IMG/VR virus record: IMGVR_UViG_3300044961_000497
Span: 1 to 36,717 of that record
Length of the DNA: 36,717 bases
Origin: a virus
Reading direction: 5' to 3' (one strand)
Part shown: one piece after another, positions 1 to 36,717 of the stretch
Numbering within the stretch: the stretch's first letter is position 1
Layout of the letters: each line of letters starts with the position of its first letter
The notes under the pieces: generated by a model
The model's database searches: none
What the model saw: the letters and a program-made list of their open reading frames with translations, nothing else
Told to the model about the DNA's origin: nothing
Made by a program: the position numbers and the translations under genes

Positions 1-212
1 ACCAGCAGGGCCGGATCGACCAGCAGGGCCGGATCGACCAGCGGGGCCGGCTCGACCAGCGGGGCCGGATCGACCAGCAGGGCCGGCTCGACCAGCGGGG
101 CCGGCTCGACCAGCGGGTCCGGCTCGACCAGCGGGTCCGGCTCGACCAGCGGGGCCGGCTCGACCAGCGGGGCCGGCTCGACCAGCGGGGCCGGCTCGAC
201 CAGCGGGGCCGC
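1..212. repeat. 18-bp GC-rich tandem array, left end
   Basis: About 12 tandem copies of an 18-bp unit, GGCCGGCTCGACCAGCGG, with point variants (GGATCG for GGCTCG, CAGG for CGGG, GGGTCC for GGGGCC). The same array occupies the last 300 bases, so the contig opens inside one larger array of at least 500 bp. Because 18 is a multiple of 3, frames stay open through it, but no start codon or ribosome site enters it and I do not call it coding. Copy number in such an array is likely to be wrong in a short-read assembly. Confidence 0.95.
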
Positions 213-285
213 TAGTACAAACTTTTTTTTTCATCCGTAACCGCTTGGCCAATAGGCATTTACAGAAACCGCTAGAAAAGACCTA

Positions 286-314
286 TTGACAAATTCGCGA
301 GAAAGACCGATATT
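286..314 (+). promoter_or_regulatory. Early sigma70-type promoter
   Basis: TTGACA at 286-291, a 17-bp spacer, then GATATT at 309-314. Transcription would start near 321, giving a leader of about 18 nt before the ATG at 339. Two other promoters in the window (minus strand at 3461-3489, plus strand at 4101-4129) have the same TTGAC-N17-GATA architecture, and two of the three are preceded by CCTA. Confidence 0.7.
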
Positions 315-338
315 GGACCACGTTAACCTAATACTACT

Positions 339-653
339 ATGCAAACCAAAAGCTACAGCCAAGCACAGAAAGACTACATCCTCGAAAACCTCGAGGAGGT
401 AGACATCGAACGGCACGTGAAGTTTTTCTTGAATGATTACTTTTCATTCAAGGATGTAGGTTTCTACTTCACGGACATCAAACCTTATGACGCGCTCAAG
501 GCCTTAGACCCCTTCATGCTCGAGCGCGCCCGTGAGGATGAGCGTCGCTCCCTCATCGAGGGAGGGGAAGTTGTCGAAGTCGACGGCCGCCTCTACTACT
601 CACGGGAGGTCCGCGAGTTACTCGCGGGATTTGAGGAAGAAGAATTAGCCTAA
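339..653 (+). CDS. Early phage protein, paralogue family member 1
   Basis: A 104-residue acidic protein of unknown function. It shares a core with the products at 1212-1601 and 2084-2389: an N-terminal helix starting with a Gln-rich or Ser-rich segment, then a V/L-D-I-E-R-like stretch, a YSF/YTF-xx-VG motif, F-x-Y/F-x-x-x-x-P, and a C-terminal V-E-V/I-x-x-x-L-Y segment followed by a Glu-rich end. Here the motifs are VDIERH (about residues 21-26), YFSFKDVG and EVVEVDGRLYY. The start follows TTAACCTAATACTACT, a leader type shared by the early genes. It is first in a three-gene operon behind the promoter at 286-314. No domain assignment is offered. Confidence 0.85.
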   Translation: MQTKSYSQAQKDYILENLEEVDIERHVKFFLNDYFSFKDVGFYFTDIKPYDALKALDPFMLERAREDERRSLIEGGEVVEVDGRLYYSREVRELLAGFEEEELA

Positions 654-701
654 CCTTAACCTTAACCTAACCTACAACACTAACCTTAACCTAACACTAC
701 C
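651..701 (+). promoter_or_regulatory. G-free TTAACC-repeat leader
   Basis: The 51 bases from the stop codon of the first gene to the next ATG contain no G. They consist of repeats of TTAACC/TAACCT and end in AACACTACC immediately before ATG. A Shine-Dalgarno sequence is impossible here, and the RNA should be essentially unstructured. The overlap of the stop codon with the first TAACC unit is also present at 1155. Confidence 0.85.
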
Positions 702-1157
702 ATGCAAACCATAGTAAACACAAAAGACAGCACCCTCCACGTAACCCGCGCCGAAAACGGCGCCGTCCTCGAGGTCCAAGACCTAGGCCTTGCTCGACAG
801 GCCAAGGTTCGCAGGATCGAGGACCCGGCCCACATCCTCCAAGTCGCGCGGAAGTGGGCAAGGGAGAAAGGCGCTCCAGAAATTCGCTCAGAACATGCCG
901 GCATGGTAGCCAATGCCTACGGCTACCCGGCATCCACCGAGGCTGTCATCGTGGTTGCCTGGCCGGATGGCCGGGCTTGGCTCAAACTTCGCCGCATCGA
1001 TGGCAAAAAGCATACCAAGACTTGGCATATCCGCGCCTTAACTGGCGTTGATGGATACATGGACGCCCGGCGCAAGCCGGAAAACCAGGCCGCAGCGGAG
1101 GCGGCCATAATCGCCTACGCGGCGGAGCAACTTCGGGAGGCGGAACAACTAGCTTAA
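702..1157 (+). CDS. Early phage protein of unknown function
   Basis: A 151-residue protein that I do not recognise. The middle (about residues 60-120) has alternating hydrophobic strands and a basic segment, KLRRIDGKKHTKTWHIRAL. The C-terminus is a long Ala/Glu helix, AAAEAAIIAYAAEQLREAEQ. No membrane segment or signal peptide is visible. The start codon follows the G-free leader with ACTACCATG. It sits between two members of the early paralogue family and is presumably co-transcribed with them, so a role in early host takeover or regulation is an inference from position only. Confidence 0.85.
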   Translation: MQTIVNTKDSTLHVTRAENGAVLEVQDLGLARQAKVRRIEDPAHILQVARKWAREKGAPEIRSEHAGMVANAYGYPASTEAVIVVAWPDGRAWLKLRRIDGKKHTKTWHIRALTGVDGYMDARRKPENQAAAEAAIIAYAAEQLREAEQLA

Positions 1158-1211
1158 CCTTAACCTACACACTAACCTTAACCTTAACTTTAACCTTAAC
1201 CCAATACTATT
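1155..1211 (+). promoter_or_regulatory. G-free TTAACC-repeat leader
   Basis: A second leader without a single G, from the stop codon at 1155 to the ATG at 1212. It contains about five TTAACC-like units and ends in CAATACTATT before ATG. It is a diverged copy of the leader at 651-701. Confidence 0.85.
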
Positions 1212-1601
1212 ATGAAAAACTACACACAAAAACAACTCGAATACATTAGGCGGAACGTTGCAATGGTCGATATCGAGCGCCTTTACGACCGGATGCTGGA
1301 TGAATGTTATTCGTTCCGTTCTGTCGGCGGTCCTTTTGAATACCTCCAACCTTCCCACGTATTAGCAAAAGCGGACGAAACGGCATACCTGTGCGGACTG
1401 GCTGACTACCAAGACAGTCTCGCCCAGGAACGCGATTATGTAGAGATTGACGGCGATTTGTACGCCGTTGATGATATTGAGGAAGCGCTCGAAGAGTTTG
1501 AAGACGAGGAGGACGAAGACGAGGAGGACGAAGACGAAGACGAAGACGAAGACGAAGACGAAGACGAAGACGAGGAGGACGAGGAGGACGAGGAAGTCTA
1601 A
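1212..1601 (+). CDS. Early paralogue family member 2 with polyacidic tail
   Basis: A 129-residue protein. Residues about 1-95 match the family of the products at 339-653 and 2084-2389: VDIERLYDRML, YSFRSVGGPFEYLQPSHVL and the C-terminal YVEIDGDLY. The last 35 or so residues are almost entirely Asp and Glu, encoded by an expanding GACGAA/GACGAGGAG repeat. The tail could mimic DNA charge and block a DNA-binding host or defence protein, but repeat slippage alone could also explain it. It is the last gene of the operon, with a strong terminator 19 bases after the stop codon. Confidence 0.87.
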   Translation: MKNYTQKQLEYIRRNVAMVDIERLYDRMLDECYSFRSVGGPFEYLQPSHVLAKADETAYLCGLADYQDSLAQERDYVEIDGDLYAVDDIEEALEEFEDEEDEDEEDEDEDEDEDEDEDEDEEDEEDEEV

Positions 1602-1619
1602 GGTTATGCGCTCCGTTCA

Positions 1620-1645
1620 GCCCCGCCTTTCGGCGGGGCTTTTTT
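1620..1645 (+). terminator. Rho-independent terminator of the early plus operon
   Basis: A perfect 8-bp stem, GCCCCGCC/GGCGGGGC, with a TTTC loop, followed by six T. A near-identical stem in the opposite orientation lies at 1790-1816, so the two operons are closed by inverted copies of one terminator. Confidence 0.95.
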
Positions 1646-1647
1646 AT

Positions 1648-1699
1648 GCCCGGCCAGCTCGCCCGGCCAGCTCGCCCGGCCTGATCGCCCGGCCTGATC
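1648..1699. repeat. 13-bp tandem repeat, four copies
   Basis: Two copies of GCCCGGCCAGCTC followed by two copies of GCCCGGCCTGATC, head to tail, directly after the plus-strand terminator and before the first iteron. No gene is present. Confidence 0.9.
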
Positions 1700-1714
1700 G
1701 CCGTGGCCAGTCCT

Positions 1715-1784
1715 CTCCTACCAAGGGAATTTGAGCGCTCCCCTACCAAGGGAATTTGAGCGCTCCCCTACCAAGGGAATTTAG
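1715..1784. repeat. Iteron cluster A, three copies
   Basis: Three copies of a unit with core CTACCAAGGGAATTT, at a regular 25-bp period (cores start at 1718, 1743 and 1768). A weaker copy, CCCTATCGTAGGAATTTAGG, lies at 1832-1851 and covers the stop codon of the minus gene. Related units recur at 3962-4080 and 4863-4905. Iteron-like repeats of this kind are typically bound by a replication initiator or repressor. No such protein is proven here. Confidence 0.8.
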
Positions 1785-1789
1785 GCACG

Positions 1790-1816
1790 AAAAAACCCCG
1801 CCGAAAGGCGGGGTTT
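1790..1816 (-). terminator. Rho-independent terminator of the minus early operon
   Basis: On the minus strand, CCCCGCC-TTTC-GGCGGGG followed by six T. It faces the terminator at 1620-1645. The 145 bases between them carry the 13-bp repeats and iteron cluster A and should be largely free of read-through from either side. Confidence 0.93.
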
Positions 1817-1833
1817 CGCATGTCTTGCTGTCC

Positions 1834-2091
1834 CTATCGTAGGAATTTAGGTAAGCGGAACTTCATAGGCCGCCGTGGTTTCTGTTTCCGTTTCTCATCG
1901 ACTGGCTTTGGCAAATCGTCGTCCATAAGTCGCAGAAGGTGAAGCGCTTCCATACTCTCCAGGTATTCCTTTCGGCGAGTTTCCAACTCGGGAAAGAGAC
2001 TGGCGAGGTAGTCGCCTACGGTTGGGAATTGAAGCGCAAGTCGTGCCCTCCAGCGGAGGCCGTCGATGGGAAGTTGTTCCAAGTTAGCCAT
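1834..2091 (-). CDS. Small basic protein of unknown function
   Basis: An 85-residue protein. The N-terminal two thirds look helical (RLALQFPTVGDYLASLF, EYLESMEALHLLRLMD). The C-terminus is a lysine/arginine/proline-rich tail (KRKQKPRRPMKFRLPKFLR) that could bind nucleic acid. Its start overlaps the stop of the upstream gene (ATGGCTAA), which suggests translational coupling. It is the last gene of the minus early operon, and its stop codon lies within a degenerate iteron at 1832-1851. Function unknown. Confidence 0.75.
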   Translation of the reverse strand: MANLEQLPIDGLRWRARLALQFPTVGDYLASLFPELETRRKEYLESMEALHLLRLMDDDLPKPVDEKRKQKPRRPMKFRLPKFLR

Positions 2092-2389
2092 TGGTAGCCT
2101 CCTCCAATTCGTTGAGAAGGTTTTCGACTTCGCTTTTCCAATAAAGGTCTTCGCCTACTTCGACCGCTTCGCCTTCCTCGAGAAGGAAGTTCCTTTGTTC
2201 AATTAGAGCCTCTTTGTACCCTATCGGATCCATTTCCCGAAAAACCTGGGAGGGAAGCATATACGCGAACGGTCCTCCTACGTTGTCGAACGTGTAGGTG
2301 TCATCCATTAGCTCGTCCAAGTAATGCTGGAGGCACACGGGAGCCAGTTCCGCTTGAATGCGCTCGATTTGTGCTTGTGTTAGTTGCAT
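2084..2389 (-). CDS. Early paralogue family member 3
   Basis: A 101-residue acidic protein, homologous over its length to the products at 339-653 and 1212-1601: a helix with QIERIQAEL, a YTFDNVGGPFAYMLPSQVF segment and AVEVGEDLYWKSEVENLL near the end. I chose the ATG at 2389 over the one at 2428 because it follows the conserved AATACTACC motif and a TAACC-rich leader. Family members therefore occur on both strands in two facing operons. Role unknown. Confidence 0.85.
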   Translation of the reverse strand: MQLTQAQIERIQAELAPVCLQHYLDELMDDTYTFDNVGGPFAYMLPSQVFREMDPIGYKEALIEQRNFLLEEGEAVEVGEDLYWKSEVENLLNELEEATNG

Positions 2390-2424
2390 GGTAGTATTGA
2401 GGTTAAAGGTTAAAGGTCGAAGGT

Positions 2425-3414
2425 TCACGCCTCCCGCATAGGCATAAGGATGCCAAGCTCCTTTGTGTGCCTGTTCCGGAAGCGTAGCGCCTTCTCGGCG
2501 CTTTCAATGGCAAACTCTTGGCACCAGTCGCCAGTTAGTAAATCGGCGAGGAGGCGGAGGTTCAAGCACACGCGAATGTCGGGGTGGTCGGTCGGGGAGG
2601 TAAGGAAGGTTATGCTCCCCGCTGACAACGTCATGACGCCGTTCTGCACTTCCAGGATGACGCGGGAAATGACTGCTTTCCGGCCTTTTGCCAACTCTTC
2701 CTTTAGGTATCCAAAGCTTGCTGCAGTTTCCGCCTGTGCGGCTTTCACACACTTGCGCAATTCCTTCTCCTTCCAAGGCCAGGGAAAGAAAGACACTTCG
2801 CTCTTCGGCAACACGTTGCGCCACGGCGGGAAAAGTGCGTTGCCATAACTGGCTTGTGCGGAGAAGGAGCCAAAGCTCCAGGCAAATCCGGAAGCGTATA
2901 GGTGCAAGTTTTCCGTGTCCGGAAGACCCGGCAACTCACCACGAATAAGAATTTCTTTGACCAGTCCGGGGATTGCCTCCTCCCGCGTGAAAAGGCCTGA
3001 TGATCGAACTGCCGTAATCGCCGTTGGCGAAACTTCAATGTAGAACATGCCTTCCCGCATGCTATGGACGGCAACGTTCGCGCAAAGTGGACGGAGGTTT
3101 GGACGGCGGAGAGACGCCGTGTATTCCCCGAGAACAGGCATTTGCCAGTCCACCGCCTCGCCGAAAGGGAAGGCCTTCCCCGCTATAAATAGCTCGTTTT
3201 CCGTTAACTCGGCTTCCCGAGAGGCACTTAGGAACGGCATGACGGCATCCAAGTCTACCTCCCGCACGGGGCGAGAAGCGTCATACTCGCCAAGCCAAAT
3301 GACGGAGTTGTCCACCCCTCCCGCTGCGAGGAGGCAGTTAGGTTGCGCGAAGAGGCGCTTAGCCTCAATCGCGCGGGCGTAGCTGAACAGTTTGCGAATA
3401 TCGGACGTTTTCAT
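2425..3414 (-). CDS. Possible diverged DNA polymerase sliding clamp (DnaN-like)
   Basis: A 329-residue protein, close to the usual length of a bacterial beta clamp (about 365). The suggestive features are the C-terminus LGILMPMREA, which resembles the VVMPMRL end of DnaN, and the preceding strands. RKAVISRVILEVQNGVMTLSA resembles the clamp repeat in which a restored or shared residue precedes 'vlle..dg.l.l.atd', and LLADLLTGDWCQEFAIESAEKALRFRN resembles the final domain. The first 200 residues are not recognisable. The start at 3414 is chosen because ACACTACC precedes it; an in-frame ATG at 3489 would lie within the promoter. If correct, it would tether the phage polymerase encoded at 10373-12265. 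This is a weak-similarity call that needs profile or structure comparison. Confidence 0.5.
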   Translation of the reverse strand: MKTSDIRKLFSYARAIEAKRLFAQPNCLLAAGGVDNSVIWLGEYDASRPVREVDLDAVMPFLSASREAELTENELFIAGKAFPFGEAVDWQMPVLGEYTASLRRPNLRPLCANVAVHSMREGMFYIEVSPTAITAVRSSGLFTREEAIPGLVKEILIRGELPGLPDTENLHLYASGFAWSFGSFSAQASYGNALFPPWRNVLPKSEVSFFPWPWKEKELRKCVKAAQAETAASFGYLKEELAKGRKAVISRVILEVQNGVMTLSAGSITFLTSPTDHPDIRVCLNLRLLADLLTGDWCQEFAIESAEKALRFRNRHTKELGILMPMREA

Positions 3415-3431
3415 GGTAGTGTGTAGGTTAG

Positions 3432-3451
3432 CAGAGGCGGATTTGCCTCTG
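3432..3451 (-). promoter_or_regulatory. Hairpin in the leader of the clamp-like gene
   Basis: A perfect 7-bp inverted repeat, CAGAGGC/GCCTCTG, with a 6-base loop, located between the promoter at 3461-3489 and the start codon at 3414. It is not followed by a T run, so it is more likely an operator or an RNA stem than a terminator. Confidence 0.55.
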
Positions 3452-3460
3452 ACGTTGCGG

Positions 3461-3489
3461 ACTATCGACCGTTTTCGTTCAAATGTCAA
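3461..3489 (-). promoter_or_regulatory. Sigma70-type promoter of the minus early operon
   Basis: On the minus strand, AACCTATTGACA (the -35 is 3489-3484), a 17-bp spacer and GATAGT (3466-3461). It matches the promoters at 286-314 and 4101-4129. Transcription would begin near 3455, leaving a leader of about 40 nt that contains the hairpin at 3432-3451. Confidence 0.75.
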
Positions 3490-3586
3490 TAGGTTATTTT
3501 AGCCTCTCTGCGTAAATAGCTAAACGGCAACGGTTTGCGGGGCGAAAAAATTTTTGTGGGTAGCCTGGAAGGGGACAAAAGCCTAG

Positions 3587-3935
3587 TCGTCCGCCCGTCC
3601 GCCCGTCCGCCCGTCCGCCCGTCCGCCCGTCCGCCCGTCCGCCCGTCCACCCGTCCACCCGTCCACCCGTCCATCCCCCGCCCGTCCGCCCGTCCGCTCG
3701 CCGTGGCCCGTCCATCCCCCCGCCCGTCCACCCGTCCACCCGTCCACCCGTCCACCCGTCCACCCGTCCGCCCGTCCACCCGTCCACCCGTCCGCCCGTC
3801 CACCCGTCCGCCCGTCCACCCGTCCACCCGTCCGCCCGTCCGCCCGTCCACCCGTCCATCCCCCGCCCGTCCGCCCGTCCGCCCGTCCGCCCGTCCACCC
3901 GTCCACCCGTCCGCCCGTCCGCCCGTCCGCCCGCC
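3587..3935. repeat. 8-bp tandem array (CCCGTCCG/CCCGTCCA)
   Basis: About forty copies of an 8-bp unit, CCCGTCC followed by G or A, with interruptions near 3670-3680, 3695-3725 and 3858-3866. The array lies between the divergent promoters of the minus early operon and the replication operon. Several frames are open through it, but they encode only repeats with no plausible start, so I regard them as spurious. It is unrelated in sequence to the 18-bp terminal array. Confidence 0.93.
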
Positions 3936-3957
3936 AGGCACGGGGTGATACTGCGAC

Positions 3958-4080
3958 ACCCCTACCGTGGGAAATTGAAGACCACTACCGTGGGAAATTG
4001 ACGCTCGTCGAAGCCACCCCTACCGTGGGAAAATGAAGACCCCTACCGTGGGAAAATGAAGACCCCTACCGTGGGAAATC
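3958..4080. repeat. Iteron cluster B, five copies
   Basis: Five copies of CCCCTACCGTGGGAAATTGA or close variants. Cores start at 3962, 3985, 4020, 4043 and 4066, so the spacing is 23 bp except for one 35-bp gap. The cluster ends about 20 bases upstream of the -35 box of the replication operon. It is a candidate operator or replication origin, with the same core as cluster A but GTGGG instead of AAGGG. Confidence 0.85.
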
Positions 4081-4100
4081 GAAAAAGTTCAGAAAAGTTA

Positions 4101-4129
4101 TTGACGCGCCTGCGAGCGTCTTCGATAGT
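4101..4129 (+). promoter_or_regulatory. Promoter of the replication operon
   Basis: TTGACG at 4101-4106, a 17-bp spacer and GATAGT at 4124-4129. Transcription would begin near 4136, about 22 nt before the ATG at 4158. Iteron cluster B abuts it upstream, so a protein binding the iterons could regulate it. Confidence 0.7.
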
Positions 4130-4157
4130 CGAGCGCGATCAAAGTAACACTACCACA

Positions 4158-4256
4158 ATGACCACACTATCATACGTCTTCGCGGGCGTGCTCATACTGC
4201 TCGTCGTGATCGCCGTAATCGGCGTGATCCTCTTCGATTCGCAAGGACCGCAATGA
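4158..4256 (+). CDS. Single-span membrane microprotein
   Basis: A 32-residue product with one hydrophobic helix (about residues 5-25, VFAGVLILLVVIAVIGVILF) and a short polar end. The ATG at 4158 is favoured over an upstream in-frame ATG at 4056 because that one lies inside the iterons, upstream of the promoter. The start context is AACACTACCACA-ATG. Its stop codon overlaps the next start (ATGA). It is first in the replication operon. The role is unknown; a membrane anchor for replication or a host-targeting peptide are both possible. Confidence 0.6.
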   Translation: MTTLSYVFAGVLILLVVIAVIGVILFDSQGPQ

Positions 4257-4696
4257 AAGGGCTGCCGAAACAAGTTGTTCTCATGAATCGGGTCGGGGCG
4301 TACTTCCCCGGACAGCTTCCCCTGTCGCCGGAGCGCATCGCACTCCTGAATAGCCTTGGGGCGTACTTCCCGGGGCAGACGCCGATGCCACACCACAAGA
4401 TTGTCGAGCCGCCTCCGCCCTCGACGAAGGCATACTGCGCGTCGCCACGAAGCAGACCGTTGCTTCGAAATCGAAAGAAGCGCATCCTCGAGGCTGTCGT
4501 GCCAATAGTCCGCGATATGCCCGCCGGGACCAAGTTCTTCCCGATAGACATTGCAAAGCAGTTGGGTGAACCTACCCGCGTAGTTGCACACCTGCTGCGG
4601 CAGGTCGAAGGTGTCGAACACCTTGGGAACGTGCGGCACCCAAAGCTGAACGTGCCGCTGACCTGCTTCAGGCGCAAAAGAGAAACAGTCAAATGA
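4253..4696 (+). CDS. Unknown protein with an internal LGAYFPGQ repeat and a helical C-terminal domain
   Basis: A 147-residue basic protein that I do not recognise. Residues about 10-45 contain a tandem peptide repeat: LMNRVGAYFPGQLPL, then LLNSLGAYFPGQTPM. After a proline-rich linker (PPPPSTK), residues about 75-140 are predicted-helical with a winged-helix flavour (KKRILEAVVPIVRDMPAGTKFFPIDIAKQLGEPTRVVAHLL). This suggests DNA binding, possibly at the iterons a few hundred bases upstream. That function is inference. It is coupled by ATGA overlaps to both neighbours. Confidence 0.75.
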   Translation: MKGLPKQVVLMNRVGAYFPGQLPLSPERIALLNSLGAYFPGQTPMPHHKIVEPPPPSTKAYCASPRSRPLLRNRKKRILEAVVPIVRDMPAGTKFFPIDIAKQLGEPTRVVAHLLRQVEGVEHLGNVRHPKLNVPLTCFRRKRETVK

Positions 4697-4929
4697 TCAT
4701 CGCGACCGATCTGAAGACCGGCGTCACCCTCGACGAGGACGCCCGCATTTGCACCTCGGACGGACGGCTTCTTGGCTACAAGACGGACGAGGGTTTCCTT
4801 CCGTGTGAGCCAGCACTTCCGCTGTCAGAGGAGCTGCTGCGCGCCATCGTCAGGGTGACCCTCCTACCAGTGGAAAAAGCGCCCCACTATCGTGGGAAAA
4901 TGAAAATACGTATTGCCACCGGCTCATAA
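4693..4929 (+). CDS. Small unknown protein whose 3' end carries iteron copies
   Basis: A 78-residue protein without recognised domains. The first 55 residues look like a normal folded peptide (TDLKTGVTLDEDARICTSDGRLLGYK). The last 24 are encoded by DNA containing two iteron-like units (4863-4905), so the C-terminus may be dictated by the binding site rather than by protein function. It overlaps the previous gene by ATGA and ends 24 bases before the HTH gene. Confidence 0.65.
   Translation: MIIATDLKTGVTLDEDARICTSDGRLLGYKTDEGFLPCEPALPLSEELLRAIVRVTLLPVEKAPHYRGKMKIRIATGS
4860..4908. repeat. Iteron cluster C, two copies inside a gene
   Basis: CTCCTACCAGTGGAAAAA and CCCACTATCGTGGGAAAATG, cores 24 bp apart. 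They match the iterons at 3958-4080 but lie within the 3' end of the 4693-4929 reading frame, upstream of the HTH gene. Confidence 0.7.
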
Positions 4930-4953
4930 ACCTGCAAGTTCTGTGCCACTACC

Positions 4954-5133
4954 ATGAAATACCAAAAGATGACACCAGAAGAGCGCGCCGCTTGGCGTCG
5001 CTCTCGTCGGAGCAAGACAACGAAAGCCATTGAGGCCGATTTGCTTCTTGGCGTGCTGAGTCAAAGCGAGATTGCCCGGAAGTATGGGGTTACCCGTCAG
5101 TGGGTTGCAGCGATCAAGAAGCGCGGCGCATGA
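4954..5133 (+). CDS. Small helix-turn-helix DNA-binding protein
   Basis: A 59-residue basic protein. Residues about 34-57, VLSQSEIARKYGVTRQWVAAIKKR, form a clear helix-turn-helix with the usual A-R-K-Y-G-V turn. The N-terminus is Arg/Lys-rich. It starts in a strong ACTACCATGAAA context and ends in an ATGA overlap with the primase-helicase. It is a candidate for the protein that binds the iterons around 3960-4080 and 4863-4905, or a replication accessory factor. The evidence for the HTH is good, for the target none. Confidence 0.8.
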   Translation: MKYQKMTPEERAAWRRSRRSKTTKAIEADLLLGVLSQSEIARKYGVTRQWVAAIKKRGA

Positions 5134-7649
5134 ACCCCCGGTACTTCGGAGGCGAGCCGAGGAGCTTCGGGCGTGCGGCTGCGCTTCCGCAAACGACATT
5201 CGCGAGCCTCGTGAAGGAGGTTCTAGGGCACCCCGTGGTGCTCCCGATGACACGGGAGCAGTTCCATGCCCTGCCGGTGCGTGCTCCGCAAGCACCCAAG
5301 GACCAGTCGCGGGCTAAAGCATGTCCGTTCCTGATTCCCGCCACGTTGAAGGATGGTGTGCGGGAGACTGGGAGCGCAATCGAATGCAACCTCGTTTTCG
5401 TTGATATCGACGATTCGGGCCATGCGGAAACGGTCCTCCTCGGCGATCCCGTGAACGCACTGGCACCGTTTGCATTCGCGATCTACCACACGGCCAGCAG
5501 CACCCCGGCGAACCCCCGCTTACGGGTCGTCGTAGCGGCAAATCGCATCCCCGCTGCGCGCTACATCGAAGCGGTGGAACTCGTCGCCAGCATGCTCGGA
5601 CTGCCGGAGGTCACCCGCGAGAGCCGAGTCGTGGTGCAGCCGATGTTCCGTCCGGTCGTGTTTCAGAACGATCCAGAGACGAATCACCCTCTCGTCGTGG
5701 CCCACCTCGAGGGGCGTGAGCTGGAGGAAGCCGATCTGCCCTCCTCCGCCCCAGCGGGAGCACATCCTGACGGATTTCTTGACCTTGTGCAGTCCGCCCG
5801 TCCCCGCGTCGAGGGAGTCACGTTCGAAGTTGCGAAGGAAGCCCTGTCGCACCTCGACCCTGACTGTCCGAGACGCGTGTGGATCGAGGTTGCTGCTGCG
5901 CTCAAACACCAGTTCGGCGAGGATGGTTTGCGCCTCTGGCGCGACTGGAGCGCGAAAGGCAAGAAGTTCGGTGGAGACAAGGAGGTTGAGGTGCAATGGA
6001 AGAGCCTGAAGCCTGCGCCGAAGGGGCGTGCCCCGGTGACCTTCCGCACCGTGCTCAAGTTGGCGGCTGATGCTGGTTGGAACCCGGCCCCGGTCGTGAA
6101 GGCAAACTTCGAGGATGTGCGCAAATGGCTGGAGCAGGCAGATGCGACTGACCTGCTGAGGCAAGGCGTCGAGCGCATTGCCGATGTGCCTCTGTTGTCC
6201 CCCATCGAGCAGGGCGCCCTGATGAACCTGCTGCAAGCCCGACTGAGTCAGCAGGGAGCGAAGGTGAACCGGTCCGACCTGACGAAGCAATTGCGCTCTG
6301 TTGAGGCGTCTCGCCGGGGCAAAGGTGGGGATGATCAACAAGTCGCTGAGTCGGATTTGCCTGCTTGGGCGCGCGGGATTGCCTATGTGACTGAGGGCAA
6401 TCTGTTCTACCGGCACGCAACCGGGCAGAGATGGACTGTCGAAGCAGCGAACAACGCCTTTGCGAGGCACCTGATGACTGGTTCGCAGGAGACCGAAGCA
6501 GATGCCCGTCCGCTCATCCTACCACAGCATTTCCTCCTGAATGTGTGTCGTGTGCCCGTCGTCGATGGGTTTCTCTACGATCCTACGCACCCGCAGGACG
6601 TGTTCGTCAGCTACGACCGCAAGCGGTACCTGAACACCTATCGCCCGACATATCCAGAACCTGATTACGAGCGCAAGGCCGAGGCGGAGGATTTGCTCCG
6701 GATGCACTGTTCGCTTTTGTTCAACTCGAAGCAGGAGGGCGACATGGTCCTAGACTGGTTGGCATACTGCGTTCAGAACCCCGGCGAGAAGATTCTGTGG
6801 GCCGTGCTTTTGCAAGGGGCTGAAGGGTGTGGCAAGAGCGCGTTCTTCGAGATTTTGCGCGCCTGCCTCGGAGATTCGAACGTGAAGCAGGTGCAGGCGC
6901 ACTCGGTGATACATTCACAGTGGACTGAATGGGCCGCTGACTGCCAAGCGGTGGCAATTCCGGAGATACGTGTGATAGGTGAGAACCGTCACCTCGTCAT
7001 GAACAAGTTGAAGACACTCATCGCTGACAAGACGATCGCGATCGACCAGAGGAACCGGGACACTCGGACGGTCCCGAACTTCGCGAATTATTTCTTGACA
7101 ACGAATCACAAAGATGCTCTTGCGCTGACGGAGAACGACCGAAGGTATTACGTTCTGTTTTCCAAGCTACAGTCGAAGGCACAAGTGCGGCAGGTGCTGG
7201 CTACGGGACACTACGGCAGGCTGTTCGACCTGATCAAGCAGTCGCCGGGGGCGTACCGAGCTGCCCTTTTGGACCGCGTCATCTCGCCGTCGTTCAACCC
7301 GATCGTCGCCCCCGATAGCGGGTACAAGGCGGATATGCTCGAAGCAGCTGCAACGCCTCTGCAACGTGCTGTGGAAGAAGTATTTGAGAATCGTGTAAAC
7401 CCGCAGCTTCGGCCAGACTTGGTGAACTTTAAGCTGCTTCGGGATGTGCTGGAAATTGAGTCTTCCGGCCTCGGAAGGTTTTCCGATCAGGCACTTTCGG
7501 CGGTGCTTCGCGACATGGGATTGCAGAAAATCGGTCGCTTGTGCATCAAAGAAAACGAGCGCGCAACCATCTGGGGTGTAACGGGTTACACTCCTGAATC
7601 AGCTGTTTCCGTGATGCAGTCACGCATCGAAGCGGAAGAATTGCTCTGA
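5130..7649 (+). CDS. PrimPol-type primase fused to SF3 helicase
   Basis: An 839-residue replication protein. Residues about 60-210 resemble an archaeo-eukaryotic primase domain, with LVFVDIDDSGH (the acidic metal-binding pair near 91-95) and a downstream RLRVVV strand. Residues about 236-300 match PriCT-2: LDPDCPRRVWIEVAAAL and GLRLWRDWSAKGKKF. The C-terminal half is a phage D5/P4-alpha type superfamily 3 helicase with Walker A LLQGAEGCGKSAFFE (about 560-575), an acidic IPEIR segment as Walker B, and the SF3 asparagine motif FANYFLTTNHKDAL. It should open the origin and prime synthesis. I use the ATG at 5130, which overlaps the HTH gene stop, rather than the ATG at 5100. Confidence 0.92.
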   Translation: MNPRYFGGEPRSFGRAAALPQTTFASLVKEVLGHPVVLPMTREQFHALPVRAPQAPKDQSRAKACPFLIPATLKDGVRETGSAIECNLVFVDIDDSGHAETVLLGDPVNALAPFAFAIYHTASSTPANPRLRVVVAANRIPAARYIEAVELVASMLGLPEVTRESRVVVQPMFRPVVFQNDPETNHPLVVAHLEGRELEEADLPSSAPAGAHPDGFLDLVQSARPRVEGVTFEVAKEALSHLDPDCPRRVWIEVAAALKHQFGEDGLRLWRDWSAKGKKFGGDKEVEVQWKSLKPAPKGRAPVTFRTVLKLAADAGWNPAPVVKANFEDVRKWLEQADATDLLRQGVERIADVPLLSPIEQGALMNLLQARLSQQGAKVNRSDLTKQLRSVEASRRGKGGDDQQVAESDLPAWARGIAYVTEGNLFYRHATGQRWTVEAANNAFARHLMTGSQETEADARPLILPQHFLLNVCRVPVVDGFLYDPTHPQDVFVSYDRKRYLNTYRPTYPEPDYERKAEAEDLLRMHCSLLFNSKQEGDMVLDWLAYCVQNPGEKILWAVLLQGAEGCGKSAFFEILRACLGDSNVKQVQAHSVIHSQWTEWAADCQAVAIPEIRVIGENRHLVMNKLKTLIADKTIAIDQRNRDTRTVPNFANYFLTTNHKDALALTENDRRYYVLFSKLQSKAQVRQVLATGHYGRLFDLIKQSPGAYRAALLDRVISPSFNPIVAPDSGYKADMLEAAATPLQRAVEEVFENRVNPQLRPDLVNFKLLRDVLEIESSGLGRFSDQALSAVLRDMGLQKIGRLCIKENERATIWGVTGYTPESAVSVMQSRIEAEELL

Positions 7650-7692
7650 TTTGTCTTTACAAGTGTCAACAAGTCTCCATTGTTCTCCCCGC

Positions 7693-8280
7693 ATGAAAAT
7701 AACAATCGAAGTCGATCTGTCAGAAACAAAGCTTCAGCAGCTGCTCAAGCTGCTTGCCAACGCCGAGGCTCCGGTCGAGAAGCCCGCACAGGCTCCGGTC
7801 GAAGAGGAGCAACACACTTTCGAGGTGGTGCCTGCGGCTACGCCGGAAGCACCCGCGAAGCGCCGTGGCAGGCCGAAGAAGGTAGAGGCTGAGGCTCCGG
7901 CACCGGTCGCTGAGGCTCCGGCACCGGTCGCTGAGGCTCCTGCACCGGTCGCTGAGGCTCCTGCTCCGGTCGCTGAGGCTCCTGCTCCGGTCGCTGAGGC
8001 TCCTGCTCCGGTCCCGGCTCCTGCCCCCGCACCGGTCGCTGAGGCTCCTGCTCCGGTCCCTGCCCCCGCACCTGCTCCCGCACCAGTCACTGAGGCTCCT
8101 GCTCCGACCCATGACCACAAGGCCACCATGGTGCTCGTGATGAACGAAGCTCGCCGGATCATCGATGCAGGTAAACAAGACGTGCTCGCACAAGCCCTGA
8201 AGGATCGCGGCATCACGCGCACCTCGCTCTGCCCTCCTGAGAAGTCAGCCGAACTGCTCGCGTTCCTCAAGACCGTCTGA
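7693..8280 (+). CDS. AT-hook protein with EAPAPVA repeats
   Basis: A 195-residue protein in three parts. An N-terminal segment (MKITIEVDLSETKLQQLLKLL) is followed by an AT-hook, KRRGRPKK (about residues 55-62). Next comes a low-complexity region of EAPAPVA heptads and PAPAP variants, encoded by 21-bp repeats. The last 45 residues form a helical domain (AGKQDVLAQALKDRGITRTSLCPPEKSAELLAFLKTV). The same three-part plan is common in phage genomes beside single-strand binding proteins and is sometimes mis-annotated as an rRNA biogenesis protein. It probably binds DNA during replication or recombination. The ATG at 7693 is chosen because the protein proper begins there. Confidence 0.85.
   Translation: MKITIEVDLSETKLQQLLKLLANAEAPVEKPAQAPVEEEQHTFEVVPAATPEAPAKRRGRPKKVEAEAPAPVAEAPAPVAEAPAPVAEAPAPVAEAPAPVAEAPAPVPAPAPAPVAEAPAPVPAPAPAPAPVTEAPAPTHDHKATMVLVMNEARRIIDAGKQDVLAQALKDRGITRTSLCPPEKSAELLAFLKTV
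7890..8106. repeat. 21-bp coding repeat (EAPAPVA)
   Basis: Tandem GAGGCTCCTGCTCCGGTCGCT-type units within the AT-hook gene, giving about seven EAPAPVA/EAPAPVP copies interspersed with PAPAP. Units differ mostly at synonymous positions, indicating recent expansion under protein-level constraint. Confidence 0.9.
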
Positions 8281-8282
8281 CC

Positions 8283-9497
8283 ATGGCGCGAGACTACACA
8301 AAGCTGAGCCTTGCACCGTCGGCGGCCAAGACGTGGCTGAGTTGCACCGCGCAACCTGCCTACGTCGTGGCGAACGCGGACCGTTGCCCTCCCGAGACGG
8401 ATACAATCTTCTCGAAGGAGGGCACGGAAGCCCATAGTCATGCTGCTACTGCACTCATTTGCGGCTACATGGAGGAAGCAATCCCCGAGTTGTTTCGGGA
8501 GTCCGTGCGCCAGTGGGTTGACCTCATCGAGGGGCAAATCACTGGGGAAGGACAACTCCTCGTCGAGCGCAAGGTACCGCTGTTCTACCTGCCGGAGCGC
8601 AACGGGACGGTCGATGCAGCTGTCCTGACCGACGAATGTCTATTCGTGAACGACTTCAAGTTCGGGCAAGGTGTCACCGTCGAGGCCAAGGAAAATCCGC
8701 AGTTGACCATCTATGCAGAGTCTTTGATTCGCTCGATGGGGCTGCGCGAGAAGGGCGTTCCCGAACAGTTCGCCGTCGAGGTGAACATCCTGCAACCCCG
8801 CACTCGGGATGGTGAGCCGCTCAAGACCTGGCGCACCACGATCGGCGAGATAGGACTCCTTGCCTCGCGGATCGGCGCTGTCGCCCGGTCGATCATCTCG
8901 GGCAACCCCGAGGTGGTATCGTTTGCTCCATCGAAGGACACGTGTCAGTTCTGTCCGGCCAAGGGCTTTTGTGAAGCCCGTGCCGAAGCGCGCACTCGTC
9001 TACTCGTCGAGGCAGGAGCCAGAGGAAGCAACCCGTTCGACTTGGTGAAGACTGCTTGCCAATTGCCGAAGGAAGCCATGTCGCCCGAGGTGCTACAGGC
9101 GCTTGCTATTGAGCATCTGGAAGGCAATCTTGCGAAGTGGTTGGAAGACGTGGCACAATACGTCCAAAGCCAAGTTGCAGCGGGTTCACCTGACTATCCC
9201 GCCCTCAAGCTCGTCCAGAGCAAGAAGCATCGGGTGTGGCAAGACGAGGCTGAGGTGGAGGCTCTGCTCCAGCCGATCCTGAAGGACAAGCTCTACACGA
9301 TGAAGCTTATCACCCCGTCGCAGGCCGAGAAGCTTCTCAAAGGTTCCAACGAGTTGGAAAAGATTGCGGAACTCGCAGTCACACCGCCGGGAGAACCGGT
9401 GTTAGCACTTTTGTCAGACAAACGTCCGGCAATGTCACCGCCCGCCCTGAGCGACATCTTCGGGGCACCTCTGGAGGAAGGTCATCCTCTGATTTAA
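8283..9497 (+). CDS. DUF2800 family protein, RecB/Cas4-like nuclease
   Basis: A 404-residue protein. The opening LSLAPSAAKTWLSCTAQP is the DUF2800 signature, with one cysteine. A PD-(D/E)XK-type centre follows: GTVDAAVL (about 109-116), then FVNDFKFGQG with Asp-x-Lys (about 124-130) and QLTIYAES. A second cysteine cluster, CQFCPAKGFCEA (about 221-232), together with the N-terminal cysteine, would ligate a 4Fe-4S cluster as in Cas4/AddB. Such proteins accompany the Enc34-type single-strand binding protein and family A polymerase in many phages and are thought to process DNA ends in recombination-linked replication. It starts 3 bases after the upstream stop codon. Confidence 0.9.
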   Translation: MARDYTKLSLAPSAAKTWLSCTAQPAYVVANADRCPPETDTIFSKEGTEAHSHAATALICGYMEEAIPELFRESVRQWVDLIEGQITGEGQLLVERKVPLFYLPERNGTVDAAVLTDECLFVNDFKFGQGVTVEAKENPQLTIYAESLIRSMGLREKGVPEQFAVEVNILQPRTRDGEPLKTWRTTIGEIGLLASRIGAVARSIISGNPEVVSFAPSKDTCQFCPAKGFCEARAEARTRLLVEAGARGSNPFDLVKTACQLPKEAMSPEVLQALAIEHLEGNLAKWLEDVAQYVQSQVAAGSPDYPALKLVQSKKHRVWQDEAEVEALLQPILKDKLYTMKLITPSQAEKLLKGSNELEKIAELAVTPPGEPVLALLSDKRPAMSPPALSDIFGAPLEEGHPLI

Positions 9498-9508
9498 GAC
9501 TAAATACC

Positions 9509-10093
9509 ATGAAAAACGTGAATGTCCAAGTAGTCATCCAGAACGTCCGCCTGAGCTTCCCGTGCTTGTTCAATCCACGGGTTTCGCCGGGTGCTGAAGC
9601 CGGAGCCAAGCCGAAGTACTCTGCTTCGTTCTTGCTTCACAAGAAGAACAATGCTGATGCGATCAAAGCCCTTACGGCAGCAATGCAGAAAGTGCTCGAA
9701 GAGAAGGGTGTGAAGCCCGCGCAACTGAGGAGCAAGTGCCTGCGCGAAGCGGTCGAAGTGGTCTCCTCCGAGACGGGCGAGCCGTACGCCGGATACGATG
9801 CCGACCATGTGGTTCTCTCCACCTCGTCAGTTGAGCGCATCATCGTCTGCGACCAAAGGAACAACCCTGTCACGGAGGAGGATAATCTGTTCTACGCCGG
9901 GTGCTACGTTGACGCAGCGGTGAACATTTACCTCTACGACAAGGTACCCGCTCACGGCAAGCGTCTCGTGGCACAGCTGACGCACGTGCGTTTCCGCCGA
10001 GACGGTGAAGCCTTCGGCGCGAAGAAGAAGGATGCCGCACAAGTGTTCGGCGCACCGGTCGAGGAGGAGAACGCTTCCGAGGGACTCCTATGA
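9509..10093 (+). CDS. Single-stranded DNA-binding protein, DUF2815/Enc34 family
   Basis: A 194-residue protein with the family's features: an N-terminal strand pair VVIQNVRLSFPCLFNP, PKYSASFLLHKKN, a central KALTAAMQKVLEE helix, DNLFYAGCYVDAAVNIYLYD, and a C-terminal acidic tail (VEEENASEGLL) typical of phage single-strand binding proteins that dock partner proteins. It coats single strands for the polymerase and nuclease encoded beside it. The start is preceded by AAATACC. The stop overlaps the next start (ATGA). Confidence 0.92.
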   Translation: MKNVNVQVVIQNVRLSFPCLFNPRVSPGAEAGAKPKYSASFLLHKKNNADAIKALTAAMQKVLEEKGVKPAQLRSKCLREAVEVVSSETGEPYAGYDADHVVLSTSSVERIIVCDQRNNPVTEEDNLFYAGCYVDAAVNIYLYDKVPAHGKRLVAQLTHVRFRRDGEAFGAKKKDAAQVFGAPVEEENASEGLL

Positions 10094-10380
10094 AATCGCT
10101 TGTCAAACAGTTCGCTGATCTTGCTCGCAAAGACCCGCTCGTCATGTCGGAACTCTGTGAGGAGCTTGGCGAGGAGCGTTTTGCGTTCTGCTTGTCCTAC
10201 GTCGGGGTGCGCTACGATCCTTGTGCTCTCGGAAAGATACAGAGCGCCATCGACGAGCTGAAGGATCGCTTGGACGACATCGACAATGCCGCTGGGTGCG
10301 TGCCTCTCGATCGTGAAGCCATGCGGCTCCGTCGGCTCGAATACTTCGCGGACCAAGTGGAGATGGCGCTCGATGCCTGA
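10090..10380 (+). CDS. Small helical protein of unknown function
   Basis: A 96-residue, mostly helical acidic protein (FADLARKDPLVMSELCEELGEERFAFCLSYVG; IDELKDRLDDIDNAA; LRRLEYFADQVEMAL). It lies between the single-strand binding protein and the polymerase, overlapping both (ATGA at its start, 8 bases at its end). A GAGGGA stretch precedes its start. It may be a replication accessory protein by position; the sequence shows no known motif. Confidence 0.8.
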   Translation: MKSLVKQFADLARKDPLVMSELCEELGEERFAFCLSYVGVRYDPCALGKIQSAIDELKDRLDDIDNAAGCVPLDREAMRLRRLEYFADQVEMALDA

Positions 10381-12265
10381 TTGCTATCACATCGACTTCG
10401 AGACCTATTCGCCTGTCGATCTGCCGTCCTGCGGGGCATACGCCTACGCAGAGCAGGCCGAGGTGTTGGTCTTGGCGATTGCACTGAATGAGGGGGAACC
10501 GGTTTTAGCCCGGACCCCCGAGGGGCAGCGACTGATCGAGCAACTGAGAGCTGACCCGGAAGCACTCGTCTATGCGCACAACGCACAATTTGAGCGTGCA
10601 ATAGTGCGCTATGCCGCCACGGGGCTGGAGTTTCTGCGGGATCGTCCGGATGCTTGGCGATGCACCGCCGCGATGGCGAGAAAAGCCAGTATTCCCACCT
10701 CGCTGGAGCAGTGCGCCAATTACCTTGGACTGGCCGCGAAGAAAGACGCCAGCGGCAAGCAGCTGATCAAACTTTTCTCTGTGCCCCAGAAGGACGGCAC
10801 AAGGGTTCGTCCGGAGGACCGTCCGGAAGAGTTTCGCCAGTTTGAGGAGTACTGCCTTCAGGACGTGCGGGTTGAGCAGCAAATTCACCGAGCGCTCAAG
10901 GCATTCGAATTCGCTGGAATCACCCTCGAAGGCTGGCTGGTGGATGGCCGAATGAACGACCGAGGCATACCCGTCGATATAGTGGCTCTGGATGCGGCTA
11001 TCGACCGCGTGACAAAAGCTTTCGAGGCGGCTGACCGAGAGTTTCGGGAGTTGACTGGTCTCAATGTCACGCAGACGCAAAAGCTGACAGCCTATTTCAA
11101 GCTTCCGAACCTACAGGCGAAGACGGTCGAGGACGCGCTCAAAGCCGACCCGGGCAATCGCGCGCTCGCCCTCTATAGCCAAGTGCAGTTTGCTGCCGCG
11201 AAGAAGGTGCACGCCTTCCGCCGGTGGGCAAACTCCGACGGACGGATGCGCGGGGTGTTCACCTTTCACGGTGCGCGCACGGGACGCTGGAGCGCAGGCG
11301 GGCCACAAATGCAGAATCTGAAGAAGCCGACGATCGAGCACACCGAGCTGGCCTACGACTGTCTCAAGCGCGGGTGGACCGCAGAAGAGCTTGGGGTGCT
11401 GTGGGACGCGCCTGAGATGGAGATTGTAGCCTCCTGTATCCGTCACTTTGTGCAGGATTCTGTGCCTCTTTTGGATGCTGACTTCGCCTCTATCGAGGCG
11501 AGGATCGTTTGCTGGCTTGCGGGGCAGGAGGATGCAATCGACCGGTTTCGCAACGGTGTCGATGCCTACCGGCACATGGCAGCTGCGATCTTCAAGCGCC
11601 CCGCCGAGTCGTTCGGGTCGAAGTCGAAGGAGCGCCAACTCGGGAAGGCTGCTGTGCTCGGTTGCGGGTTTGGCATGGGTGCAAGCAAGTTCCTCTCGAC
11701 CTGCCATGCGTGGGGAATGTCTTTCGTTGACGACGATCTGGCTGAGCAGGCTGTCCAAGCCTACCGGGACACGCACCCGAGGGTGCGCGACTTGTGGTAC
11801 TCGTGCGAACGGGCCGCCAAGCGTGCCATCCTGACGGGCATTGAATCGTCTGCGGGCAAACTGGCGTACTTTCGCCGGAAGACCGCCGGGAAGATGTTCC
11901 TGTTCTGTCGCTTGCCGTCCGGCAGGTGTATAGCCTACCCGGAGCCGGACGTGGTGGACGGTCGCATCACGTTCGCGGGTTACCCCCCGTCCTCGCAGGT
12001 CTGGGGGCGAGTCGAGACCTACGGGGGCAAACTCGTCGAGAATGCCACACAAGCGGTCGCGGCCTGCTGCATGATGCACGGCGCATCTCAAGCTATGGCA
12101 AAAGGGTTCGACCTGTTTGCTCTGATACACGACCAGGCGCTCGCATCGAAGCGAGACGGGCAGACTGCCAAAGACTTCGGAACCGTGCTGGCCTCGCTGC
12201 CTGACTGGGCCGCCGGACTGCCGTTGGTCGCTGAAGCTGAAGAGGTTAGGATGTTTACAAAATGA
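10373..12265 (+). CDS. Family A DNA polymerase with 3'-5' exonuclease domain
   Basis: A 630-residue replicative polymerase. Exonuclease motifs: CYHIDFETYS (Asp8, Glu10), LVYAHNAQFER (about 66-75) and YCLQDVRVE (about 160-168). Polymerase motifs: A is LDADFASIEARIVCWLAGQ (about 366-384), B is RQLGKAAVLGCGFGMG (about 421-436), and C is ALIHDQALA (about 583-591). Motif C reads His-Asp-Gln where Pol I has His-Asp-Glu. I use the ATG at 10373 because the exonuclease domain begins there; upstream in-frame sequence is the shadow of the preceding gene. It is encoded between the single-strand binding protein and VRR-NUC, as in many phage replication cassettes. Confidence 0.95.
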   Translation: MPDCYHIDFETYSPVDLPSCGAYAYAEQAEVLVLAIALNEGEPVLARTPEGQRLIEQLRADPEALVYAHNAQFERAIVRYAATGLEFLRDRPDAWRCTAAMARKASIPTSLEQCANYLGLAAKKDASGKQLIKLFSVPQKDGTRVRPEDRPEEFRQFEEYCLQDVRVEQQIHRALKAFEFAGITLEGWLVDGRMNDRGIPVDIVALDAAIDRVTKAFEAADREFRELTGLNVTQTQKLTAYFKLPNLQAKTVEDALKADPGNRALALYSQVQFAAAKKVHAFRRWANSDGRMRGVFTFHGARTGRWSAGGPQMQNLKKPTIEHTELAYDCLKRGWTAEELGVLWDAPEMEIVASCIRHFVQDSVPLLDADFASIEARIVCWLAGQEDAIDRFRNGVDAYRHMAAAIFKRPAESFGSKSKERQLGKAAVLGCGFGMGASKFLSTCHAWGMSFVDDDLAEQAVQAYRDTHPRVRDLWYSCERAAKRAILTGIESSAGKLAYFRRKTAGKMFLFCRLPSGRCIAYPEPDVVDGRITFAGYPPSSQVWGRVETYGGKLVENATQAVAACCMMHGASQAMAKGFDLFALIHDQALASKRDGQTAKDFGTVLASLPDWAAGLPLVAEAEEVRMFTK

Positions 12266-12573
12266 AAGAGAAAGACGTCGAAGCCGCGATCCGCGAGTAC
12301 GCACGCACTCGTGATGTGCTCTGTTTGAAGTTTGTGTCACCCGGTTCGGCGGGTGTTCCCGACCGCGTCCTTATTGGGCGCATGCAAGTGGCCTTCCTCG
12401 AAGTAAAACGCCCCGGGTGCACACTCCGCCCGCTGCAACGAGCTTGGGTGTCGAGGCTGAACGGGCGTGGCGTCTGGTGCGGCTGGGTGTCGTCCATCGA
12501 GGAGGGGAAAGCTGCCGTCGATGCGGTAGTGGCCTGTTCCTATGCTCGTTGGCGGGAGGCGGTGAAGTTATGA
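12262..12573 (+). CDS. VRR-NUC domain nuclease
   Basis: A 103-residue stand-alone VRR-NUC protein. It has an N-terminal Glu helix (KDVEAAIREYARTRDV), GSAGVPDRVLIG (catalytic Asp, about residues 32-35), VAFLEVKRPGCTLRPLQRAW (Glu-x-Lys, about 45-52, then the conserved Gln) and a Trp-containing end. Members cut or resolve DNA; the phage versions may act as junction or flap nucleases. ATGA overlaps join it to the polymerase upstream and the SNF2 helicase downstream, an arrangement seen in many phages. Confidence 0.93.
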   Translation: MKEKDVEAAIREYARTRDVLCLKFVSPGSAGVPDRVLIGRMQVAFLEVKRPGCTLRPLQRAWVSRLNGRGVWCGWVSSIEEGKAAVDAVVACSYARWREAVKL

Positions 12574-13910
12574 TCTACACCCCTGAGCCGTACCAAGTCA
12601 GAGGCACGCAGTGGATTCTGGACCATCCCCGGGCCGCCTTGTTCGCTGAGATGGGGCTTGGCAAGACTGCGATGACGTTGGATGCCATAGACACTCTCTT
12701 CACGGACTGCTTGATCAAGGGCGTTCTCATCGTGGCCCCGGTGCGAGTTGCCTCCTTGCAGTGGCCGAACGAGATTCGGCAGTGGGACAAGTTTCGTTGG
12801 CTGAGGCACGCGGATTTACGCACTAAACGAGGTTGGGACGTGCTCCGGCGCAAAGGAGCGCTCGTCTACACGATCAGCTATGAGATGCTGCCAAAACTCG
12901 CGAAGGAATACCTGTTTGGGAACCACGATGTTGCCTTTGACTGCGTGGTGTTTGACGAGCTGAGCAAGGCAAAAAACCACGAGTCGAGGCGGATCAAAGC
13001 GCTCAAACCATACCTGCCGAAGTTCCGCCGGAGGATCGGACTGACCGGAACGCCGGTGCCGAACAGCTATCTCGACTTGTGGGCGCAAATCTCTCTGCTC
13101 GACGATGGTGCGGCACTTGGGACGAGCTTCTATGCCTACCGAAGCCGGTTCTTCAGTAGCGACTACATGGGGTACTCGTGGACACTGAACAAAGGGTGCA
13201 AGGAGCTGATCGACGAACGTGTGGCGCGAGTTGCCCTGACTCTTCGTGCTTCGGACTACTTGGACATTCCAGACACGCGGACCGAGGACATCGAGGTGGT
13301 AATGCCCTCGGAGGCGATGCACGCCTACAAGGAGCTTGAGAAGGAGCTTCTGGTGCGACTGAAAAGCGGGGAAGTCGAGGCGCTTTCGGCTGCCGCGCTC
13401 GTGAACAAGTTGCTTCAGATAGCTTCCGGAGTCGTCTATGACGCAGAGCGCAACGTTCATCACGTGCATGACGCAAAGCTGAAGGCATTGGGAACCCTGC
13501 TTAAGGAAGTTAAGGAACCGGTTCTGGTTGCCACGAACTTCATACATGAACGGGATGCTGTGCTACGCGCATTCCCGCAAGCCAAGGCGTGGTCCGACGA
13601 GTTGTTGGCCCCTTGGAATCGCGGGGAAGTGCCGATGCTGGTGTCTCACCCCGCTTCGATCGGTCACGGGCTGAACTTGCAGCATGGCGGCAGAACCGTT
13701 GTGTGGTTCAGCCCGACGTGGTCGAGAGAACTCTACGACCAATTCAATGCACGAGTAGCCCGCAAAGGGCAAACGAAGACGCCTCAGGTTTTTCGTCTTG
13801 TCGCCAGCGGTACGGCTGACGAGGCTGTGTTGGAGGCGCTCCGGCAAAAGCACGACACACAAAGCGGCCTCTTGGCTTCACTGGCCGCGCTTCAGACACT
13901 TCGAACATGA
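12570..13910 (+). CDS. SNF2-family DEAD-like helicase/ATPase
   Basis: A 446-residue superfamily 2 protein. The Q-like start YTPEPYQVRGTQWILDHPRAAL is followed by Walker A AEMGLGKTAMT (about 26-36), motif Ia IVAPVRVAS, motif II VVFDELSKAKN (DELS instead of DEAH, about 127-137) and motif III GLTGTPVPNS. The second RecA lobe has HGLNLQHGGRTVVWFSPTWSR and QFNARVARKGQT (motifs V and VI). It translocates on duplex DNA and may remodel protein-DNA complexes during replication. The ATG at 12570 overlaps the VRR-NUC stop; earlier in-frame sequence is a shadow. Confidence 0.93.
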   Translation: MIYTPEPYQVRGTQWILDHPRAALFAEMGLGKTAMTLDAIDTLFTDCLIKGVLIVAPVRVASLQWPNEIRQWDKFRWLRHADLRTKRGWDVLRRKGALVYTISYEMLPKLAKEYLFGNHDVAFDCVVFDELSKAKNHESRRIKALKPYLPKFRRRIGLTGTPVPNSYLDLWAQISLLDDGAALGTSFYAYRSRFFSSDYMGYSWTLNKGCKELIDERVARVALTLRASDYLDIPDTRTEDIEVVMPSEAMHAYKELEKELLVRLKSGEVEALSAAALVNKLLQIASGVVYDAERNVHHVHDAKLKALGTLLKEVKEPVLVATNFIHERDAVLRAFPQAKAWSDELLAPWNRGEVPMLVSHPASIGHGLNLQHGGRTVVWFSPTWSRELYDQFNARVARKGQTKTPQVFRLVASGTADEAVLEALRQKHDTQSGLLASLAALQTLRT

Positions 13911-14074
13911 CACCATCGATCTATACCATGCGCCGAATGACAGGCTGCTGCTCGTATTGCCGCTGCGCGGGCGGATTCCACATGAACGGCTGCCCGAATG
14001 AGCCGGAGGATCACGAGCCGGAGGAACGCGAGGAAGAATCACCTGACGAGCTTGTTCACGATGACACACACTGA
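13907..14074 (+). CDS. Cysteine-rich acidic microprotein
   Basis: A 55-residue product. The N-terminal part contains MTGCCSYCRCAGGFHMNGC, six cysteines plus a histidine that could form a small zinc-binding knuckle, followed by a Glu/Asp-rich tail (EPEDHEPEEREEESPDELVHDD). It overlaps the helicase stop (ATGA) and runs 14 bases into the methylase gene, which fits a genuine coupled gene. Function unknown. The 3' end holds one copy of the 16-bp direct repeat described at 14039. Confidence 0.7.
   Translation: MTPSIYTMRRMTGCCSYCRCAGGFHMNGCPNEPEDHEPEEREEESPDELVHDDTH
14039..14054. repeat. 16-bp direct repeat, left copy
   Basis: TCACCTGACGAGCTTG, found again at 15058-15073. The two copies flank the adenine methylase gene almost exactly. 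Confidence 0.8.
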
Positions 14075-15050
14075 CACACCACTCACCGCTCCGTTTCCGT
14101 ATTTTGGTGGCAAGAGCAGAGCAGCCTCACTGATATGGTCGCGTTTCGGCGCCTCAACACTCAAATGTTACGCCGAACCGTTTCTCGGTAGCGCGGCCGT
14201 GTTTTTGCAGGCTCCTGCCGAGTTTCGTGGGCAAGTGACCTTGAACGACAAAGACGGGTTGCTCGTTAATTTCTGGCGTGCTGTCGTGAGGCACCCGGAC
14301 GAGGTTGCGGAAGCTGCTACTCAACCGGTGTTTGAGGCGGATTTGCACGCACGGCATGCAACACTCGTGAACGCTCGTGAGCGACTCACTGCGCGCCTGA
14401 TGGGAGACCCAGACTATTGTGAGCCTAAGCTCGCCGGTTGGTGGGCATGGGGGGCGTGCGTCTGGATTGGCGGCAAATGGTGCTCTGGAAACGGACCATG
14501 GAACATTGGCCCCGACGAAGAAGGTTTCCCAGTGCTGCAACGATTTGATGGCGATGTAGGTGTATGTCGTCAGCTGCCACACTTAGGGGGCGCCGGTAAG
14601 GGTGTGTGTCGGAAGCTGCAATCTCCAGATGGCGACCGTCTCGAATGGGTGACGAGCTGGCTCCGCCGTCTACAATGCGCGTTTCGCGATGCTCGTGTCG
14701 CATGCGGATCGTGGGAGCGTATTTGCACACCGAGCACGCTGACTTACTTTGGCACGTGTGCTGTTCTGCTCGATCCTCCCTACTCGCAGACGGATGCTGT
14801 CTATGCCGTGGACGACAATTCCATCGCCCACGAGGTGCGGAAATGGTGCATCGAGAACGGGGGCAACCCTTTGCTGCGGATTGCACTATGCGGGCATGCA
14901 GGCGAACACGAAGAACTCGAACGGCTCGGTTGGGCAGTAGCGACGTGGAAGAAACTGGCTGGCTACAGTGCAAAGATACGCGGCGGTGACGACCGGGAGA
15001 GAATATGGTTTTCGCCACACTGCATACCTTCTGCGGAAGACCTGCTCTAA
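14061..15050 (+). CDS. DNA adenine N6-methyltransferase, Dam/D12 class
   Basis: A 329-residue methylase. Motif I region: PFPYFGGKSRAASLIW (about residues 11-26), then AEPFLGSAAVFL. The catalytic motif is VLLDPPYSQTDAVY (DPPY about 238-241). DKDGLLVNFWRAVVRHPDE is the usual middle helix. It probably methylates phage DNA to evade host restriction; the target site cannot be told from sequence. No cognate restriction enzyme is adjacent. The ATG at 14061 is preferred to an upstream ATG at 13998 because the protein proper begins there. It is the last gene of the plus operon and ends 7 bases before the convergent minus operon, with no evident terminator. Confidence 0.92.
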   Translation: MTHTDTPLTAPFPYFGGKSRAASLIWSRFGASTLKCYAEPFLGSAAVFLQAPAEFRGQVTLNDKDGLLVNFWRAVVRHPDEVAEAATQPVFEADLHARHATLVNARERLTARLMGDPDYCEPKLAGWWAWGACVWIGGKWCSGNGPWNIGPDEEGFPVLQRFDGDVGVCRQLPHLGGAGKGVCRKLQSPDGDRLEWVTSWLRRLQCAFRDARVACGSWERICTPSTLTYFGTCAVLLDPPYSQTDAVYAVDDNSIAHEVRKWCIENGGNPLLRIALCGHAGEHEELERLGWAVATWKKLAGYSAKIRGGDDRERIWFSPHCIPSAEDLL

Positions 15051-15057
15051 GACAATC

Positions 15058-15073
15058 TCACCTGACGAGCTTG
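15058..15073. repeat. 16-bp direct repeat, right copy
   Basis: Identical to 14039-14054. It forms the 3' end of the minus-strand winged-helix gene. Confidence 0.8.
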
Positions 15074-15351
15074 AAGAACCGCGTGCGGTTTTGGCCGACG
15101 GTGAACAGGCCGCAGTTGATTAGTTTCCCATCGGCGACCATCTGCATTGCGATGCGGTGCGCCTTCCGTAGTGTGCAGCCCCACATCGTGGCGAGCTGAA
15201 CGGTCGATTTTGCTCCGCGCGGTGGCACGCCCTGCGCACCGATGTTGCGCCAAAGCGCATCGTCGGACTGTGTGCCGATGATTGTCACACGCTCCGTGTC
15301 AGAGCGTGGCTGCTCGTGCGGCTGGCGCGACGTATGTCTGCGTGTGTACAT
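15058..15351 (-). CDS. Winged-helix DNA-binding protein of unknown role
   Basis: At most 97 residues. Residues about 45-97 form a winged helix: AKSTVQLATMWGCTLRKAHRIAMQMVADGKLINCGLFTVGQNRTRFFKLV, where the recognition helix is followed by a beta wing. The ATG at 15351 overlaps the upstream gene by 53 bases. A GTG at 15288, 10 bases after the upstream stop and just behind a GGAG, is an alternative start giving about 76 residues and is perhaps more likely. It is the promoter-distal gene of the late operon and could be a late regulator. Confidence 0.7.
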   Translation of the reverse strand: MYTRRHTSRQPHEQPRSDTERVTIIGTQSDDALWRNIGAQGVPPRGAKSTVQLATMWGCTLRKAHRIAMQMVADGKLINCGLFTVGQNRTRFFKLVR

Positions 15352-16111
15352 GCGGTAGTTCTCCTTTGGATACGCCCCGCCAGTCGATCAGGTGAAAGCC
15401 CGGCAAGCACCTGCCGTGCGGAACGACCTTGCGACCATGGCGGGTGAGTTTCTGCCATGCGTGCGTGACGATCGAGAGCGCCTGCTGCCCTCGATACACA
15501 CCTGCCCTGTGGCGATGGGACGAAATGAGAATTTGCGGGATTGGCTCGCCGTTGCGGAGCGCCTCCAGCTGCTCGCATGCAAGCGCGATTGAAAGGCCGC
15601 CAGCCTCCAAATACGGTCTCGACGTGGTCCCGATATGGTGCTGGGCCACGAGGCGCAAACCATGCGCATCCAGCGTCAGTCGCGGCCACGCGTGCAGGCC
15701 CGTCTCTGGATTCGGCTCCGCATCAAAGTCTTTGCCGATGCCCGCCTCGACTGTTTGCGTGTGGCACTCGGTGCCCTCGACGACGAACACCTTCTCGGCG
15801 TGCTTCACAATTTCCCAGCACGTGCCGATTGCAGCCCCAACATGGTCACACCACTCGCCGGAAATTACCTCGGTCGATTTATGGTGAATGCCCTCGACCA
15901 AGTCGCCGTTGAACAGTACCGCAAAAGGATGTTTTCCCGCGATCTGGAGCACGTCTTTTACCATCTGTTGCCAGCACTGCCAGAGCCATTCCTGCCCAGC
16001 GTTGAGCGTGTATTTGGAACCGTGATACAGCTTCAGCCCCGGTGGGCAAAGACCATACACCGAGCCGCAATGCAGGTCAGAGAGACAGAGTAAAAGCTTT
16101 GGTGTCTTCAT
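15299..16111 (-). CDS. Calcineurin-like metallophosphoesterase
   Basis: A 270-residue protein with the metallophosphoesterase motifs in order: LLCLSDLHCGS (Asp-x-His, about residues 7-17), LFNGDLVEG (GD, about 66-74), VVEGTECHTQ (GxxxxH-like, about 109-118), AQHHIG and ISSHRHRAG (H-x-H, about 196-204). It hydrolyses phosphodiester or phosphomonoester bonds; the substrate is unknown, with nucleic acid ends or cyclic nucleotide defence signals as possibilities. It is placed after the small membrane proteins at the end of the late operon and overlaps the gene upstream by ATGA. Confidence 0.88.
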   Translation of the reverse strand: MKTPKLLLCLSDLHCGSVYGLCPPGLKLYHGSKYTLNAGQEWLWQCWQQMVKDVLQIAGKHPFAVLFNGDLVEGIHHKSTEVISGEWCDHVGAAIGTCWEIVKHAEKVFVVEGTECHTQTVEAGIGKDFDAEPNPETGLHAWPRLTLDAHGLRLVAQHHIGTTSRPYLEAGGLSIALACEQLEALRNGEPIPQILISSHRHRAGVYRGQQALSIVTHAWQKLTRHGRKVVPHGRCLPGFHLIDWRGVSKGELPHVHTQTYVAPAARAATL

Positions 16112-16296
16112 GCTGTTGCCGGTGCGTGCATATCGATCTCGCAGGAGTAGTGCTCTTGCTCACCAGTCTCCGGCCACGCCACGATGTAGGTCCAACCTCC
16201 CTCGCGTCTTACGACACCCGTGACGACACCGTGAACTTCGTCGTTGGCGCGAAGCCGAACGATGTCGCCGATGTCAAACGCGGGTGGAGAATTCAC
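16108..16296 (-). CDS. Small beta-barrel-like protein
   Basis: A 62-residue protein with an SH3/Tudor-like strand pattern: FDIGDIVRLRANDEVHGVVTGVVRREGGWTYIVAWPETGEQEHYSCEIDMH. It is joined by ATGA overlaps to both neighbours. I do not recognise the family; the GDIVRL...GVVTG...W.Y.V pattern is typical of small barrels in phage operons. Confidence 0.72.
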   Translation of the reverse strand: MNSPPAFDIGDIVRLRANDEVHGVVTGVVRREGGWTYIVAWPETGEQEHYSCEIDMHAPATA

Positions 16297-16532
16297 AGGT
16301 CTAGTTTGCTTTTGATCCGCTCGATCTCCAATTCGAGGTGCGCTTGCTTCACGCGGATCGCTGCGATTTCAGTGTCAAACCGCTGGTGCGTGCCAAGGAT
16401 TCCCTTGAGCTGTTCCTTGATTACGATGAGGTCATCGCGCATGGCAGTATGCGATGAGGCAACCCGCCAGAGCAGCGGGAAAATCACGCCCGTGGTGATG
16501 ACCTGAATGACTGTGCCCCACTCGACGTTCAT
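16293..16532 (-). CDS. Membrane-anchored coiled-coil protein, holin or XhlA-like candidate
   Basis: A 79-residue protein with one N-terminal hydrophobic helix (VIQVITTGVIFPLLWRVA, about residues 7-24) and a coiled coil (DDLIVIKEQLKGILGTHQRFDTEIAAIRVKQAHLELEIERIKSKL). This resembles haemolysin XhlA-like or holin-accessory proteins in lysis cassettes, but those usually carry the membrane helix at the C-terminus. A role in lysis is inferred from size, topology and clustering with other small membrane proteins. Confidence 0.65.
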   Translation of the reverse strand: MNVEWGTVIQVITTGVIFPLLWRVASSHTAMRDDLIVIKEQLKGILGTHQRFDTEIAAIRVKQAHLELEIERIKSKLDL

Positions 16533-16750
16533 CGGCCTCTCAACTCCCGGACAATGCCCCGTCCGTGGAACAAGACGCGAGCAGCTGCATGCACAGGCTC
16601 AGCACACATGCAAATGACGTGCTGAAAAACTCGATACGCACGACACCCCATTTGCCCGCTGCGCTCCAACGAGGAGACAACAAGCGCAGACGTGCCATAG
16701 AGCGCGAGCCATAGGAGAATCGCCAGCGAGATGAGGAGTAGCGGGTTCAT
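16529..16750 (-). CDS. Small membrane protein, lysis cassette candidate
   Basis: A 73-residue protein with one N-terminal membrane helix (LLLISLAILLWLALYGTSALVVS, about residues 4-26) and a basic cysteine-containing C-terminal part. The ATG at 16750 overlaps the stop of the upstream gene (ATGA), which supports this start over one at 16909. It may be a pinholin, spanin subunit or structural membrane protein; no family recognised. Confidence 0.68.
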   Translation of the reverse strand: MNPLLLISLAILLWLALYGTSALVVSSLERSGQMGCRAYRVFQHVICMCAEPVHAAARVLFHGRGIVRELRGR

Positions 16751-17253
16751 GGCAAAATAGTTGAGCGCGTCGTGCGGAACGCAAACCAGATTCCGGATGC
16801 GAGCACCGGACCGATGATGAGGGATGCCGGAGCGAGCGCAGGTAGCGTCCACGCGGTCGCCATGCCAAGCACGCCGGAGCCTGCCAGCCCTATGGCAATC
16901 GTGGGCCATTCACGCCTCCATGCCATGTATCCAAGAATCAGATACAGCATGCCAACCAGCATTGCGATAATTGCCCCTTTGTGAGCAGCTGCGGCTTTGA
17001 TAATGTCGGCTTGCGCCTGCGATCCGCCAATAATGGTGTCGGCTTGCTCGCGGAGGATGAGCGGCTGATCTGGTGCAGGCGGCACGAGCCACTCGCGCGT
17101 CAGGGTTTGCCTCGTCACGCCCTGCGGATTCTCCGGTTGCTGCACTGTGGCAACGTTCGGCGTGATCGTGGATGAGCCGCCTTTTTGAGGTCGCGGCACG
17201 CTGTTACAACCGGCGAGGAAGGCGATGGCGAGGATGGCAAATAGGGTTCTCAT
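16747..17253 (-). CDS. Lipoprotein with additional membrane helices
   Basis: A 168-residue protein. The N-terminal signal with lipobox LAGC (MRTLFAILAIAFLAGCNS) predicts lipidation at Cys16. After a polar periplasmic stretch of about 75 residues come three hydrophobic segments: IIAMLVGMLYLILGYMAW, PTIAIGLAGSGVLGMATAW and SLIIGPVLASGIWFAF. The C-terminal half resembles a multi-span holin. The combination of a lipoprotein signal and holin-like helices is unusual. The ATG at 17253 was chosen for the signal peptide; it overlaps the preceding stop. Confidence 0.75.
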   Translation of the reverse strand: MRTLFAILAIAFLAGCNSVPRPQKGGSSTITPNVATVQQPENPQGVTRQTLTREWLVPPAPDQPLILREQADTIIGGSQAQADIIKAAAAHKGAIIAMLVGMLYLILGYMAWRREWPTIAIGLAGSGVLGMATAWTLPALAPASLIIGPVLASGIWFAFRTTRSTILP

Positions 17254-17462
17254 CGTGCGGTCTCCATGGCTTTGCGCAGCTCGTCGCGTTGTTCGGGTGT
17301 CCACTGGTCCCAGTCCGTGCCGTATCGAGCGCGAAACTCCTCCAGCACCTCGCGCTTCGTTGGTGCTGGCAGCCGCTCGGGTTGCTGCCTTTGCGAGCAA
17401 CCAACAGCCACCACAAGCAGGATGGCGAGAACAGGCAAAGCGAGCGATTGCATGAGTCTCAT
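17250..17462 (-). CDS. Small lipoprotein, Rz1-type spanin candidate
   Basis: A 70-residue protein with a signal peptide and lipobox (LPVLAILLVVAVGC, Cys22), then a proline/glutamine-rich mature start (SQRQQPERLPAPTK) and a charged helix (REVLEEFRARYGTDWDQWTPEQRDELRKAM). Size, lipobox and proline content fit an outer-membrane spanin, but the embedded Rz1-in-Rz arrangement is absent. It is joined by overlaps to both neighbours. Confidence 0.72.
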   Translation of the reverse strand: MRLMQSLALPVLAILLVVAVGCSQRQQPERLPAPTKREVLEEFRARYGTDWDQWTPEQRDELRKAMETAR

Positions 17463-17848
17463 GGCTCGAAGGGGTTTTGTTCAGGCTTCGGTGTGAAAAC
17501 AATGATCGGGCATTGCCACATGAGCTGCTGCAATGGATGGTATCCATCGCTCTCGCCGCACCACGTGAGCAGGTCGGCGGGCAGCACCTTGCGACCGTGC
17601 GCATCCTCAATGATGGGCGCCTTGTGCAAGGCGGATGTCGCGTTGAACTGTTCGACTTCCGCGACCTTGTCCGGCGTGTCCAAATGCAAACAGTGCGCCG
17701 AGAACAACGCGCGCTCTTCATCGCTGAACGGACGAGCGACAGGGACCAGCGTATTCGTTAATTCGATACGCGCGGCTTCCGGTAGGTCAGCGAAACGTGG
17801 TGCAAGGTTAGCCTGCACTGCTGCGATGAGTTGTTGCAATGCGCTCAT
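17459..17848 (-). CDS. Unknown late protein
   Basis: A 129-residue soluble protein with an N-terminal helix (LQQLIAAVQANLAPRFADLPEAARIELTNTLVPVARPFSDEERALFSAHC) and a mixed C-terminal region (LPADLLTWCGESDGYHPLQQLMWQCPIIVFTPK). I recognise no endolysin motif (no Glu-8-Asp-5-Thr, amidase or peptidase metal site). It sits between the fibre-like genes and the membrane-protein cluster. Confidence 0.75.
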   Translation of the reverse strand: MSALQQLIAAVQANLAPRFADLPEAARIELTNTLVPVARPFSDEERALFSAHCLHLDTPDKVAEVEQFNATSALHKAPIIEDAHGRKVLPADLLTWCGESDGYHPLQQLMWQCPIIVFTPKPEQNPFEP

Positions 17849-17851
17849 GGC

Positions 17852-18691
17852 TTAATCACACGGCGGCCTCCCTCGCCGAATTAGAAACTCTCGCACGATT
17901 GCGTCCAACTGTGCCATTTGAGTCGGCGTCATCGAACCGATGCCAATGAGCGAGAACACTTGTGTAGCGTTAACTCCGAACGCTACAGCGCCACTTTCTA
18001 TGCGATACGCTCCGAAAACAATATTGACCGAGTTTGCTCCAACCGAACGCGAGCCGGTTTGTGTCGCGCCATCTTGCGCCCCATTCCGGAATAGCCGCAG
18101 ATCAGTTGATGACGCACTCGAAAACGCCAGCCGCGCAACTGCCGTGGCAGCCGCTGCGCCAGGTACAGCATTCGCTGTGGAATTATTTCGGCGTCCGACC
18201 GCATTTCCAACACCAGATGTATTATTCCGCTCCAGCGCCACAAGATTTGTATTGCCCGTGAACGCTCCTCCAAAAAGGAACCGCGGTTGCAAGACAGGAC
18301 CGGAGTAATACGCACCAAAACCGAAGCAAGTGATTGGAACATCAGATAACCCCAACTGGGAGTCCAAGTATTTTCCATTACTCCCATTCTGCACCAGCCC
18401 ATCAGCGTCGCTGTAGTCGCCAGAGACATACCCGACATTGGTCGCATTGCCGACCGCACCCGCTCGATTGAACGCTGGCACCACGATGCCGTTGATGCCA
18501 CCGTCGAACGTATGTGCGTACAAATTCGCCGGGTTCAGCCCCATCGTGTTTACCAACGAGCTGAACAGGTAGTTGTATGCCCGATACGCCGAAACTGGCA
18601 GCGACCCACCCACCGCTGCGACACGGGCAGCGTAGTCGAGGGTGAGGGGGTGATTTGAGCTACCGCCAAATATGACAGGGAAGAATTGCAT
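17852..18691 (-). CDS. Tail-fibre-like protein with LamG-like C-terminus
   Basis: A 279-residue protein rich in Gly, Ala, Asn and Ser. The C-terminal third (STDLRLFRNGAQDG, SVNIVFGAYRIESGAVAFGV, FSLIGIGSMTPTQMAQLDAIVREFL) follows the pattern of LamG/concanavalin-like domains common in phage adhesins, in which a jelly-roll is followed by a 'Lt..q...l..iv..f' helix. It could bind host surface glycans or decorate the capsid. Position after the head-tail connector genes leaves either open. Confidence 0.7.
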   Translation of the reverse strand: MQFFPVIFGGSSNHPLTLDYAARVAAVGGSLPVSAYRAYNYLFSSLVNTMGLNPANLYAHTFDGGINGIVVPAFNRAGAVGNATNVGYVSGDYSDADGLVQNGSNGKYLDSQLGLSDVPITCFGFGAYYSGPVLQPRFLFGGAFTGNTNLVALERNNTSGVGNAVGRRNNSTANAVPGAAAATAVARLAFSSASSTDLRLFRNGAQDGATQTGSRSVGANSVNIVFGAYRIESGAVAFGVNATQVFSLIGIGSMTPTQMAQLDAIVREFLIRRGRPPCD

Positions 18692-18694
18692 CGG

Positions 18695-19204
18695 TCAGGA
18701 GGCGAACCGGAAGCCTTCGAGAATCCAAGTAAACTGCTCGGCACTTGCGGGAGCATATGCACCGCGCACCTCGATCAGTCCGTAGAGGTCAACTCCATCA
18801 GGGATCGTAAGCACGACCGGCGTGCCTGTCGCAGCAGTCCCACGTCCTGCGGCACCGTTCGAAAACGCGCGATCGACTGTCACGTCGAACGCTGCGACAT
18901 ACCCGTCGATCGGGGCAGTCCAGACCGCTCCATCGCCTGCGCCTGGTACGGGAGACTGTGTGAAGAGATGCACTCGAAACGATGCTCCCGTGGTGCCTGT
19001 GCCGCTCTTGCGAACACGGACCGCCTCGATGCGGACCGCACCACCAGTAGAGCAATTTGCGAATCGCAGCGGTACAACACTGCTCGCCACAGTCGAGTTC
19101 GCTAAAGCCTGCCCTGATGCGTAGGTCGTTGTGTTCGTGGGGCGGGTGAAACTGGCTTGCGCCGTGAAACCGAAACCGGAAGAAGTGGAAGGACGTGTGC
19201 TCAT
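18695..19204 (-). CDS. Virion-associated beta-rich protein
   Basis: A 169-residue beta-rich protein with few charged residues, many Thr/Ser/Gly/Ala and a regular strand pattern (VRIEAVRVRKSGTGTTGASFRVHLFTQSP, GYVAAFDVTVDRAF, TPVVLTIPDGVDLYGLIEVRGAY). Such proteins are recurrent unnamed neighbours of head or tail genes. It is a structural or decoration protein by inference. It ends 3 bases before the LamG-like gene. Confidence 0.72.
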   Translation of the reverse strand: MSTRPSTSSGFGFTAQASFTRPTNTTTYASGQALANSTVASSVVPLRFANCSTGGAVRIEAVRVRKSGTGTTGASFRVHLFTQSPVPGAGDGAVWTAPIDGYVAAFDVTVDRAFSNGAAGRGTAATGTPVVLTIPDGVDLYGLIEVRGAYAPASAEQFTWILEGFRFAS

Positions 19205-19797
19205 AGGTAAGTCTGCCTGTAGTTGGAGAGAAGAAGCTGCGCCTTGTCGTAATCCGACATCGCGTCAGTGTAATTGTTCGGATTGCCACCTGCGTAGTAG
19301 TACCTGCAAAGCAATAGAATCGCCTGCCGAATCGACTGCGGCACGTACGTTTGCCCGGCAGTGAACTTCACCTCGATGGCATCGGGACGTACGTCAGTAT
19401 CTTGCGGCCACTCATTCACGGGGAGGATGCCTTGTTGAGCTACCCGATACTCACCGCTTGCCAGAGTTGTTTGAACACCATCCACGTAGTGCTTCACGTA
19501 TTGAACGGACATCACAGGCCACCGAGGAAGCTGCAAGAAAGCGTTCGAAGCCGGTTCCTTGAACAGATTCACCGGCACGTTTCTGGACTTCGGCCACGCC
19601 GAGAACCTGGCTATGTAGATGACGGAACCGTAATCCTGCCCCGTCACACGGCGCACCTCGTCCATCGCAGCTGACTTCAAATCTGTAATAGCTGCATCCT
19701 CCGACGTAGAATCAACACGCAGAAAATCCTTGACAGCCGAGAGCGAAGGTGCATCGGACGAGTCAGTTACAATCTCAAGCGTGTGGTAAATGGTCAC
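19201..19797 (-). CDS. Head-tail connector, phiE125 gp8/HK97 gp6-like
   Basis: A 198-residue protein matching the connector family: N-terminal DAPSLSAVKDFLRVDSTSEDAAITDLKSAAMDEVRRVTG, a central beta region with LPRWPVMSVQYVKHYVDG, a FTAGQTYVPQSIRQAILLLCRYYY segment and a helical end. It forms the ring under the portal. The start is GTG at 19797, overlapping the upstream stop (GTGA). Connector after capsid is the usual order, although this whole head module is displaced behind the tail genes. Confidence 0.87.
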   Translation of the reverse strand: MTIYHTLEIVTDSSDAPSLSAVKDFLRVDSTSEDAAITDLKSAAMDEVRRVTGQDYGSVIYIARFSAWPKSRNVPVNLFKEPASNAFLQLPRWPVMSVQYVKHYVDGVQTTLASGEYRVAQQGILPVNEWPQDTDVRPDAIEVKFTAGQTYVPQSIRQAILLLCRYYYAGGNPNNYTDAMSDYDKAQLLLSNYRQTYL

Positions 19798-20057
19798 AGG
19801 AGGGAGCTTCCAGAGCGCTTACGACGAGGCTTTGCCGAGATAGTGTCCACACTGGGTGTAGTGGCATCCTCTACGACGGGTGCGGAGGTCTCGACGATGG
19901 AGGGTTCGATGGTCTCGTTTGCGACCTCAAGCGGAACACAGAAGCCCGCCCTGACCCACGCCGCGGCCAAATCAAAGGGCAGGTCCGCAACCTCCTTCGC
20001 CGAAAAAACCCGCTCGGTCGTTCCGAGCGAGGTGAGAAACTGTACTTTCGTAGTCAT
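19794..20057 (-). CDS. Small head-module protein of unknown function
   Basis: An 87-residue protein. The first 50 residues (VQFLTSLGTTERVFSAKEVADLPFDLAAAWVRAGFCVPL) resemble small proteins often encoded between capsid and connector genes, with the 'a..Wv.aG.a' motif. The rest is Thr/Val/Glu-rich and ends in a basic KPRRKR. It is the first gene after the hairpin at 20070-20105. Confidence 0.75.
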   Translation of the reverse strand: MTTKVQFLTSLGTTERVFSAKEVADLPFDLAAAWVRAGFCVPLEVANETIEPSIVETSAPVVEDATTPSVDTISAKPRRKRSGSSLL

Positions 20058-20060
20058 GGG

Positions 20061-20105
20061 AAAAAGGAGAAGGGGCGCGTGCCACTACCAAAACACGCGC
20101 CCCTT
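20061..20105 (-). terminator. Hairpin terminator after the capsid genes
   Basis: A perfect 12-bp stem (AAGGGGCGCGTG at 20070-20081 with CACGCGCCCCTT at 20094-20105) and a 12-base loop. On the transcribed minus strand it is followed by CTCCTTTTT. It probably terminates or attenuates part of the late transcripts, keeping capsid expression above that of the downstream genes. Confidence 0.8.
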
Positions 20106-20110
20106 CAATA

Positions 20111-20554
20111 TCAGGCAGTGCCTGAAACAGGAGCAACGAACGCCTCGCCGAGAACGTTCGCACCTTGCGCCGGAGCCTGCGACTTAACCCCGTAGAGGAC
20201 GGCAAGGATCGCCTCGACGGCACTGTTCTGCACGGAGCGCGAGACGACCAAACGGACATACCGCTTGGTCGGCTTTGCGACGTCCACGTAGAACACCTTT
20301 TCAGCGTCGGCAACGGCGATGGTCTGGTTAGACCCCGCAACGTCGGTGGCGTCCGACAGATTGGCAGTATCGCCATGAACGAGCTTCAGCGACTGCACCC
20401 CGCCGTTGGTGATGGCACCCATTTGGACGATGAAGGCCACGCCAGACGCGTCGGAAACGTCGATGATGTCGGAGTTGATGGTTGTCTGCCCGGCCACACC
20501 TGCTGACGGGAGCATGGCACGCCGGATAGAGTTTACTGAAGTGAACTGATTCAT
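20111..20554 (-). CDS. Putative head decoration protein
   Basis: A 147-residue beta-rich protein (SGVAFIVQMGAITNGGVQSLKLVHGDTANLSDATDVAGS; RYVRLVVSRSVQNSAVEAILAVLYG). Its position directly after the major capsid gene and its size match head decoration or stabilisation proteins. The start lies in a G-poor CAATACCTGACCCAAT leader. No specific family motif is recognised. Confidence 0.72.
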   Translation of the reverse strand: MNQFTSVNSIRRAMLPSAGVAGQTTINSDIIDVSDASGVAFIVQMGAITNGGVQSLKLVHGDTANLSDATDVAGSNQTIAVADAEKVFYVDVAKPTKRYVRLVVSRSVQNSAVEAILAVLYGVKSQAPAQGANVLGEAFVAPVSGTA

Positions 20555-20577
20555 ATTGGGTCAGGTATTGAGGTGGA

Positions 20578-21771
20578 TCAGGAAGCCGGACCGGCCTTGA
20601 GGAATGCGATGGCCTCGCCATTGACGACACGACCGTCGGTGCGGATGGTGAACCTCCAAGCCTTCTTGCCTTGGTCGGCGTACCGCTCGCCCATGTAGAA
20701 CACCTCCATGCCGAGGCGGTCTTGGATGCGATAGGCCGCGCGGATGTCTCCATAAGCGATGAAGCGGCTGGAGACTGCTGGAGCCGGAGCGTAGTCGGAC
20801 ACATACACCGGCGAACCGAGCAGCAGGTTCGGCTGGGAAGCCGTCAGACCGGGCTGCCAGATGTACTGGTTGTCGTGTGCCTTCAGCTTGCGGATGGTGC
20901 GCTCAACACTGTCGCGCATGATGAATCCGGCGCGGGGGCGATAAGTGCGCTTGAGAGCATGCTGCAAGTCGATGAGGTCGTCAGCCGTGAACACCGGATT
21001 GGGTGACGGAGCCGTGGTATGCTCAGCAGGAGCGATGCCCGCGTCACCACCGACCTTCACCACGTTGAACAGCCCGAGAGGCTTGTTCACGCCGTTGCCG
21101 ACGTAGTAGGACTCGTTGGTCCCCTCTTCGATGGCACGGGAGGCTGCGCCGACGATGAACTCGGTGATCGAAGCCGCGGAATCCGCCAGAAGCTCGTCGG
21201 ACACCGGAACGATGAATCCACCCTTGTGCGCGGTGAGCACCTCGCGGCCGAGCGACGGGGAAAGCTGCGGGTATTCGCTACCCTCGCCGAGCCAGCCGAA
21301 GGTGATCTTCGTGGTCTCAACGGGGATTTTGACGAGCGTGCGGGAAGTGCGCACGTCGGCGATCTGACGGATCGGGTCCGCGTCGGTGACCCGCTGGATG
21401 ATCTGGGTTTCCAGAGTCTCCGGCAGGAGGAAGCCACCCTTGGTGTCCGTGCCAGCGAGGAGGAGGTTGGACTTCTCACCGGTGAGGAGGTAATTCGCAT
21501 ACGCGCGAAGCACTTCGTCCGAGGGAGGAGTCGCAGCTTCCGTCTTACGGGGGTTGAAGTCGCGCTCGGAAGCGAGGCGGTTCTCCACTTCGGCGAGAGC
21601 CTGATGACGGTCGATGATCTTGCCAATCTCGGTGATTCGGCTGTTCATCTCGTCATACTTCTGCTCCTCCGAGGAGGTGAGGTCTCGCTTCGCGCGCGCG
21701 GCGGTATCGAGGATGCGGCGGGATTCGGCTACAAGCCCCGCACGCTCGTTGATGAGGTCTTGGATATGCAT
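20578..21771 (-). CDS. Major capsid protein, HK97 fold
   Basis: A 397-residue protein of the HK97 phage capsid family. The first 75 or so residues are a charged coiled coil (ERAGLVAESRRILDTAARAKRDLTSSEEQKYDEMNSRITEIGKIIDRHQ), the delta scaffolding domain removed by the protease encoded just upstream. The mature part contains AGTDTKGGFLLPETLETQIIQR, the A-domain and an extended-loop region, and the C-terminal SRFIAYGDIRAAYRIQDRLGMEVF with a final DGRVVNGEAIAFLK. It builds the icosahedral head. Leader: CTAACCCAACCCAATAAG. Confidence 0.95.
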   Translation of the reverse strand: MHIQDLINERAGLVAESRRILDTAARAKRDLTSSEEQKYDEMNSRITEIGKIIDRHQALAEVENRLASERDFNPRKTEAATPPSDEVLRAYANYLLTGEKSNLLLAGTDTKGGFLLPETLETQIIQRVTDADPIRQIADVRTSRTLVKIPVETTKITFGWLGEGSEYPQLSPSLGREVLTAHKGGFIVPVSDELLADSAASITEFIVGAASRAIEEGTNESYYVGNGVNKPLGLFNVVKVGGDAGIAPAEHTTAPSPNPVFTADDLIDLQHALKRTYRPRAGFIMRDSVERTIRKLKAHDNQYIWQPGLTASQPNLLLGSPVYVSDYAPAPAVSSRFIAYGDIRAAYRIQDRLGMEVFYMGERYADQGKKAWRFTIRTDGRVVNGEAIAFLKAGPAS

Positions 21772-21775
21772 CTGG

Positions 21776-22480
21776 TTACTTATTGGGTTGGGTTAGCTCA
21801 TTGAGCCGTTGTATCCGTTCGTGGATACTGCGGGGCGTCAACGAAACAGTGTTCTTAGCCGCTTCCGGAAGCGACTTGAAAGGGAGAAGGTTCACAACAT
21901 CAGAACGCAGATAGTTCGTCGGGACTGTGCCTTCGACGATCTCGTCGGCCAAGCCCCACTCGACCGCCTGTTCGGGACTCAGCCATGTCTCATTGGCCAT
22001 GGCTTGCGAAAGCTCCTCACGTGTCTTCTTCGCACGACTGTAGCCATTCAGGATAGCCTCCTTGATGACTTCGAGAGCCTCTGCCTCTTTGCGCATTTGA
22101 GCCGCGTTCCCCCACACCATCGAGGAGGGGTCATGAATCATCATGTTCGAGACTTTCGACATCTTGATGCGCTTGCCCGCCATGGCGATGGTGCTCGCCG
22201 CGGAAAATGCAGCCCCTTCCACCATAGTCGTCACGTTGGCATCATGCGCCCGGAGCGCATTGTAGATGGCAAACCCGTCGTAAACTGAGCCACCCGGCGA
22301 GTTGATGTGCACCGTGATGTCGCGGCCCTTCAGAGCACGAATCTCAGCGGTAAGCTCCTTCGCGCGCACACCCTCTCCGTCCCAAGTGTCGCCGATGACG
22401 TCAAAAATGTAAATGTCAACAGACGCACTTGCGACATTGCGGATGTCAAACCAGCGTTCAGCTTTGGGAAATGGTCTCAT
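21776..22480 (-). CDS. Head maturation protease, ClpP/S14 family
   Basis: A 234-residue serine protease: HINSPGGSVYDGFAIYNAL, then VEGAAFSAASTIAMAG (catalytic Ser in the GAAFSAAS segment), then MSKVSNMMIHDPSSM (catalytic His). It cleaves the delta domain of the capsid protein. The ATG at 22480 overlaps the portal gene by 23 bases. An alternative ATG at 22543 would add 21 residues of portal shadow (ending NLRPSLNLK). Confidence 0.93.
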   Translation of the reverse strand: MRPFPKAERWFDIRNVASASVDIYIFDVIGDTWDGEGVRAKELTAEIRALKGRDITVHINSPGGSVYDGFAIYNALRAHDANVTTMVEGAAFSAASTIAMAGKRIKMSKVSNMMIHDPSSMVWGNAAQMRKEAEALEVIKEAILNGYSRAKKTREELSQAMANETWLSPEQAVEWGLADEIVEGTVPTNYLRSDVVNLLPFKSLPEAAKNTVSLTPRSIHERIQRLNELTQPNK

Positions 22481-23720
22481 CTTGAGATTGAGACTTGGTC
22501 TCAGGTTGACGGACAGGTTGTATTGGTTGTCCGTTAGCGTCAAGCATTTTCAAGTTCTGACTCAATGCAAATAAATCCCCGCCGGGCACTGGGTTGCGAT
22601 TTTCGAGTTTGCGCCACTCGTCACGAGAAAGAACGCCATTCTGGAACTGCTTCTCCAAGGCAGCCGTCCGAGCCGCAATGTCCGCACGGAGAAGCCCCTC
22701 CATCTCAAACTTGAAGTGATACCCAAGCGCACGTTCACGAGGCGTCAGAAGCCTCATGTTGAGCGCCGATTCCCACCGAACCGTCCACGGAAGTAGGGTG
22801 TCCGTGATGTAGCTCTGGTTCTCCTGCTCTACATTGTTGTAGTGGGCCGCATCAGTGATGCCCGCCTTGATCTGCGGCACTCCGAACACTTGGCAAATCG
22901 CCTTGTCTTGTGCCTGCTTTGCCTCAAGGAATTGGCTGTCGCGGTTATTCACGGCAGGCAACCGGCTGACCTTCGCACCGCCATGCAAGAGCAAGAATGA
23001 ATGTGCATTGCGCAACCCCTGATGGTTCTCCTCGATCTCTTTCTTGAAAGCTTGGAACTTCTCCGGGCTAAGCGTTTGCGCAAACTCGTAAATCGCAGTC
23101 GGGTTGATCGCGTTCGGAAAGAATCGGGCTGCATAGTCCTGAAGTGCAATAGCAAGCCCAATGGGTTCCCGAGCAATCGTAGGAATATCCAGCCCGAGGA
23201 TACCATCATCAGTCAGCCCCTTCAGGTGAATAACTTGGTCTGGCTTCAGAGGAGCACCACGGAAGTTATAGATGAGTTTGCCGTCTGGTTGGCGGATGAC
23301 CTGAATGTCTTGGTTGCGCGCGGGCCACAGCTCACGCACTCGTCCGAGACCATCGCGAACGATGAGCATGTAGCCATTTCCGCGGAGAGTAGCATTGGCC
23401 TGAACAGCCCCTACGAGGTCGGCAACTGTCATCTCCTCGTTCGGTGCATAGCTGATCAGATTTGAAACCGGGTGATCCCAAATCACTTCGCTCGTGCCGT
23501 TTGCCTGCGTACGGTACAGATGGATCGGCATCGACAGCATCGACCGGCTGATCGCGTTCACGCAGGCCCAAACCGTCGAAACGCCAAGGGCGGTTTGCGC
23601 ATCCACCGTGACGCCTGAACGAGACTCCGCCCCACCGAAAAGCTCAACCAACCACGGCTCCGGCTGATCGAGACGCGCGTTCTTGAACCACTTTCGGATA
23701 CGGTTGAGCATGGGAGGCAT
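22458..23720 (-). CDS. Portal protein, HK97 family
   Basis: A 420-residue portal. Hallmarks are TALGVSTVWACVNAISRSMLSMPIHLYR near the N-terminus, PVSNLISYAPNEEMT, LRGNGYMLIVRDGLGRVRELWP, PLKPDQVIHLKGL and the C-terminal QVFGVPQIKAGITDAAHYNNVEQENQSYITDTLLPWTVRWESALN. It forms the dodecameric DNA channel. The start at 23720 (or 23711) follows the AGACTCAGTCTC element. It lies downstream of the tail genes instead of beside the large terminase. Confidence 0.94.
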   Translation of the reverse strand: MPPMLNRIRKWFKNARLDQPEPWLVELFGGAESRSGVTVDAQTALGVSTVWACVNAISRSMLSMPIHLYRTQANGTSEVIWDHPVSNLISYAPNEEMTVADLVGAVQANATLRGNGYMLIVRDGLGRVRELWPARNQDIQVIRQPDGKLIYNFRGAPLKPDQVIHLKGLTDDGILGLDIPTIAREPIGLAIALQDYAARFFPNAINPTAIYEFAQTLSPEKFQAFKKEIEENHQGLRNAHSFLLLHGGAKVSRLPAVNNRDSQFLEAKQAQDKAICQVFGVPQIKAGITDAAHYNNVEQENQSYITDTLLPWTVRWESALNMRLLTPRERALGYHFKFEMEGLLRADIAARTAALEKQFQNGVLSRDEWRKLENRNPVPGGDLFALSQNLKMLDANGQPIQPVRQPETKSQSQDETISQS

Positions 23721-23724
23721 GTTA

Positions 23725-23737
23725 AGACTCAGTCTCA
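23725..23737 (-). promoter_or_regulatory. Palindromic TGAGACTGAGTCT element before the portal gene
   Basis: On the minus strand TGAGACTGAGTCT, in which TGA is the stop codon of the glycosyltransferase gene, followed a few bases later by the portal ATG. The same 13 bases in the same stop-codon position occur at 31546-31558, before the tail tube gene. It could be an operator, RNA processing site or recombination seam. Confidence 0.5.
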
Positions 23738-24757
23738 AGAAGTCAACGGAAGAAACTCCGGCTTCCACGGACGACGCATGACGCGAAGGTGCCCTACGCA
23801 CTCCCCAACCGGCTCGTGGAACGCGACCAAGTGCTCGTATTCCACTGCTCGCTCATCCTTCTTCTTTTTCGACCAGATGACATGATCTGCCGGAGCATGG
23901 GTGATGCACGCGATGCGGATGCCAGCAGGGTACCAGCGGTACCAATTGATGTACAAATCCTCTGTGCCTTTGCCATCGTACCCTTCGAAGCGGGCAAGCT
24001 CGGTCGCACGTCGTGTCATGAGGTTGCAACCAAAGCCGCACCAATCGACCGGCACGACAGCCCCTTTCCCGATGCCGGGATAAGCAAACTCAAGCCAGCC
24101 TCTCCGCCGATATTGAATTGCATTCAGGGCGAACACATTGCCCTTCGAAGGACACTCCTCGATGGCCTTGCGCACCTTCTCCATGCGCTCCTGCATATCC
24201 GGTGTCACAACGCCAGATTTGAACTCTTCCTCAAGCTTGTCGCCTTCGGCCTTGAGTTCAGCGGGAATCTCTCGCTCTTCAGGGAACACATTCGGTAGGA
24301 TCGGCGCGTGGGGTGTCCCGAAGCCGCCCAGGTAAAGGTCGTTCGGGTAGGGTAGGAAAGCAACCTCGTAGTAGCCACTATCAAACTGCAAAGTCGGGAG
24401 CATCGTTGTCAGTGCATTGACCGGCGGCAAGACGTCCGAATCCAGCGACCAAACGTAATCTGCACCGGCATCCAAAGCGTTTTCGTGCATTGCCTGACGC
24501 ATTGCAGCAATCCGGAGTTGTGCCTGCTCCTTGTAGTTCTCGCCCGTTTCTTCGAGGTTGGGGAGCATAAGCGGACGGGCATCCAACCCAATCGCGCGCC
24601 AAGCATCGACCACACGAGAGACGGAAGCATCCCCGCACACGACAGCTTGAGGCAAAGGCAGCTTCGCGTGCCGGAAAGCCGCTGCGATGCGCTTGCCCTG
24701 CGAGAGCATAGCATACTGGTACTTCGACGTGGCCGCGACGACGACTTGGATGTTCAT
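23735..24757 (-). CDS. Glycosyltransferase, GT-A fold
   Basis: A 340-residue protein. The start MNIQVVVAATSKYQYAMLSQGKRIAAAFRHA and the YVWSLDSDVLPPVNALTTML segment (Asp-x-Asp, about residues 104-108) point to a GT-A-type nucleotide-sugar glycosyltransferase. Later acidic and aromatic motifs (VDWCGFGCNLMTRRA; GKGTEDLYINWYRWYP) resemble the acceptor-side E/D-D-L motif of family 2 enzymes. It overlaps the end of the Ser/Thr-rich virion gene by ATGA and is followed by the portal gene, so a virion protein is a likely acceptor. Modification of host glycans is the alternative. Confidence 0.85.
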   Translation of the reverse strand: MNIQVVVAATSKYQYAMLSQGKRIAAAFRHAKLPLPQAVVCGDASVSRVVDAWRAIGLDARPLMLPNLEETGENYKEQAQLRIAAMRQAMHENALDAGADYVWSLDSDVLPPVNALTTMLPTLQFDSGYYEVAFLPYPNDLYLGGFGTPHAPILPNVFPEEREIPAELKAEGDKLEEEFKSGVVTPDMQERMEKVRKAIEECPSKGNVFALNAIQYRRRGWLEFAYPGIGKGAVVPVDWCGFGCNLMTRRATELARFEGYDGKGTEDLYINWYRWYPAGIRIACITHAPADHVIWSKKKKDERAVEYEHLVAFHEPVGECVGHLRVMRRPWKPEFLPLTS

Positions 24758-26739
24758 GAGGTGATGGTGGAGTAGCTGAGCGCTTGCGGGAAGTCTACGC
24801 TACCAAAACAAACAAAAGAAGCATTTACTGCTACTGCGGCAGAGGTACCTTCAGGCACCTCGTTAGTGGTCGTGACGGTACTCCCAGAGATTCCTTGCAG
24901 TGTCATCTTCATTGGGAAAAAGGGTTGTACATGCAAAGCCGACTCTGAAGCCCCTGCTATTCCTCCGTAGCTGGAATCAAAAACCCCACTTCTAGCTGTC
25001 GATGGTACACGAGTAGTAGTTGGCAACACGTTAGAGGCGGTTTGCGTAACTGTGACCGTGCTCGTCGAACTCAAGGAAGTGCTAAGGCGGGTAACAGTGA
25101 AAGAGTTAGAACTGCTCTGTTGAATGTAGGTTCCTTGTGGCTGTGTGCCAGTCGCAACGTAGGTCGTGTTGGTCGGTAGAAACACGGAAAGCTGGTTCCC
25201 GCCACGTATCAACGTAGGCATGATCAGCGTGCCGGACGAAGTCTGAAAGTCCATAACTGACCCCGTGACGCCGTCGAATCGCCTCAGTTCATTGGTTGGA
25301 ACTGCATAAGCCGCTAAAGGTGATCCATTATCCACCAAAGAACTTCTCGCATGGAAAACCCTTACTATAGTGTGAGAAGCAAGTGAAGTTGTGTTACTAA
25401 GCTGTACCGTAGAAAGTGGCACCGTGTCAGTGGAAAGAAAACTGATTGTGCTGGCGCGTGAAGATGTCAGTGTAACCGCAGTTGATCCAATCGGCATGGT
25501 GACTGTATGCGATACTGCTAAAGTAGTGGTCCTACCCACCGGCAAAAGGTGATGAAAGACACTTGATGCAGACGTCGATGACGTGATGGTAGTCTGAGCA
25601 CCAAAAGCAGTAGAAACAGACGACAGAATTCGAGTAATATTAACTGTCTGTGGTGCTTGGCTCAATGCACGGATGACTGAAAAAGCAGGCGCACGAGTCA
25701 TGCTTGTAACATTTTGCACTGTGGCTCCAAACGTCATCGTTGTGGACGTTAGAGTAGTGAAAACCAATGCTGACACATCAGTAATGGATGTAGAGAAAGT
25801 AAACTGCTCAGGCGTCCAAGACGTGACAGTAACCAAGCCATCTGAAGAAGAGGACACGAGCAAGTTCCCCCAACCCGCGCGAGCAAGTAAAACAGTTGTT
25901 GTAGTGTCCGAAGGGTACGCCGAGCCTGCCAGTATAGCCGTCGTGTATTTCAAAGTGTAGCTCCCGCCAAATTGCGACGTGATGGAGGAGGAAGTCGATG
26001 TTGTCTGCTGGAAACTGCTTAGTGTGGAGTTCCACGAGGAGCCGGTGATGGTTTGCACCGTGGTCGCCGTGGTGGTGTTTTGCGTTGGCCTTGCCATGTG
26101 AACTGAATTAGGGACGTTTGGTCCGCCAAAATTAGTAGAGGTCGTAAACGTCGAAAACGGGACACTAGAAGAAGCAAAATAGGAAATAGCCACGAAAGTT
26201 GTTGAATTCCCTGAAACTGTGGCGTCAAACTCAGTCGTAGTGCCCCAAGTATTCGCAGAAAAAGTGGCCCACGAAACATACGATTGCGAAAAAGTATGCA
26301 AGAGTATCGAGCCGCTAAATTCACTGTAGGAAACAGACATCGTCCCAGCTACATGAGTTACCGACCAAAAAGACGTAATTGCGCTCGATGTTGAAGTGCT
26401 AACAGAAGCAAAAGAAGGGCCAGTTTGGTAGGATGAAAAAAAGCTCGCCGACACTTGTGTTGGCTCTAACCGCATAAACGATTCATAGGATTCACTGTAA
26501 GAAGAAAACCCATTGTTTCCTGAAGCGGTGTGCCATGAGTAGTTTTCAGAACGTGTTCTCTGTCGTATGCTCGAAGAAACCGATTGACTAGTCCTAGTGC
26601 CCGTACTATCCAATTCAGACCGAAAACTGAAACTCCCAAGAACATCAGTCTGATCGTGTAAAAATTCGCCTCTATCAGCCTCCCTAGTCGTCCCCGGAAG
26701 CGGCCCAGAACGTGTTGTCGATGCAAGCCAGGTCCACAT
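24754..26739 (-). CDS. Large Ser/Thr-rich virion protein
   Basis: A 661-residue protein of which, by eye, at least a third is Ser or Thr, spread along the whole chain in short beta-type repeats (TTTATTVQTITGSSWNSTLS; SSTSTVTVTQTASN). No signal peptide, membrane helix or enzyme motif is apparent. Lys is very rare. Its DNA is visibly richer in A+T than the neighbouring genes. Position after the tape measure and two tail genes suggests the tail tip or adhesion device. The adjoining glycosyltransferase makes heavy O-glycosylation plausible. The start at 26739 is 3 bases after the preceding stop. Confidence 0.82.
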   Translation of the reverse strand: MWTWLASTTRSGPLPGTTREADRGEFLHDQTDVLGSFSFRSELDSTGTRTSQSVSSSIRQRTRSENYSWHTASGNNGFSSYSESYESFMRLEPTQVSASFFSSYQTGPSFASVSTSTSSAITSFWSVTHVAGTMSVSYSEFSGSILLHTFSQSYVSWATFSANTWGTTTEFDATVSGNSTTFVAISYFASSSVPFSTFTTSTNFGGPNVPNSVHMARPTQNTTTATTVQTITGSSWNSTLSSFQQTTSTSSSITSQFGGSYTLKYTTAILAGSAYPSDTTTTVLLARAGWGNLLVSSSSDGLVTVTSWTPEQFTFSTSITDVSALVFTTLTSTTMTFGATVQNVTSMTRAPAFSVIRALSQAPQTVNITRILSSVSTAFGAQTTITSSTSASSVFHHLLPVGRTTTLAVSHTVTMPIGSTAVTLTSSRASTISFLSTDTVPLSTVQLSNTTSLASHTIVRVFHARSSLVDNGSPLAAYAVPTNELRRFDGVTGSVMDFQTSSGTLIMPTLIRGGNQLSVFLPTNTTYVATGTQPQGTYIQQSSSNSFTVTRLSTSLSSTSTVTVTQTASNVLPTTTRVPSTARSGVFDSSYGGIAGASESALHVQPFFPMKMTLQGISGSTVTTTNEVPEGTSAAVAVNASFVCFGSVDFPQALSYSTITS

Positions 26740-26742
26740 AGT

Positions 26743-27348
26743 TCAAGGTTGAGCAATGTTCCACGAGTACCAGATGTCTAGCGGGAACTCGCCCGCCAGA
26801 AGGTTTGTTTTCGACGTGCGAAACCTTTCCACAACATTCGCTTGTACGTTACGCGGCAGAAGCACTTGGCGCACCACACCCCCACCTTGATTCGTAACGA
26901 TCCCAACGAGCACGGCAAACGTCACAGGCGGGGTTCCCTGCGTCACCGCGATGGGCGCAGGCGCATCGACTTCTAAAGCAAGCGTGATCGTGCTGATGGC
27001 CCCGTTGAACGTTGTCACGTTTGCCACGACGTGCCTGACAGACGAGGGAGGCAAGGTCAGCGTGGCATCCCAATTTGTCGCAATCGAACCGTTGATCGTC
27101 CCGAGGGTGACCTTAACGTCCGAACCGGTAAGCTGAATCTGCCACGGACCATCCGGTGTCACCGTCCCGCCCCCACCAACCGGTAGCACGCGATCCCTCA
27201 CGACCTCCGCGTTCCAGCCGTTCGCCGAACGTTTGACTCGCAGAGACGGCGACGGCATCGGCTGGAGTTGCCGAATAGCATCCACAACCTGATCCGCCCA
27301 ACGTTTGATGTTAGGAGGGACGCCGGTCAGATAGGGAGGCAAGTTCAT
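26743..27348 (-). CDS. Tail-tip region protein of unknown function
   Basis: A 201-residue protein. The N-terminus PPYLTGVPPNIKRWADQVVDAIRQLQPM is a helical segment like those that join tail fibres or tail-tip proteins to the tail. The rest is beta-rich (WQIQLTGSDVKVTLGTINGSIATNWDATLTLP; TTFNGAISTITLALEVDAPAPIAVTQGTPPVTFAVLVGIV), a pattern seen in minor tail proteins. It overlaps the upstream gene by ATGA. Confidence 0.72.
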   Translation of the reverse strand: MNLPPYLTGVPPNIKRWADQVVDAIRQLQPMPSPSLRVKRSANGWNAEVVRDRVLPVGGGGTVTPDGPWQIQLTGSDVKVTLGTINGSIATNWDATLTLPPSSVRHVVANVTTFNGAISTITLALEVDAPAPIAVTQGTPPVTFAVLVGIVTNQGGGVVRQVLLPRNVQANVVERFRTSKTNLLAGEFPLDIWYSWNIAQP

Positions 27349-28136
27349 GACAAATACACGTTGCTCCGGTCAAGCAACACCTTGTCCACCCCCGTCCACT
27401 CCTCCGACCTCGTCCAACGGGACAGCCTCGACTGGCGAATCGACCGATCGGCTGATTTGATCCACTCCCAGCCAGACGGAAGTGACGGGAAGCCACCCGG
27501 CGGGTTCTCCTTGAGACCTGCTGAAGAAGTCGGCGGCGGCCCCCCAACATAGCTGCGGATACGCCGGATGACCGGCGAATAGAGAGCGAACGACTCAACA
27601 CCTTGCAAAATGAGTCTAGGTAGCTTCAGTTCATCCGAGGACCAAGTTGTAGATAAGGTGACTATCGTTCCAGTCGGGTTACCAGAAGAGTCTTTCTTGT
27701 TGTACTTCAGGTCTTTGCGAAGAGTCGGGTCTTGTTCATCCTCCCAAGCACGCAAGTCAGACCACTTTGCCTCAGTCAGATTCGCAAACAGAACATGCCG
27801 TCGAACGTCCTCCGATACTGAGACCCATTCAATCTCATAGGAGGTCTCAGCCAAAGCACCTGTAATGCCCCCACCGCCAGCGTCAAATCTCTGTTCGGCT
27901 TCTACAATGAGGCGGGCCTGCGGCACAGCCGAATGTTCGGTCATCGGCTCGTAGCGAACGTTCGTCACCTCACCGGAAAAACCTGCCCACCCAGTAGTGC
28001 CTATCGCGGGCTTGCCGGGGTCTAGAATCGACTCCGGGCCTTGGTAGGACCACGTGACTTTGCTGCCGCTCTCAGTCTCCTCAGAAACCGGAAAATTGTG
28101 CTCAAGACAATCTGCAACGGTTACTTTGATTGCCAT
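27345..28136 (-). CDS. Putative minor tail protein
   Basis: A 263-residue mixed alpha/beta protein encoded directly after the tape measure, where a distal tail or tail-tip protein is expected. Visible features are WSYQGPESILD, TNVRYEPMTEHSAVPQARLIVEAEQRFDAGGGG and a Trp/Arg-rich C-terminus. I recognise no family; the role is assigned by position only. Confidence 0.7.
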   Translation of the reverse strand: MAIKVTVADCLEHNFPVSEETESGSKVTWSYQGPESILDPGKPAIGTTGWAGFSGEVTNVRYEPMTEHSAVPQARLIVEAEQRFDAGGGGITGALAETSYEIEWVSVSEDVRRHVLFANLTEAKWSDLRAWEDEQDPTLRKDLKYNKKDSSGNPTGTIVTLSTTWSSDELKLPRLILQGVESFALYSPVIRRIRSYVGGPPPTSSAGLKENPPGGFPSLPSGWEWIKSADRSIRQSRLSRWTRSEEWTGVDKVLLDRSNVYLS

Positions 28137-28137
28137 G

Positions 28138-30060
28138 TCAGTTCCTCCAAATCTCCATCGACCGAGCGATCGAGGCTAGGTAAACTGTCTGCTTCTTTGC
28201 TTCGGTCTCCAAAACCGGCTCGGTGGACATAGCAGCTGCGGTCCCAAGGAGCAAACCCCTTCGAACCATGTCGTTGAAAGGAGTTTGCCTAGCTGCCTCC
28301 ACGCGATTGGCGTTCCCGCGCTGCTTCGCCAAGTACTGCTCGACTTCCTCGTTTGTAAGCAATCCAAGCTTCACGAGGTCGTTGAGCCTCTTCCGCTGCT
28401 GCTCCTCAGCATACAAAGGATCGAGACTGGCTTTGATCGCATCTGCCGCCGCTTGTTGTGCTTTCTGAAGCTCGTAGAGTTGAACGACAAGTTTTGCCGC
28501 TTCTGGACTGTTGCTGACGTTTTTGCCGTCTTCTTCGAGAAATCTCAGTTTATCAGTTAAACTGGCAATCTGCTCTGAAGGGGTCATCAAATCGAACGAC
28601 ATACTTGCCATTATATCTGCGGCCTCTTTCATATCACGAAGGCGCTCCTCAGAAGCACTCTTAAGCTGCTCCACAGTCTTTCTCTGTATCTCAAGCAAAG
28701 CGTTCTGCCGCTCCAACGCTCTGTTGGCTGCTGCTGTTGCGTCTGCTTCCGCTTGCTTGAATGCCGCCAGCTGCTGCGTGTTATCACGCCGGAGTCTCAA
28801 TGGCTCCTTAACCTCAAACATAGGTCGTCCTCCCCTACGAGGGTTGGACCGTGGAGAAGAAGACCAATACTCGGAGGCTTCTAACCGTCTCCCAGCTGTT
28901 ACAAGCGCATGAACCGCGCGTTGTCGCTCTGCAAGTGCAGCGGTCAGCTCACGCTCAGCAATAACCCGTTGCTCCGCAAGACTCATCTGTTCTACGTCTC
29001 GCTTGCGATTAGAGTCAGTGAGCGACACAAACTTTTCTTGCTCTTGGCGCAAAGCCTCTATTGCATCTTTAGCCTTCTTAGCGGCATCCTCCATGTTGTA
29101 GAGGCGGTAGATGAGCACTCCGAGAGATACCGCCGCACCAGCAATAGCTCCCCACCTACCAAATACGCCCAGCATCTGCGAGCCTTGCTGCGAAAATGCA
29201 ACTAGTGCGTTCGTGCCGCTCGCAACCTGAACAGCGAAGTCCTGAATCTGATAACCGGCCTGCTGCAAATACATGCCATAGCGCGAAGCCGCCCGCGACC
29301 CAGCCTCAAACTGGATCGTCTGCGCACGCATTTGCATGTAGGCCGCTGCTTGTTTGTCGGAAAGAAGCCCACGATCAACCAGCTTGGTAAGCTCTGCCCT
29401 CAACTTAACCAAACGAAGCGTCGGGTTGACCGCCTCCTTGATAGCCTCTGCCTGCTGAAAAAGAGCGCGCTCGGTGTTGCGGGCTTCTTCGGCCTTGGCC
29501 TCCTCAAGCTGCATTTGCCGCTGAAGCTGCTTTGAGAACTCCATGCCCGACCGCTGACGCTCAGCGATCTCTCGGTCGATCGAACTGAACTGCTGCTGCC
29601 AGTATTGCGAACTCAGCCTCTGCCTCTGCTCAAGGTCGGCCCTAGCGATCGCGGCGTTACGCGCCAACAAAGTTTGCTCATCACGGGCAGCCTGCGCGTT
29701 CGCTTCAGCCTGCTGCTGCTGAAACTGCATGTCCACACGCCGACCAGCCAACCCACGATTCGGGTCAACTATGCTCGCCTGCTCAACACGAGAACTGGCG
29801 GTCACGAAGGCGATCTTTGCTGATTCCTCCAGCTTCTCAAACTGGCGAATCAACTTCGCCAGCGATCCGGATGTCATCGGCACGTTGGAGGCACGCACGA
29901 AGTCCTCCATCGCCCGACGGTAATGCCCCTGCATTTTCGACAACGCAACCTCGTTGTCTCGGAGCGCCGTCGCCAACGAGTCGGCCAGCTTCTCAGCGCC
30001 TCGGGTGAATCCCGAAGCATCCAGATTCGCTCTCGCACTAAAATCGGCAACGATTTGCAT
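28138..30060 (-). CDS. Tail tape measure protein
   Basis: A 640-residue protein, mostly long coiled-coil helices rich in Ala, Gln, Glu and Arg, with one hydrophobic segment near residues 300-320 (WGAIAGAAVSLGVLIYRL). The N-terminus ADFSARANLDASGFTRGAEKLADSLATAL is typical of tape measures, as is its place after the gp10-like and chaperone genes. Its length would correspond to a tail of very roughly 90-100 nm at about 0.15 nm per residue. Its start overlaps the preceding stop codon (TGATG). Confidence 0.85.
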   Translation of the reverse strand: MQIVADFSARANLDASGFTRGAEKLADSLATALRDNEVALSKMQGHYRRAMEDFVRASNVPMTSGSLAKLIRQFEKLEESAKIAFVTASSRVEQASIVDPNRGLAGRRVDMQFQQQQAEANAQAARDEQTLLARNAAIARADLEQRQRLSSQYWQQQFSSIDREIAERQRSGMEFSKQLQRQMQLEEAKAEEARNTERALFQQAEAIKEAVNPTLRLVKLRAELTKLVDRGLLSDKQAAAYMQMRAQTIQFEAGSRAASRYGMYLQQAGYQIQDFAVQVASGTNALVAFSQQGSQMLGVFGRWGAIAGAAVSLGVLIYRLYNMEDAAKKAKDAIEALRQEQEKFVSLTDSNRKRDVEQMSLAEQRVIAERELTAALAERQRAVHALVTAGRRLEASEYWSSSPRSNPRRGGRPMFEVKEPLRLRRDNTQQLAAFKQAEADATAAANRALERQNALLEIQRKTVEQLKSASEERLRDMKEAADIMASMSFDLMTPSEQIASLTDKLRFLEEDGKNVSNSPEAAKLVVQLYELQKAQQAAADAIKASLDPLYAEEQQRKRLNDLVKLGLLTNEEVEQYLAKQRGNANRVEAARQTPFNDMVRRGLLLGTAAAMSTEPVLETEAKKQTVYLASIARSMEIWRN

Positions 30061-30575
30061 CAGAGGTTCTTCAGGTCTTCGAAGGCTTTGGTTGCGGCCT
30101 CACCGACGGCATCGGCGAGAGTTTTCTGCATATGCGGCACTTCTTGCTCGAAAGCAGGCTTCAGGAACGGACGAGGCGGAATACGCTTGCCGCTCTTTGC
30201 ATGTATGAACCCGTACTCCACGAGGTGTGCGTAGTTCGCCGGTTTGCGCTTACCAGCATTGCGCTCCAGATACTCTTCCTTCGTCTCCCCTGGCTCCTTC
30301 TTTATCCGCACACCACTCTCGTAGTAGTCCGTCCGAGGTCCAACAAGCCCCAAATAGTGCTCCCCTTGGCGGTACACACGAACGACATTCGTCATAGACG
30401 CACGAAGCGCGCCTGTGTCGATCGAATCATTCTGCTCCAGCTTGCGTTGCGCCTGCGGCACCACCGGACTTGTCGCCTCCTTCATGCCCCTCGCCAGCAC
30501 CTGCTTCTGTGCCGCGAGGTTGAGCATCCGGAGTTTTCGCTCCAGCTTGTGCAGAGGCTTTAAGTCGATTTTCAT
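30060..30575 (-). CDS. HK97 gp10-like tail completion protein
   Basis: A 171-residue protein with the gp10 family layout: basic N-terminal helix, PVVPQAQRKLEQNDSIDTGALRASM, a beta core, YAHLVEYGFIHAKSGKRIPPRPFLKPAFEQEV and a final helix. It acts at the head-tail joint. It usually sits between the adaptor and tail terminator; here it follows the chaperone genes. Its first 149 bases also encode, in another frame, the C-terminus of the GT fusion protein. Confidence 0.87.
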   Translation of the reverse strand: MKIDLKPLHKLERKLRMLNLAAQKQVLARGMKEATSPVVPQAQRKLEQNDSIDTGALRASMTNVVRVYRQGEHYLGLVGPRTDYYESGVRIKKEPGETKEEYLERNAGKRKPANYAHLVEYGFIHAKSGKRIPPRPFLKPAFEQEVPHMQKTLADAVGEAATKAFEDLKNL

Positions 30576-31112
30576 GTGCCTTGCGTAACCCCTCGATGTA
30601 GTTTTTGCGTGCAGCTATCGGCTGGACGTCGTCTGGGTCAGGTGGGAGGAAGTCGGACGGTTTGCATTTGACACCTTGAGAGTTGTAGATGGCACAGACG
30701 AGTTCAGCGTGTCTCTGGTCCAACCTCCGTTCCTTCCGCTTCCAAGCATCAATGAGAGCAGAGACTCGGTCATGTGGAAGGAAGTCGTACTCGGCATCGC
30801 TCAGCCCCAGCTCAAGACGGGCAAACGCCCAATCCCGAAGCTGGGGGCTTAGGCGTTTTTTTGTGGCATGATGGCCACAAGAGCTTCGTCGTATTTTGAA
30901 AGGTCGGACAGGTCCAACTGGTCAGCCAAGTGCTCCCAAGTCGGGAACGGGTTGGGTTTCTCGGCCACCGCGCACCAAAGAAGCACCGCGAGCGCTTGCG
31001 CTCCTCCGGCGGTGCGCACCGGCTCAGGAAGCCCCGAGAACCGGATGCGCGCCAACGATCCCCACACGAGGGCGACGTCCTTGTCACCGATCCGAACAGT
31101 GGCTGTGCTCAT
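30427..31112 (-). CDS. Tail assembly chaperone GT, made by -1 frameshift
   Basis: The G frame (31112 to 30849) has, just before its stop, the slippery heptamer A-AAA-AAC (30861-30855) in the correct phase. Slipping back one base continues without a stop codon to 30427, giving a 228-residue fusion. The T part begins RLSPQLRDWAFARLELGLSD and includes YDFLPHDRVSALIDAWKRKERRLDQRHAELVCAIYNSQG, with VKCKPSDFLP as the typical tail-chaperone end. The final 50 residues are Gly/Ala-rich and overlap the gp10-like gene. By analogy with lambda gpG/gpGT, the fusion binds the tape measure and recruits tube subunits. The frameshift itself is inferred. Confidence 0.88.
30849..31112 (-). CDS. Tail assembly chaperone G
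   Basis: An 87-residue product, MSTATVRIGDKDVALVWGSLARIRFSGL through DLSDLSKYDEALVAIMPQKNA, encoded just after the tube gene as in lambda-like tail modules. It is the unshifted product of the frameshift pair; most ribosomes would stop at 30849. The start overlaps the tube gene stop (ATGA). Confidence 0.87.
   Translation of the reverse strand: MSTATVRIGDKDVALVWGSLARIRFSGLPEPVRTAGGAQALAVLLWCAVAEKPNPFPTWEHLADQLDLSDLSKYDEALVAIMPQKNA
30855..30861 (-). promoter_or_regulatory. Programmed -1 frameshift site
   Basis: AAAAAAC within CAAAAAAAC, phased as X-XXY-YYZ relative to the G frame, three codons from the G stop. A GC-rich stretch downstream (GCCCCCAGCTTCGGG) could provide a stimulatory structure. 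Confidence 0.85.
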
Positions 31113-31534
31113 GGGACGAAGGTCGGCGCACCGGTGCCAGAGAACGTGACCGTAGCCACCAACTCGGAGTCGAGTCCAGCGTTAACAGTCAGATTGGTCA
31201 CCCAGCCCTGCGACCAAAGCACTGCCGTTCCCGCGTCGGGGAACCTCAAGCCGAAGGTCATCTTCGTCTTGGCCAGCCAGTTGGTCTGAATCGTGGCCAT
31301 GTTGGTGTCGGCGGGGTCCCAAATGAACTCGGCGTCAACGGACATCGGTTCTCCTAGTCCGGGCAGGAACTCCCGAAAATCATCGGCGAGCACCGAAACG
31401 TCGATCAAACCAATCTCAGCACCTTTGAACGATCCATCGCGAAGCAGCGCGACGACAGTATTGGGTGCCACGACCGGCGGGGTAGCGGAACCGATGAGCA
31501 ATTCGGTTCCTTTAGCTGTGTAACGAGTAGGCAT
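31109..31534 (-). CDS. Major tail tube protein
   Basis: A 141-residue beta-rich protein. The order MPTRYTAKGTELLIGS, APNTVVALLRDGSFKGAEIGLIDVSVLADDFREFLPGLGEPMSVDAEFIWDP and the C-terminal strands match lambda gpV/HK97 gp13-type tube subunits. It lies between the tail terminator and the chaperone, the canonical place. It is preceded by the TGAGACTGAGTCT element. Confidence 0.87.
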   Translation of the reverse strand: MPTRYTAKGTELLIGSATPPVVAPNTVVALLRDGSFKGAEIGLIDVSVLADDFREFLPGLGEPMSVDAEFIWDPADTNMATIQTNWLAKTKMTFGLRFPDAGTAVLWSQGWVTNLTVNAGLDSELVATVTFSGTGAPTFVP

Positions 31535-31545
31535 AGATGAAAGCG

Positions 31546-31558
31546 AGACTCAGTCTCA
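31546..31558 (-). promoter_or_regulatory. Palindromic TGAGACTGAGTCT element before the tail tube gene
   Basis: Contains the TGA stop codon of the tail terminator gene, and with one more base it forms the palindrome GAGACT-G-AGTCTC. It ends 11 bases before the tube start. It matches the element at 23725-23737 before the portal gene. Confidence 0.5.
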
Positions 31559-31957
31559 GTTCGAGGGTGTGGTTGATTGATACCAAGCAGAAAGACGCAA
31601 AATGACCCCCTGAAGGTCAGGGAAGTCTTCTCGCGTATTCTCTTGGGAACGGCAAATGTATTTGCACGGATTCGGACTTGACTCAAGAACAAAACGAATC
31701 CTGTCGGCAATCGTCCAGGCATCGAACAACGTCCGAGCGTAGACAACCACCTGCAACTCGAAGTTGTCGTTGCGTGCCGACGATGGTGTACCGTTCTCCA
31801 TAATTGGCGCCAAGTTCGACGAGATGATGTCCATGAACACGGATGGACTTTGCACCCGCTCTCCATTCGTGCCAAAGTTTATCCTGTCGGCTGGCACAAG
31901 CGAGATAAGCTGTGCGTCAGCAACCAAGCGGTTGTGCGTGTAGGCTGGAAAACTCAT
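31556..31957 (-). CDS. Tail terminator (DUF3168-like)
   Basis: A 133-residue protein with the family pattern: an N-terminal helix (HNRLVADAQLISLVPADRINFG), PSVFMDIISSNLAPIMENG, the FELQVVVYARTLFDAWTIADRIRFVLES segment (strand, then helix) and a C-terminal beta part. It caps the tail tube and contacts the head adaptor. It overlaps the adaptor gene by ATGA. Confidence 0.85.
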   Translation of the reverse strand: MSFPAYTHNRLVADAQLISLVPADRINFGTNGERVQSPSVFMDIISSNLAPIMENGTPSSARNDNFELQVVVYARTLFDAWTIADRIRFVLESSPNPCKYICRSQENTREDFPDLQGVILRLSAWYQSTTPSN

Positions 31958-32286
31958 TGCCCGAACCTTTCTGCTGCTTGCACACTGGTAAACTGCCTGC
32001 GCCCGACTTCTTTAACGGCCACGATGTCCCACAACCGGGTGCCCTCCTGAATACGCCAAGACGTATTGATGTCAGGATAGTACCGGAACAGGAATACTGC
32101 CGTCGTCTCCTGCCTGATCTGCCCGGCGAGGCGCGTTTCTCGCCCACCGGATTCGTCCTTACGACACCAACGAGTTGAATCGACCGTCCACGTCACGCTC
32201 AACCCACCCATAGCATCCTTGGCATTGACGGGGCGCAATAGGTCCACGCGACGATCGAATTGTGGTGCAGTAGCTGGCACAATCAA
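31954..32286 (-). CDS. Head-tail adaptor (SPP1 gp16/phage head-tail joining family)
   Basis: A 110-residue protein: FDRRVDLLRPVNAKDAMGGLSVTWTVDSTRWCRKDES, QETTAVFLFRYYPDINTSWRIQEGTRLWDIVAVKEVGRRQ. This is the standard head-closure pattern (R-v-l-l.p......g......W). It joins the connector ring to the tail terminator. Its presence here, apart from portal and connector, shows that the head-closure parts are split across the operon. Confidence 0.9.
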   Translation of the reverse strand: MIVPATAPQFDRRVDLLRPVNAKDAMGGLSVTWTVDSTRWCRKDESGGRETRLAGQIRQETTAVFLFRYYPDINTSWRIQEGTRLWDIVAVKEVGRRQFTSVQAAERFGQ

Positions 32287-32302
32287 ATGGGTAACAAAGA
32301 TG

Positions 32303-32725
32303 TCACCTCAAGTCAAGAAAGGTGATCGGGGCGTCCTTCCGAACGTAAATTTTGTCTCTCTTCTCCAACCCAAGGCAACACGTGAGAACCGTCGAGGCTT
32401 GGGATTTATGACACCCGAGCATCTCGCGGAACTGCCTCGGTGTGATGTGATCGCCGGGCTTCATGGCCTCCAAAATAGGCAGTGCCGCACGTTGCCACTT
32501 GGAGAGCCGAGGACTCTTAACCTGCGTCTCCCGAGATTCATTGCGAGGTTGGGGTATGCGGGTTTCCGCGATTGCCCTGCGCATCTCCTCCCTCTGTTTG
32601 AGAAGCCGCATCTGACGGGCCTCGTAATTCATGAACATCCTCTCAATATTGCGCATCGTAGTGGAGTTCATGCCTGCCTCCCTCCCAACGAACGGATTGA
32701 TCGACGTCTGACGTTGACAACTCAT
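32303..32725 (-). CDS. Winged-helix protein between terminase and adaptor
   Basis: A 140-residue basic protein. After a charged helical N-terminus (RNIERMFMNYEARQMRLLKQREEMRRAIAETR), residues about 85-140 resemble a winged helix: WQRAALPILEAMKPGDHITPRQFREMLGCHKSQASTVLTCCLGLEKRDKIYVR. It is joined to the large terminase by ATGA. A later start at 32671 is possible. It might regulate late transcription or take part in packaging, but no family is recognised. A DNA-binding gene at this point in a head-tail operon is unusual. Confidence 0.75.
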   Translation of the reverse strand: MSCQRQTSINPFVGREAGMNSTTMRNIERMFMNYEARQMRLLKQREEMRRAIAETRIPQPRNESRETQVKSPRLSKWQRAALPILEAMKPGDHITPRQFREMLGCHKSQASTVLTCCLGLEKRDKIYVRKDAPITFLDLR

Positions 32726-34446
32726 GACTTTTTGTTGGTTCCTCCGAAACTGATAAAATCCACGTCGATGGGTGCATGCAACATCTTTCGCCCGAGGGCC
32801 ATGATTAGCGCGACCACACCGTCGATCTTTGCATCCCCGCGCTCCTTCGATGGGTAGTAGTACTTCACTGTGCCCTGCGACTGTTTGCGCACCACGTTCG
32901 ACATCATCCAATTAAGCACCGGGTCGTTCTGGTGCACGATTCGCCCCTCTTCGATGAGCGCTTCAAGCTCCTTCATCGGCTCGGACATGTGTGCTGGTCC
33001 CTGATTAACCTCCACGATGTCAAACCCGGCCCATGACTGCACCCGGCCCATCAGGTAGTTCATCTCCCGCGGGTCATAGGCGACACACTCGATTGCGAAC
33101 CGACGAGACCAATCTCGGAGCACCTGCTCAACGACAGCTTGGTCCGTGCGAGCGCCTTCTGTTTGCGTCAGCCAGCCCTCGTCCCGCCACTTTCGCAGAT
33201 GTGCATTCTCAGGCAACTCGATGGTCTCCTCTGGCAGAAAGTGCTTGGCGAAGCAAGCAGTTTTGTCCCCCCGCTGGAACAGCACAACCATGCTGAACAC
33301 GTCCACCTTGGCAGCAGCATCGATCCCGATCCAGCATTGTCCCCCATCGAACTGGTCCAAGGTCATCGACGGGTCGGCACAGGCAGCCCATTTCTGCATG
33401 TTCGCCCAGCCCGCCTTTGCGCCTACCCACATGTTCAAGTGCTTCGTCTTGAACACTGCCTGTTCGGACGCCTTGCGAATCGCCTGCTGCTGAAGTGGCA
33501 GGTATGCCTGTGGCAACACGGAGACGCCCCAATTCGGATTCGCTTTGACGAGCGTGCTCTCCATAGTCCAATCGTCCCCGTCGTCCGCAGAGAAAATGAT
33601 CCCGAACTTCGTGTCATCCTCGTAATCCCCAGCGAGGAGTTTTTCCACGTCGCGCCAGTCTTCCCGGCACGGGCCACGCAGATTGTCCCCAGCGGTCGAA
33701 ATGATGATGCCGAGGGCTTGCTCACGTGCGCCCGTGCCCGTCCTCATCGTGTCCAAAAGCGAGCTGTCCAAGTGCTCGTGGTACTCGTCCACGATGAAGC
33801 AATGGGGTGACGCTCCGTCACCCGGCTTGCCGATGACAGGCATGAACTTTCCACCGTCCGGCATGATCAGGGCCGACCCAAGCACTTTCATCCCCGTCGA
33901 GGTGGGTAGCTTCGGCTCAGCCAAGCACATCTGCCGCGCCATGCCGAACACTTCCCACGCCTGCCGCTCGGTCGTGGCGCCGCAATACACCTCCGCTCCC
34001 GGCTCGCCGTCCTTCGTCAGCATGAACAGCCCGATTGCCGCCGCAAATGACGATTTGCCATTCTTCCGGGGGATGTAGATGGATGCCATCTGAAACCGGC
34101 GCAAACCGGTATCCCGATGCACCCAGCCGAAAATGGAACACAAGATGAACTTCTGCCACGGCTGAAGCAGGAGGCGAGACGGCTTCTTGGTCTTGGGGTC
34201 CGATCGTGCCCACTTACCCTTCACGTGTGGCAGAAGCTCAATAAACCGCACAGGACGGCTCGCCTTGGCGGGATCGAACACGTAGGGCCACCCTGACCCT
34301 GCTGATGCCTTCTCAAGGTCGGCAAGGTGCCTTAGACAGGCTCTGCGGGCATGCTGGCACGCGGGCAGCCTCCCTTCGACCACGTCGAGGGCGTATTGGT
34401 GCGCCTCCTGCACCTGCGGGTACCCGTCAAATTGCATCGAAACCAT
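32722..34446 (-). CDS. Terminase large subunit
   Basis: A 574-residue TerL of the HK97/Terminase_1 type. The ATPase has Walker A YIPRKNGKSSFAAA (about residues 121-134) and Walker B CFIVDEYHEH (about 211-220). The nuclease domain shows IGIDAAAKVDVFSMVVLF (first acidic residue, about 370) and DPREMNYLMGRV. It cuts and pumps the genome into the head. The start at 34446 (or 34437) overlaps the small subunit gene; the longer reading frame upstream is its shadow. Confidence 0.94.
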   Translation of the reverse strand: MVSMQFDGYPQVQEAHQYALDVVEGRLPACQHARRACLRHLADLEKASAGSGWPYVFDPAKASRPVRFIELLPHVKGKWARSDPKTKKPSRLLLQPWQKFILCSIFGWVHRDTGLRRFQMASIYIPRKNGKSSFAAAIGLFMLTKDGEPGAEVYCGATTERQAWEVFGMARQMCLAEPKLPTSTGMKVLGSALIMPDGGKFMPVIGKPGDGASPHCFIVDEYHEHLDSSLLDTMRTGTGAREQALGIIISTAGDNLRGPCREDWRDVEKLLAGDYEDDTKFGIIFSADDGDDWTMESTLVKANPNWGVSVLPQAYLPLQQQAIRKASEQAVFKTKHLNMWVGAKAGWANMQKWAACADPSMTLDQFDGGQCWIGIDAAAKVDVFSMVVLFQRGDKTACFAKHFLPEETIELPENAHLRKWRDEGWLTQTEGARTDQAVVEQVLRDWSRRFAIECVAYDPREMNYLMGRVQSWAGFDIVEVNQGPAHMSEPMKELEALIEEGRIVHQNDPVLNWMMSNVVRKQSQGTVKYYYPSKERGDAKIDGVVALIMALGRKMLHAPIDVDFISFGGTNKKS

Positions 34447-34891
34447 CGGGTTCTCCTTCCTTCTCTGGGGCCGCTCCCTTCGTCCTCGCGCGAGACGCAG
34501 GTGACAACCCGAGTTGCTCTGCAAAGCCTTTGATCTGTGTTCGGAGCGTCGTCAGCAAAGTGCAAAGCGGGTGACGAATCATCCCGTCCTTCTGGGTCGG
34601 AATCACCCATCCATCGACCCGGATCGTGTTCGCGACTTCCTCCTCGTCGGCCAGGCATTTGCAGTAAAGCAGCAAGGTGTGCCGGTCCGCCTCGGTCAGC
34701 ACGTCCTGCTCGGTCAGCAAGGCCGCATAGTGCACCCAGTGCTCCTTCCCACGAGGGCTTAGGCACTCCGGCGGGTCAAGCTGCTGCAAGGGTGGGTAAG
34801 CAGGCTCAGCCACTCGTGCCCTGGCGAGGCGGGGCGCTTTGCTCAAGGCGTCGGGGGCAAGCTGATCAATCGGTTTCCGGGGAGGTGGCAT
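34427..34891 (-). CDS. Terminase small subunit, P27-like
   Basis: A 154-residue protein: ECLSPRGKEHWVHYAALLTEQDVLTEADRHTLLLYCKCLADEEEVANTI and PLCTLLTTLRTQIKGFAEQLGLSPASRAR are the conserved helices of phage P27-family small terminases. It recognises the packaging site. The ATG at 34891 is used because an N-terminal extension to 34945 would be the shadow of the HNH gene. Confidence 0.9.
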   Translation of the reverse strand: MPPPRKPIDQLAPDALSKAPRLARARVAEPAYPPLQQLDPPECLSPRGKEHWVHYAALLTEQDVLTEADRHTLLLYCKCLADEEEVANTIRVDGWVIPTQKDGMIRHPLCTLLTTLRTQIKGFAEQLGLSPASRARTKGAAPEKEGEPDGFDAI

Positions 34892-35258
34892 GGAAAAGGT
34901 GTTGAGTCGGTTGCCCCTGACGCTCCATCGCTTCGATCGCAGCATGGCAGGAGGTGCACAAGGGCCGCAGGTTACTTTCGGTGAAAGCTAAATCAGGGTG
35001 AGTCTCCAGCGGTAGGACGTGGTGGACGTGTTGCATCGGTTCAGGGAACCCGCGATGCAGGCCGAGGGGGTCGCAGCAAAGCGGATGGTTGAGACGGAAG
35101 ACCTCCCGGACCTGCCGCCAGCGGTAGGACGAGCGAATCTTGTCGGCGACAGAGCGCGCGGGACGATCTGGGGGGCGGTGTTCATCGCAGTAGCTGCCGA
35201 TCTGGATGAGCTTTCGGCACCCGGGGTGAAGGCAAGGTCGGCTTGGTTTGAACGGCAT
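34866..35258 (-). CDS. HNH endonuclease adjoining terminase
   Basis: A 130-residue HNH protein: CLHPGCRKLIQIGSYCDEH (zinc cysteines), a RSSYRWRQVREVFRLNHPLCCDP segment, HVHHVLPLETHPDLAFTESNLRPLCTSCHAAIE (HH...N...H with CxxC). HK97-type phages carry such a protein beside TerS-TerL, where it assists cos cleavage. This suggests cohesive-end packaging, with the cos site likely in the noncoding region upstream. It overlaps both neighbours. Confidence 0.92.
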   Translation of the reverse strand: MPFKPSRPCLHPGCRKLIQIGSYCDEHRPPDRPARSVADKIRSSYRWRQVREVFRLNHPLCCDPLGLHRGFPEPMQHVHHVLPLETHPDLAFTESNLRPLCTSCHAAIEAMERQGQPTQHLFHATSPETD

Positions 35259-35418
35259 ACTCGATGAGCGTCAGAATGGCGGCGGTTTGAGACTCCCCTC
35301 GAGTCTGGGCGAGGATGCGCAAGCTTTCCGCGTGCCACGGAGGGAAGCGGAAGTTGAGCAACCGCTTGGGTTTCTCTCTGCGAAGGGTCGGCAAGTCCAT
35401 GAGCGTATTGAGACGCAT
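35182..35418 (-). CDS. Ribbon-helix-helix-like protein, first late gene
   Basis: A 78-residue basic protein from the ATG at 35418 (alternatives: 35520, 35400). Residues about 18-46 (RLLNFRFPPWHAESLRILAQTRGESQTAAILTLIEYAVQ) have the strand-helix-helix form of CopG/Arc proteins. It is first in the late operon, immediately downstream of the 17-bp repeats at 35525-35625, and may bind them as an autoregulator. It overlaps the HNH gene by 77 bases, which is long but in a different frame. Confidence 0.65.
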   Translation of the reverse strand: MRLNTLMDLPTLRREKPKRLLNFRFPPWHAESLRILAQTRGESQTAAILTLIEYAVQTKPTLPSPRVPKAHPDRQLLR

Positions 35419-35524
35419 TCTCGTCAGTTTGTAAAGCACGGATGCGCAATTGCCCTTCGATGGGGCGTGAACGCGGTAGCGCTCCCGTGCTTGCCGCTCC
35501 CCTACGAGTTGTGGGGGCAAGTGG

Positions 35525-35625
35525 CCGCGTTAAATCTGTTACTCGCCGGTTGGGGCGGCCAAGACACCGCGTTAAATCCGTTAATTCTTGATTTTCCACT
35601 AATATAATCCGCGTTAAAACAGTTA
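35525..35625. promoter_or_regulatory. Three 17-bp direct repeats at a 42-bp period
   Basis: CCGCGTTAAATCTGTTA at 35525-35541, CCGCGTTAAATCCGTTA at 35567-35583 and CCGCGTTAAAACAGTTA at 35609-35625. Start-to-start distance is exactly 42 bp twice, about four helical turns, so all three face the same side of the DNA. They lie just upstream of the first late gene and look like binding sites for an activator or repressor. Confidence 0.85.
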
Positions 35626-35688
35626 TATTATTGTGACACTTATCGTGGCAGGGGTTAACTCCTTGTACTTCAACGAGTTACGAAAACT

Positions 35689-35802
35689 CTGCCAAGCTGC
35701 CAGGTAACCCCCTATATCCCTCTCCTTATATAAATTTTTTCTTCTCCCGATGCTTCTCTACTTTTACCGCCGAACCCTTGGGGTTACCTGTTATCTTGGC
35801 AG
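35689..35802. repeat. 23-bp inverted repeat around a T/A-rich core
   Basis: The arm at 35689-35711 begins CTGCCAAG and ends CAGGTAACCCC. The arm at 35780-35802 is its reverse complement at 20 of 23 positions. The 68-base centre includes TTATATAAATTTTTT. The element is too widely spaced for a simple terminator and resembles a binding or strand-opening structure. Confidence 0.75.
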
Positions 35803-36223
35803 CGCTTTGTAAGTCCTTGATGATCAAAGTTTTACGCTGCCATATTGACAGCCCTCTGAAGAAACCAACAAGTTTATCGTGGCAGCGAGGACGCCTTGTC
35901 CATAGGAAATAACCTATTTATCTGAAATTAATTAGGTATTTACTTAGGACATCTAGGTCATTTATGTTACTTTCTTGTTTACAAAATGTAAATAGGTTCT
36001 TAATTCAAAAATCATTTTTTCAGATTTTTTCTATTTTTTCAGCGAACAGATTTTAGAAAATGCCCTGTTCGTCGCTACTTAAAATTTGACTGGCGCGCGG
36101 TGTCCGCCGCTCGGCCCTGGAACTTAGACCCTCCCCCCGCTTCATAAAGCCTTGTGTATCAACAGCTTACGAAACTTTTTATGTGTCCGCATCCTTACCC
36201 TAGCGTGTCCATACCTTCCTCGC

Positions 36224-36362
36224 AAATCCTTAGCAATCAGCGACTTACAAATTTTATGTTTTCTTGGGATCGTCGCTCGTCAGGGAAATTTGTCTATACC
36301 CTATTGCTAAATCCTTAGCGATCAGCGACTTACAAATTTTATGTTTTCTTGGGATCGTCGCT
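36224..36362. repeat. 54-bp direct repeat, two copies
   Basis: Copies at 36224-36277 and 36309-36362, identical except for one base (TTAGCAATC and TTAGCGATC), 85 bp apart. Each contains CAGCGACTTACAAATTTTAT. A related shorter form, CAACAGCTTACGAAACTTTT, lies near 36160. Confidence 0.88.
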
Positions 36363-36417
36363 TGCCAGGAATTTTACTGGCTAACCCTTTGACGGATAGC
36401 CATTTACGCAGTTTGCG

Positions 36418-36717
36418 CTCGACCAGCGGGGCCGGCTCGACCAGCGGGGCCGGCTCGACCAGCGGGGCCGGCTCGACCAGCGGGGCCGGCTCGACCAGCG
36501 GGGCCGGCTCGACCAGCGGGGCCGGCTCGACCAGCGGGGCCGGATCGACCAGCAGGGCCGGATCGACCAGCAGGGCCGGCTCGACCAGCGGGGCCGGATC
36601 GACCAGCAGGGCCGGCTCGACCAGCGGGGCCGGCTCGACCAGCGGGGCCGGCTCGACCAGCGGGGCCGGCTCGACCAGCGGGGCCGGCTCGACCAGCGGG
36701 GCCGGCTCGACCAGCAG
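36418..36717. repeat. 18-bp GC-rich tandem array, right end
   Basis: About 17 copies of the unit found at 1-212, with the same variants. The final 8 bases (ACCAGCAG) equal the first 8 of the window, consistent with a circular assembly cut inside the array. Confidence 0.95.

Follow-up and report, generated by a model that had tools for sequence, protein, structure and literature searches.

The window analysed here is the entire IMG/VR record of an unclassified bacterial virus, 36,717 bases long, in which a replication module (primase-helicase, DUF2800 exonuclease, Gp2.5-like protein, DNA polymerase and DNA helicase) occupies the plus strand at 5–14 kb and siphovirus structural genes lie on the minus strand at about 16–35 kb. 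No close relatives of the genome were found except a 6.3-kb fragment (L013), 99% identical over the terminase. This fragment sits around the terminase gene, and no relatives covering the early region were found; likewise, no IMG/VR relatives of the 329-aa early protein, the primase-helicase or the paralog family could be confirmed. The early region, together with one later gene, contains the following features (genes are named by the first base of the start codon, with (-) for the minus strand).

286..314, plus strand: promoter TTGACA-N17-GATATT of early operon A (339-702-1212), with 10/12 consensus matches
323..338, plus strand: G-free leader TTAACCTAATACTACT of gene 339
339..653, plus strand: early gene, 104 aa, paralog of 1212 and 2389(-)
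649..701, plus strand: 53-nt G-free leader with a (TTAACC)n array, a further leader piece CTAACCTACAACACTA in the interior, and ACTACC abutting the ATG
702..1157, plus strand: early gene, 151 aa, no family found
1153..1211, plus strand: 59-nt G-free leader, a (TTAACC)n array with the internal piece TAACCTACACACTA and the end AATACTATT-ATG
1212..1601, plus strand: early gene, 129 aa, phrog_9294-like, with an acidic tail, paralog of 339 and 2389(-)
1619..1640, plus strand: intrinsic terminator of operon A, stem CCCCGCC/GGCGGGG
1796..1813, minus strand: terminator-like stem CCCCGCCTTTCGGCGGGG followed by T6, end of the convergent operon B, as read from the sequence
2084..2389, minus strand: early gene, 101 aa, paralog of 339 and 1212
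2390..2417, minus strand: 28-nt G-free leader ACCTTTAACCTTTAACCTCAATACTACC of gene 2389(-), period 7
2425..3414, minus strand: early gene, 329 aa, first in operon B, no family found
3415..3431, minus strand: 17-nt G-free leader CTAACCTACACACTACC of gene 3414(-)
3461..3489, minus strand: promoter TTGACA-N17-GATAGT of operon B, by consensus
4101..4129, plus strand: promoter TTGACG-N17-GATAGT of operon C (4158 onward), by consensus
4145..4157, plus strand: leader TAACACTACCACA before the small gene 4158; the motif stands 3 nt away from the ATG, with A retained at -3 and -6
4946..4953, plus strand: leader CCACTACC of gene 4954 (59 aa, HTH / sigma70 region 4-like)
9499..9508, plus strand: weak form ACTAAATACC before 9509 (Gp2.5-like ssDNA-binding/annealing protein)

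The three leader-bearing operons have the same sigma70-type promoter, with TATTGAC-N17-GATA common to all of them. The convergent operons A and B (the latter 3414-2389-2091, minus strand) have in common the promoter TATTGACA-N17-GATAKT, the leader, a paralog and the terminator stem CCCCGCCTTTCGGCGGGG (1619–1640 and 1796–1813), which suggests that they arose via inverted duplication of one transcription unit. The start codons chosen in this region are supported by the alignment of the paralogous proteins of 339, 1212 and 2389(-) from their first residues, by the promoters at 3489(-) and 4101(+), for which ATG 3414 and ATG 4158 are the first in-frame ATGs inside the transcript, and by the sole earlier in-frame start of gene 2389(-), GTG 2428, which would lead to an overlap with the neighbouring gene. 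ATG 3414 is further favoured because the alternative TTG start at 3489 falls within the -35 element of the operon B promoter. Leaderless starts were considered and rejected, as the predicted promoters give leaders of about 18–40 nt.

A closer reading of the start regions showed ACTACC directly abutting the ATG at 702(+), 2389(-), 3414(-) and 4954(+), with the variants ACTACT-ATG at 339 and ACTATT-ATG at 1212, and weaker forms at 4158 (ACTACC-ACA-ATG) and 9509 (AATACC-ATG). This agrees with the preliminary description, which had listed these six starts as having a motif in common and the last two as weaker cases. The motif is also commoner at starts than at other ATGs: ACTA(C/T)(C/T) abuts the ATG at 6 of the 38 chosen starts, picked by the analyst from the ORF map in a selection that was not blind, whereas none of the 952 remaining ATGs has it (Fisher p = 2e-9). 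Allowing up to one mismatch, ACTACC-ATG occurs 13 times against 3.69 ± 1.86 expected, a count that 0 of 100 dinucleotide shuffles reach, and the longer composite TAACCYNAMYACTA gives 12 matches with up to two mismatches against 0.9 expected, some of these matches overlapping within arrays.

The G-free runs that precede the ATG extend over 53 nt at 702 (649–701) and 59 nt at 1212 (1153–1211), the only G-free runs of at least 45 nt in the genome, and over 28 nt at 2389(-), 17 nt at 3414(-), 16 nt at 339 and 13 nt at 4158. Both long leaders are built as tandem (TTAACC)n arrays, as first described, and TRF places period-6 arrays at 651–692 and 1153–1201 and a period-7 array at 2400–2425. The block in common, found at early genes in the three operons, can be written (T)TAACC - 3 or 4 nt - YACTACY - ATG, or reduces to the ACTACC end alone. 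A small hairpin can be read from the sequence in the 3414(-) leader alone, and no leader matched a known RNA family in Rfam.

All eight candidate starts have A at positions -3 and -6, a combination seen at 4.6% of the 951 other ATGs and at only one of the remaining 31 chosen starts. The independent weight of this figure rests on 4158 and 9509, since the motif used to select the main six already includes both A residues. The predicted anti-Shine-Dalgarno (anti-SD) pairing energy at the motif starts is about +0.9 kcal/mol, against -2.8 at other ATGs, so that the proposed absence of SD pairing stands. The leaders are also unusually open in prediction: less structure is predicted near the motif starts than near the others (MFE -5.5 vs -13.3, p = 0.001) and the unpaired probability is higher (0.71 vs 0.49, p = 5e-5). 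It is known that A at -3 and -6 aids initiation in Flavobacterium johnsoniae and E. coli (PMC6847099) and that SD-independent initiation is permitted by a lack of structure (PMC3121790). An SD is present at 2091(-), 28136(-), 34446(-) and some further starts of the phage, and further genes begin inside or abutting the preceding gene. The phage thus mixes initiation modes, with the SD-free leader mainly on early genes.

Several features point to copying of the leaders. The products of genes 339, 1212 and 2389(-) are paralogous proteins about 100 residues long (BLASTP identities of 36% and 33%, E = 4e-16 and 2e-10), that of 1212 matching phrog_9294, and the leader may have been carried along with the duplicated genes. 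The leaders of 339 and 702 are 90% alike over 29 nt (ATGCAAACCA), a similarity that reaches into the first ten coding bases. The 14 bases TAACCTACACACTA, placed 51 nt upstream of ATG 1212, are identical to the -16 site in the 3414(-) leader, and a near copy of them is contained in the 702 leader. Since leader pieces recur inside other leaders in this way, the leader can be regarded as a copied cassette, duplicated between and within genes. The idea that the motif precedes unrelated proteins consequently applies to 702, 3414 and 4954, for which no kinship to the paralogs was found, and fails for 339, 1212 and 2389(-). The related idea that the motif is not inherited with the coding sequence is in part wrong, given the paralogs and the visible copying of leader pieces.

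The same observations can be explained by history alone, that is, by DNA duplicated through gene duplication and recombination at short shared junctions and then expanded by slippage, without any sequence-specific role in translation. The paralogy of three of the six motif genes, the recurring leader pieces, the repetition of promoter, leader, paralog and terminator stem in the convergent operons and the frequency of tandem arrays across the genome (TRF) all favour such an origin. Nevertheless, the leaders are more similar than the coding DNA downstream: 14 of the last 16 leader bases are common to 339 and 1212, whose coding DNA is only 56% identical. This better preservation fits selection or later recopying alike. 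The occurrence of the motif before 3414, 4954, 4158 and 9509, genes without detected kinship, also speaks against a purely historical origin, as does the coincidence of the ATG register, the A residues at -3 and -6 and the low structure. In sum, we regard history alone as unlikely, although it deserves serious consideration.

A host-specific initiation signal, one of the origins first proposed for the motif, survives only in part. In 338 genomes of Verrucomicrobiota and 395 of Bacteroidota the exact motif was not enriched. One Haloferula gene preceded by a striking match, TTAACCTTTAACCCAAACACTACC-ATG (L025), was discarded as a sign of a host-wide signal, as neither these genomes nor 195 genomes of Haloferula's family showed enrichment. 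Start profiles of candidate hosts were obtained with a home-made gene caller; on the plus strand of E. coli it found 20 of 25 annotated starts. In Haloferula and another member of the same family SDs are few (3–6%), and the start regions contain little G and much C, with C at -1 and -2. SDs are more frequent (22–45%) in the other Verrucomicrobiota sampled (G283, G403 and G380), in E. coli and in Arthrospira. The motif starts outscore the average native start under the two Akkermansiaceae start models and that of G380, come close to the average under the models of Bacteroidota and of G283, and score low under those of E. coli, Arthrospira and G403. The nearest tetranucleotide profile among the genomes tried is that of Haloferula (r = 0.82), a value limited by G+C content and the small sample. 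An SD-poor host style is compatible with the leaders, and a Haloferula-like member of the Akkermansiaceae fits best among the few genomes tested, from which we infer a putative host group. The general start style may be the host's and the word ACTACC-ATG the phage's, since the exact motif is not common in the surveyed genomes. Among other IMG/VR viruses, 12 and 22 pattern matches were found, nearly all away from plausible gene starts and none repeated within one contig as in the present phage. Protein kinship was rejected as a guide to the host: the relatives of the polymerase, terminase, portal and capsid are at best 33–47% identical and belong to phages of many hosts, and the portal reaches only 31–32% identity against Verrucomicrobiota.

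The explanation that we favour, with a probability of about 0.5, is a phage-specific, start-associated leader that gives SD-independent initiation, was spread by duplication and was lengthened by slippage. Copying from one gene to the next is the probable origin of the leaders, which probably allow the ribosome to start by keeping the start codon unfolded, as the structure predictions would have it. In this scenario the absence of G would leave the start codon single-stranded and the A residues would be placed at -3 and -6 for use by the ribosome, so that each copied leader might bring a working initiation region to the next gene. The letters ACTACC would have been retained partly by common descent and partly by the requirement for A at -3 and -6, no G and no structure, and the TTAACC part would have grown by slippage, as the TRF arrays suggest. 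That the leader is transcribed and drives initiation, and that ACTACC persists through selection and not because it was copied recently, are steps that we infer. Against this explanation, selection for openness need not by itself demand such exact repetition of ACTACC, the 4954 leader has only CACTACC in common with the others, and a second virus with the leader was not found.

A further reading is a dedicated, sequence-specific SD-free signal, recognised by the ribosome itself or by a factor from phage or host, which would mark an early-gene regulon on both strands and favour its translation or later shut it off; this we consider improbable. A phage device favouring its own messages, as first suggested, is possible. 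Pairing of CTACC with an internal segment of the 16S rRNA was considered as another candidate reading.

Quite improbable, too, is a translational operator in which an RNA-binding protein of the phage or its host recognises AAYACTACCAUG and shuts off early messages in the manner of T4 RegA. The motif overlaps the AUG of several early messages in unstructured RNA, as RegA sites do (PMC3014915). However, RegA operators are A+U-rich, with little consensus and nothing as clear as the present word (PMC3014915), and no RegA-like protein was found among the early proteins scanned, a set covering part of the small ORFs. RegA-type operators may still serve as a working analogy.

A role in transcription is very improbable. 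The stretches 649–701 and 1153–1211 are G-free, contain C and lie just 3' of stop codons, as Rho-loading (rut-like) sites would, and CTACC(A/G)TG also occurs in nearby repeats at 3957–4080, as might be expected of a DNA operator with a CTACC core. Yet the motif holds its register with the ATG, unlike operators, a length sufficient for rut is reached in two or three leaders only, and the repeats at 3957–4080 continue with GGGAAATTGA, which is absent at the starts. Lastly, a promoter for a single-subunit RNA polymerase, suggested by the resemblance of the motif to ACACTATAG, was set aside because of the ATG register, the sigma70-type promoters at three operons and the lack of such a polymerase among the scanned proteins.

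The favoured reading, an SD-independent leader copied within the phage, can be compared with further known systems. Verrucomicrobiae such as Akkermansia are likewise SD-scarce (PMC10783764), and the genomes profiled here resemble the leaders in having much C, also at -1 and -2, and little G. Those genomes differ in showing no preference for A at -3 and no use of ACTACC. With the Kozak-like SD-independent initiation of Bacteroidota (PMC6847099) the phage leaders have in common A at -3 and -6, the lack of an SD and weak predicted structure at the start. There, however, these traits form a genome-wide statistical preference, and in the present phage a near-fixed word at few genes.

The closest known kind are the start-associated sequences (SAS) of actinobacteriophages, described in Cluster K mycobacteriophages and Cluster EF Microbacterium phages, whose role is unproven (PMC3203893, PMC7302621). 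In both cases a short, conserved, asymmetric sequence lies directly 5' of the starts of several genes of different families in one phage; here the different families are provided by 702, 3414 and 4954, three of the six genes being of one family. The SAS (GGGATAGGAGCCC; GGGAAAGGACCCC) carry an SD-like core (AGGAG/AAGGA) at the ribosome-binding position, the EF form having been shown to be complementary to the tail of the 16S rRNA. Many are extended upstream, in Cluster K by inverted repeats and in EF by a conserved GTAGAG core; ESAS with 17-bp inverted repeats accompany about half of the Cluster K SAS genes (PMC3203893, PMC7302621). The present element differs in that it is G-free, abuts the ATG, has no SD-like core or anti-SD pairing and is extended by TTAACC tandem repeats, with no 17-bp inverted repeats in its extensions. 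Because the SD-like core was looked for and is absent, the element is placed as an SD-free variant of the same kind and not as an SAS. Such a version separates conservation at starts from pairing with the 16S rRNA; the start-associated repeats already described in actinobacteriophages have an SD-like core. Its near-identical natural leaders constitute a set for testing which bases drive SD-independent initiation, and would provide an example of how leaders may multiply as cassettes within a phage genome and lengthen by slippage.

Both ends of the record (1-211 and 36417-36715) are filled with an 18-bp tandem repeat, CTCGACCAGCGGGGCCGG, and because this array occupies both of them the virus genome is probably either a circle or terminally redundant, its join falling within the array. 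Near-identical copies of a predicted promoter, TATTGAC(A/G)-N17-GATA(G/T)T, and iteron-like repeats of 23-25 bp, CCCTACC(A/G)(A/T)GGGAAATTGA, were located as follows:

286-314: predicted promoter
3461-3489: predicted promoter
4101-4129: predicted promoter
1713-1850: iteron-like repeats
3957-4080: iteron-like repeats
4859-4903: iteron-like repeats

The three promoters probably constitute a coordinated early set. The iteron-like repeats lie near the operons of early genes and also upstream of the gene for primase; they are candidates for a replication origin or for operator sites. The divergent region between the promoters of operon B (3414-2389-2091, minus strand) and operon C (4158 onward, plus strand) contains an array in which the 8-bp unit CGTCCGCC occurs 43 times (3588-3933), and a second short array, of period 13, is found at 1648-1702. 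Other tandem repeats are in frame, encoding the Glu/Asp-rich tail of the early 1212 protein (1500-1591) and a Pro/Ala-rich segment of the gene around 7693-8280 (7888-8106).

A small gene of Haloferula sp. BvORR071 (L025:931-955) is preceded by a leader, TTAACCTTTAACCCAAACACTACC-ATG, strikingly like the G-free leader of early gene 2389(-), an isolated case. Start regions in two genomes of the Akkermansiaceae family (G004 and G035; L046-L074) are C-rich and poor in Shine-Dalgarno sequences, and roughly half of the starts, or more, have C at -1 and -2.

Follow-up and report, generated by a model that had tools for sequence, protein, structure and literature searches.

What a glycosyltransferase-like gene is doing beside the gene of an exceptionally Ser/Thr-rich protein, in the middle of the structural genes of a phage, is the question raised by this locus. 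The window (the whole stretch of DNA that was analysed) is a 36,717-base virus record of a phage from environmental DNA. A preliminary description had proposed that the two genes encode an O-glycosylation enzyme and its virion substrate. The pair is a real, conserved phage module, and the evidence below suggests that it is probably a tail glycosylation system.

The gene pair and its Ser/Thr-rich protein

Both open reading frames (ORFs) described at the outset, of 340 and 661 aa, are present, and their genes overlap by the four bases ATGA (Table 1). On the minus strand the order is terminase large subunit, head closure protein, major tail protein, tail-completion-type protein and tape measure protein, followed by a 263-aa protein, a 201-aa protein, the 661-aa Ser/Thr-rich protein, the 340-aa enzyme, portal, protease and capsid. 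Because ORFs were picked by a greedy script that favours the longest, gene counts are approximate. As first described, the pair does lie among the structural genes: it is flanked by the tape measure, 263-aa and 201-aa genes and, at its other end, by portal, protease and capsid. Its placement after the tape measure gene supports the Ser/Thr-rich protein being a tail protein. The portal and enzyme ORFs overlap only if the portal starts at its first GTG, and not if it starts at the ATG at 23720. The 201-aa protein belongs to a family of about 200 aa whose members beyond the close relative L002 share 21-31% identity (12-sequence alignment); its similarity to Gly_transporter (Pfam E 0.0011, below the cut-off) was taken as a chance match.

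Table 1. Features of the locus, with positions in the window. L002 is a close relative from a viral contig.
Feature	Position	Strand	Evidence
Portal protein	22458..23801	-	Pfam Phage_portal, E 2.5e-90
GT-A glycosyltransferase, 340 aa (predicted)	23735..24757	-	AlphaFold2 pLDDT 92.4, pTM 0.90; COLGALT1 9evj_A, VIA-align Z 18.8; Pfam Glyco_tranf_2_3 in family members
[D/E]xD motif of the glycosyltransferase, residues 106-108	24434..24442	-	Asp108 in 56/56
Overlap of Ser/Thr-rich and enzyme genes, 4 bases (ATGA)	24754..24757	-	sequence
Ser/Thr-rich protein, 661 aa, proposed tail fibre/adhesin and putative glycosylation substrate	24754..26739	-	composition; hypervariability vs L002
Conserved internal block of the Ser/Thr-rich protein, residues 485-582	24994..25287	-	94.9% aa identity to L002; flanking blocks 40-47%
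Proposed virion anchor, residues 1-20 of the Ser/Thr-rich protein	26680..26739	-	95% aa identity to L002; residues 21-100: 32.5%
201-aa protein, proposed adaptor; from a divergent family of about 200 aa that lies upstream of the partner gene in relatives	26743..27348	-	12-sequence alignment
263-aa tail-region protein	27345..28136	-	position; 98% identical in L002; no supported family match
Tail tape measure protein	28138..30060	-	PHROG 1538, E 3.2e-11

The 661-aa protein contains 18.8% Ser and 18.0% Thr (36.8% together), with two Lys and one Cys, in agreement with the earlier count of a third or more Ser/Thr and almost no Lys; the other main ORFs of the window that were checked have 6.8-21.9% Ser+Thr. 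The enrichment had also been called evenly spread. It does run along the protein, but since 50-residue windows range from 22 to 45% Ser+Thr it is not perfectly even. No Ser-rich tandem repeats are seen in the window protein (longest Ser/Thr run 7 residues; autocorrelation at most 0.079 at lags 1-29), and Pfam, PHROG and NCBIfam searches gave it no supported family match. Comparison with L002 (dN 0.44, dS 1.17) indicates that the ORF is a real gene. Its GC3 is 0.46, against 0.60-0.78 in the other genes compared. In Pseudanabaena phage Pan4, a positional control with no annotated glycosyltransferase, the proteins after the tape-measure-like protein have 15-20% Ser+Thr.

The enzyme family and its GT-A fold

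As a single query, the 340-aa enzyme matched nothing in Pfam, PHROG, NCBIfam or PDB sequences and nothing in genome contigs, phages or plasmids, and its sole match in viral contigs was L002. The family was opened with a 59-residue motif-rich fragment, which recovered 11 viral loci, and a search with a 10-sequence alignment then matched 202 stretches in viral contigs, all confirmed; 80 of these were retained, and genome contigs added three loci. The enzyme gene is found in 93 loci and is full length in 91, which form 55 clusters at 90% identity.

With 56 input sequences (window plus 55 homologues) AlphaFold2 gave a confident model (pLDDT 92.4, pTM 0.90); the model from two near-identical sequences (pLDDT 41.3) was kept out of all fold searches. 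The top Foldseek match is COLGALT1 (E 7.7e-10), and VIA-align places COLGALT1 (9evj_A; Z 18.8, 238 residues, 3.6 A) ahead of the LH3 glycosyltransferase domain (Z 17.4), with glycosyltransferase structures spanning model residues 1-332 at Z 15-19. Within the family, 9 of 56 members match Pfam Glyco_tranf_2_3 (best 5.9e-6) and seven match Glycos_transf_2 (best 0.046), at E <= 1, while the window protein matches neither. An acidic motif of the metal-binding type known from GT-A enzymes, [D/E]xD, lies at residues 106-108; its first position is Glu in 40 of the 56 sequences and Asp in the other 16, and Asp108, Asp267, His287 and His292 are invariant (56/56). The 340-aa protein is thus modelled as a GT-A glycosyltransferase (GT2-like), with sugar transfer as its predicted activity. 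The original assignment to GT-A is borne out, although it needed the homologue alignment, since the protein alone matched no family.

The nearest structures are protein glycosyltransferases, which suggests a lean of the modelled enzyme towards protein acceptors. COLGALT1 and LH3 act on hydroxylysine-linked sites of collagen. The phage enzyme differs from both in being a single catalytic domain, and shares 11-14% identity with COLGALT1 and 8-9% with LH3 in the structural alignments. The enzyme profile reaches collagen glycosyltransferases (COLGALT/PLOD) at E 0.26 over a single 50-residue stretch, and their structural lead over other GT-A structures is only about 2 Z units.

Many polysaccharide as well as peptide glycosyltransferases match the model at Z 15-17, and the fold is common to many polysaccharide glycosyltransferases and synthases. 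An alternative, which appears unlikely, is therefore that the enzyme modifies host surface polysaccharide or lipopolysaccharide for receptor masking or superinfection exclusion, that the Ser/Thr-rich protein is the fibre meeting that surface, and that the genes are linked through co-selection of receptor and modifier. Serotype-changing phage glycosyltransferases are known (extracts of PMC10955285 and PMC12619734), and a hypervariable partner resembles a receptor-binding protein. This alternative would not lead one to expect an enzyme gene within a structural operon, overlapping its neighbour by four bases, and it gives the extreme Ser/Thr content no role. The gene distribution and divergence described below also bear against it.

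Linkage and divergence of the two genes

The suggestion that the pair be sought in other phages was followed up, and the pair recurs widely. In 52 of the 55 enzyme clusters an adjacent gene of at least 300 aa encodes at least 22% Ser+Thr. This neighbour is upstream on the same strand in 47 clusters and convergent in five, so the linkage survives inversion. Two exceptions (L031 and L053) have partial neighbours with 21-22% Ser+Thr, and in the third (L025) a 740-aa gene (20% Ser+Thr) separates the enzyme from a gene with 42% Ser+Thr. Complete partners (n=50, after the 22% threshold) have a median of 30.4% Ser+Thr (range 24.0-42.6%); in 170 other ORFs of at least 300 aa the median is 13.0% and the 95th percentile 22.9%. 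Ser/Thr richness is nonetheless a continuum, since six of those 170 reach at least 24% and other genes in these loci, some directly after the enzyme, have 20-28%. Of 51 complete partners, 14 carry a Trp within residues 2-5 (control stretches: 4.1%), which is only suggestive of an N-terminal aromatic motif.

The linkage was also approached independently of the enzyme, taking as anchor the ~200-aa protein encoded immediately upstream, in an alignment of eight sequences. This found 43 loci, some of them near-duplicates, with anchor sequences that had been taken from enzyme-bearing loci. Four of the 43 run off the contig, and in all 39 with room the anchor is followed by a Ser/Thr-rich gene (24-39%) and then the enzyme. 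By contig name the enzyme set already contained 11 of the 43, which leaves 28 of the 39 as new. A relative without the enzyme did not turn up among the loci searched. Such near-absolute linkage to a Ser/Thr-rich gene, inversions included, argues against an enzyme directed at host glycans.

A second alternative is that Ser/Thr richness is a structural trait of an unmodified beta-rich fibre, and that the enzyme glycosylates another virion protein, for example the ~200-aa protein. The latter is linked about as tightly as the partner, and the 20-28% Ser+Thr of other proteins in these loci is what a general structural trait would give. However, the immediate neighbour of the enzyme is nearly always the Ser/Thr-rich gene, for inverted enzymes too; the partners' median and maximum stand well above other ORFs; and in one distant genome the gene next after the enzyme encodes a Ser-rich repeat protein. 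An unmodified fibre is accordingly considered rather improbable. Glycosylation of phage DNA bases by the enzyme, of the kind seen in phages with hypermodified DNA, is hardly credible: virus-encoded DNA glycosyltransferases exist (extracts of PMC12619734), but their obligate linkage to a tail protein gene would be unexpected.

The two linked genes evolve very differently. Between the window and L002 the enzymes are 97.9% identical in amino acids, the two proteins encoded upstream 98.1% and 97.5%, the portal ORFs 99.8%, and protease and capsid 100%. The Ser/Thr-rich proteins are 53.2% identical, and the L002 version has 36.3% Ser+Thr. The conserved exceptions are residues 1-20 (95%) and 485-582 (94.9%). 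At the 304 aligned sites that differ, Ser/Thr occurs at 90 in the window protein and at 87 in that of L002, and coincides at 26 (25.8 expected by chance). As the coincidence equals the chance number, Ser/Thr sites turn over while the composition is held. Over 190 locus pairs with enzyme identity from 0.80 to below 0.995 (the pairs being non-independent), median identity is 0.88 for the enzyme, 0.25 for the partner and 0.42 for the next gene up. Two pairs of loci (L037/L040 and L084/L090) have enzymes 99% identical and partners with 28% and 22% identity, and 120 sampled partner pairs average 24.7% identity, against 23.4% after shuffling. The Ser/Thr-rich protein thus diverges to the similarity of shuffled sequences, its composition staying.

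An enzyme that is constant while the fibre changes completely again speaks against modification of a host receptor. In a system that glycosylates its neighbour, and whose partner sequence becomes unrecognisable, what the enzyme recognises would probably be the density of Ser/Thr or some short conserved stretch, and perhaps composition more than site.

Genes of the sugar-nucleotide type lie within 3 kb of the enzyme in 53 of 102 loci with distinct enzymes, a plain frequency without comparison to background, and many of them overlap the enzyme gene by a few bases. Relatives of SDR sugar dehydratases/epimerases account for 25 loci, three of which have an additional cytidylyltransferase-like relative, and genes of the cupin sugar epimerase/isomerase type for 28. 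Six examples have Pfam support, including GDP_Man_Dehyd (L050, E 4.3e-42), Polysacc_synt_C and FdtA (L009, 7e-10 and 1.3e-6), RmlD_sub_bind (L087, E 1.6e-9) and CTP_transf_like (L030, E 2e-12). The raw count was 59 of 102, from which were dropped three loci (L046, L051, L073) with a 324-330-aa gene after the enzyme and three weak matches to that gene (L082, L088, L095). The 324-330-aa gene was rejected as a second glycosyltransferase, with no Pfam match in the member tested (L046). In the window, no sugar-nucleotide-type gene stands beside the pair.

In a collection of 50,697 phage records, tblastn with the window enzyme and four relatives found nothing, so the enzyme was not seen in any isolate there. 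Three MAG contigs carry it (Opitutales, Chthoniobacter and Burkholderiales), a hint as to the host of the window phage. In the phylum of the Chthoniobacter MAG the enzyme is present in two of 387 genomes, the MAG counted. A genome of that phylum has the order 754-aa protein (in the tape measure position), 124-aa, 203-aa, 660-aa (31% Ser+Thr) and enzyme, followed by a 462-aa Ser-rich repeat protein with 55% Ser+Thr.

A probable tail glycosylation module and its relation to known systems

A phage glycosyltransferase is linked to the gene of a putative virion protein, a role that the partner's position suggests. The proposed enzyme-substrate pairing is well supported by genomics, through the GT-A fold, the linkage in 52/55 clusters and 39/39 anchored loci, and the sugar-nucleotide-type genes at 53/102 loci. 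The locus probably belongs to a phage module for tail glycosylation, in which a structural protein of about 200 aa and a large, hypervariable tail protein rich in Ser/Thr are accompanied by a dedicated, soluble glycosyltransferase of the GT-A type. Catalysis, the acceptor, the O-linkage, a place in the virion and any benefit are predictions from the genes.

In such a module, the tail genes would be expressed late in infection, and the soluble enzyme would take a nucleotide sugar in the cytoplasm of the infected cell, before or during assembly. The [D/E]xD motif would bind metal and donor, and sugars would be put on many Ser/Thr hydroxyls of the neighbouring protein. The modified protein would then enter the tail, as a fibre or a sheath, and be held there by its conserved N-terminus, possibly on the ~200-aa protein. 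The extra sugar-nucleotide-type genes may tailor the donor sugar in about half of the related loci, and the window phage, which has none beside the pair, may use host sugars. Likely uses would be to give an exposed fibre bulk and shield it from proteases, or to adjust adhesion. Receptor avoidance, stability and immune evasion had been put forward as possible benefits; the last, as a benefit against vertebrates, finds no support for an environmental phage.

A further-reaching reading, offered tentatively and with slightly less than even confidence, is an obligate three-gene 'phage mucin' module in many uncultured environmental phages. An invariant protein glycosyltransferase would modify any adjacent Ser/Thr-dense scaffold, leaving the scaffold free to diversify at a kept Ser/Thr density, and swappable sugar-nucleotide genes would change the glycan. 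The glycan coat, and not the peptide sequence, would then be the conserved working surface of the tail.

The dedicated glycosyltransferases of the serine-rich repeat, SdgA/SdgB and TibC types of bacterial adhesin system act in the cytoplasm, their genes being adjacent to the adhesin genes, and are GT-B. The phage pair is like them in logic, in that Ser/Thr-rich or repetitive surface adhesins have dedicated enzymes, as described in extracts on serine-rich repeat proteins (PMC6973325), SD-repeat proteins with SdgA/SdgB (PMC3794999) and autotransporters with TibC-type heptosyltransferases (PMC4358343). It differs in its enzyme, the whole model of which matches GT-A structures, in contrast to the GT-B adhesin enzymes, and in its proposed substrate, a phage tail-region protein as opposed to an exported cell-surface protein.

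Phage-encoded glycosylation of capsids and tail tubes is established in mycobacteriophage virions (extracts of PMC11256854, PMC10877033 and PMC12619734, citing Freeman et al. 2023), with glycans reported there at the C-termini of capsid and tail tube proteins and, in Maravista, enzyme genes near the 3' end of the genome. The likeness is in phage-encoded glycosyltransferases acting on virion proteins, which is proposed here from genes alone. The targets differ, being capsid and tail tube in the mycobacteriophage extracts, whereas in these loci a single enzyme family goes firmly with a tail-region protein that is large, hypervariable and rich in Ser/Thr. No description of the gene set, its fixed linkage or its hypervariable partner was found in the printed literature covered, which included few subscription papers and no preprints.

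The recurrence of the pairing in dozens of other uncultured phages suggests that these phages sugar-coat part of their own tails. If so, the building of glycoprotein tails would be a widespread, dedicated phage strategy that extends beyond a few mycobacteriophages, and two families left nameless by Pfam, PHROG and NCBIfam searches, one of enzymes and one of tail proteins, would gain a function. That the enzyme is constant, and that the partner loses all sequence similarity but not its Ser/Thr content, suggests selection on composition of the kind seen in mucins. The pair is a concrete enzyme-substrate candidate for laboratory work, and the family may be a source of new protein O-glycosyltransferases with relaxed acceptor choice.

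Gene order in the window and at a related locus

The window has an unusual gene order (20578-34524), in which the terminase is followed by the tail genes and then by portal, protease and capsid. Between the terminase and the portal, protease and capsid genes lie the major tail protein, the tape measure and the Ser/Thr-rich module, that is, the genes for a ~200-aa protein, the Ser/Thr-rich protein and the predicted GT-A glycosyltransferase (the enzyme). At L007, a related locus, the gene order appears to resemble that of the window, as judged from ORF order alone.

Other genes and stretches of the window

The polymerase matched the DpoZ models weakly, with E values of 3.6e-4 and 4.7e-3, both falling far short of the cut-offs. 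No match was found for the 279-aa and 169-aa proteins in a PHROG search at E 0.01; Ser and Thr make up 21.9% of the latter. The minus-strand ORF of the GC-rich stretch starts with a Gly/Asp/Arg-rich repeat, and the stretch may be a repeat array rather than a gene.

Features of the window and of related loci (L)
Feature	Location	Remark
DNA polymerase I-like protein	window 10286-12265	weak matches to aminoadenine-incorporating DpoZ models
279-aa and 169-aa proteins	window 17852-19204	downstream of head-tail adaptor
GC-rich stretch, strong GC skew	window 3486-3959	holds minus-strand ORF
DUF3431 protein gene	L009 8261-8968; L101 10548-11252; L111 10409-11164	flanked by enzyme and cupin genes
462-aa protein gene	L146 12174-13562; L145 2583-3971	directly after enzyme gene (one genome)

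Neighbors of the enzyme gene at related loci

In L013, L045, L090, L091 and L075 the enzyme gene is oriented opposite to the tail operon, and the Ser/Thr-rich gene still abuts the inverted enzyme gene end to end. The DUF3431 assignment was made on the L009 protein (Pfam, E 6.1e-13). The 462-aa protein is 55% Ser+Thr and carries an extended Ser-rich repeat region, resembling Ser-Asp repeat proteins.
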